A DNA stretch of 64,000 nt from Mactra quadrangularis. Taxonomy: Eukaryota; Mollusca; Bivalvia; Venerida; Mactridae. Within the stretch, counting starts at the first letter, position 1. Each line of letters begins with the position of its first letter. Made by a program: the position numbers and the translations under genes. Shown piece by piece: positions 1 through 64,000 of this stretch. The notes under the pieces were generated by a model. The model did no database searches and was not told the DNA's origin. It saw nothing but the letters and a program-made list of their open reading frames with translations. The stretch is taken from NCBI GenBank assembly GCA_025267735.1, contig CM046303.1:34448380-34512379 (forward strand). Direction: 5' to 3'.

Positions 1-137
1 AATCAATGGAGGAAAATCGACATTGTCAAATTTTCATGGAAGGGTATAACCTCCCCGGGTGGGATTCGAACCCGCACCCCCTCGGGCACAGGTATCCAAA
101 TCCCGGCACGCTACCAACTGCGCTATCGACCCGGGTT
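1..137 (-). mobile_element. tRNA-headed SINE (type A), cut by window start
   Basis: Read on the minus strand, the segment from 137 to about 48 is a tRNA-like head with an intact box B (GGGTTCGAATCCCACC-like) and box A (GCGCAGTTGGTAGCG). It is followed by the body motif CCTTCCATGAAAATTTGACA that recurs at 2180, 18180, 32390 and 55425. The element runs off the left edge. SINEs of this sort are moved by LINE machinery and transcribed from the internal pol III promoter. Confidence 0.7.
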
Positions 138-213
138 TTGAATGAAATAAAAGACGTTGTTCACGCAGGAATTTATTTATTTCGAATTCCAAAACTGATT
201 AAATGAATATACA

Positions 214-794
214 CAGGGTTCCCACAAATATGAGAAATCAAAAATCCCTGACTATTCTCTGACCAAAATTATTTTTCCTGACCGGTAACAGTGTCAAGTT
301 TGCTCAATCTTTGAGCACTAAATTATTTTGTTGGCCTCCTCCTCCCCATATTAGCCAACCACTTTCCTCCCATTCTTTATTTTGAATTATTTAAGAAACA
401 AACTACATGCAATTGTCAATAACTACTCGAGTTGTTCATTTTGATTTAGTATGAATACGCTTATCCGAAATGAAAATTATTTGATAACACATGTCGTGCT
501 CAAAGATGTTAGGAGGCAAGGGACGCTTAAACCCCTTTCAGCTTCTTTCTGAATAACTTAGTAACTATCCCAAAGTCTTCAAACATGAGCATATTTTTAG
601 AGTAAGATGTTTACAAGAATAATGAAAATGCTAAAAATAATAAATAACAAAAAAAGATACCCAAAATAATAGAAGAAACTGTCTTAGCCTTAACTTATAT
701 TGTTTCTACTGTTTGACCAACATTCTTCACTTACAAAATCCCCGGCTTTTCCCTGGCCTTGAAAAATCACTTTTCCCTGACCGTGGGAACCCTG
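214..794. mobile_element. hAT-like MITE with CAGGGTTCCCAC termini
   Basis: Perfect 12-bp terminal inverted repeats, CAGGGTTCCCAC at 214 and GTGGGAACCCTG ending at 794. Subterminal TCCCTGAC-type repeats lie near both ends (about 247-285 and 745-783). The CAGGG ends and composition match a non-autonomous hAT-type family widespread in animals. I see no convincing 8-bp target duplication, so the assignment rests on the ends alone. No transposase is encoded. Confidence 0.6.
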
Positions 795-1838
795 ATTATC
801 GCGTTTTGTACTCAAACGGTATACTACCTTAGCACAGAGACGCTGTTTATTTCCCTGAAAACCGATTTGATTTCGATTCGGTACCCGTGATTTCCGATTA
901 GACATCGTCGTAAACTTAACCATGCCACACTTTTATTATTTATTGAGAGTTTTGTACAAGTATTACCTCTTGGACGTCCATGCCTTATAGGTTCATTTCA
1001 AATTCTCAACCATTAGGACTTCCATATACGATATCGTATTTTTCAAATATTTTGACATGAGATTAAAATCGCCATTTAACGAAATAAAATGACCCTGTAA
1101 GAAACCAGTATAAGGAGGTTTTCCATTGTAGTCAGGAGTATTAATAAAACCAACAGGTATCCTGTGTTTGACTTACAAATAATTTTTAATATGTTTTACA
1201 TTATACTCTGTTAAACTGAAACAAAAATATTAAAAGTAGAAATATAAGAGAACAATCTTATATACGAGGGGTAGTCAGAAGTGACCAGACGTATAAGTGA
1301 CATTACACATTATTAGATGTAGAAAATCGTTCTTCAACAATTATGGTAATACAGAGGCGGTGCAGCTCAAATTAAGTGACGTAAGACGGTAAGATTATGT
1401 ATTTTTATTTATTTCTTTTTATTTATTTATTGGAGTTAACGGCGTATCAACACAAGTTAGATTACGCATGTAGCCCAACAGCAAGACATTTCTTCATACA
1501 GGTTGGTAAAATTAATTCTTTCTTTCTACATATTTGTACTCTGCTCAAAACCAATAAAATATTTACACATTTTCCTAACAACTGCACATTGTGTATGTAA
1601 TGAGTGTAATTTTTCTTTCATGCACTACAGTAAAATCCAAAATTCGGAAAATTTATGTTTGTTCAAATGATTTTACCTGGGAAATTCTTTGGAAAGCACT
1701 GAGGAATCAAGTTTGTGTTTTGACTTCAATTTAATGAAACAGTCTCTGCATTAAATCGTATACTGTTGATTCTAAATACGAATGATATCGTACGTAGTTG
1801 TTAAATTTCAGAATTAATTCTGACTTTCCTTATTTCAG
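795..1838. other. Gene-free AT-rich stretch upstream of the sulfotransferase exon 1
   Basis: No coding region recognised. A motif at about 1265 (TACGAGGGGTAGTCAGAAG) resembles one terminus of a mariner-type MITE, but no partner end is visible. At 1397-1460 a T/A-rich tract followed by GGAGTTAACGGCGTATCAAC looks like the 3' tail of a minus-strand SINE. No promoter was identified. Confidence 0.4.
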
Positions 1839-1855
1839 CACAAAACGAGGATAAA

Positions 1856-1964
1856 ATGCTTCTGTTCAGAAAGCGATTAAAATTCAAACCGTTTTTGCTA
1901 AAGGCAACATGTTATATATTTATTGGATGGGTGATTCTTAAATTGAGAAAACCCGAAGAAAAAG
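1856..1964 (+). CDS. Sulfotransferase coding exon 1: start codon and membrane anchor
   Basis: First coding exon of the carbohydrate sulfotransferase completed by 8119-8192 and 9415-10518. A pyrimidine-rich acceptor ending TTATTTCAG (AG at 1837-1838) opens the exon at 1839; the ATG is at 1856 after a 17-nt leader, so a further 5' UTR exon probably lies upstream, possibly outside the window. It encodes 36 residues: a short basic start (MLLFRKRLKFK), then one hydrophobic stretch (residues about 12-29, with LLKATCYIFIGWVIL), then charged residues. That is the usual signal-anchor of a Golgi type II membrane enzyme. The donor AAAAAG|GTAAAG leaves one base (phase 1), which with the TT opening exon 2 makes a valine codon. 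The phase match and topology are good support, but no transcript was seen. Confidence 0.66.
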
Positions 1965-2095
1965 GTAAAGTTAATGTACATGAATTATCCTTCATAATAT
2001 CTTACTAGTATAGTTCAATTCAGACAATTCTCGGGATAACGCAGGTGCACTAGGCCTACTTATGCTTTTTTTTATCTCTGTTAAACAATAAATTT

Positions 2096-2270
2096 ACCCG
2101 GGCCGATCGCGCAGTTGGTAGCGCGCCGGGATTCGGAATATCATGTCCCGAAGGGGGTACGGGTTCGAATCCCACCGAGAGAGGTATACCCTTCCATGAA
2201 AATTTGACAATAAGGTCAATTTTCCTCCATTAATAAGATATATGGAGAAGTGTCCGGCCTTGTGAAAAGG
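2096..2270 (+). mobile_element. tRNA-headed SINE (type A) in intron 1
   Basis: tRNA-like head with box A-like GCGCAGTTGGTAGCGCGC and box B GGGTTCGAATCCCACC, then the type A body (CCTTCCATGAAAATTTGACA, CCTCCATTAATAAGATATAT). The copy ends soon after GGAGAAGTGTCCGGCC and lacks the 3' part seen at 18088 and 55330, so it is 3'-truncated. It lies in the same direction as the host gene. Confidence 0.75.
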
Positions 2271-2590
2271 TATGTGCTTTGATTGTTTTGATATTATTAA
2301 AGTGGTTATATAAGGTGCATTCTTTATTATACTCGGTGGTTTGATCATTATTATAAGTGCGTTCTTATTATAATCGGTGTTTTTCACTATGTAAAGATTA
2401 TTCTTTATTATATTCAATGGCTTGGTCATTATATTGAGTGTTTTCTGCATTATATAAGGTGGTTTAATTATTGTATAAGATGCATTCTTCATTATAATAC
2501 AAAGCATGATTCGTAAATTTAGCTGCTCACACTCAACAATGGTATAAACGACCTTTTGAAAATCACAGGTCGTTGTTGAACTTAACACTG
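2271..2590. repeat. Degenerate short tandem repeat (TTATTATA-rich, unit about 30 bp)
   Basis: Recurring pieces such as TGCATTCTTTATTATA, GTTCTTATTATA, ATTCTTTATTATA and TGCATTCTTCATTATA follow the SINE at irregular spacing of about 30-60 bp, mixed with GGTGGTTTGATCATTAT-like pieces. It is a decayed low-complexity tandem repeat. The open frame it creates on the minus strand reads into the SINE and is not a gene. Confidence 0.45.
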
Positions 2591-2811
2591 TTAATTGTAT
2601 AAATTGACATATTTATAAAATATGTTTGAACTAACCAATTTTTTTATTTGTTAGCATGTTTTTTAATTGAGAATGCCATGTTTATATACACAGTGTTTAC
2701 ATTATGTAAAATATTACACTTAAATAAATGTTTCCTTTACACTCTATAAAACCCTGTTTTAAGAAGTCATTTTAAAGAAAGTAAAAATAATACTTTAAAC
2801 CTTGATTGCTA

Positions 2812-3258
2812 ACAATTGTATTCAACATTGTATTTACTAGACTTTATACATGCTTACAAACCAAACAGAGGTCTTAGTTTAAGGAATGCCCTATCAATTA
2901 CTGTTACATATTCTAGGACAAACACTTTTGGCAACCATAGTTTCCGTCTTGCGGTGCCAAACCTGTGGAATGCACTTTCGGACTCGGTGATAAGTGCCGC
3001 TTCTCTAAAAGAAAAAAACCTACTTGTTTATTTAGTACCAAGATCACTAAATTTACCACTGATGCTTAGTATTCATCAGTACATGTATGTTTTCCATAAC
3101 TTTTGTATTCTTTAGAAATATCTCTTAACATTTTTATCATTTATTCATTAAGTATGCATATAATTGTGAAGCGCTTTTGAACATACATTTTTCTTTACAA
3201 TATGAAAAGAGCGCTGTAAAATGCTATATATAATTTTGATAATAATAATATATACATT
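2812..3258 (+). pseudogene. LINE fragment: C-terminus of reverse-transcriptase ORF plus 3' tail
   Basis: The frame encodes a stretch containing FGNHSFRLAVPNLWNALSDS, close to the conserved C-terminal pattern TRTKTFGxRSFxVAxPxLWNxLPxxIRxxxS of CR1/L2/Jockey-type ORF2 proteins. It is followed by a typical LINE 3' end (GTGAAGCGCTTTTGAACATA, GAGCGCTGTAAAATGC) and an AATAATAATA tail at 3240-3252. The copy is 5'-truncated, with no polymerase or endonuclease domain, and sits in intron 1 in the gene's orientation. A related 3' tail lies on the minus strand at 11528-11618. Confidence 0.75.
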
Positions 3259-3739
3259 TCTAATAGAGAAATACTATAGGGGCATATGAATTGTATATTC
3301 AACAGTGTATAATCTTTCGGGCGATATTCGCCAGAAAGGATTAAGTTATAACCACAGGCAAAAACGATCTGACCAGTTTAACAGGCGAAATGATATTCAA
3401 GTGCAGACAATAACATATTTATGTGTACACTGTAAACAAAGCGTAAACCTAGTCTCGTAAAATAATATTTGTCCTTCAATGCTTTGAAAGAAATAGTTCT
3501 ACCTGACACAGTTACCTTTATCTAAGCGCATTACCGTTTAAGTGTGACAAAAAGTAATTCAGTCAGCGTAATGCAATAAGGTGGTATTGCAAAATTATAT
3601 TATTATAGATACATGTATGTCCCACACGTAAACTGAACATACACAATTTATAAATATATATGAAACTTTTTATTGAAAACAATGTAAAACGATACTTTTC
3701 AATTTCAATCTACGTCCGGAAATTACGCAAAATGTTTTT

Positions 3740-3765
3740 AAGTTAAGCGCTTTAAGCGCTTAACT
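3740..3765. repeat. Short palindrome AAGTTAAGCGCTT
   Basis: AAGTTAAGCGCTT is followed directly by its reverse complement sharing central bases, giving a near-perfect 26-bp palindrome. Related AGCGCTT clusters occur at 5284-5322. It may be the end of a decayed foldback element; no function can be assigned. Confidence 0.5.
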
Positions 3766-3974
3766 TATTACGACCATCTCGACAGTCGTTTCGGGCTTAG
3801 CCAACCCAAGTCTAAGACAAAGTAGTTCTTCCGACCTCTATTTTATCACAACCACTCAATTTTCTTTCATAGTATGTACAAATTGTCTCTATTCTACGAA
3901 ATTACAGACAAAATTGCATCATATGGAACATAAAATCATTCAAAACAAGCTGTCCCAAAGTTTTCCTTTTACAT

Positions 3975-4064
3975 TGGGCACGTTTCACAAGGCGAGCGCT
4001 AATATGCTACACAAAATTGCTTTCAAAAAGCGCTAGCTATCGATAGCCTTGTGGAACATGCCCC
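3975..4064. mobile_element. Small foldback MITE in intron 1
   Basis: The left end GGGCACGTTTCACAAGGC and right end GCCTTGTGGAACATGCCC are inverted repeats with two mismatches; AGCGCT lies inside each arm. About 90 bp in total. No clear target duplication and no coding capacity. Confidence 0.6.
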
Positions 4065-4945
4065 TTGATATGAATACGCGCAAAGATATCGAACTATTTT
4101 TCAATGACGTCACTCAACCCACGGAGATGAACGAAGTTGCCGGAAAGAGTCGAACTCTATTAATATTGAAATTATCGAGGGTAATAAGACGAGATGACCG
4201 GCGTGCTTTCGATCGCGATTAATTTGAATATCATCATTGAAGTGTTATAATGATTTTGAAGCGTTTGATCATGTCTGGATGGCTTTATACACTTAACAAA
4301 ACTTATATGTATACATGTATATGGGCTCGTATCTACGTAAGTGTTTGTCCGATTTATGTCAAATTTTCAACTAATATAGTTTAAAGACGGATCATTATTA
4401 TTATGTCATTAGTATTCGATTTTAGCGCTAAACCATAGGAGAATGGGTGTTGAGTCTTGGAAAGGAGACCTGTCACATCTCTTCCGAGTAAATTTCATAA
4501 GGAATTCATCGAGTTGGATACCTTATATTTTTTTACGAAACAAAATTTTGGGATTTGGCTGGAACTTTTATATTTTGTTTTGTTATGATAATTAGAGCAT
4601 GTTAAAGTAAAAATTGATAATAATTTGGTATTTTGTAATGCGATGAGCACCTGTGGTACAAACAACGTTTGTTACATACTATTGCTAAATTGCACGAGCT
4701 ATGGAACAAATACTATTGTTCTTTGTACACACGTTTTCATTGGAACGGTGAAATGAATTCCGGATATAGTCTGACAATAGACTGCATTATGTGCATAGCG
4801 AAGTGAAACTGAAAGTTGCATTAACGCTTACCATACACTGAAGCTTTAGAAATAATCATGTACTCGAGTAATGTATCATGCAGGAATTGTATCCAGCTTT
4901 CACCTGATTTACTGGTGAATCTTGCTGTTACAAGTGTATTATCTT
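4065..4945. other. Intron 1 DNA without recognised features
   Basis: Non-coding, AT-rich. I see no exon-like open frame with splice signals, no SINE head and no clear inverted repeat. Confidence 0.45.
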
Positions 4946-4949
4946 ATTA

Positions 4950-5255
4950 AGTGTCACAACATTTACCTGTGAGCTGTTGATATTATGGGAAGAAGGATAT
5001 GTAAGCGGCCGGATAGCTCTATCAATCTATCTACAGAGAGGTCCTGGGTTCGAGTTCCGGTCAGTCTGTATATTTTTCTTACCCTGTGATGATTTTTTTG
5101 CCCAACGTGGGACCGTGACAATTACTTGGTCAGTTGAGAAATGCTTGTAAGAAAATGAATGCTTCTTAAACAGCCTAAAATTCTGAAATTATTATTGTGA
5201 TTATGTCACGGCACTTACCTGTTCACATTATGGGAAGAAGGATATGTTAGTGCCA
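4950..5255 (+). mobile_element. tRNA-headed SINE (type C) with flanking direct repeats
   Basis: A decayed tRNA-like head around 5010-5065 has box B GGGTTCGAGTTCCGGTCAG. The downstream body (ATGCTTCTTAAACAGCCT) recurs at 20395-20425. The sequence GTCACAACATTTACCTGT with TATGGGAAGAAGGATATGT before the head (4953-5005) returns in similar form after the body (5206-5250). This is either a partial tandem copy of the element or an extended duplication; I cannot decide between them. Confidence 0.55.
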
Positions 5256-6047
5256 AATTAGTGGCCAGAAAGCATAGTCAGGAAAGCGCTTAACATCAGC
5301 GCTTTCAGCGCTTTGATTTATTAATCAACCAGTGTACCAATGAAATTTCAGACAGGGACGCAAATCTGTGAGAATTTGACCTAGTTAAATCATAGCGACA
5401 GCAGACGACGCGTTTCAGCGTACTGAAAGGATGGTTAAAGCCACTATCTTCTAGTTAACAGGGGTGAGGAATTACTATTCCCGACTCAGGACTTATTGCC
5501 GTCGGACAAGTAGGTTTTCAATTAAGCTTGTCTTTGGGCCATTTAATTTTGGAATCAGACAAATAAAATCATCAGATTTCTGATCGTTTCTTATTAAGGT
5601 GGGTCTGTACCTTACTCGGAGGAAAAAACGAAAAAATAATTATGTTCACCGATTGTGATAAAAGTTAGCAAGCAGATACCTTCATGCTTCTTGTTTGTTT
5701 TTCTGGTAACCTTAGCGACGTTGTCGTTTTTTTCACGACGTCACAATGGTTCGCGCTAAAAACAGGCATGCAAGTACATTAAACCCACATATTTGAGATA
5801 TTGAATGTCAGAGGACAAAGATAATTATACCAAAATGTTTCTGAAGTGTTGTTGCGTACAAATATTTTGTTCCGATTATCTAAATATCACGTCAGTCGTA
5901 AAGATTGTACATTTCATCACTGAATTTGGGGTTTTCACGTCTAAAAGGTTTCACCAATTGCCGAGTTATAACGTTTATTTTCAAATAAATGCAGAACGAT
6001 GGTCAAATTCTTATTGCGATTTTTGAAAACTACACACTTTTTGTGTC

Positions 6048-6427
6048 ATTTTAATGAAATAAAAAAGGAAAGTGAACGTTGTCAGTTTTTCACAATATCG
6101 CGTTCAAAGTAAAATTACCTTCAAAACAACGACGTTAATATTACGTTGCGCCGACGTTGTGATTTTGCGTTATGTATGTAATTTTCTAGTAAATTTAATT
6201 TTGTAGTTTCTTTCCAGTTCTTTATTAATTTCTTGTGACACTCGGCATCTGATCTGTTCAAAATTGATTTAACATAAGCCCGTTTGTACTTATTTTTGCA
6301 ACAAATGCTTTAATCACAACGTAGCGTAACGTTTTATTAACGTCGTTGAAATGAAGGTAATTTTACTTTGATCGCGATATTGTGAAAAACTGAGAACGTT
6401 CACTTTCATTTTTTATTTCATTAAAAT
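6048..6427. repeat. Large inverted repeat, about 115-bp arms
   Basis: The arms at 6048-6163 and 6313-6427 are reverse complements over most of their length (shared pieces include AGTGAACGTT, TTTTTCACAATATCGCG, AAAGTAAAATTACCTTC and ACGACGTTAATA), with a spacer of about 150 bp. It lies in intron 1, so the pre-mRNA would carry a long hairpin. It may be the core of a larger foldback element starting near TTAAGGTGGGTCTGTACC at 5596. No transposase is present. Confidence 0.72.
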
Positions 6428-6429
6428 TT

Positions 6430-7760
6430 ATTTCTTAAAATAATTGCATGTACCGACGTAATGTACGTAATTATTCGATGTGAATATAAATAGTAAATTC
6501 ATGTGTGACCGACAATAGTTTGCAAAAAATACATTGTACAAAACAAATTCCACTTGTTGAAGGGTCTCTGTACCTCTTCAGAAAGTGTATTTTGGAAACA
6601 CAATTGTATTTCTGTAAATACATTGACCCGAAATCACATTAGTCTGGCGAATTTTCGTTTAAACTCATCGAGCTTTATTCACACTAAAACTCAAATCAGT
6701 AAATTTGTAACTATATTACAACGTCTTCTGCTTCAAAACTTAAGTCATCAGATAATGACTATCTATGAGCGTATTTCAGTAAGTAAAGTCGTTAAATACG
6801 TTTTTATAAGTTCATATTCATAAAATGACGTAATTTGACGGTGACATTTAAACGAACTTTAAACTATAATTTACTTTCATCTATCCATACCAAATAATGC
6901 AAAATTATAACCAAGAATTTGACTTTTTACGTTGTTAGATACGTTCAACATCATTGTCGGTTGGTTCAGGAATCTGATAGTACAGTTTATCATTGAAATT
7001 CAAATAGTACAACTTATCATTTTTTGTTTTCCGTCAAAATTCACATTTACACCTTGACCTTTGACAGAAAAGATGACAAAAGTATCTCAGGAAAATGTTT
7101 TTCGTTTCCTGGTGGGTAAATTATTGAGGCAAGTGGCTTCATTTAGTACATGAAGACAAAAACAGATATATATAGTACAGTCGATCACAACAAGAACTTA
7201 AGATTTCAAAATAATTCGCTCAATAACTTTTTTATTTATGGACGTAGGAAAAACATTTTGGTACTGTCATAAATCGCTTGTAATGGGGGGTACTTTGAGC
7301 GTAATGAAATAACAAGATCTCGCGGTTTTCTATTCCAAAAATGTAAAAAAACCTACCCGAGGTGACGAGTCTGGCCGCCATTTAATAGTACAGCTGATCA
7401 TAACAAAATCACGTGATTACCGGCAGTGAATCAACTTAACAACTAAGTGAAGCCGCGTAATATATGACGTCATACGAGGTTGCATTCGTCACTAGTTTTA
7501 TCAAACCAAATACGGCGTTGTTTACCCGTCTATTTATACGTATTTTTGCTAGGCAATCGTTTTAACCAATGAAATGCGTATAAAGATTTTTGGTTAAATG
7601 GAATTTATTTAACTTTCATTGGTCAAAATTCATTGTAAAGGTCATATCATATCATAAATCTACAGCCATTAAATCAGCTGTGTGCTGTAACGATATGGTA
7701 TTCGCTAAACTTTATAGAAGCGTAACCTTTTCGTGTTTTATATTTTTCAACCAAATCAGT
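6430..7760. other. Intron 1 DNA, no gene; scattered AGTACA-GATCATAACA motifs
   Basis: No coding exon recognised. A motif of the form AGTACAGTTNATCA recurs at about 6979, 7006, 7177 and 7388, sometimes extended by CAACAA or AACAAAATC. Spacing is irregular, so it looks like remnants of one repeat family and not a tandem array. Confidence 0.4.
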
Positions 7761-8057
7761 CATGGGCAGATCTAGTGGGGTATAGGGGGTCCGGACCCCC
7801 CTAGAGTTTGGAAAATGTACTTGTCTATTATTGTAATTCTTTCCTGTAAGTCATTTTTAAGTAGCATGAAGCAATTTTTCTCGGTGGTTATGTAATGGTT
7901 AATGGTTATGTAGTGTTTATTTTCAATATGTTTCATTTTTTTCTGCAAAATGTGTATAATGTGGTTGTGGTTCGAGGTTTGGACCCCCTAGAAAAATTGG
8001 ACCCCCTAGAAAAGTTCAGACCCCCCCTTAGGAAATAAAATTCTGGACCCGCCCCTG
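7761..8057. mobile_element. hAT-type MITE with perfect 8-bp target duplication
   Basis: AAATCAGT occurs at 7753-7760 and again at 8058-8065, directly abutting the element. The ends CATGGGCAGATCTAG and (as reverse complement of the right end) CAGGGGCGGGTCCAG are inverted repeats, followed inside by GGGGGTCCGGACCCCCC near the left and CCCCCTAG motifs near the right. The 8-bp duplication and CAGGGG-type ends fit a non-autonomous hAT element. It ends 61 bp before coding exon 2, close to where the branch point and pyrimidine tract must lie. Confidence 0.82.
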
Positions 8058-8118
8058 AAATCAGTACTGTACCAAATGCAGCAATTAGATATTAATTGTT
8101 TAAAAATCTTAGTTTCAG

Positions 8119-8192
8119 TTAAGGAAGAAAAGATTGAACATCACTTGAGAAAATTAAATGAAGTCAAAGGACAAACAGACCAGCAAGCAAAG
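8119..8192 (+). CDS. Sulfotransferase coding exon 2: charged stem segment
   Basis: Small internal exon of 74 nt bounded by CTTAGTTTCAG at the acceptor and AAG|GTGTGT at the donor. Read with two bases completing the split valine codon from exon 1, it encodes 24 highly charged residues (KEEKIEHHLRKLNEVKGQTD then QQAK), probably helical or coiled-coil, as expected for the stem between the Golgi membrane anchor and the lumenal catalytic domain. It ends in phase 0, which is what exon 3 needs. The 6.15 kb intron before it holds SINE, LINE and foldback DNA; a hAT-type MITE (7761-8057) ends only 61 bp upstream of the exon. The donor is mediocre at positions +3 and +4, so occasional skipping is possible. 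Too short to recognise on sequence alone; the call depends on phase and position. Confidence 0.58.
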
Positions 8193-8344
8193 GTGTGTTT
8201 TTATTAATGGCCATCATTCTGTAAAAATATATGAGGTTACATATAATGTGTTAATAGTAAATACTATTAGAGAGTCTGTTGGTAGTATATTGTCAATTTG
8301 AGTTTGCCGACAAATTGTTTTTGTAACAAAACTTGCAGAGTCAC

Positions 8345-8427
8345 ATCTTAATCTATACCGTTTTATTAAATGCTCATGTATCATGACTTGAGAAATAAAG
8401 GTTTGTTCTGTTCTGTTCTATTCTATT
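8345..8427 (+). mobile_element. LINE-type 3' tail fragment in intron 2
   Basis: TGCTCATGTATCATGACTTG followed by AGAAATAAAGG and a TTCTGTTCTGTTCTATTCTA tail is typical of the 3' end of CR1/L2-like LINEs, which end in short pentanucleotide repeats. No coding part remains. Confidence 0.5.
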
Positions 8428-9106
8428 ACCAATGACTGCATTAAAGTAAAATATACATAAAATGAACAGAGACCAAGATAGTGACTCACCAAACCAAGAT
8501 AATGTTATAGTTATCACATGACTTGTTAATGAGGCTAAAACCGCAGCTAACTGTATACAAAAAGCTCATATTAAAAATATATTACAAAAATGTTTAGTTA
8601 CTATACGGAAAAAGAGGATGTAGACGTAATACTAATGTATACACAGTTCTATGAGCAACTCTCTCTTTAATGAGTCGCACAACACATCTCATTTATCGGC
8701 AATTTGGCTTCGCCCAAGAAATATTTATGTTTTCAGTCTGTAGAATTGGTCGAGTCTGAATTACGGAATATATTAGTTTGCGTTGATAGTCCCAGACAAA
8801 TAAAGCTCAATAATACGAAGTCAACATCTTGTACAAAATATAATGATATACGATTCAATCGATATTGAATAGTTGGATGTCCGATTGCTGTTGAATTTCA
8901 GGAGGGACCAGTACTAGTCACGGTTTCTGGACAGGCTTGAATATGTATGTACCGAAACCAAAGCACAAATCCATTGTCAGGGACTGACAACTTCCTTAAT
9001 GAAAACAGACGTATAAGATGAAATATTATTCATGACCAAACTTCACAAAGAAAAATATCACTATTGAAAATGTTTTGCTTCGAATTGAGTCTTTTAAAAC
9101 AATAGT

Positions 9107-9342
9107 TTAGGCCACAACAAATTGATCATATGTTCTATGGATTCGCTCGCACCTTAATTTTGAAGGTTTTTACAAAAAGAAAAATTTTATTCCTCGCTCG
9201 CCCATAAAAATTTGGTCAAACCGCTATATAAAGCAAGTGAATAAAGACTTTAAAAAAAAATTTCTTCGCTCGCTCGCCCCATTTTTTTTTCAGAAAAATC
9301 CGTAGAACATATGATCAACTTGATCAACTTGTTGTGGCCTTA
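9107..9342. mobile_element. Foldback MITE just upstream of sulfotransferase exon 3
   Basis: The left end TTAGGCCACAACAAATTGAT and the reverse complement of the right end (TTAAGGCCACAACAAGTTGA) match, and both are followed by CATATGTTCTATGGATT or its near copy. The inside has several GCTCGCTCG pieces. A related left end is at 24960-25015 (TTAGGCAACAACTT, GTTCTATGGATTCGCTCGCA). It ends 72 bp before the exon 3 acceptor. Confidence 0.68.
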
Positions 9343-9414
9343 ACCTTCTATCAACAGTCATATTTAATTGAAGAAACGTAGGAGACAAACAGGTTTTTGT
9401 GTGTTACTTTTTAG

Positions 9415-10518
9415 GTAAATGATATCATCACATTTTCTGACGTAGAAACAAGGAACAAAGAACGATTGTCTAGGATTCATTCTGTATGTGAAAGAGGAGA
9501 CACTCCTTTGTTGCGACGCAAAAATGCAACTCTTAGAGCGCTTATGGATCCAAATAGGCAAATTACTTACTGCAGAGTGAACAAAGTGGCCTCAACTTAC
9601 ACAATACAAACGTTGACGCAAACATTTAATTGTTCACTAACATGTTTGCAAAGAACATCTAATAAAATACGAAGTTTAGAATACTCCCATCAAAGGGATG
9701 TTATTGCAAGAACTTTCAAATTTATGTTTGTTCGGGAACCATATGGCAGACTTTTCTCAACATATAGTAACAAATTTTATTTCACCAAGGAGCACTGGGC
9801 TCCTGTTGGTCGTGAAATTATCAGAAAATGTCGGGAAAAACCTACTTTTGAAAGTAAAAAGTATGGACACGATGTAACATTCCACGAAATGATAAAATAC
9901 GTAGTTGAAAAGTTTGAAGCAGGGCGAGTAAATATCGATGACCATTTAAGACCTATGTATTTGCATTGTGAACCATGTGATTATTCTTATGATTTTATTG
10001 GACACTTGGAGACTATGGAATCAGACTGGACGTATTTAAAAGAATTTTGGACTACAAGGAGGAAAATTGCTGAACTCCCTAATGAAATTGGTAAGGACAC
10101 ACGTGAGGGAATACCAGAATGGATTCATGTAAAAAACACAATTGGAATGTTTAAAAATACATCCCTTTCACAATATAAACTATATCTTAGGGCTTGGTCT
10201 TACTACCAGATCACCGGAAGAGTGTATAAATATATTTCAATGCCATTTACGGAAGACAGTGCCATCAATATTGACAGTTTCAAAGAAGCATTATCAAAAG
10301 CTGTTGAGCAGTCTAAATCACATGCTAATGAATGTAAGAAGCAGAAACAAGAGGCATTACTACAAGCATATGTATCAGTACCATTGGAACTGTTAGAGAG
10401 ACTGAAAAACGTTTTGAAAGCCGATTGTCATTTATTTGGATATGAAAATCGCCCAGACTGGGTTTTCAAGCGTGAGAACATTAAAAGTGATTTTAATTAT
10501 TTCAAAGGTTTAGTTTAA
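9415..10518 (+). CDS. Carbohydrate sulfotransferase, catalytic (terminal) exon
   Basis: Encodes 367 residues after the acceptor TTACTTTTTAG; with exons 1 and 2 the protein is 428 residues. It is a Sulfotransfer_2 (HNK-1 ST/CHST8-14-like) enzyme that would move sulfate from PAPS to a sugar in the Golgi lumen; the acceptor glycan cannot be told. Visible motifs: the 5'-phosphosulfate-binding element TYCRVNKVAS (about residues 112-121), then the 3'-phosphate-binding element FKFMFVREPYGRLFSTYSNK (about 162-181), matching the family pattern KFLFVREPxxRLxSAYxNKF, and the C-terminal DCHLFGY-type ending. Several cysteines suit a lumenal domain. The frame is open to the acceptor with no in-frame ATG near the start, so translation must begin in an upstream exon. 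Stop TAA is at 10516-10518. Exact substrate class and orthology are open; this family is often expanded in bivalves (general knowledge). Confidence 0.9.
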   Translation, partial: VNDIITFSDVETRNKERLSRIHSVCERGDTPLLRRKNATLRALMDPNRQITYCRVNKVASTYTIQTLTQTFNCSLTCLQRTSNKIRSLEYSHQRDVIARTFKFMFVREPYGRLFSTYSNKFYFTKEHWAPVGREIIRKCREKPTFESKKYGHDVTFHEMIKYVVEKFEAGRVNIDDHLRPMYLHCEPCDYSYDFIGHLETMESDWTYLKEFWTTRRKIAELPNEIGKDTREGIPEWIHVKNTIGMFKNTSLSQYKLYLRAWSYYQITGRVYKYISMPFTEDSAINIDSFKEALSKAVEQSKSHANECKKQKQEALLQAYVSVPLELLERLKNVLKADCHLFGYENRPDWVFKRENIKSDFNYFKGLV

Positions 10519-10878
10519 ATAATTGTGATCACGGACTACTCTTATGACTAAATGTAATATATATTCTTTTACAAATTTAAAAAAAGCTGAAACTATCCGT
10601 TATATAGTACATAATATAGTACATAACTCAATTTAACTTAATTTTCGTGGAAACAGTTTACTGAAAAGAAATATTACGAAACGATAATTAAAACTCATCA
10701 AAAACTTATTTCTCGGTATATGGACTGTATACGTTGAACTCCAATTCTGAAATTTTACTGAGTATTAAAAGTGAAATTTAAAAGTGATGTTGGGTTTTAT
10801 GCTAAAAAATACATTAATCATTTCTTTGTATTTCGTGACAACAGGAACTATGTCATATTTTCTTCCTGGAATATATAG
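10519..10878 (+). other. Probable 3' UTR of the sulfotransferase gene
   Basis: AT-rich DNA directly after the stop codon. An ATTAAA hexamer at about 10687 is a possible polyadenylation signal, and no canonical AATAAA is seen before the 145-bp palindrome that begins at 10879. The end of the transcript is therefore unknown; the palindrome may or may not be transcribed. Confidence 0.35.
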
Positions 10879-11023
10879 AGGTTATTAAACAGGGCAAGTG
10901 TGCCTTAAGGAAGATATCGGCACACTTGCTTAGGTATTGGCCCGAGGGCTTTAGCCCGAGGGCCAATGCCGGTGAAAGTGTGCCGATATCGACTTAAGGC
11001 ACACTTGCCCTGTTTCATAACCT
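10879..11023. mobile_element. 145-bp near-perfect palindromic foldback element
   Basis: The left arm AGGTTATTAAACAGGGCAAG and the right end are reverse complements with one or two mismatches. The symmetry continues inward through GTGTGCCTTAAG and GATATCGGCACACTT to the centre GGCCCGAGGGCTTTAGCCCG. Almost the whole element folds on itself. TA lies next to each end in the flanks, which would fit a TA-targeting transposon, but this is weak. It sits about 360 bp beyond the sulfotransferase stop codon. Confidence 0.75.
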
Positions 11024-11241
11024 TTTTATTGCATATGTTGACCAATGCATGTAACGATGATTTTTCTACAACAAAAATACTTTTTTCTCGACGTACCGCG
11101 CTATTGTGCACGTTGACGTTACGTCACATGTATTGTTTTGTTTATTTAACGTCGAAACGTTGGAATCTAATAAAAAGTAATAAGTATGTCATAGTGTTGC
11201 TACTATATTACTTGTGTTTGCGAAATTACAAAAATATCAAC

Positions 11242-11310
11242 CTGTGCGGGAATCGAACCCGGAGTATTTCGATTGACAAGTCAGTACTTTACCTCTGCAC
11301 CACAAACCGT
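11242..11310 (-). tRNA. tRNA-like sequence, probable pseudogene or SINE head
   Basis: On the minus strand, box A is perfect (TGGTGCAGAGG) and box B is good (GGGTTCGATTC), with a GTC anticodon-like triplet (Asp) in a TTGTCAA loop. The anticodon stem does not pair well and the acceptor stem is poor, so a functional tRNA is unlikely. No SINE body of types A-C follows. It may be a tRNA pseudogene. Confidence 0.35.
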
Positions 11311-11910
11311 TTGATATAAAACAATCGTTACTTTTTCATCCATACCTTATAGTGTCACTCCTTAAAGCCACGAAACTTGACGAATGTATACGACCTAAGC
11401 CGTAAATCGATACGGAAACTAATGAAGTGCATGTTTAATGTTGTCGAATAAAATACAACAGGTATATATATATGAATAGCTTTAAACTTTCTGAAAATGC
11501 CTGACGTATTATTAAATATATGCTATCATATATCAAATTTGTGTAACGCTCTTTTCATAAAAATTTATGTTCAGACGCGCTTCACAATTATACGCATAAT
11601 TAGGAAATTATTAAATAAAAAAGTTTAGAGATGATTAAATTAAAAATTAATAAATGAATACTTATATAAAACGGAGAATTATTGATAAATGAAGTGCTCA
11701 TAGAAGTTAAGAATCAATTGTGTTTTAACTTTAAAAAAGGTAGTGAAGTGAATAATAATGGAATTCTTCAACACGCACATATATTTATACAACAGTACTA
11801 CTAACGTGGCTATCATAATCAAGCAGATTTCCGTAGAACGTGATCTTATAAACTATTTCCATTTTTAATATGAATGAAAGCGATTAATAATAGAAGTTGA
11901 TCAGCAGTAG
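11311..11910. other. Gene-free AT-rich stretch with a LINE 3' tail on the minus strand
   Basis: At 11528-11618 the minus strand reads ATAATTGTGAAGCGCGTCTG then AACATAAATTTT and ATGAAAAGAGCG, the same 3' end family as the LINE fragment at 3160-3225. The remainder is AT-rich, with no gene seen. Confidence 0.5.
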
Positions 11911-12220
11911 CGTGTTCAATTACACAAAACGTTACAGAACGTTACATAACGTTACATTCGGAACTCCTCGGCCATTCGCTGTGAATAACCTAATCTAATA
12001 CACAAATATGAGATCGTTAAGGCAATGAGTGATGTTTCAAAATTTACGGACTAAAAACGAAACATCACTCAATGCCTAAACGATCATATATTTGTTTACT
12101 TTAACACCGCTAGTTTCAAAATAGCGTCTAAATATGTCCGAGATTATTCGTATTGAATGGCCGAGGAGTTCCGAATGTATCGTTACGGAACGTTTTGTAA
12201 CGTTCGCGGTAACTGAACGC
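11911..12220. mobile_element. Composite foldback element, copy 1 (AACGTTAC arms with CATTCGG core)
   Basis: Outer arms of repeated AACGTTAC-like units (AAAACGTTACAGAACGTTAC on the left, mirrored on the right) enclose a core running from CATTCGGAACTCCTCGGCCA (11955) to TGGCCGAGGAGTTCCGAATG (12177). The centre holds a third inverted pair, GGCAATGAGTGATGTTT and AAACATCACTCAATGCC. A second copy in opposite orientation is at 56256-56551. No coding capacity. Confidence 0.75.
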
Positions 12221-12541
12221 AGGGCAGCAATGTTTATACACTTAACAACTTTTCTAAATATACATATTTCCCCTGCAGATAATTTCAACAGTTGTTAAAA
12301 TAATTAAAAGAAATTTTGTGAGTCAACTTTGGGATATCTTGCATGTGACACGAAATACGTCAAAATCCACCGTGTAGTTACCGACTTCAAAGATGCACGT
12401 GCATTTCGTGCTTTTTACTAATATGAGCCAAACGGTTTACATGTTCCCGTTTATTTTGTACATGTTGATATCTATAGCGATTTACACTTAGAAAGAACAC
12501 CTTTCACAAGTCGTGAGTATGAAACGAATTAGCTTGAATTG

Positions 12542-12940
12542 AAAAGGCCAGGCTATCGAAATGATACATGCTGGCTCATCAGTACGAGAGGTTAAATCTA
12601 ATTGAAGTGCTAGCTCTTGTCTTGCTCGCATAATATTCATCACTGACACATTCTAAGCATAGTTGCAATACAGAAACCTTCAGCAATCGTGACAAAAAGA
12701 ATCCATTTTTTCAGCTTGCCCATACTTTCAAGCGTAACCCTTTGACTGTGACGAAACGTTTTAGAAAGTTTGTGCAAACCGAAAGTGTTCAAGACCTGCC
12801 AAGCCCGAGAAGACGTCGTATGGCGACAAGACGGCAATAATGGATTATGATACCCTGGGATATCATTCAGAACTACATAATCTCATTGCGAGCAAGGTGT
12901 CTTGCTGTTATACGAGCTGAATGTGGCCATACTCGTTATT
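12542..12940 (+). pseudogene. Tc1/mariner-like transposase relic, N-terminal part
   Basis: Broken frames on the plus strand read KGQAIEMIHAGSSVREV, matching the first helix-turn-helix of Tc1-like transposases (pattern RGQAIGMxxAGxSxREVA). After about 150 bp, TVTKRFRKFVQTESVQDLPS continues as in the family pattern WxRFxxTGSVxDxPRSGRPR. Stops and frame changes separate the pieces and the DDE catalytic domain is not seen. The relic is short and dead. Terminal inverted repeats were not located. Confidence 0.6.
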
Positions 12941-14500
12941 GATGTGAATTTGTACATTGTTGGTGCCAATATTGTTACTGCTTGTATGAAGTCAGTTATT
13001 TTTTAATTTATTCTTCGTTGTGCTTATAAAGGAAATACTATTTGATGCATTTTCTACAAATTTTATATCAATAGCTTACGTATCAACCCAGTTATGAAAA
13101 AGTACCCTGTCACACAGGCCCGTTTTCAAAATCAAAATGCGTTCATGTTGCATACTTATATGATTGTGTAATCTATAAATGGGTATCTTGTCACACCTAG
13201 CAGAAATAAAAGCAATAATAATAGAGATGTTCAATAGTAAATGATATAAAAAAAAACTTCTTAAGGTGGTATGGTACATCTGACTTTTTTTAGATTTGCA
13301 TACAATTTTTGGTACCGTTGTAAACTTGAAGATATTTCCGATTCGGATCTACACTTTTTTTGACGTCATGATTGCTAATAACGTTACCATGACGTCGTGA
13401 ACATGACGACCGCGTGCACTTTTTACGTCAGTCGACAATGGTAAGAAAACGTCTATAATGTGTTGCTCAATCTTTTTTTTCCGCATCACAACAACAAATG
13501 ATACATCGATTTAAAGCTTACATCATTATCTATCTCAATAACAGTGTAAATATACGTTTTCTCTTAAAACTTTTGAAAGAGACAAAAACTGCCGAATTTG
13601 CAACATCAGAAAAATCCAGAAAAATTGCCTTCAAACTGGTTTTATGAAAAATCTGCCCGATAAATTTTTGCTAAGTTTTGATATAATGTAATGCATTGTA
13701 TGGACTTTTATACAGCAGAATTTTAGAAAAGCGATTCTTCACAATGGAAGTACAACGTGATGTTCATATCTATAATTCTTTAATTATCCAACATTTTACC
13801 ACATAAAGTAATTATTAATATGTATGTATACACGAGTAATACTTGATTAAATTGTCATTCATAAGGATCATAAAAGTTGCGTAAAATGATAGTATTAATT
13901 ATTGTCAATCATATGACAAACACAAATCACATGAACCATTCATAAAAATATACTAACAAAACTATAAAAAAAGTCATTCGTGGATATAAACATCTGCTTC
14001 ATCTTCATCAATGGCTAAAAGTACGTCTTGACATACGTTTAATTAAGCTATGTAGTTCATCAAATCTTCTTTGTTTTGTAGGTTGGTCGTCATTCATAAA
14101 TATACATTGGTATATATTACAAAATTGATTACCAGTCGTAGTTTTACCAGTATAAGAAGTAACTTTGGGACCTAAGCCGAAATTAGTTCCTGATATTAAA
14201 CCAATAATATTGAGCCAAATTCTCTAGATCATTCTATTCGGTGCATCCTTTGATTGTAACATTTCACTGTTTCTTTACTATGATCTTACTTTTAAATATG
14301 TAAATATGGCCTCTGTTTCACGAAAAAAACCTCAGCTTTGTTCTCAAACTCAATCTAATGCTTTGGTCATTAGTTGAATTTCTGTAGTCAATGTTACAAC
14401 AAATGTAGTATCGTTTGAACCCCAAATAGTGATTAAAAAACTTTATTATATAAAATATAACCAGCTAACATTTGTGTTTAAGATTTTATTTTATTTTATT
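12941..14500. other. Gene-free stretch
   Basis: AT-rich non-coding DNA. TTAAGGTGGTATGGTAC at about 13263 resembles the sequence at 5596 and may be the end of a dispersed element with GACGTCA-rich ends (GACGTCATGATTGC, CATGACGTCGTG at 13370-13400), but no partner end was confirmed. No exon with splice signals recognised. Confidence 0.4.
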
Positions 14501-14765
14501 TATTTGAGCCTGTTAATGAGCTGTTGAGTTTAGCCTAAGTGAAAATTGAGTTTGTTGCTTCACCTTTATAGTCAAACCCCTGATATTTTATGTCAAAACA
14601 TTATATATATTTTTTTCATTTTTATAATAATCTAATAACAACCATTCCAACTTCCTTTACATGCTCTTTAGAGACCAAAAACACTTGAGTCCGTTATTGG
14701 GTTTGTACTTAAGTTTGTTTGTGAAACTGGGGTCAGGTCTTAGATAAATCGAGTTCAATATTTGT
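14500..14765 (+). repeat. Dispersed repeat, copy 1 (paralogue at 54290-54540)
   Basis: Shares order and sequence with 54290-54540: TGTTAATGAGCTGTT, TTTAGCCTAAGTGAAA, GAGTTTGTTGCTT, TATTTTATGTCAAAACATT, AATAACAACCATTCCAAC, AAACACTTGAGTCCGTTATT and GTTTGTTTGTGAAACT each have a close match in the other copy. It has no coding frame, no terminal repeats and no tRNA head that I can see. Its nature is unknown. Confidence 0.6.
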
Positions 14766-14999
14766 TTAGGTTGGAACAAACTCTCTTAAATGCTGAGTAT
14801 TTCTTTATAGAAACTTGAACTATAGTCTCTAGTGTTTCAGTATCCTTATCAAGTTTATCAATGCAATAGACCGCATTATGTAGTCATAAGTACTTATGTC
14901 TACTGCCAAACCAATGACGAAATATCTTTTTTTAATCAAATATAATTTTAAAAATCTGTCTCAACAATTTTATTTTTTAATCATGAAACCTACGAAATC

Positions 15000-15370
15000 A
15001 ATGAGCCGTTGTTGCGCTGAGGTATCGTGCGTACCCCGCAAGTGGCCCGCAAGATCTCCGTACGATTGTCCACGCTCTATTTATAGGTAAGTGCCGTGCA
15101 TTATCCGCTCGGACATCTACGATTCTAGCCCTTACATGTCCGTACACAACGCTATTTCGCTTAAGTGACCACATCCTTGCGGTCCAACGGCTTATAAGGA
15201 AATCGTTTTCTGTCGTACGGTTCGTTACGAGGGACGTACGGGTCCCGTGAGGCATTCGTATACGGGTCATTCGATACGTATTCCGTTTCTCTTTGTTTTC
15301 TTAACCGGCTTTACGTCATCATCTTATCAGACAAAATGTATACGCCCATCGTCCTTGCGGCGGCCGTACG
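15000..15370. other. CpG-rich segment with recurring CGTACG
   Basis: Composition differs sharply from the flanks: many CG dinucleotides and recurrent CGTACG (about 15058, 15213, 15234, 15364), with TCCTTGCGGYC twice (15173, 15352). An open frame on the minus strand encodes an arginine-rich product without recognisable domains and is probably a by-product of composition. It could be a CpG-rich repeat element or a CpG island; nothing decides between them. Confidence 0.4.
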
Positions 15371-15398
15371 AGAGTCTTCTACATCCGTACATAGGGGA

Positions 15399-15820
15399 GA
15401 CCGGGGCAAAATGTTACACGGGGCAAAGTGTTACGTTTGAATTTTGAACACCATGACGTCATTTACGTTGTCATAAAACATGTGACGTAAACACAATTTT
15501 CATCCGCCATTTCTTTCTTAGCTTCAAAACGCATCATTCCATGCGTAACATTTTTATCAAATGTTGGACATTTTTTGGTCATGAAAGTAAATTTTCAATT
15601 TTTTTTCTAGTGTCAATTTGTATAGTGTGTACTGCTTGCAGGTATTTTGGTTTATATATACATAATAAAGTAGACATTTGGCAATCTGTATAGAAATGAA
15701 TTGTGAATCGGTATTCCTCGGATTTTTGTATACAACTATTAATGTACGTGACGGTTGAGTGGGGCAATGTGTTACAGACCAGCTGGGGCAAATTGTTACA
15801 ATGTAACACTTTGCCCCGTC
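15399..15820. mobile_element. Foldback MITE with GGGGCAAARTGTTACA ends
   Basis: The left end GACCGGGGCAAAATGTTACA is followed at once by a second GGGGCAAAGTGTTAC. The right end has GGGGCAATGTGTTACA, GGGGCAAATTGTTACA and finally the inverted TGTAACACTTTGCCCCGTC. The motif thus occurs five times, direct and inverted, at the two ends. About 420 bp, with no open frame of note in the middle. Target duplication unclear. Confidence 0.65.
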
Positions 15821-15954
15821 GACTTGTATTTAACACGTTTGGCATTTAGAATGAGTTCTTACAGAACAAAAGTCTTTTTTCGAATGCCGAAAACTGCAAG
15901 GATCATTGTTAATTTAACTCAAGTTAACAATTTACACGGTAAAGATAATAAATG

Positions 15955-16345
15955 TTTAGTAAAACCTCACTTAAAGACCGCCTTAATAATTCACCCACCT
16001 TAAGATTAAGATGTGTGATTTCATGTATTAAATATCCTGTTTACATGAAAGTACATATTTTAAAGGTGATTCTTGCTTTGACTGGTAACCAGTGCAGTGA
16101 ATACAAAGCATCTTTTGAACTGTCAGATTTTTTTAGCCTTAATACCAGTTTTGCACACATGTTTTGAATTCGCTGAAATTTGCTAAGATCACATTTTGAA
16201 ATTCCATACAAGATCAGATTGCAGTAATCGATGCAAACAAAGTAAACATGCAGACAAACGTCGGCGTTTGATAGTAGTGTTTTTCGGAGCTTCTTCAGAG
16301 TTGCATCCTGTCTTCAAGCGATGTAACTCGGCGTCAAATTAATTT
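15955..16345 (-). pseudogene. LINE reverse-transcriptase relic (C-terminal part)
   Basis: The minus strand encodes CIDYCNLILYGISKCDLSK and then LYSLHWLPVKARITFKI, the conserved tail of the reverse transcriptase of CR1/L2/Jockey-type LINEs (patterns xSRIDYCNSLLYGxP and LHWLPVxxRIxFKI). The frame is open upstream (LKKLRKTLLSNADVCLHVYF) and ends at a premature stop. The polymerase catalytic FADD motif and endonuclease are absent, so this is a dead fragment. It may belong to the same family as the fragment at 2812-3258. Confidence 0.78.
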
Positions 16346-16700
16346 CTGGTTGACGCTGGCAAATCATACACAAAGGTATTTTTAATTTTTACTCAATTCA
16401 TAATGCATATCAGAATGATTTTAACTCGGTTTAAAATGAAATATTTCTGTGTACGGAACCAAGATTCAAGAAAATAACGGAAGCATAATCAAACGTAGAA
16501 TGGATAATGAACTGTTATAATGTTTCCCATACGATAAATTTGAAAGACAAATACATGTACTAATTTGTGACGTAAAACTTTGCATGAATGTAAAGTTAGT
16601 CGTAACAACAGTAATAGCAGGACTGAGGAGTAAGACCAAAATTACAGCAATTCCTGTTAGCAGTAAGACAGACAGTGGAAATAAGTACAATACTCACATA

Positions 16701-16910
16701 TGTCCCGAAGGGGGTACGGGTTCGAATCCCACCCGGGGAGGTTATAACTTCCTCCATTGATTTGATATAATATGGAGAAGTTTCCGGGCTTGTGGAAGGG
16801 TAGGTGAGTACTGGTTATAGTAAAGGGTCCAGGAAAGCTAGGTTAGGTGCGGTAGACGCCGTAAAATGACCTAAATGGTGTTGACAAGGCGTTAAACCAA
16901 ATAAAAAATA
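16701..16910 (+). mobile_element. SINE (type A), head truncated
   Basis: Begins inside the tRNA-like head just before box B (GGGTTCGAATCCCACC). It then has a shortened body (CTCCATTGATTTGATATA), the 3' region GTGAGTACTGGTTATAG, and the tail GTTGACAAGGCGTTAAACCA followed by AATAAAAAATA. The 3' region is shared with copies at 18088 and 55330. The box A half is missing. Confidence 0.72.
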
Positions 16911-18087
16911 CTCCCATATTTTGTTTCTTTATACAAATAAAACCGAAACGTGGTAATCTTAATGCAAAGGACAATGTCACAATTATTATTTTTGGTTCTG
17001 TACATAACATATCACAGACACTGGTATAACCAGTTTCCATTTATTTGATCTCAGGGCTGTTTCTGCGTCTCTGCAAACTTAACGTTTTATATGGAAATGT
17101 GAAGTTGACAGAAAGATAGATTAAATTATTGAAACTTGTTACAGCCGGTAAGTAAACGTTAACACTGTGGCCATTGCTAATTCCACATCAATGATTACTG
17201 AACAGCCCCACTCTAGTGGATAAATGTACTTCGAGATTTCCTCCGAGTAGTTGATCAAAAATTATTTCCATTTTGCCGGACCGAATGTCCAATAAAGACT
17301 GTCGTGTTACAACGAGTGCCATGACAAATTTGACGCATAAACATAACGCTGTTTCTGGTTAAATTATATGGAGAAGGTGTAAAAAAACAAAAACAGTCTA
17401 AACAGTATATTTATAGGTATAAACATATAATTTGTTTTTTTTTACTTGTCTGGGTCGCATACATCAAACCCGTTCATTTAAATTCTCGATATAATATTTC
17501 TGTTTTTACCATATATAATCGAGTATTTAAAGCAGCGGGGCACATGTATGAGCTAATGACAGTTGAATAAAAAATTACCAATAAAAACAGACTAATTTTG
17601 AGCAACGGCTTGGATTGTAAAAAGAAGTGTGACCAATTGGTTGGAACGAGTGTGTTGAAGTTATTTAACTCAACTAGATTCATTGACGATTCAATATAGA
17701 GTACACAGAGCGTGAATCACGGGTTTTGTGTGCCCACTATAGCTGAATAATCTAAATCAAATTGTGTGCAGTTATGTAGTTGTGGAAAACAACCGAATGG
17801 AATGGTGAGTTAAGATATTTATTAATTATTCTTTAATTACTAATTTAATTGTTATTATTTAACTATTTATTATAGGAAATATACATACATTGTATATATT
17901 TCGCATTATTAAATAGTCGTAGAATGAGCAAAATATAATGTGTATAGGCCAGATTTGTTTTACAGGGTTAGACGACCACGTGCTAAAGTGTATACGATTT
18001 GTGTTTTTATTTATATCTCGCGAAATCTTGCATTTTTGTTGACAAATAACAATCTTGTTAATATGGCATGTTTTTGTATTTTTTAAT
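16911..18087. other. Gene-free stretch
   Basis: AT-rich non-coding DNA. Short open frames exist on both strands but show no domains, no signal peptides worth calling and no splice context. No inverted repeat of note was seen. Confidence 0.4.
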
Positions 18088-18355
18088 AACCCGGTCGGTA
18101 GCGCAGTTGGTAGCGCGCCTAGATTTTTAGATAGTGTCCTGAAGGGGGTACGGGTTTGAATCCCACCTAGGGATGTTATACCCTTCCGCGATAATTTGAC
18201 AATGATGTCAATTTTCCTCCATTAATAAGATATATGGAAACGTTTCCGGTTTTATGGAAGGGTGGGTGAGTACTGGTTGTAGACAAGGATTCAGTAAAGC
18301 TAGGTAAAGTGAGCTAGACGCCGTAAAATAACCTACAAAATGTATTGACTCGGTG
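18088..18355 (+). mobile_element. tRNA-headed SINE (type A), near full length
   Basis: Head with GCGCAGTTGGTAGCGCGCC and box B GGGTTTGAATCCCACC, body AATTTGACAATGATGTCAAT and CCATTAATAAGATATATGGA, then GGGTGAGTACTGGTTGTAGA, the CTAGACGCCGTAAAATAACC region and TGTATTGACTCGGTG. It lacks the final TTAAACC tail. Confidence 0.78.
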
Positions 18356-18687
18356 AAAGTCCACGATATCGTGATGCAGTTCCAGGGTTTTTATTCTTGT
18401 GAAAAACAAATTAATCGTTTAGTATATACATGTTGCTCAGTAGATAAGAGAGTTGATATTACTTACTTGTTTTTATGTAAACATTTACAGAATATTTATG
18501 ATTTTCATATTATATTCATTCCTCCCTGCTTTTGAAAGTTAGACTAGTCTTTTTAAAATTGACAACGGCAAGTCAAAGAAAATAATTATATCTAGAGGAT
18601 CGCCTGATTGAAAATGATTTCGATCTACCCCAGATAATATTGTCAAACTACTCTAGAACTCAAGTGTAGTCTGGGTGTCAGCCAGGT

Positions 18688-18849
18688 TGAGCACACAGGC
18701 TGCCGTCACAAAACAGTCCCCCTCCAAAATGTACACACATATATACTCGTGACGAGTTACATACCTTTACTTTATATATATGTGTGTGTATAACATTTTG
18801 TTTTAGGGCGGGGTGGAACTCTTTTGTGACGGCAGCCTGTGTTTGAGCA
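18688..18849. mobile_element. Foldback element, about 160 bp
   Basis: ACACAGGCTGCCGTCACAAAA on the left is mirrored by TTTTGTGACGGCAGCCTGTGT on the right, and inner pairs CCAAAATGTACACACATATA and TATGTGTGTGTATAACATTT continue the stem to a loop near 18765. Almost the whole element pairs. No target duplication identified. Confidence 0.68.
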
Positions 18850-19261
18850 TGTTTCACCAGAAACCTGCATGTCCTGTGTTTTAAGTGCTTTAACCATACT
18901 TCTGTTTCTACTTTTATCATCTTTTACTAATCCTTTTACTAATATTCTTGTTGGTTGACAAACTTGACTTGCCAAAAAGTCTAAAGCCTCAGTTGAGGTT
19001 TGACTAAATGAAAATATAGGTATAAAATAGATCGATAATTAAGATTTATCATTATGTTATAAAAATTTGTCGATTTTCGCTAAATTTAATATTTTGTCTT
19101 TCCTATCGTTTATGTAATAAGTATATTCGTTTCATTTATAGGTATAACTTGATGGGACTAGAACAAGTTATAAGTGTGGGCGCTAGATTTGAAATTATGC
19201 ATGTAGCCTTTTGTGTTATGAAACCAGGTTGCAGACTTTTCCTATTATCTTTAAAAACATA
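18850..19261. other. Gene-free stretch
   Basis: AT-rich DNA. Nothing recognised apart from short low-complexity tracts. Confidence 0.35.
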
Positions 19262-19553
19262 GCTCACACTGGTAGCTCAGTTTGTAGCACACAAGTCTAC
19301 CAATCGAGGTGTCCTAGGTTCGATTCCTAGACGGGGCAAACGTTCGTGGAGTTCGGTCATGAAATGATTTCTAAGGCAATTCTTTTACCTCTAATTCAAA
19401 ATCATGTAGGCCAGTTGTCAATCTCTGACGAAAGTGAGTGCTTAGTAACCGATTAGCAACTAAGTCCAGAGATTTAGCCTTTCCAGGAACGCTGAGTAGG
19501 TTGACTGTTCGCCGTGATATGCCATATACACAGTATGTTGCTATGGAGTTATA
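19262..19553 (+). mobile_element. tRNA-headed SINE (type B)
   Basis: tRNA-like head with box A-like TGGTAGCTCAGTTTGTAGC and box B AGGTTCGATTCCTAG, body CGTTCGTGGAGTTCGGTCAT and AGATTTAGCCTTTCCAGGAA, ending near CGCCGTGATATGCCATATAC. The same body follows the head at 30703. Confidence 0.75.
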
Positions 19554-19732
19554 CCCAGAGATATTTATTGCAAGTGAATATTCTACATTGCTAATATTAG
19601 TAATGTTTTAGTACAAGTAACATGAATCAATTGGAAAGGGTTAATGAGCAAAAACTGATAAAGCAATTAAATGCTGCGTATTTTATAAAATGTAAATGTT
19701 AATTAAGGGGAGTTAATCATGTCACGTTAGTA

Positions 19733-19811
19733 CATTCGGAAAAGCATTCGGGTGATTCCGTAAACTGACGATCAGTGTGTTATGCAGCAATCGCCGAGTA
19801 GTTCCGAATGG
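19733..19811. mobile_element. CATTCGG-family foldback, short copy
   Basis: Begins CATTCGGAAAAGC and ends GCCGAGTAGTTCCGAATGG, the family ends seen at 32421 and 63021. It is 79 bp long. The flanking 8-mers do not match well, so the target duplication has decayed. Confidence 0.55.
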
Positions 19812-20254
19812 AGTGTGTAAAGCACGGAAATTTTAAATGCCACTATCACTGTTGATACAACACGCACGAGATTTAAATTCTTCTCAGCGGTTTAAAACCA
19901 GTTTCAATGACAGGGATTATTTTCTAACCACGCCTGTGTTTTTTTAACGTGTGTTATAGTCATTGAAAGAGAAATTTAGACAATATCTAATTTTACAGTT
20001 CGTTTTTAGTGTTTTCACAGTACGTTTTTATAATCTTCATTTATTTATTTATCCAATTCAATTTAGAATGCGTTGTTCAGTGATATGCGACATTGATATA
20101 GAAAGACTGTCAATATAATTATTTCTGGAATTTAACAATTATCAGTGAGTGTTTTCATTCTTTTTACTGTGCGTTCGCGTTATCTAAATTGGAATAACTA
20201 GTGTGCGTTACTTGTTAGGGTAGTCTTTTAATATGTTCACCTTTTAAGGAGGAT

Positions 20255-20435
20255 TTGCAACCGACCGGAAAGCTCATCTTAGCAGGGCGTCCCAGGTTCG
20301 GGTCCCAGTCAGGCTAATTTAATTATCACCCAGTAACAATGGCATACAACTTTGGACCGAGACTAAATATTTGAAAAATGCATGTAATAATTGATTGCTT
20401 CTTAAACTGTCTGGGATTCCGATTTTCTAATTTTT
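20255..20435 (+). mobile_element. tRNA-headed SINE (type C)
   Basis: Decayed head around 20262-20310 with CCAGGTTCGGGTCCCAGTCA as box B, and body ending TTGCTTCTTAAACTGTCTGG as in the copy at 5010-5200. It directly abuts the AGCTCGAC element. Confidence 0.6.
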
Positions 20436-21960
20436 AGCTCGACTTTTCGAAGAAAATGAGAGCTATTGCTATCACTTTGGCGTCGGCGTCGGCGTTGGCG
20501 TTGGCGTTGGTTTTCAGGTTAAAGTTTTTTGAAACACTTATAACTTCAACACTATCCAAGTTATTTTATTGAAAGTTGGTATACTTATTAAGTGGGACTA
20601 TATTAACCATTCTGTGAAAGGGGATAACTCTGGATGAATTATTTTATGAGTTATTGCCCTTTTATAATTAAATAATTGCAAAATATGAGGTTAAAGTTTT
20701 TCCTATGTAGAATATCTTCAATACTGATCAATTCATTTGACTTAAAGTTTGTATACTTATTTGTCAGTACAATATCTACACGACTGTGAAGGCACGTAAC
20801 TGTGGATGAATTATTTTTAGAGTAATTGCCCTTTTATACTTAAGAAATTGCAAAATATGAGGTTAAAGTTTTTCCTATGTAGAATATATTCAATACTGAT
20901 CAAGGTATTTGACTTAAAGTTTGTATACTTATTTGTTGGTACTATATCTACCTGACTATGAAGGGATGTAACTGTGGATGAAATTATTTTTGGAGTAATT
21001 GCCCTTTTATACTTAAGAAAAATGCAAAATATAATGTTAAAATCATTTCTATATGTAATATCTTTAATACTAATCAAGATATTTGACTTTAAGTTTGTAT
21101 ACTTAGTTATGGGTACTATATCTACACAACTATAAAGGGACGTTACTTTGGATGAATTATTGTTGGAGTTATGCCCCTTTATACTTAAACATTTAAGATT
21201 AAAATTTGTTCTCATGGGATATATTTAGAACTTATAAATATATTTGAATGAAAGTTGGAATGCTTATTCGTCAATTCTTCATCTATCGGATTATAAAGGG
21301 ACATAACTCTAGATGAATTACTTCAGAGTTCACCCTTTATACTTTGTTATTTAAGGGTTATGTTTGCTCAAATTTAATATATTTGTTTGATAGAAAGTTA
21401 GTATACTTTTTCATCAGTACTACATCTAGTTGAATACATTGGGACGTAATAATTGATGAATTATTGTTGGAGTTGTGACCCTTTTCAACTTTTTAATTCG
21501 GGAGAAAGTATTATGTAGTGAAATATTTTCAATACTTAAGAAGATATTTAAATGACAATTAGTATGCTTATTCATCAGTACTACATCTACGCGACTACAA
21601 AGGGACATAACTCATGATGTTATTTTTTGAAGTTATGCCCCTTACTTTAATTTTGAATTTTGTTCAAATTGAAATACAATGTATTTATAGTTCTTCATAT
21701 AGATATTTAAATGAAAGTAGGTATGCTTATTCGTTGATACTATGTCTACTTTACTCTGAAGGGGCGTTACTATGGATGAATGTTCTAGGAGTAATGCCCC
21801 TTTTATATTTTACAAATATGAATTGGTAATTATTGTTTGACTGAATTATATACTTTCAAAAATTATGTCCTGTCTTGAAATTACTTTTGTTTAAAGATAA
21901 GCCTTGCCATGAACAAAACACCCGAAAAGTCGAGCACGCTGTCCTTGGACTGCTCTTGTT
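20436..21960. mobile_element. AGCTCGAC element: 1.5 kb, terminal inverted repeats and internal tandem repeats
   Basis: The left end AGCTCGACTTTTCG and right end CGAAAAGTCGAGC are inverted repeats of about 13 bp, followed by GTCGGCGTTGG repeats on the left and CACGCTGTCCTTGGACTGC on the right. The inside is a decayed tandem array of about seven units of 160-175 bp. Each carries GGTTAAAGTTTTTCCTA, CTTCAATACTGATCAA, TTTGTATACTTATT and GGATGAATTATTTTTGGAGT followed by a GCCCCTTTTATACTT-like piece. It encodes no transposase. Elements with this edge are widespread in bivalves by general recollection; I could not check this. Confidence 0.7.
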
Positions 21961-22115
21961 GGGGCATATTGTCACAGTACGTACCTGTTAATATAATATG
22001 GAGAAGTATTTAAAGGCGACTCTTAAGCATAGGCAGAACTGCAATCGCCATTTAAATGGAAAAGGGGTCCCGGGTTCGAGTCCCGGTCAGGCTGCATATT
22101 TTTCTCAGCCTGAGA
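21961..22115 (+). mobile_element. tRNA-headed SINE fragment (type C)
   Basis: GTCACAGTACGTACCTGTTA (compare 4953 and 5206), then a decayed head ending in an intact box B (GGGTTCGAGTCCCGGTCAGG) and TGCATATTTTTCTCAGCCTG, matching TGTATATTTTTCTTACCCTG at 5066. Confidence 0.58.
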
Positions 22116-22241
22116 CTTACCGAATCATATAATATAAGATATAATGCAATCTTTATACTTTTTATATTTTCTTGAGTGTTTACTTCAGCAGTCCTCAGAT
22201 CGATTTTATTTCCTGTCATGGGTGGTTGTCAGGTTACATAC

Positions 22242-22280
22242 TATTCGGAACACCTCAACCCAGCGAGGAGTTCCGAATGG
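22242..22280. mobile_element. CATTCGG-family foldback, 39-bp minimal copy
   Basis: TATTCGGAACACCTC and GAGGAGTTCCGAATGG are the two family ends with almost no interior. TTACATAC (22234-22241) before and TTGCATAC (22281-22288) after match in 7 of 8 positions, consistent with an 8-bp target duplication. Confidence 0.6.
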
Positions 22281-22314
22281 TTGCATACCAATCTTTAGTA
22301 ATTGTAGGACCTAT

Positions 22315-22428
22315 TGCCTATAAGTATATCGCAACGTAGCGCTTTTTTGCCCTGGTACCCTTCTTACACCAAAACAATGATATAAATTCGAGGGTACCAG
22401 GAGGCGAAGCGATACGTGGTGATAGGCT
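22315..22428. mobile_element. Foldback MITE with GCCTAT...CCTGGTACCCT arms
   Basis: The left arm TAGCGCTTTTTTGCCCTGGT then ACCCT and the right arm AGGGTACCAGGAGGCGAAGC are inverted repeats with a few mismatches and a 35-bp loop; GCCTATAAG on the left mirrors GATAGGC on the right. CCCTGGTACCC at 24587 is a stray end of the same family. Confidence 0.6.
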
Positions 22429-22432
22429 TAAG

Positions 22433-22512
22433 CCATTCAAAACATCCTTGGCCATTCGCTACAAATAAAGGTCATGAAAGGTCGAGGGTCGAGGTCGAGG
22501 GTGTTCCGAGTG
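22433..22512. mobile_element. CATTCGG-family foldback with perfect target duplication
   Basis: AGGCTTAAG at 22424-22432 is repeated exactly at 22513-22521. The element begins CCATTCAAAACATCCTTGGC and ends GTGTTCCGAGTG, decayed versions of the family ends. It inserted at the very edge of the foldback at 22315-22428. Confidence 0.68.
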
Positions 22513-22579
22513 AGGCTTAAGCAACAGACCAATAGACTTGAAATTAAAAAAAAACCATGTCGTCTGCTTAGAGTACAGT

Positions 22580-22631
22580 CATTCGGAACACTTCGTTAAT
22601 TCATTGAAATTCCTAGTAAATGACCGAATAG
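22580..22631. mobile_element. CATTCGG-family foldback, short copy
   Basis: CATTCGGAACACTTCG at the left and ACCGAATAG at the right; flanking AGTACAGT (22572-22579) and GATACAGT (22632-22639) match in 6 of 8 positions. About 52 bp. Confidence 0.48.
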
Positions 22632-22639
22632 GATACAGT

Positions 22640-23103
22640 ACCTTTGACCTATCTACGTTTGTCACCTATGAACTTTAACCTCTGGTTATTCTTATTCAAA
22701 TCAACAACACTCTGAAATCCAATCAAACACGGCCAAAACATTACCGCCATTTTAAATTTGAAATGTGTAATACACTGTAGTTGGAAACAAATTGGAATAT
22801 ATTTTATTTTATCAAATAAGTCGAGGTAATTTGATATATTATATACTATTCAATTTACCATGCTACACAGTTCACTGTCTTTCTTCCAACACAGATCGTT
22901 TGCGTATTCAAATAAATCAAACACCTAGTTAGGACTTTGATTTTGGTGCACCAACCATTAAGAATATCATTAAACGATTGGATAATAATTAAATAAGGTT
23001 TGAAGGCAGTTAGGTTCAAAACTGGCTATAAATTTATATTGAAAAAAATAATTGCAACATTATTTTACTGTTTGCTGTTATAAAGTGTGGTGATTGCAGG
23101 TCA
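22640..23103. other. Gene-free stretch
   Basis: AT-rich DNA with no recognised coding or structural feature before the hAT-type element. Confidence 0.35.
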
Positions 23104-23111
23104 CTTCTAAC

Positions 23112-24384
23112 TAGGGCTCTATATCAATCAGAATGATCGATACGATATTCGTATCGATACAAAATGATAGATATTCGATATATCATATGATACTTTTATT
23201 AATATAGATTTTTTATAAAACAACAAAACATTGTTGTTTTATTCATTTATCTAATTGAAGTAGCACCACACTAATAAATGCATTGTCTTATTAACATTTT
23301 AAATGTTAAAATCTTTGACGTTTACATTTTTTAAACAAATATCATTGCATCCATGCAATGAGTCAGGGTCTAGGCATGATCTTTCTGTTCACTGGTTGTC
23401 TCCTGAGGTTGAAAATATTTATTCAGAAGCTACTGAAATGGCCTGAGCTATTAACTGTTTAGCAGCTAATGTGTACAAATGTGGGAGTCTGTATCGGTTT
23501 CCTTTGTAAAAAGCAAAGGAAAATGATATTTTGGCATTTCTCTTTATGTTCAAGCAAATTCTCTTTACATTGAGGATCTGCCCGAACAAATCCGAGTGTC
23601 TATAGTTCCCTGAATTGATATACTAAATATTATTTACTAAATTCCGCATTTGGAACATCTCGAACATTAATTATATGAATAATTTCGGAAGGATTCGTCG
23701 GGGTCCACTAACATTACTGGGTTTATTCTACATACGCGAGGCGAAGCACGTAACAGTAATACAAAATAGCTCTTGTCGTAAAGACATAAAGCTTTGTAAA
23801 TAAATTTCTTTTACTATATGTGTGACTTTATATTGTTCAGCAGATATTTAATCGTGCATAAATTTCAAATTATGAACTAAAAAAAGAAATTTATCCGTGG
23901 ATTTGTTTACTTCGACACCAGTTGAAGTATTTTGTTTGGGGATGTGACCCAAAGGTAGTTTCAAAATGGCGTCTAAACATGTCCGAGGTTATTCCTAGTG
24001 AATGACACAGGAGTTCCGAATGCTAAATACTGATTGTTGAATCCCAGACTAATTGAAAACTCAAGTACATATAAAGGACATTATAACCGCAACAGTTACT
24101 TCCCTTTGAAAAGAACAATACATGATGTAACCGGTGTAAGATGTTTGCGTAAAAGAGTGTCATATTATGTGATTGTTCGTCCATGTTAAGTCCACATCGA
24201 AACGGAAGCAGTAGGATGCTGATTAGGCGATGAAAAATATGCACTGATTTGCAGGCCATGGATTTTATTTGTATGACTGTCATTGATCGATATTTTGTTC
24301 GATACGGAAACGTTCGATCCGATATATCTATCGAACCTACAATACCGGTATTCGATATATATCGTATACCGGTGTAGAGCCCTA
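23112..24384. mobile_element. hAT-type non-autonomous element, 1.27 kb, with 8-bp target duplication
   Basis: CTTCTAAC at 23104-23111 is repeated exactly at 24385-24392. The ends are TAGGGCTCTA and TAGAGCCCTA, followed inward by GATACGATATTCGTATCGAT-type and TCGATATATATCGTATACCG tracts, so both subterminal regions are rich in self-complementary ATCGATA motifs. The TAGGG ends and 8-bp duplication fit the hAT superfamily. The inside has no transposase. A CATTCGG-family element (23645-24022) is nested in it. Confidence 0.8.
23645..24022. mobile_element. CATTCGG-family foldback nested in the hAT-type element
   Basis: The left end is decayed (CATTTGGAACATCTCGAACA); the right end is good (AGGAGTTCCGAATG) and the preceding TTTCAAAATGGCGTCTAAAC matches the right half of the copy at 11955-12177. 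CTAAATTC before and CTAAATAC after match in 7 of 8 positions. Confidence 0.58.
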
Positions 24385-24394
24385 CTTCTAACTG

Positions 24395-24490
24395 CCTTCC
24401 TGTTGGGTTGACCCAACCGCGACGCGGTTTTGTGTCTTGCCTGGCACCCTGGAAAACCAAGTTCGATTCCCAGTCAGGGCCTTTTCTTTA
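24395..24490 (+). mobile_element. tRNA-like SINE head fragment
   Basis: Box B-like AAGTTCGATTCCCAGTCAGG at about 24460, preceded by a decayed head with little pairing. It resembles the type C ends (CCAGTCAGG). The body is not clear. Confidence 0.4.
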
Positions 24491-25418
24491 ATCTTGCAAT
24501 TTACTTTAAAAAATAAGTACCGGTAGTCCATGCTTATTGTTGTTTGGCAACCAATGACTTAACATGCTTAGCCTTGTTACCCTGGTACCCGGACTATTGG
24601 ATTCTAGTTCTCAATCTCTTTTTAAACCTGTTCTTCTTTTAATGTAATGTCGACAAGTATGTCTGTCAGTTGGGCGGGCGGGCGAGAAAGCAGACTGGGG
24701 GTCCAGAGGGGTGTATGTGCCCCCGATGGATCCTGGGCACCGCCCTAATTAGAGGCCTAGGGGGCGGCGGCCCTAAATGCTCCTGAGTTTGGGGCATTTC
24801 TAAGAAATTCAGGCACCGAACCTCAACCATCCTTTCACATGGTATATACAATATAAATCATCTATATTTATATCATATAATTTTCTAACAACCGTTGGAT
24901 CATTTTAAAATACATGTATTACAAAAAATGAGAAGTAATTGCTTTTGAATTATTGTAAATTAGGCAACAACTTAATAATGTGTTCTATGGATTCGCTCGC
25001 ATCTTAATATTGACGTTACATAAAACATTATTGCACCTTCTCCATCCGCTGAAATGTCTTATGCAAAAACTCTCGCGGCCATAAACTTTATCTCAGTGTC
25101 TATTTTGATCATCTTCTGACCAACTTTCAATTTATTTTTCACCATTAGTTATACATGTACTAGTTTAATCAATGTAACAACAACTATATTATCACGAGAA
25201 ACTCCCAATAGTTTTTCATTATACAAAAAAATGTCAAATATGTTTGGATAAGATTAACGTTTAACGTCATGTGCGACGTTTAGCGGCGTTGCGACGTTTA
25301 ATATTGCGTGAATATTCGAAACTCCTCGTCTTATCACGACTACACTTCTCGTAAAAGTCATATCGTCGTTGCCCAGCCAATACCTCGTAAGCTCGTAACG
25401 TCAATTTCGGTTTTTTTA
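24491..25418. other. Gene-free stretch with a foldback half-copy
   Basis: At 24960-25015 lies one end of the family at 9107-9342 (TTAGGCAACAACTT, GTGTTCTATGGATTCGCTCG). A G/C-rich patch at 24670-24790 (GGCGGGCGGGCG, GGGGGCGGCGG) and a GCGACGTTTA-rich patch at 25255-25310 are compositional oddities without recognised function. No exon supported. Confidence 0.4.
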
Positions 25419-25690
25419 TACCCCCACTTCGAAGAAGAGGGGGGGTATACTGTTTTACCCTTGTCCGTGCGTGCGTTCGTCCGTGCGTGCGTCCGTCCGT
25501 TACAAAATTTCCGTCGCAGTTTTCTCAGCAACTATAACATGCAGCAGCCTAATACTTTGCATATTGCTTCATCCCATAGTCCCATGTGGTGTAAAGCGGT
25601 TTCATGCTCCTTGCTCATCTACTTCCTGTTTGTCGCATATTTTTAGATTTTTGCGGGGGTATCACTAGTGAGCATTAGCTCACAGATTTA
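25419..25690 (+). mobile_element. Dispersed repeat with TATACCCCCACTTCGAAG start
   Basis: Begins with a short palindrome (TATACCCCC, spacer, GGGGGGGTATA), then TGTTTTACCCTTGTCCGT and a GTGCGTGCGTCCGTCCGT tract, and ends with GGGGGTATCACTAGTGAGCA and TTAGCTCACAG. I recall the same start, GTCCGTCC tract and AGTGAGC end from common mollusc repeats. The open frame across it reads through simple sequence and is not a gene. Confidence 0.6.
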
Positions 25691-27059
25691 CTTGTTTGTT
25701 TTGTTTTTTAACGTCGTATTCAACACATTTAGGTCATATTTACGACGACCTGCTCTTCCTACTATAGGTTTCCTGGACACTTTTTCTATCACCAGTTCTA
25801 AATTACCCTAGCACGAGGCCGACAAGACATGTATAGGGTATAACCTACCGCGACCGGGCTCGAATTAAAAAAAGGCAAAACCTAGCTAGCTTATAAAAAT
25901 AACTTATTCAAGCCTAGCGGTCGTTGAATTCTTTAGAATTGCACATTAACGATCATATTTCCTTGGCAGTTTCTTTTACTCAATTACCTTTCCATGTGCT
26001 CAAGGATTTGACAACTTCTTGAGTAAAATTTGCCGTTTACATCGTCTCCGCTAATTTAACAGCCCACAATGGCATATTTAAGGTTCCGTTGCTGGTAGCT
26101 TTTCACTCAATCTCCGTAAACGGAAATCCTGTAGAGTATAGTCATACAGGATCTCTACCGTCTCCATGGAATGTCACGTCAAGATGAACTTTGTGTCGAC
26201 CAATCAATGCGCAGCTTTCATTTAGACGAAAACACTATCAATCGCATTTGGATTTCGTAGACGATGTAAACAAGTTACGTATCATGACAATTTCGTCATT
26301 AATATTATGATGAGAAAAGGTCACCTGAACGTGACCTTCGTTTGAAAAAGGCTAGACCTTAATTAGCGAGTAGGCGAGAGGAAACTTTAGATCGGATTTT
26401 AATCAGATTGCTTTTCTCTATTCAGCTAAATGAAGCAACAGCGGACAAATTTGATTGTATATGAAACAAGTATTAGCATTTCCAAAAATGCTTGAAATCG
26501 TCGTTTAGCCGTGTATTCTCCATAGATAATAAAGATTCAAGCAATATGCAGATCAAACAGTGCAGTCTTTACAGTAGAGGGCTTTAAATCAGACCTTCAG
26601 AAGCTCGACTACAGCGCCTCCATCCCCGTCGGATATAAATACCGTTCCAAGTCTATTTATAGACTACAGAGCGTTTGATTAATTCTACACACTGTAAGGC
26701 CAGATAAAAACCATCGAATTACCATGTGCTGTCCAGACATATTCCGACCGCGCTCGTTTCAAGAACATGTTCTGCCCTACATTCCACCAGCTAATCGAAC
26801 GTTCATATTTACTAATAAACTCACTCGGAAATAGGGAAGATAGGTTGTTGTTTTTCAACAAAAGCGATTTTTCTTCAATAAATGAACATGTTATGAATAG
26901 GCATGAATGTTTTTTTGGTTTTATATTGTTACTCCTTGAAATTGATACCCGTTCATATATCGATAATGATATTTTCTTGTATTACAAACAGGTAACCGTA
27001 TAATACACGCCGTGGACGATTCCATACACGCACCCCTTTTTTGCTACTCGACGTCATCA
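25691..27059. other. Gene-free stretch
   Basis: No supported coding exon. An open frame at 26767-27003 has no domain or splice support. A TATAAATA sits at 26634 and a second TATTTATAGAC nearby at 26659, but with no downstream gene recognised I do not call a promoter there. Confidence 0.4.
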
Positions 27060-27235
27060 TTTTGGTCACGTGACCTCTAATGCAACGTTCTGATTGGCTA
27101 AAGACAGCCGGTGTCGACACAAAAATGCTCAAATCTTGATAATTGTTTTTATCGTCGGACAGGTTCCGACGATAATAAATATAGTATCCTAAGTTGGGGC
27201 TCTCTGGCCAATGAGTGAGTGTCCTCCGTTAGTAC
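27060..27235 (+). promoter_or_regulatory. Possible promoter: CACGTG, CCAAT-type boxes and a palindrome
   Basis: Clustered within 170 bp: TCACGTGAC E-box at 27066, inverted CCAAT (GATTGGC) at 27092, an 8-9 bp inverted repeat ATCGTCGGA-TCCGACGAT at 27151-27173, and a direct CCAAT (GGCCAATGAG) near 27207. About 800 bp downstream starts a candidate exon. The direction and existence of a transcript are inference. Confidence 0.25.
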
Positions 27236-28008
27236 TAATGTCATTGCTTTTATGTTTTATTTTAACGACTTATTGTTTTCAGATTGTATGACTTTATGGA
27301 TTGGATCAACGATATGGAAACACTGCTGTGATAAAATTATCTGCTTGTATATAGATTGGTTAGATTACACCTAGTAATGACCTCACTAATATGACAAAGG
27401 AAGTATAGTTTCTAATATTTAACATTGAGCTCGTTAAAAGTTAAAGTTTTGTTTATAAGTTTGTTCGTAAGTCAAAAGCAACATACATTAATAATACACT
27501 CATTTTTGGCTTATCAATTCTAAATATTATACAAATTGTGTAAAATTGCGTATACATTTTGAATATTATACCATTGTAATGATTATTATCCGTCTGACTT
27601 TGAAGTGCTAATTTTATGAAACTGACTTACGAAGATTTTTTTCGTGAGAATTTTTGTGAAAAGCGCATTGAGTCGGCTCTATATTCTTGACACCCTGTGG
27701 ATCGAGTTTATCATCGTGTAGGTGACCCTTATAGTTGCTTCCATGTGGATCAAGTGAAGTGTTCTTATATTTTTGTGTTAGAAAAAATAGTTGAGGTCAT
27801 TGCGCGATTTTGTTATGATAAATTCAGTAATGTGTAGTTTGTCGGCATAACTTTTTAGCAAGTTTTCTTTATACTTAAGTAACTAGATTGAATTAAAAAA
27901 ATATTGTCATTTGCCAACTTATCCCTTTAATCTAATATAAGGTTATTAGTTTTTCATCTTTACTTGAACTTTTAATTTTTACTTATAACTTTTTCTTTCT
28001 TTTTTCAG

Positions 28009-28169
28009 CTGATGTCAGTTGAGGCGCTTTTGTATTAAGTAATATGAAAGCTGATACATGTATACATGTATTTAAACCCCTGCCATTGAATGATTTCCGT
28101 AAGTTTGAGGTAAATATGAAACACTTTGGTTATGACTGACATGCTGGAAGACATTTCGACTAGGAATCG
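28009..28169 (+). ncRNA. Candidate non-coding or 5' UTR exon
   Basis: A strong acceptor (long pyrimidine tract ending CTTTCTTTTTTCAG) opens the segment and a strong donor (ATCG|GTGAGTGTT) closes it 161 bp later. The interior has stops in all forward frames apart from short ORFs, so it would be a UTR or lncRNA exon. A second acceptor (TTTTTCTTTGGTCTCCAG) at 28927 could take the next exon. No coding continuation is recognised, and single splice-site pairs arise by chance in DNA this long. Confidence 0.3.
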
Positions 28170-28555
28170 GTGAGTGTTAATTTACTTTTTATCTTCTAGA
28201 TATGTCATTTGTTTGTGAACTTAAGTATTTGTTAATCGTTCATCAACGAGATCAAGTCTCAAATTTAGTAGTGCTGAGTTAGCAATCTGTAGACTACCCA
28301 TCTTTGGCAACAACAAAATTGAGAAAATTTTGGCAAGTAATTAATTGTCCTAATATAAATTATATTGGGAATTTTTCAAAATTTGACTCAATTTGGGCTC
28401 TAAATCACTCTTTTATGAAAGAAGTCACATTCCAGTGTTTGCCCATGACGCATCCTTATAAAATGGGCGGACCCTTTTTATATCTATTTTCATTCATTTA
28501 TAATTGTACATTATTCTTCCATTGGCTATTGAATAAATCAGTTTCTCTTGCTGTG

Positions 28556-28745
28556 TGGGTGGGTGAGAAACATAAGAAGTGTGTGCGTGCATGCATGCGT
28601 GCGTGGGGTATGTGGGTGTGTGTGTACGTGCGTGCATGCGTTTGGGAGGGTATATGCGGGTAAATGTGCTTGCGCGTGTGAGCCAGGGTATGTTGGTGTG
28701 TGTGTGTGAGTGAGCATGCGTGAGGGTATGTGCGGGCGAGTGTGC
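28556..28745. repeat. Degenerate GT/GC microsatellite (GTGTGTGCGTGCATGCG)
   Basis: Almost purely composed of GTGTG, GCGTGCATGCGTG and GGGTATGTG pieces. Open frames on both strands across it (threonine/histidine-rich on the minus strand) come from the repeat and are not genes. Confidence 0.8.
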
Positions 28746-29039
28746 GTTTGTTTGTTAACAGTAACTGATTCATTCATTATCCAATTGATGTACGTGTATA
28801 GCACTTACTTTGTTTATCAACAAATGACATTTCTAGTTCAGTCAACTTTTAGATTTTGTTGTTGCTTAATTTACTGTGATTCATGTAATTTATTATCAAT
28901 TATGTTTTGTTTTTCTTTGGTCTCCAGGTCGTCCGTGTCTGATCTGAGATTTGCACCGATATCTCAGGTCTCAGCATGCATATCCCAGCTGTCCCATCCC
29001 CGCCATGTAGAGGGTTCGGTCTGTTGGGGTTTTTAAGAG

Positions 29040-29520
29040 TCATTGGCTTCATATCCCCCAGCACCAGTGGTTCGAAATACTTTGGTCACTATTATTTGTA
29101 TTCTTGCTGGCTTGTAGAATTTTCTACCAGTTTTACCTAGTTAAGACAAAGCTATGCCATAGGGGAGGTGGGGATAGGCCATAGGGTTAATATAGGTAAA
29201 GAAGGTTGTGGCTTACTGAAAAAATGGGAGGGTTTGCATAGGGTTCTACTTTGTAAGAGAGGGAAGTAGGTTGGAACTTTTTAGGAAGTTGGATAATGTA
29301 TTTGGGTAGTTTTTCTTGGAATTGAGGTGGGCTATTTTGAGCTAGTTCAAGAAATAGAGCGATTGCTTAAGCTATCATATTGTATGATTAAATTGAACTG
29401 TCCAATTGCATAAATTAAAACGTCACATAACACTGTATATTTAATGCTCGGATATCGTCGGTAGTTCACGTAGAGCTCATAACACAGGTGTATCATATTT
29501 GACTTTTATTGATTATCTCA
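29040..29520. other. Gene-free stretch
   Basis: G-rich AT-poor patches (GGGGAGGTGGGGATAGG at 29161) followed by ordinary AT-rich DNA. No feature recognised. Confidence 0.35.
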
Positions 29521-29522
29521 AT

Positions 29523-29592
29523 TTGTGTTGTCGAGTGGTAAAACGGTCGGTGAGCAAACCTTTTTGTCGTGGGTTCGAATCCCGATAGATTT
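29523..29592 (+). tRNA. tRNA-like sequence, probable pseudogene or SINE head
   Basis: Box A-like TTGTCGAGTGG and a perfect box B GGTTCGAATCC, spaced as in a tRNA, ending GTGGGTTCGAATCCCGATAG and then a T-run that could end pol III transcription. The acceptor stem does not pair well, so a working tRNA is doubtful. Confidence 0.38.
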
Positions 29593-30702
29593 TTTTGGTT
29601 TTTTTCTCTTCCTTTTATTATTGTCGGATTGCGCAAAACACAATAATATTTCAAAGTTTATTTTAACAAATTATAAATTTAGTCGATTTCCCTTCAAGAG
29701 AATATAACACTAACAGTAGCGGAACTAACACTGCCAGTGAAACTAAATAACTTTTTTAATTATTAGTTTTATTGTATTTCAATATATCTACATGTATTTT
29801 CAAAAGATACTGAATAAAACAAAACACAATTTTCAAAAAATAAAAAAGATGCTAACATTGTAAGGAAAAAAGTGAAAAATGACATCCTATCATACAAACT
29901 AGTAACTGGCATTTCAAAAGTATAAGTTCTGTAGCGTTTCACTTAAACCGCACGACTATTCAGTCATGTTAGATTTTGACACTAAATTAACTTATCCAAT
30001 TTAGTATTTTTACTGAAAATTTTTATAAATAGAGCGCGGAAATAAATATATGCAGTGTGTGATAACCATGTAATTATGCAATCGGACAGTTCAATATAAT
30101 CGTACAATAGAAAGGGATTTAAATTTGGATATTATTGTTGTCATGTTTATGGTTTAATCGCTTCATGCAGAATGTTACTACATAAAACGGGCACGTTGAT
30201 ATATTTCACTGGGGGCTCTATCCAAATGTTTTTGTATAGTTCAAACAAAAAAACAAAACACTGTTTATAATAACAATACAATGAACTAACCCACGACGAG
30301 GGATGCCCAGGATGACTTTAAAATAAACAATTGTGATAAGATTTACTTGTGTCTTAGTTGTTGGTGCAATGGAAAGCGATCTACCATAACAAACATGCTT
30401 TACAAAGTAGTGGTGGTTTATCAACCATGCTAATTTTGTTAAATGAATTACACAAATTTTATTTTTAATACTGCCTACCCCTGAAATGAATTGTCTCATT
30501 TTTAATGTTTACCAAAACACGTTTTGTTTTTTTGTACGCACTATAACGCATAATTTGTTTTTTTCTGACATACATATATGATTAACAAACAATCCTAATA
30601 GTATTACATACATATACAAAGTCAACTGTATTTGATACAAATACTTGATGTAATCATTCAAGTATTACTTTGATTTCATACTCATTACGAAGTACCTTTT
30701 TC
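29593..30702. other. Gene-free AT-rich stretch
   Basis: Nothing recognised. The open frame at 30218-30499 on the minus strand shows no domain and no splice context. Confidence 0.4.
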
Positions 30703-31016
30703 GAGCCGTCCGGTTAGATCAGTTGGTAGCACGCAAGTCTACTGATCGAGGGGTCATGGGTTCGATTTCTGGGCGGAGCATACTTTCGTGGAGCTTGGTC
30801 ATGAAATTATTTCTACGGCAATTCTCCCTTCTTCCAATGATTTAAGTTATGTAGGGCAGTTGTCAGTCACTAACGAAAGAATGCGCTTAGTAGATGGTTA
30901 ACAGCTAAATCTAGAGATTTAGCCTTTCCAGGAACAGTGAGTAGGTTGACTGACCGCCGTTATATGACCTATACTATTTGTTGCTACGATGTTAAACCCA
31001 ATAAACAAACAAACAA
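30703..31016 (+). mobile_element. tRNA-headed SINE (type B), full length with CAAA tail
   Basis: Head GTTAGATCAGTTGGTAGCAC (box A) and GGGTTCGATTTCTGG (box B), body CTTTCGTGGAGCTTGGTCAT, then TTAGCCTTTCCAGGAACAGT and GTAGGTTGACTGACCGCCGT. The tail ATGTTAAACCCAATAAACAA continues as CAAACAAACAA. This is the best copy of the family in the window; the 19262 and 62893 copies are partial. Confidence 0.82.
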
Positions 31017-32330
31017 GTACTTCTTTCGTACAGTTTTAACCAAATGTTTCTGTTACATTGTACGTAAGATGTATTGGCTTTTCTTATTTATAAGATTTAC
31101 ATTTGTAATGTTTACATTAATTTATTTTTAAAAAGTATTCTTGTATTCTGACAATTAGTTGTAGATTAAAAACTTTATTTTTAAAGCCACTATATGAAGA
31201 TATATTCTCAAACAGTAGACTTTAAAACTGTTTTACAACCATGAATTTATCAGAATATAATATGCATTAAAGACACAATTACCAGTTCAGACCATTCTGC
31301 TTTCTAAATTTGAGTTTGAAAAAGTGTCCAATCTTAAAAAAGTGGGGTACTTTTATAAGAGCACACTATATTCATTTATACGCTTATGTTTAATATACCT
31401 GATCCTAAATAGTTTAAAAGCTTAGTTAAGTAATTGGGAGTAAGTTTTTTTCTAATAAGACTTCATGTTTAACATACTGTGATCAAAACTATTGTTTCAA
31501 GTATTGACAACCGAATTCTACTTTCGGTTTCGATCTACTTTCACTTTGAAAAGCAATAAATACCATGAACATATCTAAGCAAAATTTGCATTTATTTAAA
31601 AACTCTTGTTCATTAGAGGTGTTTGAAATAGATAAATGTCTATTTTCCTTGCAGTCAAAAAACAATGTTACTTTTGATATAGGGGCTTTAAATCAAAAAT
31701 TACATTTTTTATATTGAATGTGAGATAATATCTCACCCTAAGTAGAAGTTTGTATCAGGTAAATTTGCAGAAGTTAGCTTTTTATTGGATATTATCGGGG
31801 AAATGTTATACATGTATATTATGACACTGCAGTGGAATGAATAAGTATTGCCCGAAGTGCGTGCTACTCATAAAGATATTAAAATAGCTCTGATAGTTGA
31901 GTTTCTAAAAATGTGATAGCAAAATATTATTTTAAGACAAATCTTTTCATGAAAAATAATAACAATTCGTTTTTAAGCTTAGTTTTTGGCTAGTAATTAG
32001 CTAACATAGCTCAATATAGAGAGTATTCTCAACACTGCCTCTTGTTTACTTAATGCCTTAAGTGTAAGACTTAAGCATTGACCGATTTATTTGGATAATT
32101 GTAGTTATCAAATATAAACTTACACATGAACTTTAGAGTGGCTTAGGAAACACCTTCATGTATGGGCGTACAATATTAACTAAGTTGCGACTCTGAGCCT
32201 GCCATCCAACAACTTTTGTATGTCATATCAATCGCCCTATAGTCACCATATTCTGTCACATACTACAATTATGAATTGTCGCTTTTTAGAACTTTTGTGT
32301 TTGTCTATCATACATAACGATATCTAGATC
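31017..32330. other. Gene-free AT-rich stretch
   Basis: No coding exon, SINE head or clear inverted repeat recognised. Confidence 0.4.
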
Positions 32331-32334
32331 TGTA

Positions 32335-32920
32335 GCCCCGTTGTTATCGCGCTGGGGTTAAATCTAGAATCCCGACCGGGCGGTTATACCCTTCCATGGA
32401 AATTTGATAATACATGTAATCATTCGGAACGACCTCGGCGATCATCTACGAAGATGCACCTCGGATATCAAACGTAGTAGGAATACAACCAAGTTATGAG
32501 GTCAGGCGATTAACCTCATAGGTTAAGTAGTGCCGATGTAAACAAGCAACATGGCAGATCATTTTGCAGAAAGTATCGAGTACACAAAATAGTTTAAGGG
32601 TCAACTTTGATTTAAGTGAATATCAGTTACAGGCATTGAAGAGCTTTAACTGCCCATAATCGTCCGTCATTTTTGGTGTGTGCCAGCGTTCTACTGAGTA
32701 AACGTCGGGAACGAGGCTAATTTTCTATGTAGGAACTACTTTCGCTCCTCTTGATATCCGAGGTGTACTTGCGTGGAAAATCGCCGAGGTAGTTCCGAAT
32801 GGCATGTAATGTCAATTTTCCTTCATTGATAATTTGGAGAAGTTGCTGATCTTGTTATTTTAGGTTCGCTGTCTGCCATGAAGTAACCTTAATTATGTTG
32901 ACATGACGTTAAAATCCAAT
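32335..32920 (+). mobile_element. SINE (type A) interrupted by a MITE
   Basis: A decayed head (TAGCCCCGTTGTTATCGCGC, AATCCCGACCGGGCGG) and the start of the body (ACCCTTCCATGGAAATTTGA) lie before 32420. The rest of the body (GTCAATTTTCCTTCATTGAT, TTGGAGAAGTT) and the 3' end (ATGTTGACATGACGTTAAAA) lie after 32811. Removing the MITE and one copy of CATGTAAT restores the usual body order seen at 18190-18240. Confidence 0.68.
32421..32802. mobile_element. CATTCGG-family MITE inside a SINE, perfect 8-bp target duplication
   Basis: CATGTAAT at 32413-32420 is repeated at 32803-32810. The ends are CATTCGGAACGACCTCGGCG and CGCCGAGGTAGTTCCGAATG, with a second inverted pair inside (CACCTCGGATATCAA and TTGATATCCGAGGTG). 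It is 382 bp with no open frame of note. The 8-bp duplication suits the hAT group, though the CATTCGG ends are not a textbook hAT end. Confidence 0.85.
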
Positions 32921-33716
32921 ATATATATATTTTTAGAGCCTACTCAAATTTCTTTGACAAATAAAACAATAAACAAAAAAATGATCATTCATACCACAGT
33001 TAATTAAGAATAAGTCCAGCTTATCCATGTGACATAATTTGAATTATACGTTTATTACATTTAATATTACTGCTAATTTTAGTCTTTGCTCAGATGACTC
33101 TTTGTTTTTGTAAGCAAGATTGTAGGCCTACAAGTAAATTATTCGTTTGTCTCGAATCTTATAGTAAACTACGTTTCTTTCCCCAGCAATTCAATACTAA
33201 TAAAAAAGATTTTTCTCAATATTGCAAGAAGTAGTTGACTCCTTGTGGATCAGTTTTCAGTCTGTTGAAAAATAATCAAATAACCAAAAAATTGGTATTA
33301 TTTACCATTTACAGATATGATTTATGTTTGTAAATTCTAAAGAATCATTACTGAGGGCTCAATTGTACTCCTACAATACAACTAAAGCATTGTAAACATG
33401 TAGCATATTTCATGTAATTTACCTAGAGTCAAATTTCTGTAAAGCAGTGCTTTATTTTAAAGTCATTATCATATGTGTGCATTAAATCACATAGACGTAT
33501 CATTGACCAATGTTTATGAACTAACATAGAATATAAAACACATATATTTCGCAACATTTGAATATTTAAATGAGATAATCTGAAAGATATAGTTTTTACA
33601 CTTTTTTAACAATTATGTCTTTCAATAAGCCAACAGTTACATATGTTTCTAAACAGTCTCTCATAAATTTATTTTTATAATTTTTGCAATTGATAAATTT
33701 AATAAGCGTATATATT

Positions 33717-36520
33717 TTCCTAAGCTCATGCAAATTTCTGTCCTTCATATTTCAGACACACAATAAGACATGCCGTTTGTTCCGTATCTCATGTACGTTT
33801 CTGTCTTTTAATAAAATACCAAACACACACTATAGCATGCTGTTTATTCCTTATCTCATGTACGCTGCTTCTGTCCTTTAATACCATGACAGACACACAA
33901 TATGACATGCCTTTGTTCCTTACTTCGTGTACGTTTCTGTCTGTAAGTCAGATAACAGACACGCAATAAGACATGCCGTTTGTTTCTTATCTCGTTTACG
34001 TTTCTCGCCTTCAAAACGATAACACAATATGACATGCTGTTTTTTCATAAATCAATTACGTTTATGTCCTTCAATTAGATAACAAACACACAATAAGACA
34101 TCCTGTTTTTTCTATAAATCATATACGTTAATGTCTTTGAATAAGATAACAATCACACAATAAGACATCCTGTTTTTCTATAAATCATATACGTTAATGT
34201 CTTTGAATAAGATAACAAACACACAATAAGACATCCTGTTGTTTCTAAGCTCATGTTAGTTTATGTCCTTCAATACGATAACAGACACACAATAAGACTT
34301 GATGTTGTTCCTAAGCTCATGTAAGTTTATGTCCTTCAATAAAATAACAAACACACAATCAGACATCCTTTTTTTCTATAAATCATATACGTTAATGTCT
34401 TTGAATAAGACAACAGACACACAATAATACTTGATGTTGTTCCTAAGCTCATGTTAGTTTATGTCCTTCACTAAGATAACAGACACACAATAAGACATAC
34501 TGTTGTTCCTAAGCTCATGTTAGTTTATGTCCTTCAATAAGATAACAGACACACAATAAGACATACTGTTGTTCCTAAGCTCATGTTAGTTTATGTCCTT
34601 CAATAAGATAACAGACACACAATAAGACATACTGTTGTTCCTAAGCTCATGTTAGTTTATGTCCTTCAATAAGATAACAGACACACAATAAGACATACTG
34701 TTGTTCCTAAGCTCATGTAAGTTTATGTCCTTCAATAAGAAAACAAACACACAATAAGACATCCTTTTTTCTATAAATCATATACGTTAATGTCTTTGAA
34801 TAAGATAACAGACACACAATAAGACTTGATGTTGTTCCTAAGCTCATATTAGTTTATGTCCTTCAATAAGATAACAAACACACAATAAGACATACTGTTG
34901 TTCCTAAGCTCATGTTAGTTGATGTCCTTCAATAAGATAACAGACACACAATAAGTCTTGATGTTGTTCCTTAGCTCATGTTAGTTTATGTCCTTCAATA
35001 AGATAACAGACACACAATAAGTCTTGATGTTGTTCCTTAGCTCATGTTAGTTTATGTCCTTCAATAAGATAACAGGCACACAATAAGACATACTGTTGTT
35101 CCTAAGCTCATGTAAGTTTATGTCCTCCAATTAGATAACAGACACACAATAAGACATTCTGTTTTTTTCTACAAATCATTTACGTTTATGTCTTTTAATT
35201 AGATAACAAACCCACAATTAGAAATACAGTTTTTTTATAAATCATATACGTTTCTGTCAATTGAAACGATAACAGACACACAATAAGACTTACTGTTTTT
35301 TATGACTCATGTATGTTTATGTCCTTAATTAGATAACATACACATAATATGTCACTTCTTTTTTATAAATCATGAACGTTTCTGTCCTTGAATTAGAAAA
35401 CAAACACAGAAAAGACATGACGGTGTTTCTTACTTTTATGTACGTTTCTGACCTTGAAAACGATAACAGACACACAATAAGCATGCCGTTTTTTTCCATT
35501 CAAGAAAAACGTTTCTGACCTTTAAAAAGATAACATACACAAAAAAGCATGCCGTTTTTTCCATTCATTATGTTGTTTCTGACCTTAAAAACGAAAACAG
35601 ACACACAATAAGCATTCCGTTTTTTCCATTCATTATAAACGTTTCTGACCTTCAAAGTGATTACAGACTCACAATAAGCATGCCGTTTTTCCATTCATGA
35701 TGTTGTTTATGACCTTGAAAACGATAACAGACACACAATTAGCATTCCGTTTTTTCCATTCATTAAGTTGTTTCTGACCTTCAAAACGATAACAGACAAA
35801 CAATTTGCATTCCGTTTTTCCATTCATTATGTTGTTTCTGACTTTCAAAACGATAACAGACACACAATAAGCATGTCGTTTTCCCATTCATCATAAACGT
35901 TTCTGACCTTGAAAACGATAACAGACACACATAAGCATTCCGTTTTTCCAATTCATTGTGTTGTTTCTGTCCTTCAAAACGATAACAGACACACAATAAG
36001 CATGCCGTGTTTTCCATTCATTATGTTGTTTCTGTCCTTCAATACAATAACAGACACACACTATGTCATGCCGCATGTTCCTAATCTCTTGTACGATTAT
36101 GTCCTTTAATTAGATAGCAGACACTCGATATGACATGCCATTCGACCTACTTTTTCATGTAGGTTGTATCTGTCTTAAAAAAGAACACATATATGCATGA
36201 TTGACATCTATTGTCTGTATTTTCATGTAGGTTTCTCTCTTTGAATTGTGAAACTTAAATACACTTTCAATCTGTCCTTATTCTCAGGTAGGCATTTGAC
36301 ATATAAGGTCCATTCGCATGTAGATATCTTTGAAAAAAGATAACTTAAATTCACTTATATTTTGTTCTTTTTCTCATGAAGTTATCTGTCCTAAAAAAGA
36401 AAACATACTTACACTTTGCCATATTCGGTCCTTATTTTCATTTAGGTTTCTATCGTACGATAAAATTACATTGATACTAAATAAAAAATCAGCATTTATT
36501 CTTATTTGCTCATAAGTTTC
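33717..36520. repeat. Satellite array 1, 66-bp unit
   Basis: Tandem units of 66 bp, for example from CCTAAGCTCATGTTAGTTTA through TGTCCTTCAATAAGATAACA and GACACACAATAAGACATACT to GTTGTT; unit starts at 34508 and 34574 are exactly 66 apart. Units are most alike at 34400-35100 and more varied towards both ends. From about 36100 they change into units like those of array 2 (TTTTCATGTAGGTTTCTCTC, TCTCAGGTAGGCATTTG). Because 66 is divisible by three, long open frames (22 residues per unit) run on the minus strand; they lack any sign of being genes. Confidence 0.9.
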
Positions 36521-38770
36521 TCTAGAATGTAGGTTGAAAATTACCAACTATCTTTTGTGGGTTTGATTCTCAAAAAGTATATGATGCTACAAGTCTAATG
36601 TAATTGTTAAACTTTTCTTATTACTGAACTTCTGTCTTAAAAGATATGCTATTCTATTATAAATGATTAAATATAAAACAAGATAAAACAGGACAAAAAT
36701 GTTTTTTTAATTTCATTTTGTATATAAATTAAATCCGTATGTCAATAAACTTTGAAAACTAAAATATAGCAGTATGATTCCATTTGCATAGCAGTAATAT
36801 CAGTTTTGAATCTGAGAAGATTTCATACATAAATTTAATACAAACGCAGGTAATTTTAAGTGACTTCAAGACTCCAGAAATGCAACAGTGCATACTCATT
36901 AAGATTCGTCTAAAATAGTTATCATTTTTCATTTAAAAAGTTATTAATATTGTTATTATCAACTGCTTTGGGTGCGATATAACCTTTTTTGTTGATGCTA
37001 TGTAAAATCCTAACAAACCACATTTAAAAATTGTCTGAGTTATCAAGACAAAATTCCACCATGTGGTTAAAACTAATGATTTTACTTCAAATTTCCTCTC
37101 GAGTTATCACATTCACAGTTTTTAATTCAGATAGAATGTCCAACAGCAAAGAGAAATTTACCATATCACGATTACCATTATCAATCTCAAAGCAGCTTTG
37201 TCCAAATCTAGCCTGTAAATCAACACAGACTTTTGTTTCTTGCGTTGTTGAAAGTTACCCACTTCAAATTGTGCAATAGATGCAGCATGATTTCTCTCCT
37301 CTAACTTTAAGAACTTAGTACGTTTCCATACATGAGGATGAGGATAGCCTACTGGGAGTGTAAATCTATTTTTTCAGCCTTCACATTTGTTGTTATTTCT
37401 TTGTCCATTGTGTATGGTGGCTTCATAAACATCTCATTCATGTGGTTGAAATGTAGTTGGATTTCGAATCATGATATTTCCATATTAGATAAGGTTCCTA
37501 TAAAGTACACAAACATAAGTTACGTTAAAAAGTAATCAGTAAGTTTTTCAATGTTGGGTGTTTCCAATTTTATTTGAAACATCGTCCACAGGAATAAATG
37601 CTAAAGCATCAAGCATCCCACAAAGTTTTTAACGTCATTATTTTATTTATAAGTAACATCAGTTCCAATTCCTTATTTTTACGCCAGGTGGCTTGTGATA
37701 AAACGTAAAAACATCATTGTATATGAGAATTGTTTCCAAACACTGCAGATAAAGCCTGTCTTAAACCTAGTTTAAAGTTTACCATCACAGAGGGCCAGTC
37801 TGATATCCTATGTGCGTACATGCTTTAGGCATAATTAGAAATATAGTTTCATAAGTTGTATGACGTATATTTTGCAAAATTTCAAATACATGTTGTACAG
37901 TGAAATCACCTAGAGAAACATGCATAGCAAATATATAACTAACTTGGGAAAGAGCCGTAGCAAGATTACCGTCCATGAACCTCCAGTTTGGCTGTCCCAG
38001 TAATTTTAATTGTTGATTTGTTCCAAAAACTAACACACTTGATTCACTATCCACATCACTGTCATCAAACACAAATGGTTCACCATTTAAGTTGTTGACC
38101 CATTTTCCTTCTGCAGTAAGAAGTCTTAGATTCTCAGGTACTTTCTGGAAATTCTGGAGTTCTTTTTTCCTTATGGTTCTCTTACACGTACTAGCTGATG
38201 GTAGTAAACCTATTGCAGCATTGTCAGCTTTAATGATGCTGGTAGAATACACAGTGACTGAGTTTTCATTAGTTTTCCTAACTCGTTTCATCATTAAAAC
38301 ATGACATTTTTTAACTTTCCTTTGGCGTGTCTCTTTATGTTCTCCAATGCTGGAAGACGGACACTAGCTCACTCTTACTTTCATAAGTTTGAGACTTGCA
38401 TTTATGAAACTCAGGTAAAGTCACTGTCTGTTATCTATTAGTTGATTGCATTTGTTCCTTACTCTTTTTGTCCCAGGTATTTTAGTTTTCAACTCATTTG
38501 GTCTGTGATTATGGTCTATACCCACTTTGATTCTGTTGTTACATCATGATAAGTGCGAACACTACCACAGAAGCCTATAGAACTATCAGTACAATTACAA
38601 AAATATTGGTGACTTAAATGCTGATATCTTAGTAAACATATAATCCTTATAACATATTTTAAGTTCACATCTATTTCTCCGAATTATCACAAATCCTGTT
38701 AATGAAGTAAAGTTTAGCATCATTTCTCATATATGCAAAAATGCAGTTTTACCTTCATTCTTTGTAACAG
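36521..38770. other. 2.2 kb non-satellite segment splitting two related arrays
   Basis: Non-repetitive DNA between arrays 1 and 2, both of whose inner edges have the same diverged unit (TCTCAGGTAGGCATTTG at about 36281 and 38787). It contains the MULE-type relic at 37130-38360. This suggests one ancestral array opened by an insertion, though I could not find target duplications at the borders. Confidence 0.5.
37130..38360 (-). pseudogene. MULE-type transposase relic
   Basis: The best frame (38294-37785) contains ASTCKRTIRKKE, then NGEPFVFDDSD, SVLVFGTNQQLKLLGQPNWR and FMDGNLATALSQVSYIFAMH. This is the order seen in MULE transposase-domain proteins (LPxxxTxKRxIxR, LVFxTxxxLxxLxxSxxWxxDGTFxxxPxxFxQLYxIH). 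Further down the minus strand, broken frames give VTYK, FIPVDD-like pieces and LPVGYPHPHVWK with KFLKLEE, typical of the C-terminal end. The tryptophan of the usual NxxEGW motif is replaced by TGA (37374-37376). Frameshifts and stops show it is dead. The catalytic residues cannot all be located. Confidence 0.65.
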
Positions 38771-41700
38771 GTCATTTTGTCCTTATTCTCAGGTAGGCAT
38801 TTGTCTTAAATGCAAACATACATAAGGAAAACCCACCTATAAATTGATCCTTGCTGTCTAAATACTCATGTAGGTTTCTATCTTATATTAAGACAATATG
38901 TAATTTACCCTATTCTCAGGTAGGTATGTGTCTTAAAAAGAAAACATGCATACATATTGACATTGTCTGTCCAAATGTTCACGTAGGTTTCTCTCTTACA
39001 ATAAGATCACCTTAATATTCAAAACACATAATTATGTCCTTCGCAGGTGGGTTTCTGTGTTAAAAAGATCTTATATATGCACTAATAACACCTTTTGTCC
39101 TTATTTTCATGTAAGTTTCTATTTCTGAAAGAAAAAAACTGTCATACAAGACAGCTTAGCATTTTGCCATTAATCTTGGTTAGGTATTTGGCTTCATACA
39201 AATTGACGTCCTCTGTCAAAATAATAATGTTGGGTTCTTCCTTTGATAAGATGATTTTAATAACTAAACCCTGTCATTCTGTCCTTATTCTCTGGTAAGT
39301 ATATGTCTAAAAAAGAAATCAGATATACAAATTGACATCTTTAGATCTTATTTTCATGCAGGTTTCTATCTTTGAATAAAAAAATCTTTAATACACTACA
39401 ATAAGTCGTTCTGTCCTTGTCTTCTGGTAAGCATCTGACTTAGAAATGATCACATGTATACACCATGTGACATTCTCTGTCCAAATGTTCATGTAGGTTT
39501 CTATCTCTTTGAATAAAGCAACAAAGATTCACTAAAACATGACATTATGTCCTTATAATCAGGTAAGTATCTGTCTCAAAAAAGAAAACATACATACAGT
39601 ATGTTATCTTCTGTCCAAATGTTCCTGTAGGTTTCTATCTTTGAATAAAAAATCTTTAATACACTACAGTAAGTCGTGTTGTCCTTGTCTTCTGGTAAGC
39701 ATCTGTCTTAGAAAGGAACACATGTATACACCATGTGATATCTCTGTCCAAATGTTCATGTAGGTTTCTATCTCTTTGAATAAAGCAACAAAGATTCACT
39801 AAAACATGACATTCTGTCCTTATAATCAGGTAAGTATCCGTCTCAAAAAAGAAACCATACATACAGTATGTTATCTTCTGTCCAAATGTTCCTGTAGGTT
39901 TCTATCTTTGAATAAAAAAATCTTTAATACACTACAATAAGTCGTTCTGTCCTTGTCTTCTGGTAAGCATCTGTCTTAGAAAGGATCACATGTATACACT
40001 ATGTGACATTCTCTGTCCAAATGTTCATGTAGGTTTCTATCTTTTTGAATAAAGCAACAAAGATTCACTAAATCATGACATTCTGTCCTTATAATCAGGT
40101 AAGTATCTGTCTCAAAAAGAAAACATACATACAGTATGTTATCTTCTGTCCAAATGTTCCTGTAGGTTTCTATCTTTTAATATAAAAATCTTTAATACAC
40201 TACAATAAGTCGTTCTGTCCTTGTCTTCTGGTAATCATCTGTCTTAGAAAGGAACACATGTATACACCATGTGACATTCTCTGTCCAAATGTTCATGTAG
40301 GTTTCTATCTCTTTGAATAAAGCAACTTAGATTCACTAAAACATGACATTCTGTCCTTATAATCAGGTAAGTATCTGTCTAAAAAATGAAACCATACATA
40401 CAGTATGTTATCTTCTGTCCAAATGTTCCTGTAGGTTTCTATCTTTGAATAAAAAAATCTTTAATACACTACAATAAGTCGTTCTGTCCTTGTCTTCTGG
40501 TAAGCATCTGTCTTAGAAAGGAACACATGTATACACCATGTGACATTCTCTGTCCAAATGTTCATGTAGGTTTCTCTCTCTTTGAATAAAGGAACTTAGA
40601 CTCACTAAAACATGACATTCTGTCCTTATAATCGGCTTGGTATCTGTCTCAAAAAAGAAAACATACATCTTCTGTCCAAATGTTCCTGTAGGTTTCTATC
40701 TTTTTAAATAAAACAACTTTGATTCTCTAAAACATTCTGTCTTTATTATCAGGTAAGTAACTTTTAAAAAAAAGAAACAATACAAACAGTATGTTATCTT
40801 CTGTCCAAATGTTCCTGTAGGTTTCTATCTTTTTAAATAAAAGAACTTTGATTCTCTAAAGCATTCTGTCCTTATTATCAGGTAAGTATCTGTCTCAAAA
40901 AAGAAGCAATACATACAGTATGTTATCTTCTGTCCAAATGTTCCTGTAGGTTTCTATCTTTGAATAAAAAAATCTTTAATACACTACAATAAGTCGTCCT
41001 GTCCTTGTCTTCTGGTAAGCATCTGTCTTAGAAAGGAACACATGTATACACCATGTGACATTCTCTGTCCAAATGTTCATGTAGGTTTCTATCTCTTTGA
41101 ATAAAGCAACTTAGATTTACTAAAACATGACATTCTGTCCTTATAATCAGGTAAGTATCTGTCTCAAGAAAGAAAACATACATACAGTATGTTATCTTCT
41201 GTCCAAATGTTCCTGTAGGTTTCTATCTTTGAATATAAAAATCTTTAATACACTACAATAAGTCGTTCTGTCCTTGTCTTTTGGTAAGCATCTGTCTTAG
41301 AAAGGAACATATGTATACACCATGTGACATTCTCTGTCCAAATGTTCATGTAGGTTTCTATCTCTTTGAATAAAGCAACAAAGATTCACTAAAACATGAC
41401 ATTCTGTCCTTATAATCAGGTAAGTATCCGTCTCAAAAAAGAAACCATACATACAGTATGTTATCTTCTCCAAATGTTCCTGTAGGTTTCTATCTTTGAA
41501 TATAAAAATCTTTAATACACTACAATAAGTCGTTCTGTCATTGTCTTCTGGTAAGCATCTGTCTTAGAAAGGAACACATGTATGCACCATGTGTCATTCT
41601 CTGTCCAAATGTTCATGTAGGTTTCTATCTCTTTGAATAAAGCAACTTAGATTCACTAAAACATGACATTCTTTCTTATAATCGGCTTGGTATCTGTCTC

Positions 41701-44700
41701 AAAAAAGAAAACATACATCTTCTGTCCAAATGTTCCTGTAGGTTTCTATCTTTTTAAATAAAACAACTTTGATTCTCTAAACCATTCTGTCCTTATTATC
41801 AGGTAAGTATCTGTCTCAAAAAAGAAACCATACATACAGTATGTTATCTTCTGTCCAAATGTTCCTGTAGGTTTCTATCTTTGAATAAAAAAATCTTTAA
41901 TACACTACAATAAGTCGTTCTGTCCTTGTCTTCTGGTAAGCATCTGTCTTAGAAAGGAACACATGTATACACCATGTGACATTCTCTGTCCAAATGTTCA
42001 TGTAGTTTTCTATCACTTTGAATAAAGGAACTTAGACTCACTAAAACATGACATTCTGTCCTTATAATCGGCTTGGTATCTGTCTCAAAAAAGAAAACAT
42101 ACATCTTCTGTCCAAATGTTCCTGTAGGTTTCTATCTTTTTAAATAAAACAACTTTGATTCTCTAAAACATTCTGTCTTTATTATCAGGTAAGTATCTTT
42201 TAAAAAAAGAAACAATACAAACAGAATGTTATCTTCTGTCCAAATGTTCCTGTAGGTTTCTATCTTTTTAAATAAAACAACTTTGATTCTCTAAAGCATT
42301 CTGTCCTTATTATCAGGTAAGTATCTGTCTCAAAAAAGAAGCAATACATACAGTATGTTATTTTCTGTCCAAATGTTCCTGTAGGTTTCTATCTTTGAAT
42401 AAAAAAATCTTTAATACACTACAATAAATCGTTCTCTCATTGTCTTCTGGTAAGCATCTGTCTTAGAAAGGATCACATGTATACACCATGTGACATTCTC
42501 TGTCCAAATGTTCATGTAGGTTTCTATCTCTTTGAAAAAAGCAACTTAGATTCACTAAAACATGACATTCTGTCCTTATAATCGGCTTGGTATCTGTCTC
42601 AAAAAAGAAACCATACATACAGTATGTTATTTTCTGTCCAAATGTTCCTGTAGGTTTCTATCTTTGAATACAAAAATCTTTAATACACTACAATAAGTCG
42701 TTCTCTCATTGTCTTCTGGTAAGCATCTGTCTTAGAAAGGATCACATGTATACACCATGTGACATTCTCTGTCCAAATGTTCATGTAGGTTTCTATCTCT
42801 TTGAATAAAGCAACTTAGATTCACTAAAACATGACATTCTGTCCTTATAATCAGGTAAGTATCTGTCTCAAAAAAGAAACCATACATACAGTATGTTATC
42901 TTCTGTCCAAATGTTCCTGTAGGTTTCTATCCTTGAATATAAAAATCTTTAACACACTACAATAAGTCGTTCTGTCCTTGTCTTCTGGTAAGCATCTGTC
43001 TTAGAAAGGAACACATGTATACACCATGTGACATTCTCTGTCCAAATGTTCATGTAGGTTTCAATCTCTTTGAATAAAGGAACTTAGATTCACTTAAACA
43101 TGACATTCTGTCCTTATAATCAGGTAAGTATCTGTCTCAAAAAAGAAACCATACATACAGTATGTTATCTTCTGTCCAAATGTTCCTGTAGGTTTCTATC
43201 TTTGAATATAAAAATCTTTAATACACTACAATAAGTCGTTCTGTCCTTGTCTTCTGGTAAGCATCTGTCTTAGAAAGGATCACATGTATACACCATGTGA
43301 CATTCTCTGTCCAAATGTTCATGTAGGTTTCTATCTCTTTGAATAAAGCAACAAAGATTCACTAAATCATGACATTCTGTCCTTATAATCAGGTAAGTAT
43401 CTGTCTCAAAAAAGAAAACATACATACAGTATGTTATCTTCTGTCCAAATGTTCCTGTAGGTTTCTATCTTTTAATATAAAAATCTTTAATACACTACAA
43501 TAAGTCGTTCTGTCCTTGTCTTCTGGTAATCATCTGTCTTAGAAAGGAACACATGTATACACCATGTGACATTCTCTGTCCAAATGTTCATGTAGGTTTC
43601 TATCTCTTTGAATAAAGCAACTTAGATTCACTAAAACATGACATTCTGTCCTTATAATCAGGTAAGTATCTGTCTAAAAAATGAAACCATACATACAGTA
43701 TGTTATCTTCTCCAAATGTTCCTGTAGGTTTCTATCTTTGAATAAAAAAATCTTTAATACACTACAATAAGTCGTTCTGTCCTTGTCTTCTGGTAAGCAT
43801 CTGTCTTAGAAAGGAACACATGTATACACCATGTGACATTCTCTGTCCAAATGTTCATGTAGGTTTCTCTCTCTTTGAATAAAGGAACTTAGACTCACTA
43901 AAACATGACATTCTGTCCTTATAATCGGCTTGGTATCTGTCTCAAAAAAGAAAACATACATCTTCTGTCCAAATGTTCCTGTAGGTTTCTATCTTTTTAA
44001 ATAAAACAACTTTGATTCTCTAAAGCATTCTGTCTTTATTATCAGGTAAGTATCTTTTAAAAAAAAGAAACAATACAAACAGTATGTTATCTTCTGTCCA
44101 AATGTTCCTGTAGGTTTCTATCTTTTTAAATAAAACAACTTTGATTCTCTAAAGCATTCTGTCCTTATTATCAGGTAAGTATCTGTCTAAAAAAGAAGCA
44201 ATACATACAGTATGTTATCTTCTGTCCAAATGTTCCTGTAGGTTTCTATCTTTGAATATAAAAATCTTTAATACACTACAATAAGTCGTTCTGTCCTTGT
44301 CTTCTGGTAAGCATCTGTCTTAGAAAGGAACACATGTATACACCATGTGACATTCTCTGTCCAAATGTTCATGTAGGTTTCTATCTCTTTGAATAAAGCA
44401 ACTTAGATTTACTAAAACATGACATTCTGTCCTTATAATCAGGTAAGTATCTGTCTCAAGAAAGAAAACATACATACAGTATGTTATCTTCTGTCCAAAT
44501 GTTCCTGTAGGTTTCTATCTTTGAATATAAAAATCTTTAATACACTACAATAAGTCGTTCTGTCCTTGTCTTCTGGTAAGCATCTGTCTTAGAAAGGAAC
44601 ATATGTATACACCATGTGACATTCTCTGTCCAAATGTTCATGTAGGTTTCTATCTCTTTGAATAAAGCAACAAAGATTCACTAATACATGACATTCTGTC

Positions 44701-46690
44701 CTTATAATCAGGTAAGTATCCGTCTCAAAAAAGAAACCATACATACAGTATGTTATCTTCTCCAAATGTTCCTGTAGGTTTCTATCTTTGAATATAAAAA
44801 TCCGCAATACACTACAATAAGTCGTTCTGTCATTGTCTTCTGGTAAGCATCTGTCTTAGAAAGGAACACATGTATGCACCATGTGTCATTCTCTGTCCAA
44901 ATGTTCATGTAGGTTTCTATCTCTTTGAATAAAGCAACTTAGATTCACTAAAACATGACATTCTTTCTTATAATCGGCTTGGTATCTGTCTCAAAAAAGA
45001 AAACATACATCTTCTGTCCAAATGTTCCTGTAGGTTTCTATCTTTTTAAATAAAACAACTTTGATTCTCTAAAACATTCTGTCCTTATTATCAGGTAAGT
45101 ATCTGTCTCAAAAAAGAAAACATACATACAATATGTTATCTTCTGTCCAAATGTTCCTGTAGGTTTCTATCTTTGAATATAAAAATCTTTAACACACTAC
45201 AATAAGTCGTTCTGTCCTTGTCTTCTGGTAAGCATCTGTCTTAGAAAGGAACACATGTATGCACCATGTGTCATTCTCTGTCCAAATGTTCATGTAGGTT
45301 TCTATCTCTTTGAATAAAGCAACTTAGATTCACTAAAACGTGACATTCTTTCTTATAATCGGCTTGGTATCTGTCTCAAAAAAGAAAACATACATCTTCT
45401 GTCCAAATGTTCCTGTAGGTTTCTATCTTTTTAAATAAAACAACTTTGATTCTCTAAAACATTCTGTCCTTATTATCAGGTAAGTATCTGTCTCAAAAAA
45501 GAAAACATACATACAATATGTTATCTTCTGTCCAAATGTTCCTGTAGGTTTCTATCTTTTTAAATAAAACAACTTTGATTCTCTAAAACATTATGTCCTT
45601 ATTATCAGGTAAGTATCTGTCTCAAAAAAGAAAACATACATACAGTATGTTATCTTCTGTCCAAATGTTCCTGTAGGTTTCTATCTTTTTAAATAAAACA
45701 ACTTTGATTCTCTAAAACATTCTGTCCTTATTATCAGGTAAGTATCTGTCTCAAAAAAGATAATATACATACACTATGTTATCATCTATTCAATGTTTCA
45801 TGTAGGTTTCTTTCTTACAATAAGACAACTTTAATACACCAAAACTGTAATTTCGGCCTTATTTCCATTTATGTTTCTGCCTTAAATTCAACCTTACATA
45901 CAAGTTGACGTCCTCTGTATATTCATGTAGGTTTCTTTCCTTATGAAGAGCTAACTATATATAATACACTACGGCATGTCATTCTTTTAATAAGTAAACT
46001 CTAATAACCAAAACCATGTCCTTTTGTCCTTATTTTCAGGTAAGCATCTGTCCTTAAAAAAACCATACAAAATGGTATCATTGATCATTATTTCCATGTA
46101 GTTTTTATCTTTGAATAAGATATTTTTTATACACGACAACATGTCAATCTGACCTTATTCTTGGTTCGGTATATGTCTCTAAAATGAAAACTTACATACA
46201 AATTGACACATTCTGTCCAAATGTTCATGTAGGTTTATATCTTTATAAAAAGACAACTATAATACACTACAGCATATCATTCTGTCCTTATTCTTTGAAA
46301 ATTATCCGTCACAAGAAGAAAACACACGTACAAATTGTCACTATAGGTCCATAATTTTATGTAGGTTTCTATCTTTGAAAAAATACATTACTTTGGGTCC
46401 TGTAGGTTCTTATCTTATAATAATATAACTTTAATGCACTACAACATGTCATTCTGTCCTAATTTTCAGACATAAAAAAGAAATCAAACACGTTAATTGA
46501 CATAATCGGTCCTTATTTCCATGTAGAATTCATTCTTCGAATAAGATGAGTTTAATACACTTTATCATGTCTTTCTCTCGTAGATATTAAATGGTTGTCT
46601 GTTTTAATAAGATTTTAAACACACTTTTATGACTTGTCCATTTGTCCTTTTTTCTATGTTGATTTCTATCTTTAAGTAAAATATCTTAAT
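38771..46690. repeat. Satellite array 2, higher-order unit about 268 bp
   Basis: The motif TCAGGTAAGTATCTGTCT recurs with spacing 267-269 bp (39560, 39827, 40096, 40364). Each 268-bp unit holds four related submonomers of about 67 bp, beginning TTCTGTCCTTATAATCAGG, TTCTGTCCAAATGTTCCTG, TTCTGTCCTTGTCTTCTGG and TCTGTCCAAATGTTCATG. Units in 39.4-45.8 kb are very alike and both edges are diverged. Shorter variants with CGGCTTGGTATCTGTC interrupt the order. A block at about 40070-41760 is repeated about 3.3 kb further on (43363-45060) with the same series of rare variants. No coding capacity. Confidence 0.92.
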
Positions 46691-47430
46691 GTATGATTTG
46701 TTTTCATTTGGGAGTTTTTTGTAACAGCATATTCAATTTTTAATGAATAATACAACACATATCTACATAGTGATCAATGTATCAGTAAAAGATTGGAAAA
46801 TTTTAAGAACTATATTTACCTTAAATAAATAGATCCGTGATATGTTTGAATCTTTTTCAAATCAAATCAGTAGGCATTTTATATTATACTATTTGTTCGG
46901 ATCTATCGTTAAATATATATTTATGAAGTTGTTGTATTCAATGCAAATTAAGATAATAAAAATAATCCAAACTTCAGCATATCGTAAACATTGTAGTATT
47001 GTTTTTATTACATTCAATGACAATTTGATAATTAGATCATACAGAGGCACAATTTTGAATGAAGTCTTTCTAAAATCACTAAGTTATTTAAGTTTTTGAC
47101 TTTGTATCAAATGTACCAATCGTCTGCCACAATCCTAACTATATAAACAGTCTGTATTATAGCGACATGGTCAGATAACTTTTGAACATACAGAAATGAT
47201 CTATACTTTAATATACCCAATCACATACAGTTTTAATAACATATTCATTGTATGTAGAGTATATTGATAACGTTTTCGACCCTTAAATTAATATAAAAAC
47301 AACAATTGTTAAATACATGTAATTAGTATTAATGATGCTTGATAACGATGTACAAAACGATAACCGACTTGATGAAGGTAAAAGTGTGGAACTTGATAGC
47401 TCTCAATTAAAAAAAAAGAAAAGTGTCAAT
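46691..47430. other. Gene-free AT-rich stretch
   Basis: Non-repetitive DNA after array 2. An open frame at 46842-47099 has no recognised domain. Confidence 0.4.
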
Positions 47431-47858
47431 AATTCTGAGCAATCTAGTGAAGGACCCAGTTTACTGGGGGGATAGCTAGATCGGAATTATATGTAAAACA
47501 TAATTCTGAGCAATCTAGTGAAGGACCCATTTTATGGGAGGATAGCTAGATCGGAATCATAGAGTCAAAACAGATAATTCTGAGCAATCTAGTGAAGGGC
47601 CCATTTATGGGAGGATAACTAGATCGGAATTTTTTGTAAACGTAATTCTGAGCAATCTAGTGAAGGACCCATTTTATGGGAGGATAGCTAGATCGGAATT
47701 ATAGAGTCAAAACTGGTAATTCTGAGCAATCTAGTGAAGGGCCCATATACGGGAGAATAACTAGATCGGAACTACTCTTTAAACTTATAAATTAATACAT
47801 AGTTCTGAGTAATCTAGTGAAGGACCCAATCTATGGGAGGATAGCTAGATCAGACTCT
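47431..47858. repeat. Six copies of a hairpin-forming repeat
   Basis: Copies begin at 47431, 47502, 47576, 47644, 47718 and 47801 (spacing 68-83 bp). Each has AATTCTGAGCAATCTAGTGA, AGGACCCAT, ATGGGAGGATA and GCTAGATCGGAAT. The ends pair (ATTCTGA with TCGGAAT, ATCTAGT with ACTAGAT) around an inner stem CCCAT/ATGGG. In copy 1 the inner stem is CCCAGT/ACTGGG, changed on both sides. The spacers between copies vary far more than the paired core. No known RNA family was matched. Confidence 0.78.
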
Positions 47859-48937
47859 TAAAAAACAGCAATGATTTACCAAATACTATAGGTACTAGTT
47901 ACTATTCTCGTATGGTTGAATGTAAATGATGTTCATAGTACTAAGTCTTGCTAGGGTGCTGCTTACATGTATATGCTTAAAACAAATTTTAATAAAATAC
48001 AGTGGTGTCCTAAATTTTCTTTACATATGTTTTTTTTTCATATTTTCTCCTCGTTTTAAAAACACACATTTTGCTTAGTTTTTATGTATAATGTTTGGAC
48101 ACCAGTGTATATGTAACATCGGCAACCTTTTGTTTCATTGAATCTATTGGTTTTTTAAAACAATCTCTCTATAATGAATTATGTTGTTGGTAACAAGGAT
48201 GTGAAAGGTATTTTGGTATAGCTCATTTATGTATATAACTTTACTGATTGGTTTACAGATCATACGTAACTGAATCATTTTTGATATTTTTATAAATACC
48301 AGCATTGTGTCATAAATAGCATTGTGAACTGACATTGGTAATTGGTATAGAGCTATATGCTTCATAGCTGATGATTAGATAGACGTTATTAACTGATATG
48401 ATATTGTTATAATATTATGCATTCAGGAAGTTTTGTAAATATTGTGTTATCATAATTAATTTGAAACGATATTGTTATATTTGAAATAGCGAGTTAACGT
48501 GTGCATAAACTCAGTGTAATTAATCATGTTATAGTCCATGCAATTTAATTATATTTTCTTTAAGTAAACATTATGAGGACCTTTAACTATTATATGCACT
48601 TCAATGATTCAATACTGTGTTTTGTGTATGTATGTATATGTATATTCAAGTGAAAAAGTTCTTAGATTTTGCCAATCTTTTCTGACTGATTTTTGCTCTA
48701 ATTTTAATTACAGTTTTTATTGATGTGATTTCCAATTGATGTTGCACAATTTGTTCAATATGCTGCTAAAACTTCAAAAAACCAAACTGACCTCTAACTC
48801 TCTGTCTGGTCACAGTTTCGCACCGTGATATAAACATAGATTTCCTGTGAGTTTTCTCACCAATGGCTTTTGACTCTTGGGTGGATCCTTCCTAACTTAT
48901 GTAGGTGATTCCAGATGGTAGTCCACATTGGTAGGTT
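47859..48937. other. Gene-free AT-rich stretch
   Basis: No recognised gene or repeat. The short minus-strand open frame at 48144-48365 has no support. Confidence 0.4.
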
Positions 48938-49294
48938 TCACCAAGGGCTTCTCACGTTTAGAAGAATCCTCCTTAATATGTGTTGGGAATTTCCTCCTCC
49001 TTGGGGTCGTTCCTCCTCACCTGATGATATTGAATATATATCTTGGTCTACATATGTTGGGGATCTTTGATGTGAGCTACTACCGGTTGCTGCGTCTTGC
49101 ACAGACTTCGGGAGACTTTGGGTCCTCAACCTCACATCCTGGCACATAGTAGTTGGAAGGCAATCCTGTACTGGCTTCACTTTAGGAACATGCACCCTAT
49201 TTTTTCCCTTGTCTCGGTTTGATATGTGTTCCAAGATCCAAGAGGCTTTAAAATGGAGTTTAGACTCTTCCTGTATGTCAATTATCCAACGCAA
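48938..49294 (-). pseudogene. Unrecognised open frame downstream of the gag relic
   Basis: 118-residue frame with a polar, basic composition and a SSGEEERPQGGG stretch. It lies on the same strand and just beyond the gag-like relic, past the foldback insertion at 49352-49807, so it may be a later part of the same retroelement (for example the C-terminal end of gag). No zinc-knuckle (CCHC), protease or polymerase motif is seen. Function not assignable. Confidence 0.25.
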
Positions 49295-49351
49295 ATCACG
49301 CTTAGATTTGGCGAGGGCATATTGATGACATAAATAACTATTGATGTCATC

Positions 49352-49807
49352 CGAGGTGTGTTCAACAATGCGGGCGCTCGCTCGAGCGCCCGCCTCGCGA
49401 ATTGTTATGTTATTGAACGACTGCGAGCGCTCATTCTATAAATAGTAGAAGGTGAAGATATCGGTAAGTCAGACCGTTTGTGTACAGAATGGCGAGCGCT
49501 CGCTATAAAAATCCAAGACCGAAGTTTACATCGATGTAAATCCCTTTGAAATACGATAAATACACAGAAGGCTTGAGATTAAAGCGTTGTATATTTCGTA
49601 TTTGGTTATTTTAAATCTGTTATATTTTTTTTCAATGTACCGATTTGAGTACCGGTACCAAAACGAAACGGTATTTACCGGAATTTATATAACAATTTAT
49701 AAGCGAAACACCTCTCGAGCTGTATCGCAAGCGCACGCGCGAGCGCCCGCGTTCAAAACGTGGGCGCTCGATGTCGCCCCGAGCGCTTGCATTGTTGAAC
49801 GCACCTC
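49352..49807. mobile_element. CpG-rich foldback inserted in the gag relic
   Basis: Left GAGGTGTGTTCAACAATGC and right GCATTGTTGAACGCACCTC are inverted repeats with one mismatch. Both are followed inside by GAGCGCCCGC-type clusters (GGGCGCTCGCTCGAGCGCCC on the left). The element is far richer in CG than its surroundings. The relic's coding signal resumes on both sides, which supports a later insertion. Target duplication not identified. Confidence 0.68.
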
Positions 49808-51716
49808 AGGTGTTAACCCAACTGATGACCCTTTTTATGTCCTTGGGTCCCTTGTTGCCCTTATAGCTGCCCAATTGTATTTGTAACTTTTTATTTTCCT
49901 GATGGCTTCATCAATAGATCTAACATATAGATTTGACACATATAAGACTGCATCTTTATCGGTAATACCATATGGCAGAACCTTCTAACAATGAATTCAT
50001 CATTGAACTCTTCAGCTTTAACAGCTTATGTTTCAAACCTTTCCCTGAACTCTTTCAAGGTTTCCCCATTGTGTTGTCGTATTGACATCAATTGGGCCCT
50101 GTATGCTTCGGTTTTCTTCTCTACTATCAAATCTCTTCTCGAATTTGTCAAACAAGTTCGTGAATTCTATGTTAGGATTCCGTTGAATTAGGTATGCATA
50201 GTACACATTAGCAGTGTCAGTAAGGCAGAAACTAAAGTTGTCAGTTCGCTCTCTTGCTGACCAACCATTTTGTCTGGCAAAAAATTGAAATTTGCTGAAA
50301 AAAGCAAACCAGTTACTCTTTTCATTGAATACCATAGTTTTTGGTATGTTACCCATTGATTTCGTAGGCAACTTTTCATTACCAAAAAAGAAACCATACA
50401 TACAGTATGTTATCTTCTGTCCAAATGTTCCTGTAGGTTTCTATCTTTGAATATAAAAATCTTTAATACACTACAATAAGTCGTTCTGTCCTTGTCTTCT
50501 GGTAAGCATCTGTCTTAGAAAGGATCACATGTATACACCATGTGACATTCTCTGTCCAAATGTTCATGTAGGCTTCTATCTCTTTGAATAAAGCAACAAA
50601 GATTCACTAAAACATGACATTCTGTCCTTATAATCAGGTAAGTATCTGTCTCAAAAAAGAAAACATACATACAGTATGTTATCTTCTGTCCAAATGTTCC
50701 TGTAGGTTTCTATCTTTTAATATAAAAATCTTTAATACACTACAATAAGTCGTTCTGTCCTTGTCTTCTGGTAAGCATCTGTCTTAGAAAGGAACACATG
50801 TATACACCATGTGACATTCTCTGTCCAAATGTTCATGTAGGTTTCTCTCTCTTTGAATAAAGGAACTTAGACTCACTAAAACATGACATTCTGTCCTTAT
50901 AATCGGCTTGGTATCTGTCTCAAAAAAGAAAACATACATCTTCTGTCCAAATGTTCCTGTAGGTTTCTATCTTTTTAAATAAAACAACTTTGATTCTCTA
51001 AAACATTCTGTCTTTATTATCAGGTAAGTATCTTTTAAAAAAAAGAAACAATACAAACAGTATGTTATCTTCTGTCCAAATGTTCCTGTAGGTTTCTATC
51101 TTTTTAAATAAAACAACTTTGATTCTCTAAAGCATTCTGTCCTTATTATCAGGTAAGTATCTGTCTCAAAAAAGAAGCAATACATACAGTATGTTATCTT
51201 CTGTCCAAATGTTCCTGTAGGTTTCTATCTTTGAATAAAAAAATCTTTAATACACTACAATAAGTCGTTCTGTCCTTGTCTTCTGGTAAGCATCTGTCTT
51301 AGAAAGGAACACATGTATACACCATGTGACATTCTCTGTCCAAATGTTCATGTAGGTTTCTATCTCTTTGAATAAAGCAACTTAGATTTACTAAAACATG
51401 ACATTCTGTCCTTATAATCAGGTAAGTATCTGTCTCAAGAAAGAAAACATACATACAGTACTTTTCATTACCAAAATTAACGTGTTCTCTACCATTCTGT
51501 TTCTGGATCTGTCCAAGGGCCTGTCATTCACTAATTCCATTTATTCCGCCGCCCTTGCAGGTCTCTTAAAACCATTGACGGATGTTCTTCTTTCACCATC
51601 TTGCACATATTCTTCGTTGGATCTTCTCTTTCTTGCTGCGTCCCTGTATTGTCGAACCGGAGTGTCCTCTTATAGGTTCATTCTTGTTAGACGTGGAATT
51701 GTCAAGTAACTGGTGA
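49808..51716 (-). pseudogene. LTR-retrotransposon-like gag relic, interrupted by satellite DNA
   Basis: The minus-strand frame from about 50390 to 50030 contains FFSKFQFFARQNGWSARERT, then LTDTANVYYAYL and FTNLFDKFEKRFDSREEN, the usual gag layout of Ty3/gypsy-class elements. Downstream, in shifted frames, VRRFCH and TDKDAVLYVSNLYVRSIDEA continue it. Upstream coding-like sequence (RKRRSNEEYVQDGERR) lies at 51540-51660, beyond the satellite block 50388-51459. Frameshifts and stops are present, and no LTRs, protease or polymerase were found. It is a dead fragment of a transposable element. Confidence 0.6.
50388..51459. mobile_element. Transplanted block of the 268-bp satellite with flanking direct repeat
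   Basis: About 1072 bp, close to four higher-order units, of array 2 sequence lies inside the gag relic. ACTTTTCATTACCAAAA occurs at 50371-50387 and again at 51460-51476. The A-run and one A may belong to the satellite, so the true duplication is 12-17 bp. The block starts AAGAAACCATACATACAGT and ends AAGAAAACATACATACAGT, the same phase of the unit, so it holds whole units plus about 19 bp. The order of variants (TTTAATATAAAAATC, GGCTTGG, TCTTTATTATCAGG, GAAGCAATAC, CTTAGATTTAC) follows blocks at 40.2-41.2 and 43.5-44.5 kb. Confidence 0.82.
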
Positions 51717-51719
51717 ACT

Positions 51720-53075
51720 GCTTCGCATCTTACCGCTAATAATTTTTAAAAGACGATCTCTGACAATGTAATCACCCATACCATGCACCACAGGAACCCA
51801 TTGGTGAATCACAACTTATATAGCCCAGAGTGCATTGTATATTGTATAATCATATAATAATAATTATAGTGGTATTGATAATGATCATAACAATAATAAC
51901 AATGATAATTATAGCTATTGCTTACACATACCAGTCATCGCCTCAGTGTGTATTTTCTTATTCCGTTTTCACTGCCACCTGTCTTTCTTATGTCTAGAAT
52001 AATACAGATAATATTATAAATTTTATGCATACTGACAAATCACATTTTTATACCCACTGCAAAGTACAAATCCACCACTTAAAGTCAAAAGTAACATGAT
52101 TGTAATACATGTAGTTAGAACTGCGATTTTTGTTACCTTAGAAACGAGCTCAACAACATGAAACTCAATCAGTGCTCATATATACATGTTAATATTTTGC
52201 TTTTTCAATTGTTTTGAAAGGATTCCCATAACTAGGACCGTATTTACTTATTCTATAATAAAGCATGTCCTTTTTGAGTTTAGAATATGTTTATTTTATC
52301 TCCACGGAAATAATTCAAACAATAAATAAGTTCATGGTATTGTGTTGCTACATTTTATATTATAACTTCGAAATACTTGATTAAGCTTTCTTTGGAATTG
52401 CAGAGGGATTTTAAAAAAAAAACATAAATATTCAATTTCTGGAATTTGTTACCTTGGCAAACAAATACTCACCATAAAAAAGCGATTCCATTATGTGACA
52501 AAATACGTATATAACTATAAAACTATCAATTTAGAGAACCAGTTTAAATAGAGATCAATATTTCCAAATTTAGCCATTCATTTTATACTTTTGCCAGTGG
52601 TTCATATTTCACCCTATATTGTTAAAATATTAAGGCTGGGTACATTTGTAATTAATGATAAATTTTCCTGTCGTATGATAGAGTGTGAGCCACTTTTGCT
52701 GTAGGATCAAATTTAGGGGAAATAAACAAACTACTTCGCATCGATTAAATGTTATACGAGGGTTGATCCAAAAGTTCGTATAATGGCTTTAAAAATTATT
52801 GTTAGTGGTAAATATAAAAACAAAAACTATGCAGTAAATAAATTTAACATGGGTGTCATATACTTGTAAAAAATTAAACGTCTACGTCAAACAGATATCA
52901 CACAATTTAACATTTAATACACATACCCAGACAGATGCAGGGGAGCAATACGTCCACAGCGGCCTAAAATATCTTTCGTATAAATGATATTTTGCTATCA
53001 CATCATACTCTTTGTAATTTATAAGAAGATCCATAGAAATCACTAGATAGTTAAAGAGAATTTCGCATTTCATAG
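51720..53075. other. Gene-free AT-rich stretch with a short AATAATAATTATA tract
   Basis: A decayed trinucleotide tract lies at 51846-51915. GAGGGTTGATCCAAAAGTTC at 52758 resembles a mariner-type terminal repeat but no partner end is seen. No gene recognised. Confidence 0.4.
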
Positions 53076-53145
53076 ATATTTTGTTTGTTTGGGTTTTACG
53101 GCGCACCAACACAGAAAGGTCATATCGCGCCGAGTTTCATAGATA
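53076..53145 (-). mobile_element. SINE 3' tail fragment
   Basis: TTGTTTGTTTGGGTTTTACG, then GCGCACCAACACAGAAAGGT and CATATCGCGCC, is the reverse complement of the type B 3' end (GTCATATGACC..., TTAAACCC, AAACAAAC) in degenerate form. 5'-truncated. Confidence 0.45.
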
Positions 53146-54038
53146 TAAAGTCGCATTAAAATTTGAATCAACTCTATTGAATAGTTTATCCAAACTAAAT
53201 ATGAACTGTCGAGAAAAATTGTACATTGTATTTAGATTTGTTGAATCTTGTCTTGCTGCTGTAGAAATAACTTTTTAAGATAATCGTTGATGTTTTTATG
53301 GAAGGGTATACAAAATGTAGTTTCTGCTTAAATTTGTCACACTGTACTTGAGTCACCCGTAGATTTCATTATCTTAAATAGAGACATAAAGTTATTTATC
53401 AATCATTTCCGGGGTATTGAATTTGACAAAAACTTGTATTAACCAATGTGTTGAAACTGAAGTTCATGCATGATACCCTCCGACTCGTTGTGATGTTTAA
53501 AAGTGCTTTTAAGTCCTGATTCGTTTGCGTATATGTATAATACACATTAAGAGGAATGGCTTGGTGCAGTTTTATCAATGTTTCAAAACTAAGGATTTCT
53601 TGAGTGGAACATAGAGGTTAATGCTAAGAACACAGTGATACAAATTGGGTGGGTTCAGGATCATGAGGATTAGGGCTTAGCTTTTGGGGACATTGATATG
53701 TTTTGTCTTAATTAGGTAAAATAATTTTTATTGCAAGTCAGCCATCTTGGAATAATGGTGATCAGAGACTTTCTTTAGCCCTGGTGAATAGGTGGGAATG
53801 GTAGCGGAAATGACCGCCCTAAACGGACCAGTGAACCCCCATGGTGTAAAAATCCCTGCCCGTGCCCCTCCCTGTACCTTATGCATGCTTGTCCGTGCTC
53901 CGTGTCCCCTACTAATCTGCTTTTCTTTTTCAGCACATCTTTTGTTATATTTTGTTAATTTCCTTTGGTATAATAAACTTGCCAGTTTAAAATACATATT
54001 TCTTTCGGGTTTCTCTTCTCGTGTTTTGTCTATTTCAG

Positions 54039-54089
54039 ATTCTGACTGATACCTTGGGTTAAGAAATATGTACACGACAATGCTACAAG
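54039..54089 (+). other. Candidate exon (weak)
   Basis: 51 bp between a good acceptor (GTGTTTTGTCTATTTCAG) and a good donor (CAAG|GTAAGTCTC). It holds an ATG followed by MYTTMLQ, which would meet a stop at once if joined to the next candidate at 55055. It could be a 5' UTR exon with a short upstream ORF. No homology seen. Confidence 0.25.
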
Positions 54090-54289
54090 GTAAGTCTCAA
54101 TAAAAGCCAAACTTTCACAAAATATCTTGAACTTAATTTTTAATTTCAAGTTTTTATTTTGAACGATAGTTTTACTAATTTAATAGTGTCAAAAGAAATC
54201 CAGTACAGTAGTTGTTTTAAAGCCATAATTATCATATAAAAAATGACGAGTATGTTTGAATGATTTTTAATTCTATTGTTATGATTTCA

Positions 54290-54540
54290 GTTTGTTAATA
54301 AACTGTTTATTTTAGTCTCAAGTGAAATATGAGTTTGCTTTTTTAAGTTTATAATACAACCCATTATAGTTTTTTATGTTGAAACATTTTATGTACTTTC
54401 AATTTTAATATCACCTAGACTAATAACAGTCGTTCCAACAGCATTGACTCGATATCAAGAGTAAAAAACGCTAGAGTCTGTTATTGAATTCCTACTTCTG
54501 TTTGTTTGTAAAACTTTTGCCTGATTTTAAAGTTAAAAGT
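54290..54540 (+). repeat. Dispersed repeat, copy 2 (paralogue at 14500-14765)
   Basis: Same order of matched pieces as copy 1: TGTTAATAAACTGTTTATTT, TAGTCTCAAGTGAAATATGA, AATAACAGTCGTTCCAACAG, CGCTAGAGTCTGTTATTGAA and CTGTTTGTTTGTAAAACTTT. Same strand as copy 1, about 40 kb away. No coding or terminal-repeat signature. Confidence 0.6.
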
Positions 54541-54717
54541 TTAAAAGTTAAAGTGCGGTTTAAAGTCTGCTTCCATCTACATGTTCAGTCGACTTTACAA
54601 TCTTGTACAATAACTCCTGGTCACTGAAATCACCCTCAGGCAGGCGATCCTTCACAGTACCCATTTACACCTGGGTGGAGTGGAATAATTGTAGGTTAAT
54701 TTCTTGCTCATGGAAAT

Positions 54718-54795
54718 TAGCAGTTCCCCTAGCGGGGATCGAACCCGGGACCTCTCGATCCCAAAGCGCGCGTCCTACCACTGGACCACTGCTTA
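54718..54795 (-). tRNA. tRNA-like sequence, probable SINE head
   Basis: Minus strand: perfect box A (TGGTCCAGTGG) and strong box B (GGGTTCGATCCCCGC), ends AGCAG and CTGCT able to pair as part of an acceptor stem. The anticodon arm pairs poorly around TTTGGGA. More tRNA-like than the type A-C heads, but the mispaired arm argues against a working tRNA. Confidence 0.45.
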
Positions 54796-54805
54796 TATTT
54801 AGGTA

Positions 54806-54982
54806 CAGTACAACCTCTCTTGAACAACACCCACTGGGAGGAACTAAAATGCATTGCTGTTCAGAGGTTGTTGCTCTGCAGAGGTCAACTTCCATTACAA
54901 ATGCGCCAAACGTGATTGCAAAAATCTGTTAATATTGTTGCACAGAGGATTTGTTCTGTAGAGCGACGCAGAGGTTATACAG
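54806..54982. mobile_element. pogo/Tigger-like MITE with TA target duplication
   Basis: The ends CAGTACAACCTCT and (reverse complement of the right end) CTGTATAACCTCT are inverted repeats with two mismatches, flanked by TA on both sides (54804-54805, 54983-54984). CAGAGGT recurs several times inside. The TA duplication and CAGT-ACCTCT ends resemble pogo/Tigger-class DNA transposons. 177 bp, non-coding. Confidence 0.65.
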
Positions 54983-55054
54983 TATTCAGCTTCTAATTTT
55001 ATATCGTAGAGAAACATTCCTGTATGGTTCTTATCCCCATATGTTATATTTTAG

Positions 55055-55752
55055 GTTGAAATGGATGTCTATGGATCTAGACGAGTAAGAAAATACAAAA
55101 TTTGTTCCATTTGGAGATGGATTGGTGAGGTAATGAAAACATTACCTTAAGATATAAGCTAGAGTGGTAAGTACTATCAAATTCTCCGAAATTTTATCTA
55201 TCAGCCTTAATGATGTTTATGAACATCAATGAAAATATCGTTGTTGTACTATTGCGTCACTCTTCATAGAAAGAAAATTTACAGGTATTGATCAGTTATC
55301 AGTAGCATCTTATAATATACTTATTCTAACCCGAGTTGGTTGCGCCCAGTTAGTAGCGCGCCGGGATTAGGAATCTCTGTGTGCCGAAGGGGTACTGTTT
55401 CGAGTCTCACTCAGAGAGGTTATATCCTTCCGTGAAAATTTGACAGTTATGTCAATTTTTCTTCATTTATTAGGTATATGGAGAAGTTCCGACGTTGTGG
55501 AAAGGTGGGCAAGTACTGGCTATAGACAAGTGTCCAGGATAAATAGGTTAGGTGCGCTGGACGCTGTAAAGAAACCAAAATGTGTTGACAATGCTTTAAA
55601 CCTAGTATAAAAAGTACTTATTCTAATGAGACTTTGATATATAATTTCAGGTTAATTGCTATGGACACAAAGATTCAGGAAACATATCAAGAAATTTCGA
55701 TGTTTTCAGTCAACTGCTACAGAAGAACGAACGAATATCAAGATCCGTTTGC
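55055..55752 (+). other. Candidate two-exon fragment, faintly sulfotransferase-like
   Basis: Exon candidate 55055-55129 (acceptor TATGTTATATTTTAG, donor GAG|GTAATG) has ATG at 55061 and encodes 23 residues (MDVYGSRRVRKYKICSIWRW then IGE) in phase 0. Exon candidate 55651-55752 (acceptor GATATATAATTTCAG) continues in phase 0 and contains LLQKNERISRSVC before a stop. The pattern NERxSRxxSVC resembles the start of the catalytic exon of the real gene (NKERLSRIHSVC), also phase 0 after an acceptor. No catalytic motif follows. It could be a truncated paralogue or chance similarity. A SINE lies in the supposed intron. Confidence 0.2.
55330..55615 (+). mobile_element. tRNA-headed SINE (type A), near full length
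   Basis: Head with GCGCCCAGTTAGTAGCGCGC and a decayed box B (TTTCGAGTCTCACTC), body CCTTCCGTGAAAATTTGACA and TATATGGAGAAGTTCCGA, then AAGTACTGGCTATAGACAAG, TTAGGTGCGCTGGACGCTGT and the tail TTTAAACCTAGTATAAAAAG. Confidence 0.75.
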
Positions 55753-55757
55753 ATGTT

Positions 55758-55904
55758 ATAATTTGGCCTGTTCATTCCTAACAAGTCGTCTCGGACTTTT
55801 TGTCCTTGAGATGTTTGTTGGCCAATTCCATGCCCTTGATATTATTTGGCCTGGTAATTAACAAGTCGTCTCGGACATTTTGTCCTTGAGATGTTTGTTG
55901 TCCA
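55758..55904 (+). repeat. Tandem duplication of about 80 bp
   Basis: ATTTGGCCTG, then AACAAGTCGTCTCGGAC, TTTTGTCCTTGAGATGTTTG and TTGNCCA occur twice at 80-bp spacing (55761 and 55845 onwards) with few differences. It directly follows the candidate fragment ending at 55752. Recent local duplication; function unknown. Confidence 0.72.
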
Positions 55905-56255
55905 AGTACAATTTTCGAATGTTCGGTGTTGCTTTTTACTTAGAACACATTCATAAGTATCACAACCATATCCCCTGGCAACATTTGTTGCACGGAGTCA
56001 AACGGCGGATATTTGTGACAACTTGTGCATCGAGTACAGATGTTTGCATCGTCCATGGTTGAATTTTATTTACCTGTCGCTGCCTCAAACATGAACCCTA
56101 CCTATTTAAATACTCGATAATATTCGTTCTTAATTACCGGTTTATTATTTGTGAACTATCGCAAGTATGGAAATGATTGGAATTCGGGATATATGTATGC
56201 GCCACCGACAGTTGAATACAATTTAACTATGAACGATTCGTCAATATCTGAAGGG

Positions 56256-56551
56256 AGTTCAGTTACCACGAACGTTACAGAACGTTCCGTAACGATACAT
56301 TGGGAACTCCTCGGCCATTTGCTGCAAATCTCCATATTTAGACGCTATTTAGAAAGCACCGGTGTTAAAGTAAACACATATATGGTCGTGTAGGGAATGA
56401 GTGATGTTTTGTCTTTAATCCATTAATTTTGAAACATCACTCATTGCCTTAACGATCACATATTTGTGTATTAGATTAGATTATTAATGGCCGAGGAGTT
56501 CTGAATGTATCGTTATGTAACGTTCTGTAACGTTTTGTTTGATTGAACACG
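56256..56551. mobile_element. Composite foldback element, copy 2 (inverted relative to copy 1)
   Basis: Reverse complement of the architecture at 11911-12220: AACGTTACAGAACGTTC-type arms, a core from CATTGGGAACTCCTCGGCCA (56298) to CCGAGGAGTTCTGAATG (56507), and the inner pair AATGAGTGATGTTTTG and AAACATCACTCATTGCC. A frame open across the left half is incidental. Confidence 0.72.
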
Positions 56552-56578
56552 CTACTGGTGGTGTTTAAAAAGTAGTGA

Positions 56579-56639
56579 CATTCGGAACACTTTGACTGTT
56601 AATTAAATGTAATAATAAACAGCCGAGGAGCTCCAAATG
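56579..56639. mobile_element. CATTCGG-family foldback, short copy
   Basis: CATTCGGAACACTTTGAC at the left and CAGCCGAGGAGCTCCAAATG at the right. 61 bp, no clear target duplication. It lies just beyond the composite copy. Confidence 0.5.
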
Positions 56640-56799
56640 TAATTGACACAAGCTGCTGCCACTGTAACTTTGATCTAGCGGGATCTAGAGTTATGGAAAT
56701 TCTCTAATGAGGCTAATAATAACTACATAATAATAAGTAACTACAGTTACTGAACATCAGTTTTCGTACACGCCCATCTGAGGCGAGGTTTTAATTACG

Positions 56800-59700
56800 G
56801 AAGTTCCGTCATCCAACATAAAGTTCTACATGAGACATCGCTTCAGTTGCTTCAGAACTTCCGTTATCCTAGACAGCTCTATATAGCAGGACTAGAGTTA
56901 CGGAACTTCCGTTATCCTAGACAGCTCTATATAGCAGGACTAGAGATACGGAAACTTCATCACCCTAGAAAACTCTATATAGCAGGACTAGAGTTTCAGA
57001 ACGTCCGTTATCCTACGAAACTTCCGTTATCCAAGACAGCTCTATGTAGCAGGACTAGAGATACGGAACCTTCGTCACCCTAAGACAGTTTATATGGCAG
57101 GATTAGAGTTACGGAACTTCCGTTATCCTAGACAGCTCTACATAGCAGGACTAGAGATACGGAACCTTCGTCACCCTTGACAGCTCTATATGGCAGTACT
57201 AGAGTTACGGAACTTCCGTTATCCTAGACAGCTCTATATAGCAGGACTAGAGGTACGGAACCTCCGTCACCCTAGACAGCTCTATATAGCAGGACTAGAG
57301 TTACGGAACTTCCGTTATCCTAGACAGCTTTATATAGCAGGACTAGAGTTACGGAACTTCCGTTATCAGAGACAGCCTTATATAGCAGGATTAGAGTTAC
57401 GGAACTTCCGTTATCCTAGACAGCTCTTTATAGCAGGACTAGAGTTACGGAACTTCCGTTATCCTAGACAGCTCTATATAGCAGGACTAGAGATACGGAA
57501 CCCTCGTCACCCTTGACAGCTCTATATGGCAGGACTAGAGTTACGGAACTTCCGTTATCCTAGACAATTCTATATAGCAAGACTAAAGATACGAACTTCA
57601 TCACCCTTGACAGCTCTATATGGCAGGACTAGAATTACGGAACTTCCGTTATCCTAGACAGCTCTATAAAGCAGGACTTGAGATTCGGAACCTTCGTCAC
57701 CCTAGACAGCCATATATAGCAGGACTAGAGTTACGGAACTTCCGTTATCCCAGACAGCTCTATATAGCAGGACTAGAGTTACGGAACTTCCGTTATCCTA
57801 TAAAGCTCTTTACAGCAGGACTAGAGATACGGAACCTTCGTCACCCTAGACAGTTTATATGGCAGATTTAGGGTTACGGAACTTCCGTTATCCTAGACAG
57901 CTCCATATAGCAGGACTAGAGTTTCGAAACTTCCGTTATCCAAGACAGCTCTATATAGCAGGACTAGAGTTACGGAACCTTCGTCACCCTAGACAGTTTA
58001 TATGGCAGATTTAAAATTACGGAGCTTCCGTTATCCTAGACAGCTCCATATAGCAGGACTAGAGTTTCGAAACTTCCGTTATCCAAGACAGCTCTATATA
58101 GCAGGACTAAAGATACGGAACCTTCGTCACCTTAGACCGCCATATATAGCAGGACTAGAGTTACGGAACTTCCGTAATTCTAGACAGCTCTATATAGCAT
58201 CAATAGAGATACGGAACCTTCGTCACCCTAGACAGCTCTATATAGCAGGACTAGAGTTACGGAACTTCCGTTATCCTATACAGCTCTTTATGGCAGGACT
58301 AGAGTTACGAAACTTCCGTTATCCTAGACAGCTTTATATAGCAGGACTAAAGTTACGGAACTTCCGTTATCCTAGACAGCTCTGTATAGCAGGACTAGAG
58401 TTACGAAACTTCCGTTATCCTAGACAGCTCTATAGCAGGACCAGAACTACGTCACCCTAGTCAGCTCTATATGGCAGGACTAGAGTTACGGAACTTCCGT
58501 TATCCTAGACAGCTTTATATAGCAGGACTAGAGTTACGGAACTTCGTTTATCCTATACAGCTCTTTATGGCAGGAATAGAGTTACGAAACTTCCGTTATC
58601 CTAGACAGCTTTATATAGCAGGACTAAAGTTACGGAACTTCCGTTATCCTAGACTGCTCTGTATAGCAGGACTAGAGTTACGAAACTTCCGTTATCCTAG
58701 ACAGCTCTATAGCAGGACCAGAACTACGTCACCCTAGTCAGCTCTATATGGCAGGACTAGAGTTACGGAACTTCCGTTATCCTAGACAGCTTTATATAGC
58801 AGGACTAGAGTTACGGAACTTCCGTTATCCTAGACAGCTCTATATAGCATGACTAGAGATACGGAACCTTCGTCACCCTAGACAGCTCTATATGGCAGGA
58901 CTAGAGTTACGGAACTTCCGTTATCCTAGACAGCTCTAAATAGCAGGACTAGAGTTATAAAACTTCCGTTATCCTAGACAGCTCTATATAGCAGGATTAG
59001 AGTTACGGAACCTCCGTTATCCTAGACAGCTTTATATAGCAGGACTAGAGTTACGGAATTTTTGTTGACTTAGACAGCTCTATATAGCAGGACTAGAGTT
59101 ATGAAACTTCCGTTATCCTAGACAGCTCTATAGAGCAGGACTAGAGTTACGGAACTTCCGTTATCCTAGTCAGCTCTTTTAGCAGGACTAGTTACGAAAC
59201 TTCCGTTATCCTAGACAGCTCTTTACAGCAGGACTAGAGATACGGAACCTTTGTCACCCTAGACAGTTTATATGGCAGATTTAAAATTACGGAACTTCCG
59301 TTATCCGAAATAGCTCCATATAGCAGGACTAGAGTTTCGAAACTTCCGTTATCCAAGACAGCTCTATATAGCAGGACTAGAGATACGGAACCCTCGTCAC
59401 CCTAGATAGTTTATATGGCAGGATTAGAGTTACGGAACTTCCGTTATCTTAGACAGCTCCATATAGCAGGACTAGAGTTTCGAAACTTCCGTTATCCAAG
59501 ACAGCTCTGTATAGCAGGACTAGAGATACGGAACCTTCGTCACCCTAGACAGCTCTATATAGCAGGACTAGAGTTACGGAACTTCCGTTATCCTAGACAG
59601 CTCTATATAGCAGGACTAGAGTTACGGAACTTCCGTTATCCTAGACAGCTTTATATAGCAGGACTAGAGTTACGGAACTTCCGTTATCCTAGACAGCTCT

Positions 59701-61282
59701 TTATTGCAGGACTAGAGTTACGGAATTTCCCATACTAGACAACTCTATATAGCAGGACTAATGTTACGAAACTTCCGTAATCCTAGTCAGCTCTTTATAG
59801 CAAGACTAGTTACGAAACTTCCGTTATCCTAGACAGCTCTTTATAGCAGTACTAGAGATACGGAACCTTCGTCACCATAGACAGCTCTATATAGCAGGAC
59901 TAGAGTAACGGAACTTCCGTTATCCAACACAGCTCTATAAAGCAGGACTAGAGTTACGGAACTTCCGTTATCCTAGACAGCTTTTTATGGCAGGAATAGA
60001 GTTACGGAACTTCCGTTATCCTAGACAGCTTTATATAGCAGGACTAGAGTTACGGAACCTTCGTCACCCTAGACAGTTCTATATAGCAGGACTAGAGTTA
60101 CGGAACCTTCGTCACCCTAGACAGCTCTATATAGCAGGACTAGAGTTACGGAACTTCCGTTATCCTAGACAGCTCTTTATAGCAGGACTAGAGATACGGA
60201 ACCTTCGTCACCCTAGACAGCTCTATATAGCAGGACTAGAGTTACGGAACTTCCGTTATTCTAGACAGCTCTATAAAGCAGGACTAGAGTTACGGAACTT
60301 CCGTTATCCTAGACAGCTCTTTATGGCAGGAATAGAGTTACGGAACTTCCGTTATCCTAGACAGCTTTATATAGCAGGACTAGAGTTACGGAACTTCCGT
60401 TATCCTAGACAGCTGTTTATTGCAGGATTAGAGTTACGGAATTTCCCATACTAGACAGCTCTATATAGCAGGACTAAAGTTACGAAGCTTCCGTTATCCT
60501 AGTCAGCTCTTTATAGCAGGACTAGTTACGAAACTTCCGTTATCCTAGACAGCTCTTTATAGCAGGACTAGAGTTACGGAACCTTCGTCACCCTAGACAG
60601 CTCTATATGGCAGGACTAGAGTTACGGAACTTCCGTTATCTTAGACAGCTCTATATAGCAGGACTAGAGATTCGGAACCTTCGTTACCCTAGACAGCTCT
60701 ATATGGCGGGACTGGCGTTACGGAACTTCCGTTATCCTAGACAGCTCTATATAGCAGGACTAGAGATACGGAACCTTCGTTACCTTAGACAGCTGTACAT
60801 GGCAGGCTAGAGTTACGGAACTTCCGTAATCCTAGACAGATCTGTATAGCAGGACTATAGTTACGAAACTTCCGTTATCCTAGACAGCTCTATAGCAGGA
60901 CCAGAACTACGTCACCCTAATCAGCTCTATATGGCAGGACTAGAGTTAGGGAAATTCCGTTATCCTAGACGGCTCTATAGCATGACTACAGATACGGAAC
61001 CCTCGTCACCCTAGACATTTTATATGGCAGGATTAGAGTTACGGAACTTCCGTTATCCTAGACAGCTCCATATAGCAGGACTAGAGTTTCGAAACTTCCG
61101 TTATCCCAGACAGCTCTGTATAGCAGGACTAGAGATACGGAACCTTCGTCACCCTAGACAGCTCTATATAGCAGGACTAGAGTTACGGAACTTCCGTTAT
61201 CCTAGACAGCTCTATATAGCAGGACTAGAGTTATGGAATTTCCGTAACCCTAGACAGCTCTATTTAGCAGGCCTAGAGTAAC
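56800..61282 (+). repeat. Satellite array 3, 48-bp unit (16 codons)
   Basis: About 90 units of 48 bp: GAGTTACGGAACTTCCGTTA, TCCTAGACAGCTCTATATAG, CAGGACTA. Each unit carries the 13-bp palindrome ACGGAACTTCCGT. Two main unit types alternate irregularly, TTACGGAACTTCCGTTATCC and ATACGGAACCTTCGTCACCC, the latter with a broken palindrome. As 48 is a multiple of three, one frame reads ELRNFRYPRQLYIAGL or EIRNLRHPRQLYIAGL per unit for long distances, but indels break it many times and there is no start context, signal peptide or flanking exon. I treat it as satellite DNA and not a protein gene. Confidence 0.9.
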
Positions 61283-61496
61283 GGGTGATACTGCACTTTA
61301 CCGGTATGTAGTTATTCACCGGAAGTATAAATATAACCCAAACCCTTCACCTGTTTGAATAAAAGGTGACTTTATTTGAATTTCATGATATTTTCTGTCT
61401 CTTATCAGGGGCTGCTGCTCCCGTAACCCCGATTTTTAACGGTCACCGTCAATACTGCTCGATGAAAAATGCAAATGGCGCATGCGCAGTAGGCGA
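61283..61496. other. Unique 214-bp island between two satellite blocks, promoter-like motifs
   Basis: Non-repetitive DNA between the 48-bp and 46-bp blocks. It contains CACCGGAAGT (ETS-type site) at 61318 touching TATAAATA at 61326, and GCGCATGCGC (NRF-1-like palindrome) at 61478-61487 near the right border. Motif identity is from sequence only; activity is inference. Confidence 0.4.
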
Positions 61497-62870
61497 GTAA
61501 CGGAAATTCCGTTATCCTAAACAACTCTATATAGCAAGGCTAAAGTAACAGAACTTCCATTATTCTATACAACTCTATAGCGAGGCTAGAGTAACGAAGC
61601 TTCCATTATCCTTGACAACTCTATAGCCAGGATAGAGTAACGTTGCATCCATTATCCTTGACAACTCTATAGCCAGGATAGAGTAACGGAGCTTCAATTA
61701 TCCTTGACATCTCTATAGCAAGAATAGAGTAACGGAGCTTCCATTATCCTTGACAACTCTATAGCAAGGATAGAGTAATGGAGCTTCCATTATCCTTGAC
61801 AACTCTATAGCCAGGCTAAAGTTACAAAACTTCCACTTTCCTAGACAACTCTATATAGCAAGGCTAGAGTAACTGAGTTCCCGTTATCATATACGAGTCT
61901 ATGTAGCAAGGCTACAGAAACAGAACTTCCATTATCCTAGTCAACTCTATAGCAAATCTAGAGTAACATAACTTCGATTATCCCAGCTTGGGTAGAGGTA
62001 TGGAACTTCCGTTACCCTCGATTAGTCTATATAGCAAGCCTAGAGAAACAGAACTTCAATTATTCTAGACAACACTAAAGCAAAACTTAAGAAACGGGTC
62101 TTCCGTTATCCTCAATAAGTCTATATAGCTAGGCTAGAGTAACGGAACTTCCATTATCCTAGACAGATCTATATAGCTGGACTTGAGAAACGGAACTTCG
62201 TTACCCCAGACAGCTCTATATAGCAGGAGTTATGAAACTTCCGTTATCCTAGACAAGTCTATGTAGCAAGGCTAGAGTTACGGAGCTTCCATTATCCTAG
62301 ACACATCAATAGAAAGGCTAGAGTAACGGAACTTCCGTTTTAATTGACAACTCTTGAGCAAAGGTACAAAAAACTTCCATTTTCCTAGACAACTCTATAA
62401 AAAGGCTAGACTAAAGGTACTTCCATTTTCGTAGACAACTCTATAGCAAGGCTCGAGTAACGGTACTTTCATTTTCTAGACAACTCTATAGCAAGGTTAG
62501 AGTAACGGTACTTCCATTATCATAGACAAATCTATAGAAAGGCTAGACTAACGGTACTTCCATTTTCCTAGACAAATCTATAGAAAGGCTAGACTAACGG
62601 TACTTCCATTATCATAGACAAATCTATAGAAAGGCTAGACTAACGGTACTTCCATTATCATAGACAAATCTATAGAAAGGCTAGACTAACGGTACTTCCA
62701 TTTTCCTAGACAACTCTATAGCAAGGCTTGACTAACGGTACTTCCATTTTCCTAGACAACTCTAAAGCAAGGCTCGATTAATGGAACTTCCGTTATCCTA
62801 CCAAAGTCTATTACAAGGCTTGAATAACGGAACTTCCATTATCCAAGACAACTCTGTAGCAAGGTTAGAG
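61497..62870 (+). repeat. Satellite array 3b, about 46-bp derivative unit
   Basis: Units such as TAGACAACTCTATAGCAAGG, CTAGACTAACGGTACTTCCA, TTTTCC (46 bp) are clearly related to the 48-bp units but lost two bases (CTATATAGCAGG becomes CTATAGCAAGG). Many have TTCCATTATCC in place of TTCCGTTATCC, destroying the palindrome. The unit length is not a multiple of three, so no long frames arise. Units are most alike near 62500-62720. Confidence 0.85.
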
Positions 62871-62892
62871 TTTTCGAATTCTACATAATTTG

Positions 62893-63013
62893 GCCGTAGA
62901 AATAATACATGTTTGTATTTTGACAATCTCCACGAAAGTATGCCCAGCCCGGGAATCGAACCTACGACCCCTGTATCAGTAGACTTGCTGGCTACCAACT
63001 GGGCTAGTCTGGA
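62893..63013 (-). mobile_element. tRNA-headed SINE (type B), head and start of body
   Basis: Minus strand: CTAGCCCAGTTGGTAGCCAG (box A), GTAGGTTCGATTCCCGGGCT (box B) and ATACTTTCGTGGAGATTGTC, then ATTATTTCTACGGCC as in the copy at 30703-30830. It is 3'-truncated at the satellite border. Confidence 0.72.
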
Positions 63014-63020
63014 GGCTTAA

Positions 63021-63089
63021 CATTCGGAACTACCGCGCCAAACTTATACACAAATGTTTTTAGATGATCGACATGTTAGTTCCGAATGG
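63021..63089. mobile_element. CATTCGG-family foldback, short copy
   Basis: CATTCGGAACTACCGCGCC at the left and ATGTTAGTTCCGAATGG at the right, 69 bp. No matching flanking 8-mer. Confidence 0.55.
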
Positions 63090-64000
63090 AATGCAAATAG
63101 TCTCCGACTGATTGATTCTAATATATTTCAAAATAAACGAACCAAAAATTATTTTTTGTAATTATCATTGTCATACTTAACAATACGTAAATTATAGATT
63201 CGTACTTTTATTCTATCGTAATTAGCTCAATACCATGAGGAATTCATAAACGGAGACATGCCTTAAATATTGATGAATTATCGACACATATCAAGCCCCA
63301 ACCCATACATGGTGAATAAAGAAATGAATAAAGCTGACACCGGAGTGATATACGATTCCTAGATACTAAATAAGACTGATATAGTAGATATAGGCGTGCT
63401 GGATAGTTCCAAACGGTTTGATGCGGGGAATTATGATACCAAATGTGTATAGAGTGGTCGAGGACAAATATTGTAAAAAATGTTATAAAGTTTAACAGGA
63501 GTGGAGCTGTTTACCAAATTTATAAATTTAATGAAGGCGATGAGTTCAAAGCTATTTCAAAGCTAAAATGATTTTTTCGTCGTACGAGACCAATATTGTT
63601 GTAGTCCTAGTGATAACGATAGTTAATACATCTTTGGAAAATGCTTTACAAGAAACGTACGAAAACACTGGTCTACCGTTGCTGTTTAACTAAGGCGACT
63701 TTGTTGTGGAAGAGGTGCATGCAGAAACAGAATTAGAATGTGGTATTAGGTGCCTACAAAACTTATGTACAGGATTTTTGTTTAAAACACAAGGTACGTT
63801 TATATGATTTTTTTACGGAACCTTCTTTTTATAATTAAAGCGGGATAACAAGATAAATAAGTGGAAATGACGCAAAACATCAAAGAGCGCTGAATATTAT
63901 GAACATGTAAGTTTTGTAAAAAAATCAGCATTTCAATTTCGTTAGCCTAAGTTGTCTTTATTTATGTTTAATGATATTAATGATATACAAGTACAATGTA
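63090..64000. other. Gene-free AT-rich stretch to the window end
   Basis: No coding exon, SINE head or inverted repeat recognised. Confidence 0.4.

Follow-up and report, generated by a model that had tools for sequence, protein, structure and literature searches.

A block of 268-bp satellite inserted, with duplication of its target, into one copy of a large multi-copy repeat in the bivalve Mactra quadrangularis

Here, we found that a block of 268-bp satellite has been inserted, as a single copy-specific event, into one copy of a large repeat in the genome of Mactra quadrangularis, with duplication of 11-17 bp of the target and without any loss; this is read from the other loci, where the target is uninterrupted. 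We consider it probable that a staggered break in that copy was patched with satellite DNA. The window, that is, the whole stretch of 64,000 nucleotides analysed, corresponds to C11:34448380-34512379 of the genome searched (979 Mb, 447 contigs), and positions below are those of the window unless a contig is named.

The exact 17-mer ACTTTTCATTACCAAAA is present at 50371-50387 and again at 51460-51476, both on the plus strand and identical to each other. As the original prediction held, it borders exactly on either side a plus-strand block of satellite (50388-51459) of the same type as array 2, a long satellite array elsewhere in the window; a search of the window allowing up to three mismatches found no third match. 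In 3,000 pairs of random 40-bp neighbourhoods, the longest word in common was 14 bp, and words of at least 11 bp occurred in only 7 pairs. CAAAA, the last five bases of the left copy, is also found in the satellite, ahead of the donor segment, and the first base of the right copy, A, is likewise common to the satellite. Once this junction microhomology (5 bp on the left, 1 bp on the right) is counted, the true target duplication is 11-17 bp. As compared to the empty paralogues, the filled copy retains its target without deletion and without filler.

The 17-mer has nine exact matches in the genome, two at the insertion and seven at empty paralogous sites on contigs C1, C4, C5, C7, C14, and C17 (twice), where left flank, one 17-mer, and right flank follow each other uninterrupted; the reversed 17-mer, used as a control, matched once. 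Further empty targets were found on C12, C15, and at C5:10.77 Mb; in these, a TTC-type tract lengthens the target word by 3, 3, and 6 bases, respectively. The target is thus empty in all ten of the other loci read, seven with the identical 17-mer and three with TTC-length variants. An empty site with a single 17-mer had been proposed as a check in other individuals and species, and it was found as paralogues in the same genome. The related copies do not all carry the satellite at this place, as the ten loci show, and none of the nine exact matches lies inside the satellite. A genome search with the block (202 matches listed; the best 40 of 465 candidates scored) gave, among the matches listed, eleven loci with at least 84% identity to the block, of which one is filled (C11) and ten are empty, a count of paralogous array-bearing loci at that level that leaves out array-less copies and arrays at about 65-77% identity. 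These sites also bear on an assembly error or local misjoin, which we hold to be very improbable: repeats collapse easily, but a misjoin would hardly duplicate an exact target word that the sister copies hold once, and a single 70-Mb contig contains the block together with its two flanks.

The target had been described as a retroelement relic with a gag-like frame continuous across the empty site. This minus-strand frame occupies 50036-50386 on the left of the insertion, where the flank shares 97.1-99.7% identity with the empty-site paralogues, and the same frame continues at 51464-51523 until its stop. It is indeed open across the joined site, but so are four of the six frames there, and its openness is uninformative and was dropped as evidence. 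One of six stop-free pieces, of 46 aa, reached PF03732 (Retrotrans_gag) with an E-value of 0.0048 and 17.5 bits, as compared to a cut-off of 24.1, and this piece is in a different frame from the one named gag-like. The stop-free pieces adjoining the insert match nothing, searches for protein relatives and for solved structures of the gag-like frame found none, and in a test for a Ty3-type gag the target fell short of the curated Retrotrans_gag cut-off. A gag-like identity of the target segment is at best weakly suggested by its sequence. The 3-bp steps of the TTC-type tract in the C12, C15, and C5:10.77 Mb copies would preserve a reading frame, a weak hint that they may be the trace of a former coding sequence. 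The satellite did enter this target segment, as proposed, but the gag label is weak and the segment belongs to a multi-copy repeat of more than 50 kb; a lone relic was rejected, as paralogy runs on both sides in that repeat.

On the evidence of paralogy that continues on both sides, this one repeat comprises array 2 and several other tandem arrays as well as the gag-like segment. It spans 11173-64000 of the window and runs onward to at least 64377, and copies, each partly read, are present on C1, C4, C5, C7, C12, C14, C15, and C17. From 11173 to its end, the window is matched, with interruptions, by the copies on C1 and at 30.6 Mb on C17, while the other C17 copy matches from 26639 onward, with one rearranged piece. 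The C1 copy aligns with 45007-49359 at 96.6% and with 51460-56415 at 99.0% identity; near the target, flank identity between contigs is mostly 98-99%, with 93.7% on the right for the C5 copy. At the left terminus, the window copy diverges at 11173 from the copies on C1 and C17, a point 2 kb within the stretch that these two share. At the right terminus the C17 copy (30.6 Mb) stops where C1 and C11 continue together (255 of 260 columns, about 220 of these lying past the point where C17 stops). Just left of the divergence point of the window copy there is an open frame with a Sulfotransfer_2 domain (9415-10518; E-value 1.4e-34).

Substitutions private to a single copy number 11 to 21 per copy in 4860 ungapped two-state columns of five copies, with 2 shared-variant columns. 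The corresponding values are 3 to 6 private per copy and 4 shared for seven copies (C5 left out) over 1491 columns, and 0 to 4 private per copy and 2 shared for eight copies over 569 columns. By these counts, the divergence pattern of the copies is close to a star, as after a burst.

Several other features were observed within the window. An array of about 70-bp units with CCCATTTATGGG-like hairpins (47429-47771) is found in other copies too, whereas long arrays of a 46-48 bp unit (56855-62871) align only partly between copies and are, for this reason, probably variable in length. At 49360-49805, the window copy has a 446-bp insertion that the paralogues aligned there lack; its ends are inverted (CGAGGTGTGTTCAACAATGC-like) and its duplication measures about 2 bp, whereas an 8-bp duplication at this insertion was rejected after comparison with an empty paralogue. 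Copy-specific insertions of 6526, 856, 1839, and 1590 bp lie at 15125, 20244, 30418, and 52968, respectively, with overlaps of 4-8 bp; the 856-bp insertion is at TTAA, and two of the four have clear inverted ends. There were no Rfam matches in the window. The satellite, searched by exact 30-mer in prokaryotic genomes and viral contigs and as the block in phage records, gave no match, and a scan of the block for promoters and terminators used bacterial patterns, which are uninformative here.

Array 2 occupies 38760-46620 on the plus strand, with a core of 268-bp satellite and edges that decay to about 65-76% identity. It includes two candidate donor segments, A (39849-41188) and B (43143-44480), both on the plus strand and both colinear with the block except for one extra 269-bp unit; B is a higher-order duplicate of A about 3.29 kb away, with 12 differences in 1341 columns. 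The original prediction that the order of rare unit variants follows blocks of array 2 some 6-10 kb away therefore holds as to colinearity with A and B, but the window's own array has the extra unit, and gapless matches in sister copies are better. Aligned without gaps to its own array (40117-41188), the block shows 15 differences; if one 269-bp unit is skipped, 2 in 336 and 3 in 736 remain. The C1 copy holds a gapless counterpart from position 19150396 (9 differences in 1,072 columns, including one missing base), and C17 holds two gapless counterparts of 1,072 bp with 10 and 12 differences; these three are the best non-self matches among those listed. Further matches at 97-99% among those listed are on C15, C4, C17, C7, and C14, while the base-by-base comparison covered C1 and C17. 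Because a gapless counterpart exists in the C1 array, the four-unit order need not have arisen during insertion, and the loss of a unit through misannealing in that step was dropped, as the C1 copy has the same order without a skip. The donor need not be local; the window's own array in an earlier state and the array of a sister copy are both candidates. Only 50573C in the block differs from all five compared segments, and the insertion looks young on this account. Taking the proportion from 11 window-private substitutions in 4860 columns, a stretch of 1,072 bp should have gathered about 2.4 since this copy arose.

Other satellite arrays show relationships of their own. The 66-bp array at 33717-36138 is related to the approximately 65-bp subunits of the 268-bp satellite in array 2, with a local score of 39 against a best of 24 in 300 shuffles. 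Among the matches listed, arrays at about 65-76% satellite identity are found on C2, C3, C6, C8, C10, C13, C16, C18, C19, and others, and are perhaps older relatives of the carrier repeat. The array of the C14 copy is broken by about 1.3 kb at C14:26148103-26149424, with a 10 bp overlap in block coordinates; of this break, the right side was read.

The block measures 1,072 bp, that is, four whole units plus about 19 bp, and the 19 bp at its start and the 19 bp at its end share the same phase and agree at 18 of 19 positions, in agreement with the original prediction. The same-phase ends and their overlap had pointed to a reintegrated extrachromosomal satellite circle, or a rolling-circle product of whole units, and circles are a proposed route of satellite dispersal in the parts of PMC5844308 drawn on here. 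The proposal does not fit the ends themselves, which differ at one of the 19 bases: GAAACC stands in the first and GAAAAC in the last, and A, B, and the C1 counterpart have the same variant at the corresponding place, whereas staggered opening of a circle would yield two copies of one sequence. By chance alone, the two ends would fall in phase to within 19 bp with a probability of about 0.145, which makes the phase match not significant, and a gapless linear counterpart exists. The circle was rejected as a first choice because the differing ends each match their own place in a linear array, and we regard it as improbable, although the block may be a fragment of a larger circle. By its variants, the block is an excerpt of a linear array. 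Judging from the same parts of PMC5844308, the case resembles TCAST1 dispersal in Tribolium in that a short satellite block lies outside the main array; it differs in its linear end variants, where circles were proposed for TCAST1, and in its duplication, which exceeds those, mostly of 3 bp, of transposon-related TCAST elements. On the right, the block ends within the small palindrome CATACAGTATG, and on the left it starts 11 bp ahead of this motif. Junctions of one mollusc satellite likewise fall in a palindrome in the portion of PMC5139131 consulted, and a tie between the palindrome and the formation of the junction is only a lead.

At a single target-satellite junction drawn at random, 5 bp or more of microhomology turned up with a frequency of 0.007 (20000 draws), or about 0.014 over two junctions. 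A primer end CAAAA would also pair over 5 nt with the U-run of a minus-strand satellite transcript, as in a scenario of retroposition, in which such a transcript would be reverse transcribed at a LINE-type nick, with ...CCAAAA priming on its U-run and a duplication as the result. The duplication of 11-17 bp and the clean ends without deletion are in line with this route, which the original prediction had linked to the duplication. However, the right end is tail-less and the six-A run on the left belongs to the satellite itself (CAAAAAAG), while the tail of a minus-strand transcript would read T, not A, on the plus strand. Moreover, no nick position within the 11-17 bp ambiguity reads TTTT^A, and no isolated high-identity block occurs in 271 kb of other copies and their surroundings, where the only matches are three stretches, each about 287 bp long and 76% identical, next to the 66-bp array. 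With no tail, no TTTT/A nick, and a 5-bp junction microhomology, LINE target-primed retroposition in particular is not supported. LINE groups without poly(A) tails exist, and for this reason retroposition is kept as an unlikely route rather than a negligible one. Among classes of templated insertion, as far as the parts of PMC5110952 used here describe them, class 1 combines a poly(A) tail, a TTTT/A site, and a target duplication, of which the present insertion shares only the duplication (here well above 5 bp); with class 2 it shares microhomology and the lack of poly(A), but it has a duplication that class 2 lacks.

Neither junction has an added tail or filler, and inverted ends were not seen. 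This bears on transposition by a transposase or by a Helentron-like element containing the satellite. According to the parts of PMC7492417 drawn on here, satellite-like arrays ride in oyster Helentron elements, and our case is similar in having satellite arrays inside a dispersed repeat and empty sites as a test. By the same account oyster Helentrons leave no target duplication, whereas the block has a 17-bp one; Helentron ends were not seen, and the carrier repeat exceeds 50 kb. No terminal inverted repeats were found in the block by eye, and it starts and stops inside a unit. For the block, transposition appears largely refuted and is extremely improbable; for the large carrier repeat it may still apply.

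The integration of satellite as a single block at a staggered break with target duplication, as originally envisaged, is supported, and our preferred reading is a patch of DNA repair. The gag-like segment of one copy of the large repeat would have broken with ends staggered by 11-17 nt, and the patch would consist of 1,072 continuous bp from a satellite array of the same repeat family, either its own earlier array or that of a sister copy. Template switching or strand-annealing synthesis may have produced the patch, starting at the 3' end ...CCAAAA with 5 nt paired to the satellite, or a linear fragment may have been captured instead; filling-in of the stagger on both sides would then give the target duplication. 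Repair with a DNA patch fits the duplication, the lack of deletion, the microhomology at the would-be priming 3' end, and the linear donor. The sequence itself establishes the insertion, its empty sites, the duplication, the microhomology, and an origin from linear satellite, while the break, a template made of DNA, and the route of repair are inferred. Five further copy-specific insertions were looked at as an internal control; all show inverted ends or short duplications (about 2-8 bp), features that the satellite block lacks. On the other side, the right junction has a microhomology of only 1 bp, and duplications of 11-17 bp are also made by LINE integration.

Repair-mediated duplications captured inside human transposons provide the closest comparison. 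In the parts of PMC2671141 (Pace et al. 2009) drawn on here, some of them show microhomology and a target duplication (4-21 nt) without poly(A), and copying from 3' overhangs is described. The insertion shares with these cases copied genomic DNA inside transposon-like sequence, junction microhomology, and a known empty site, and with some of them a target duplication without poly(A). The insert is copied and near-identical arrays persist, with the exact donor only a candidate, alongside a paralogous empty site and a 5-bp microhomology. In contrast to those cases, the donor here is a tandem satellite that belongs to a multi-copy repeat and is not unique, and 1,072 bp exceeds the maximum of 619 bp given there for proximal patches (distant ones reach 3,424 bp). 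The proximal class there has its donor within 5 kb, whereas the window's own array segments are about 6-10 kb off and better gapless matches lie on other contigs. Most patches in the same source have deletion or filler, and among the tail-less cases in its table, microhomology plus target duplication without deletion, filler, or poly(A) occurs in 3 of the 39 proximal ones and in none of the 12 interchromosomal ones; we count this rarity and the 619-bp proximal maximum against the repair-patch reading. All in all, the insertion is probably an ordinary DNA-repair patch, an unusually clean case of a known type of event. Our search of the literature on satellite blocks, target duplications, templated insertions, and giant elements found no equal case, which is no proof of absence.

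The arrival of satellites at new sites has mostly been argued from old, blurred junctions. Here, one genome holds both junctions, ten empty sister loci, and near-identical linear arrays, and the models of circle, retroposition, and repair therefore give different predictions that can be checked in sequence. We tentatively suggest, as a possibility less likely than its converse, that the repeat of more than 50 kb spread its arrays to many chromosomes in a recent burst and then served as both donor and target of satellite patches. If true, one large mobile unit would both disperse satellite arrays and seed new ones.
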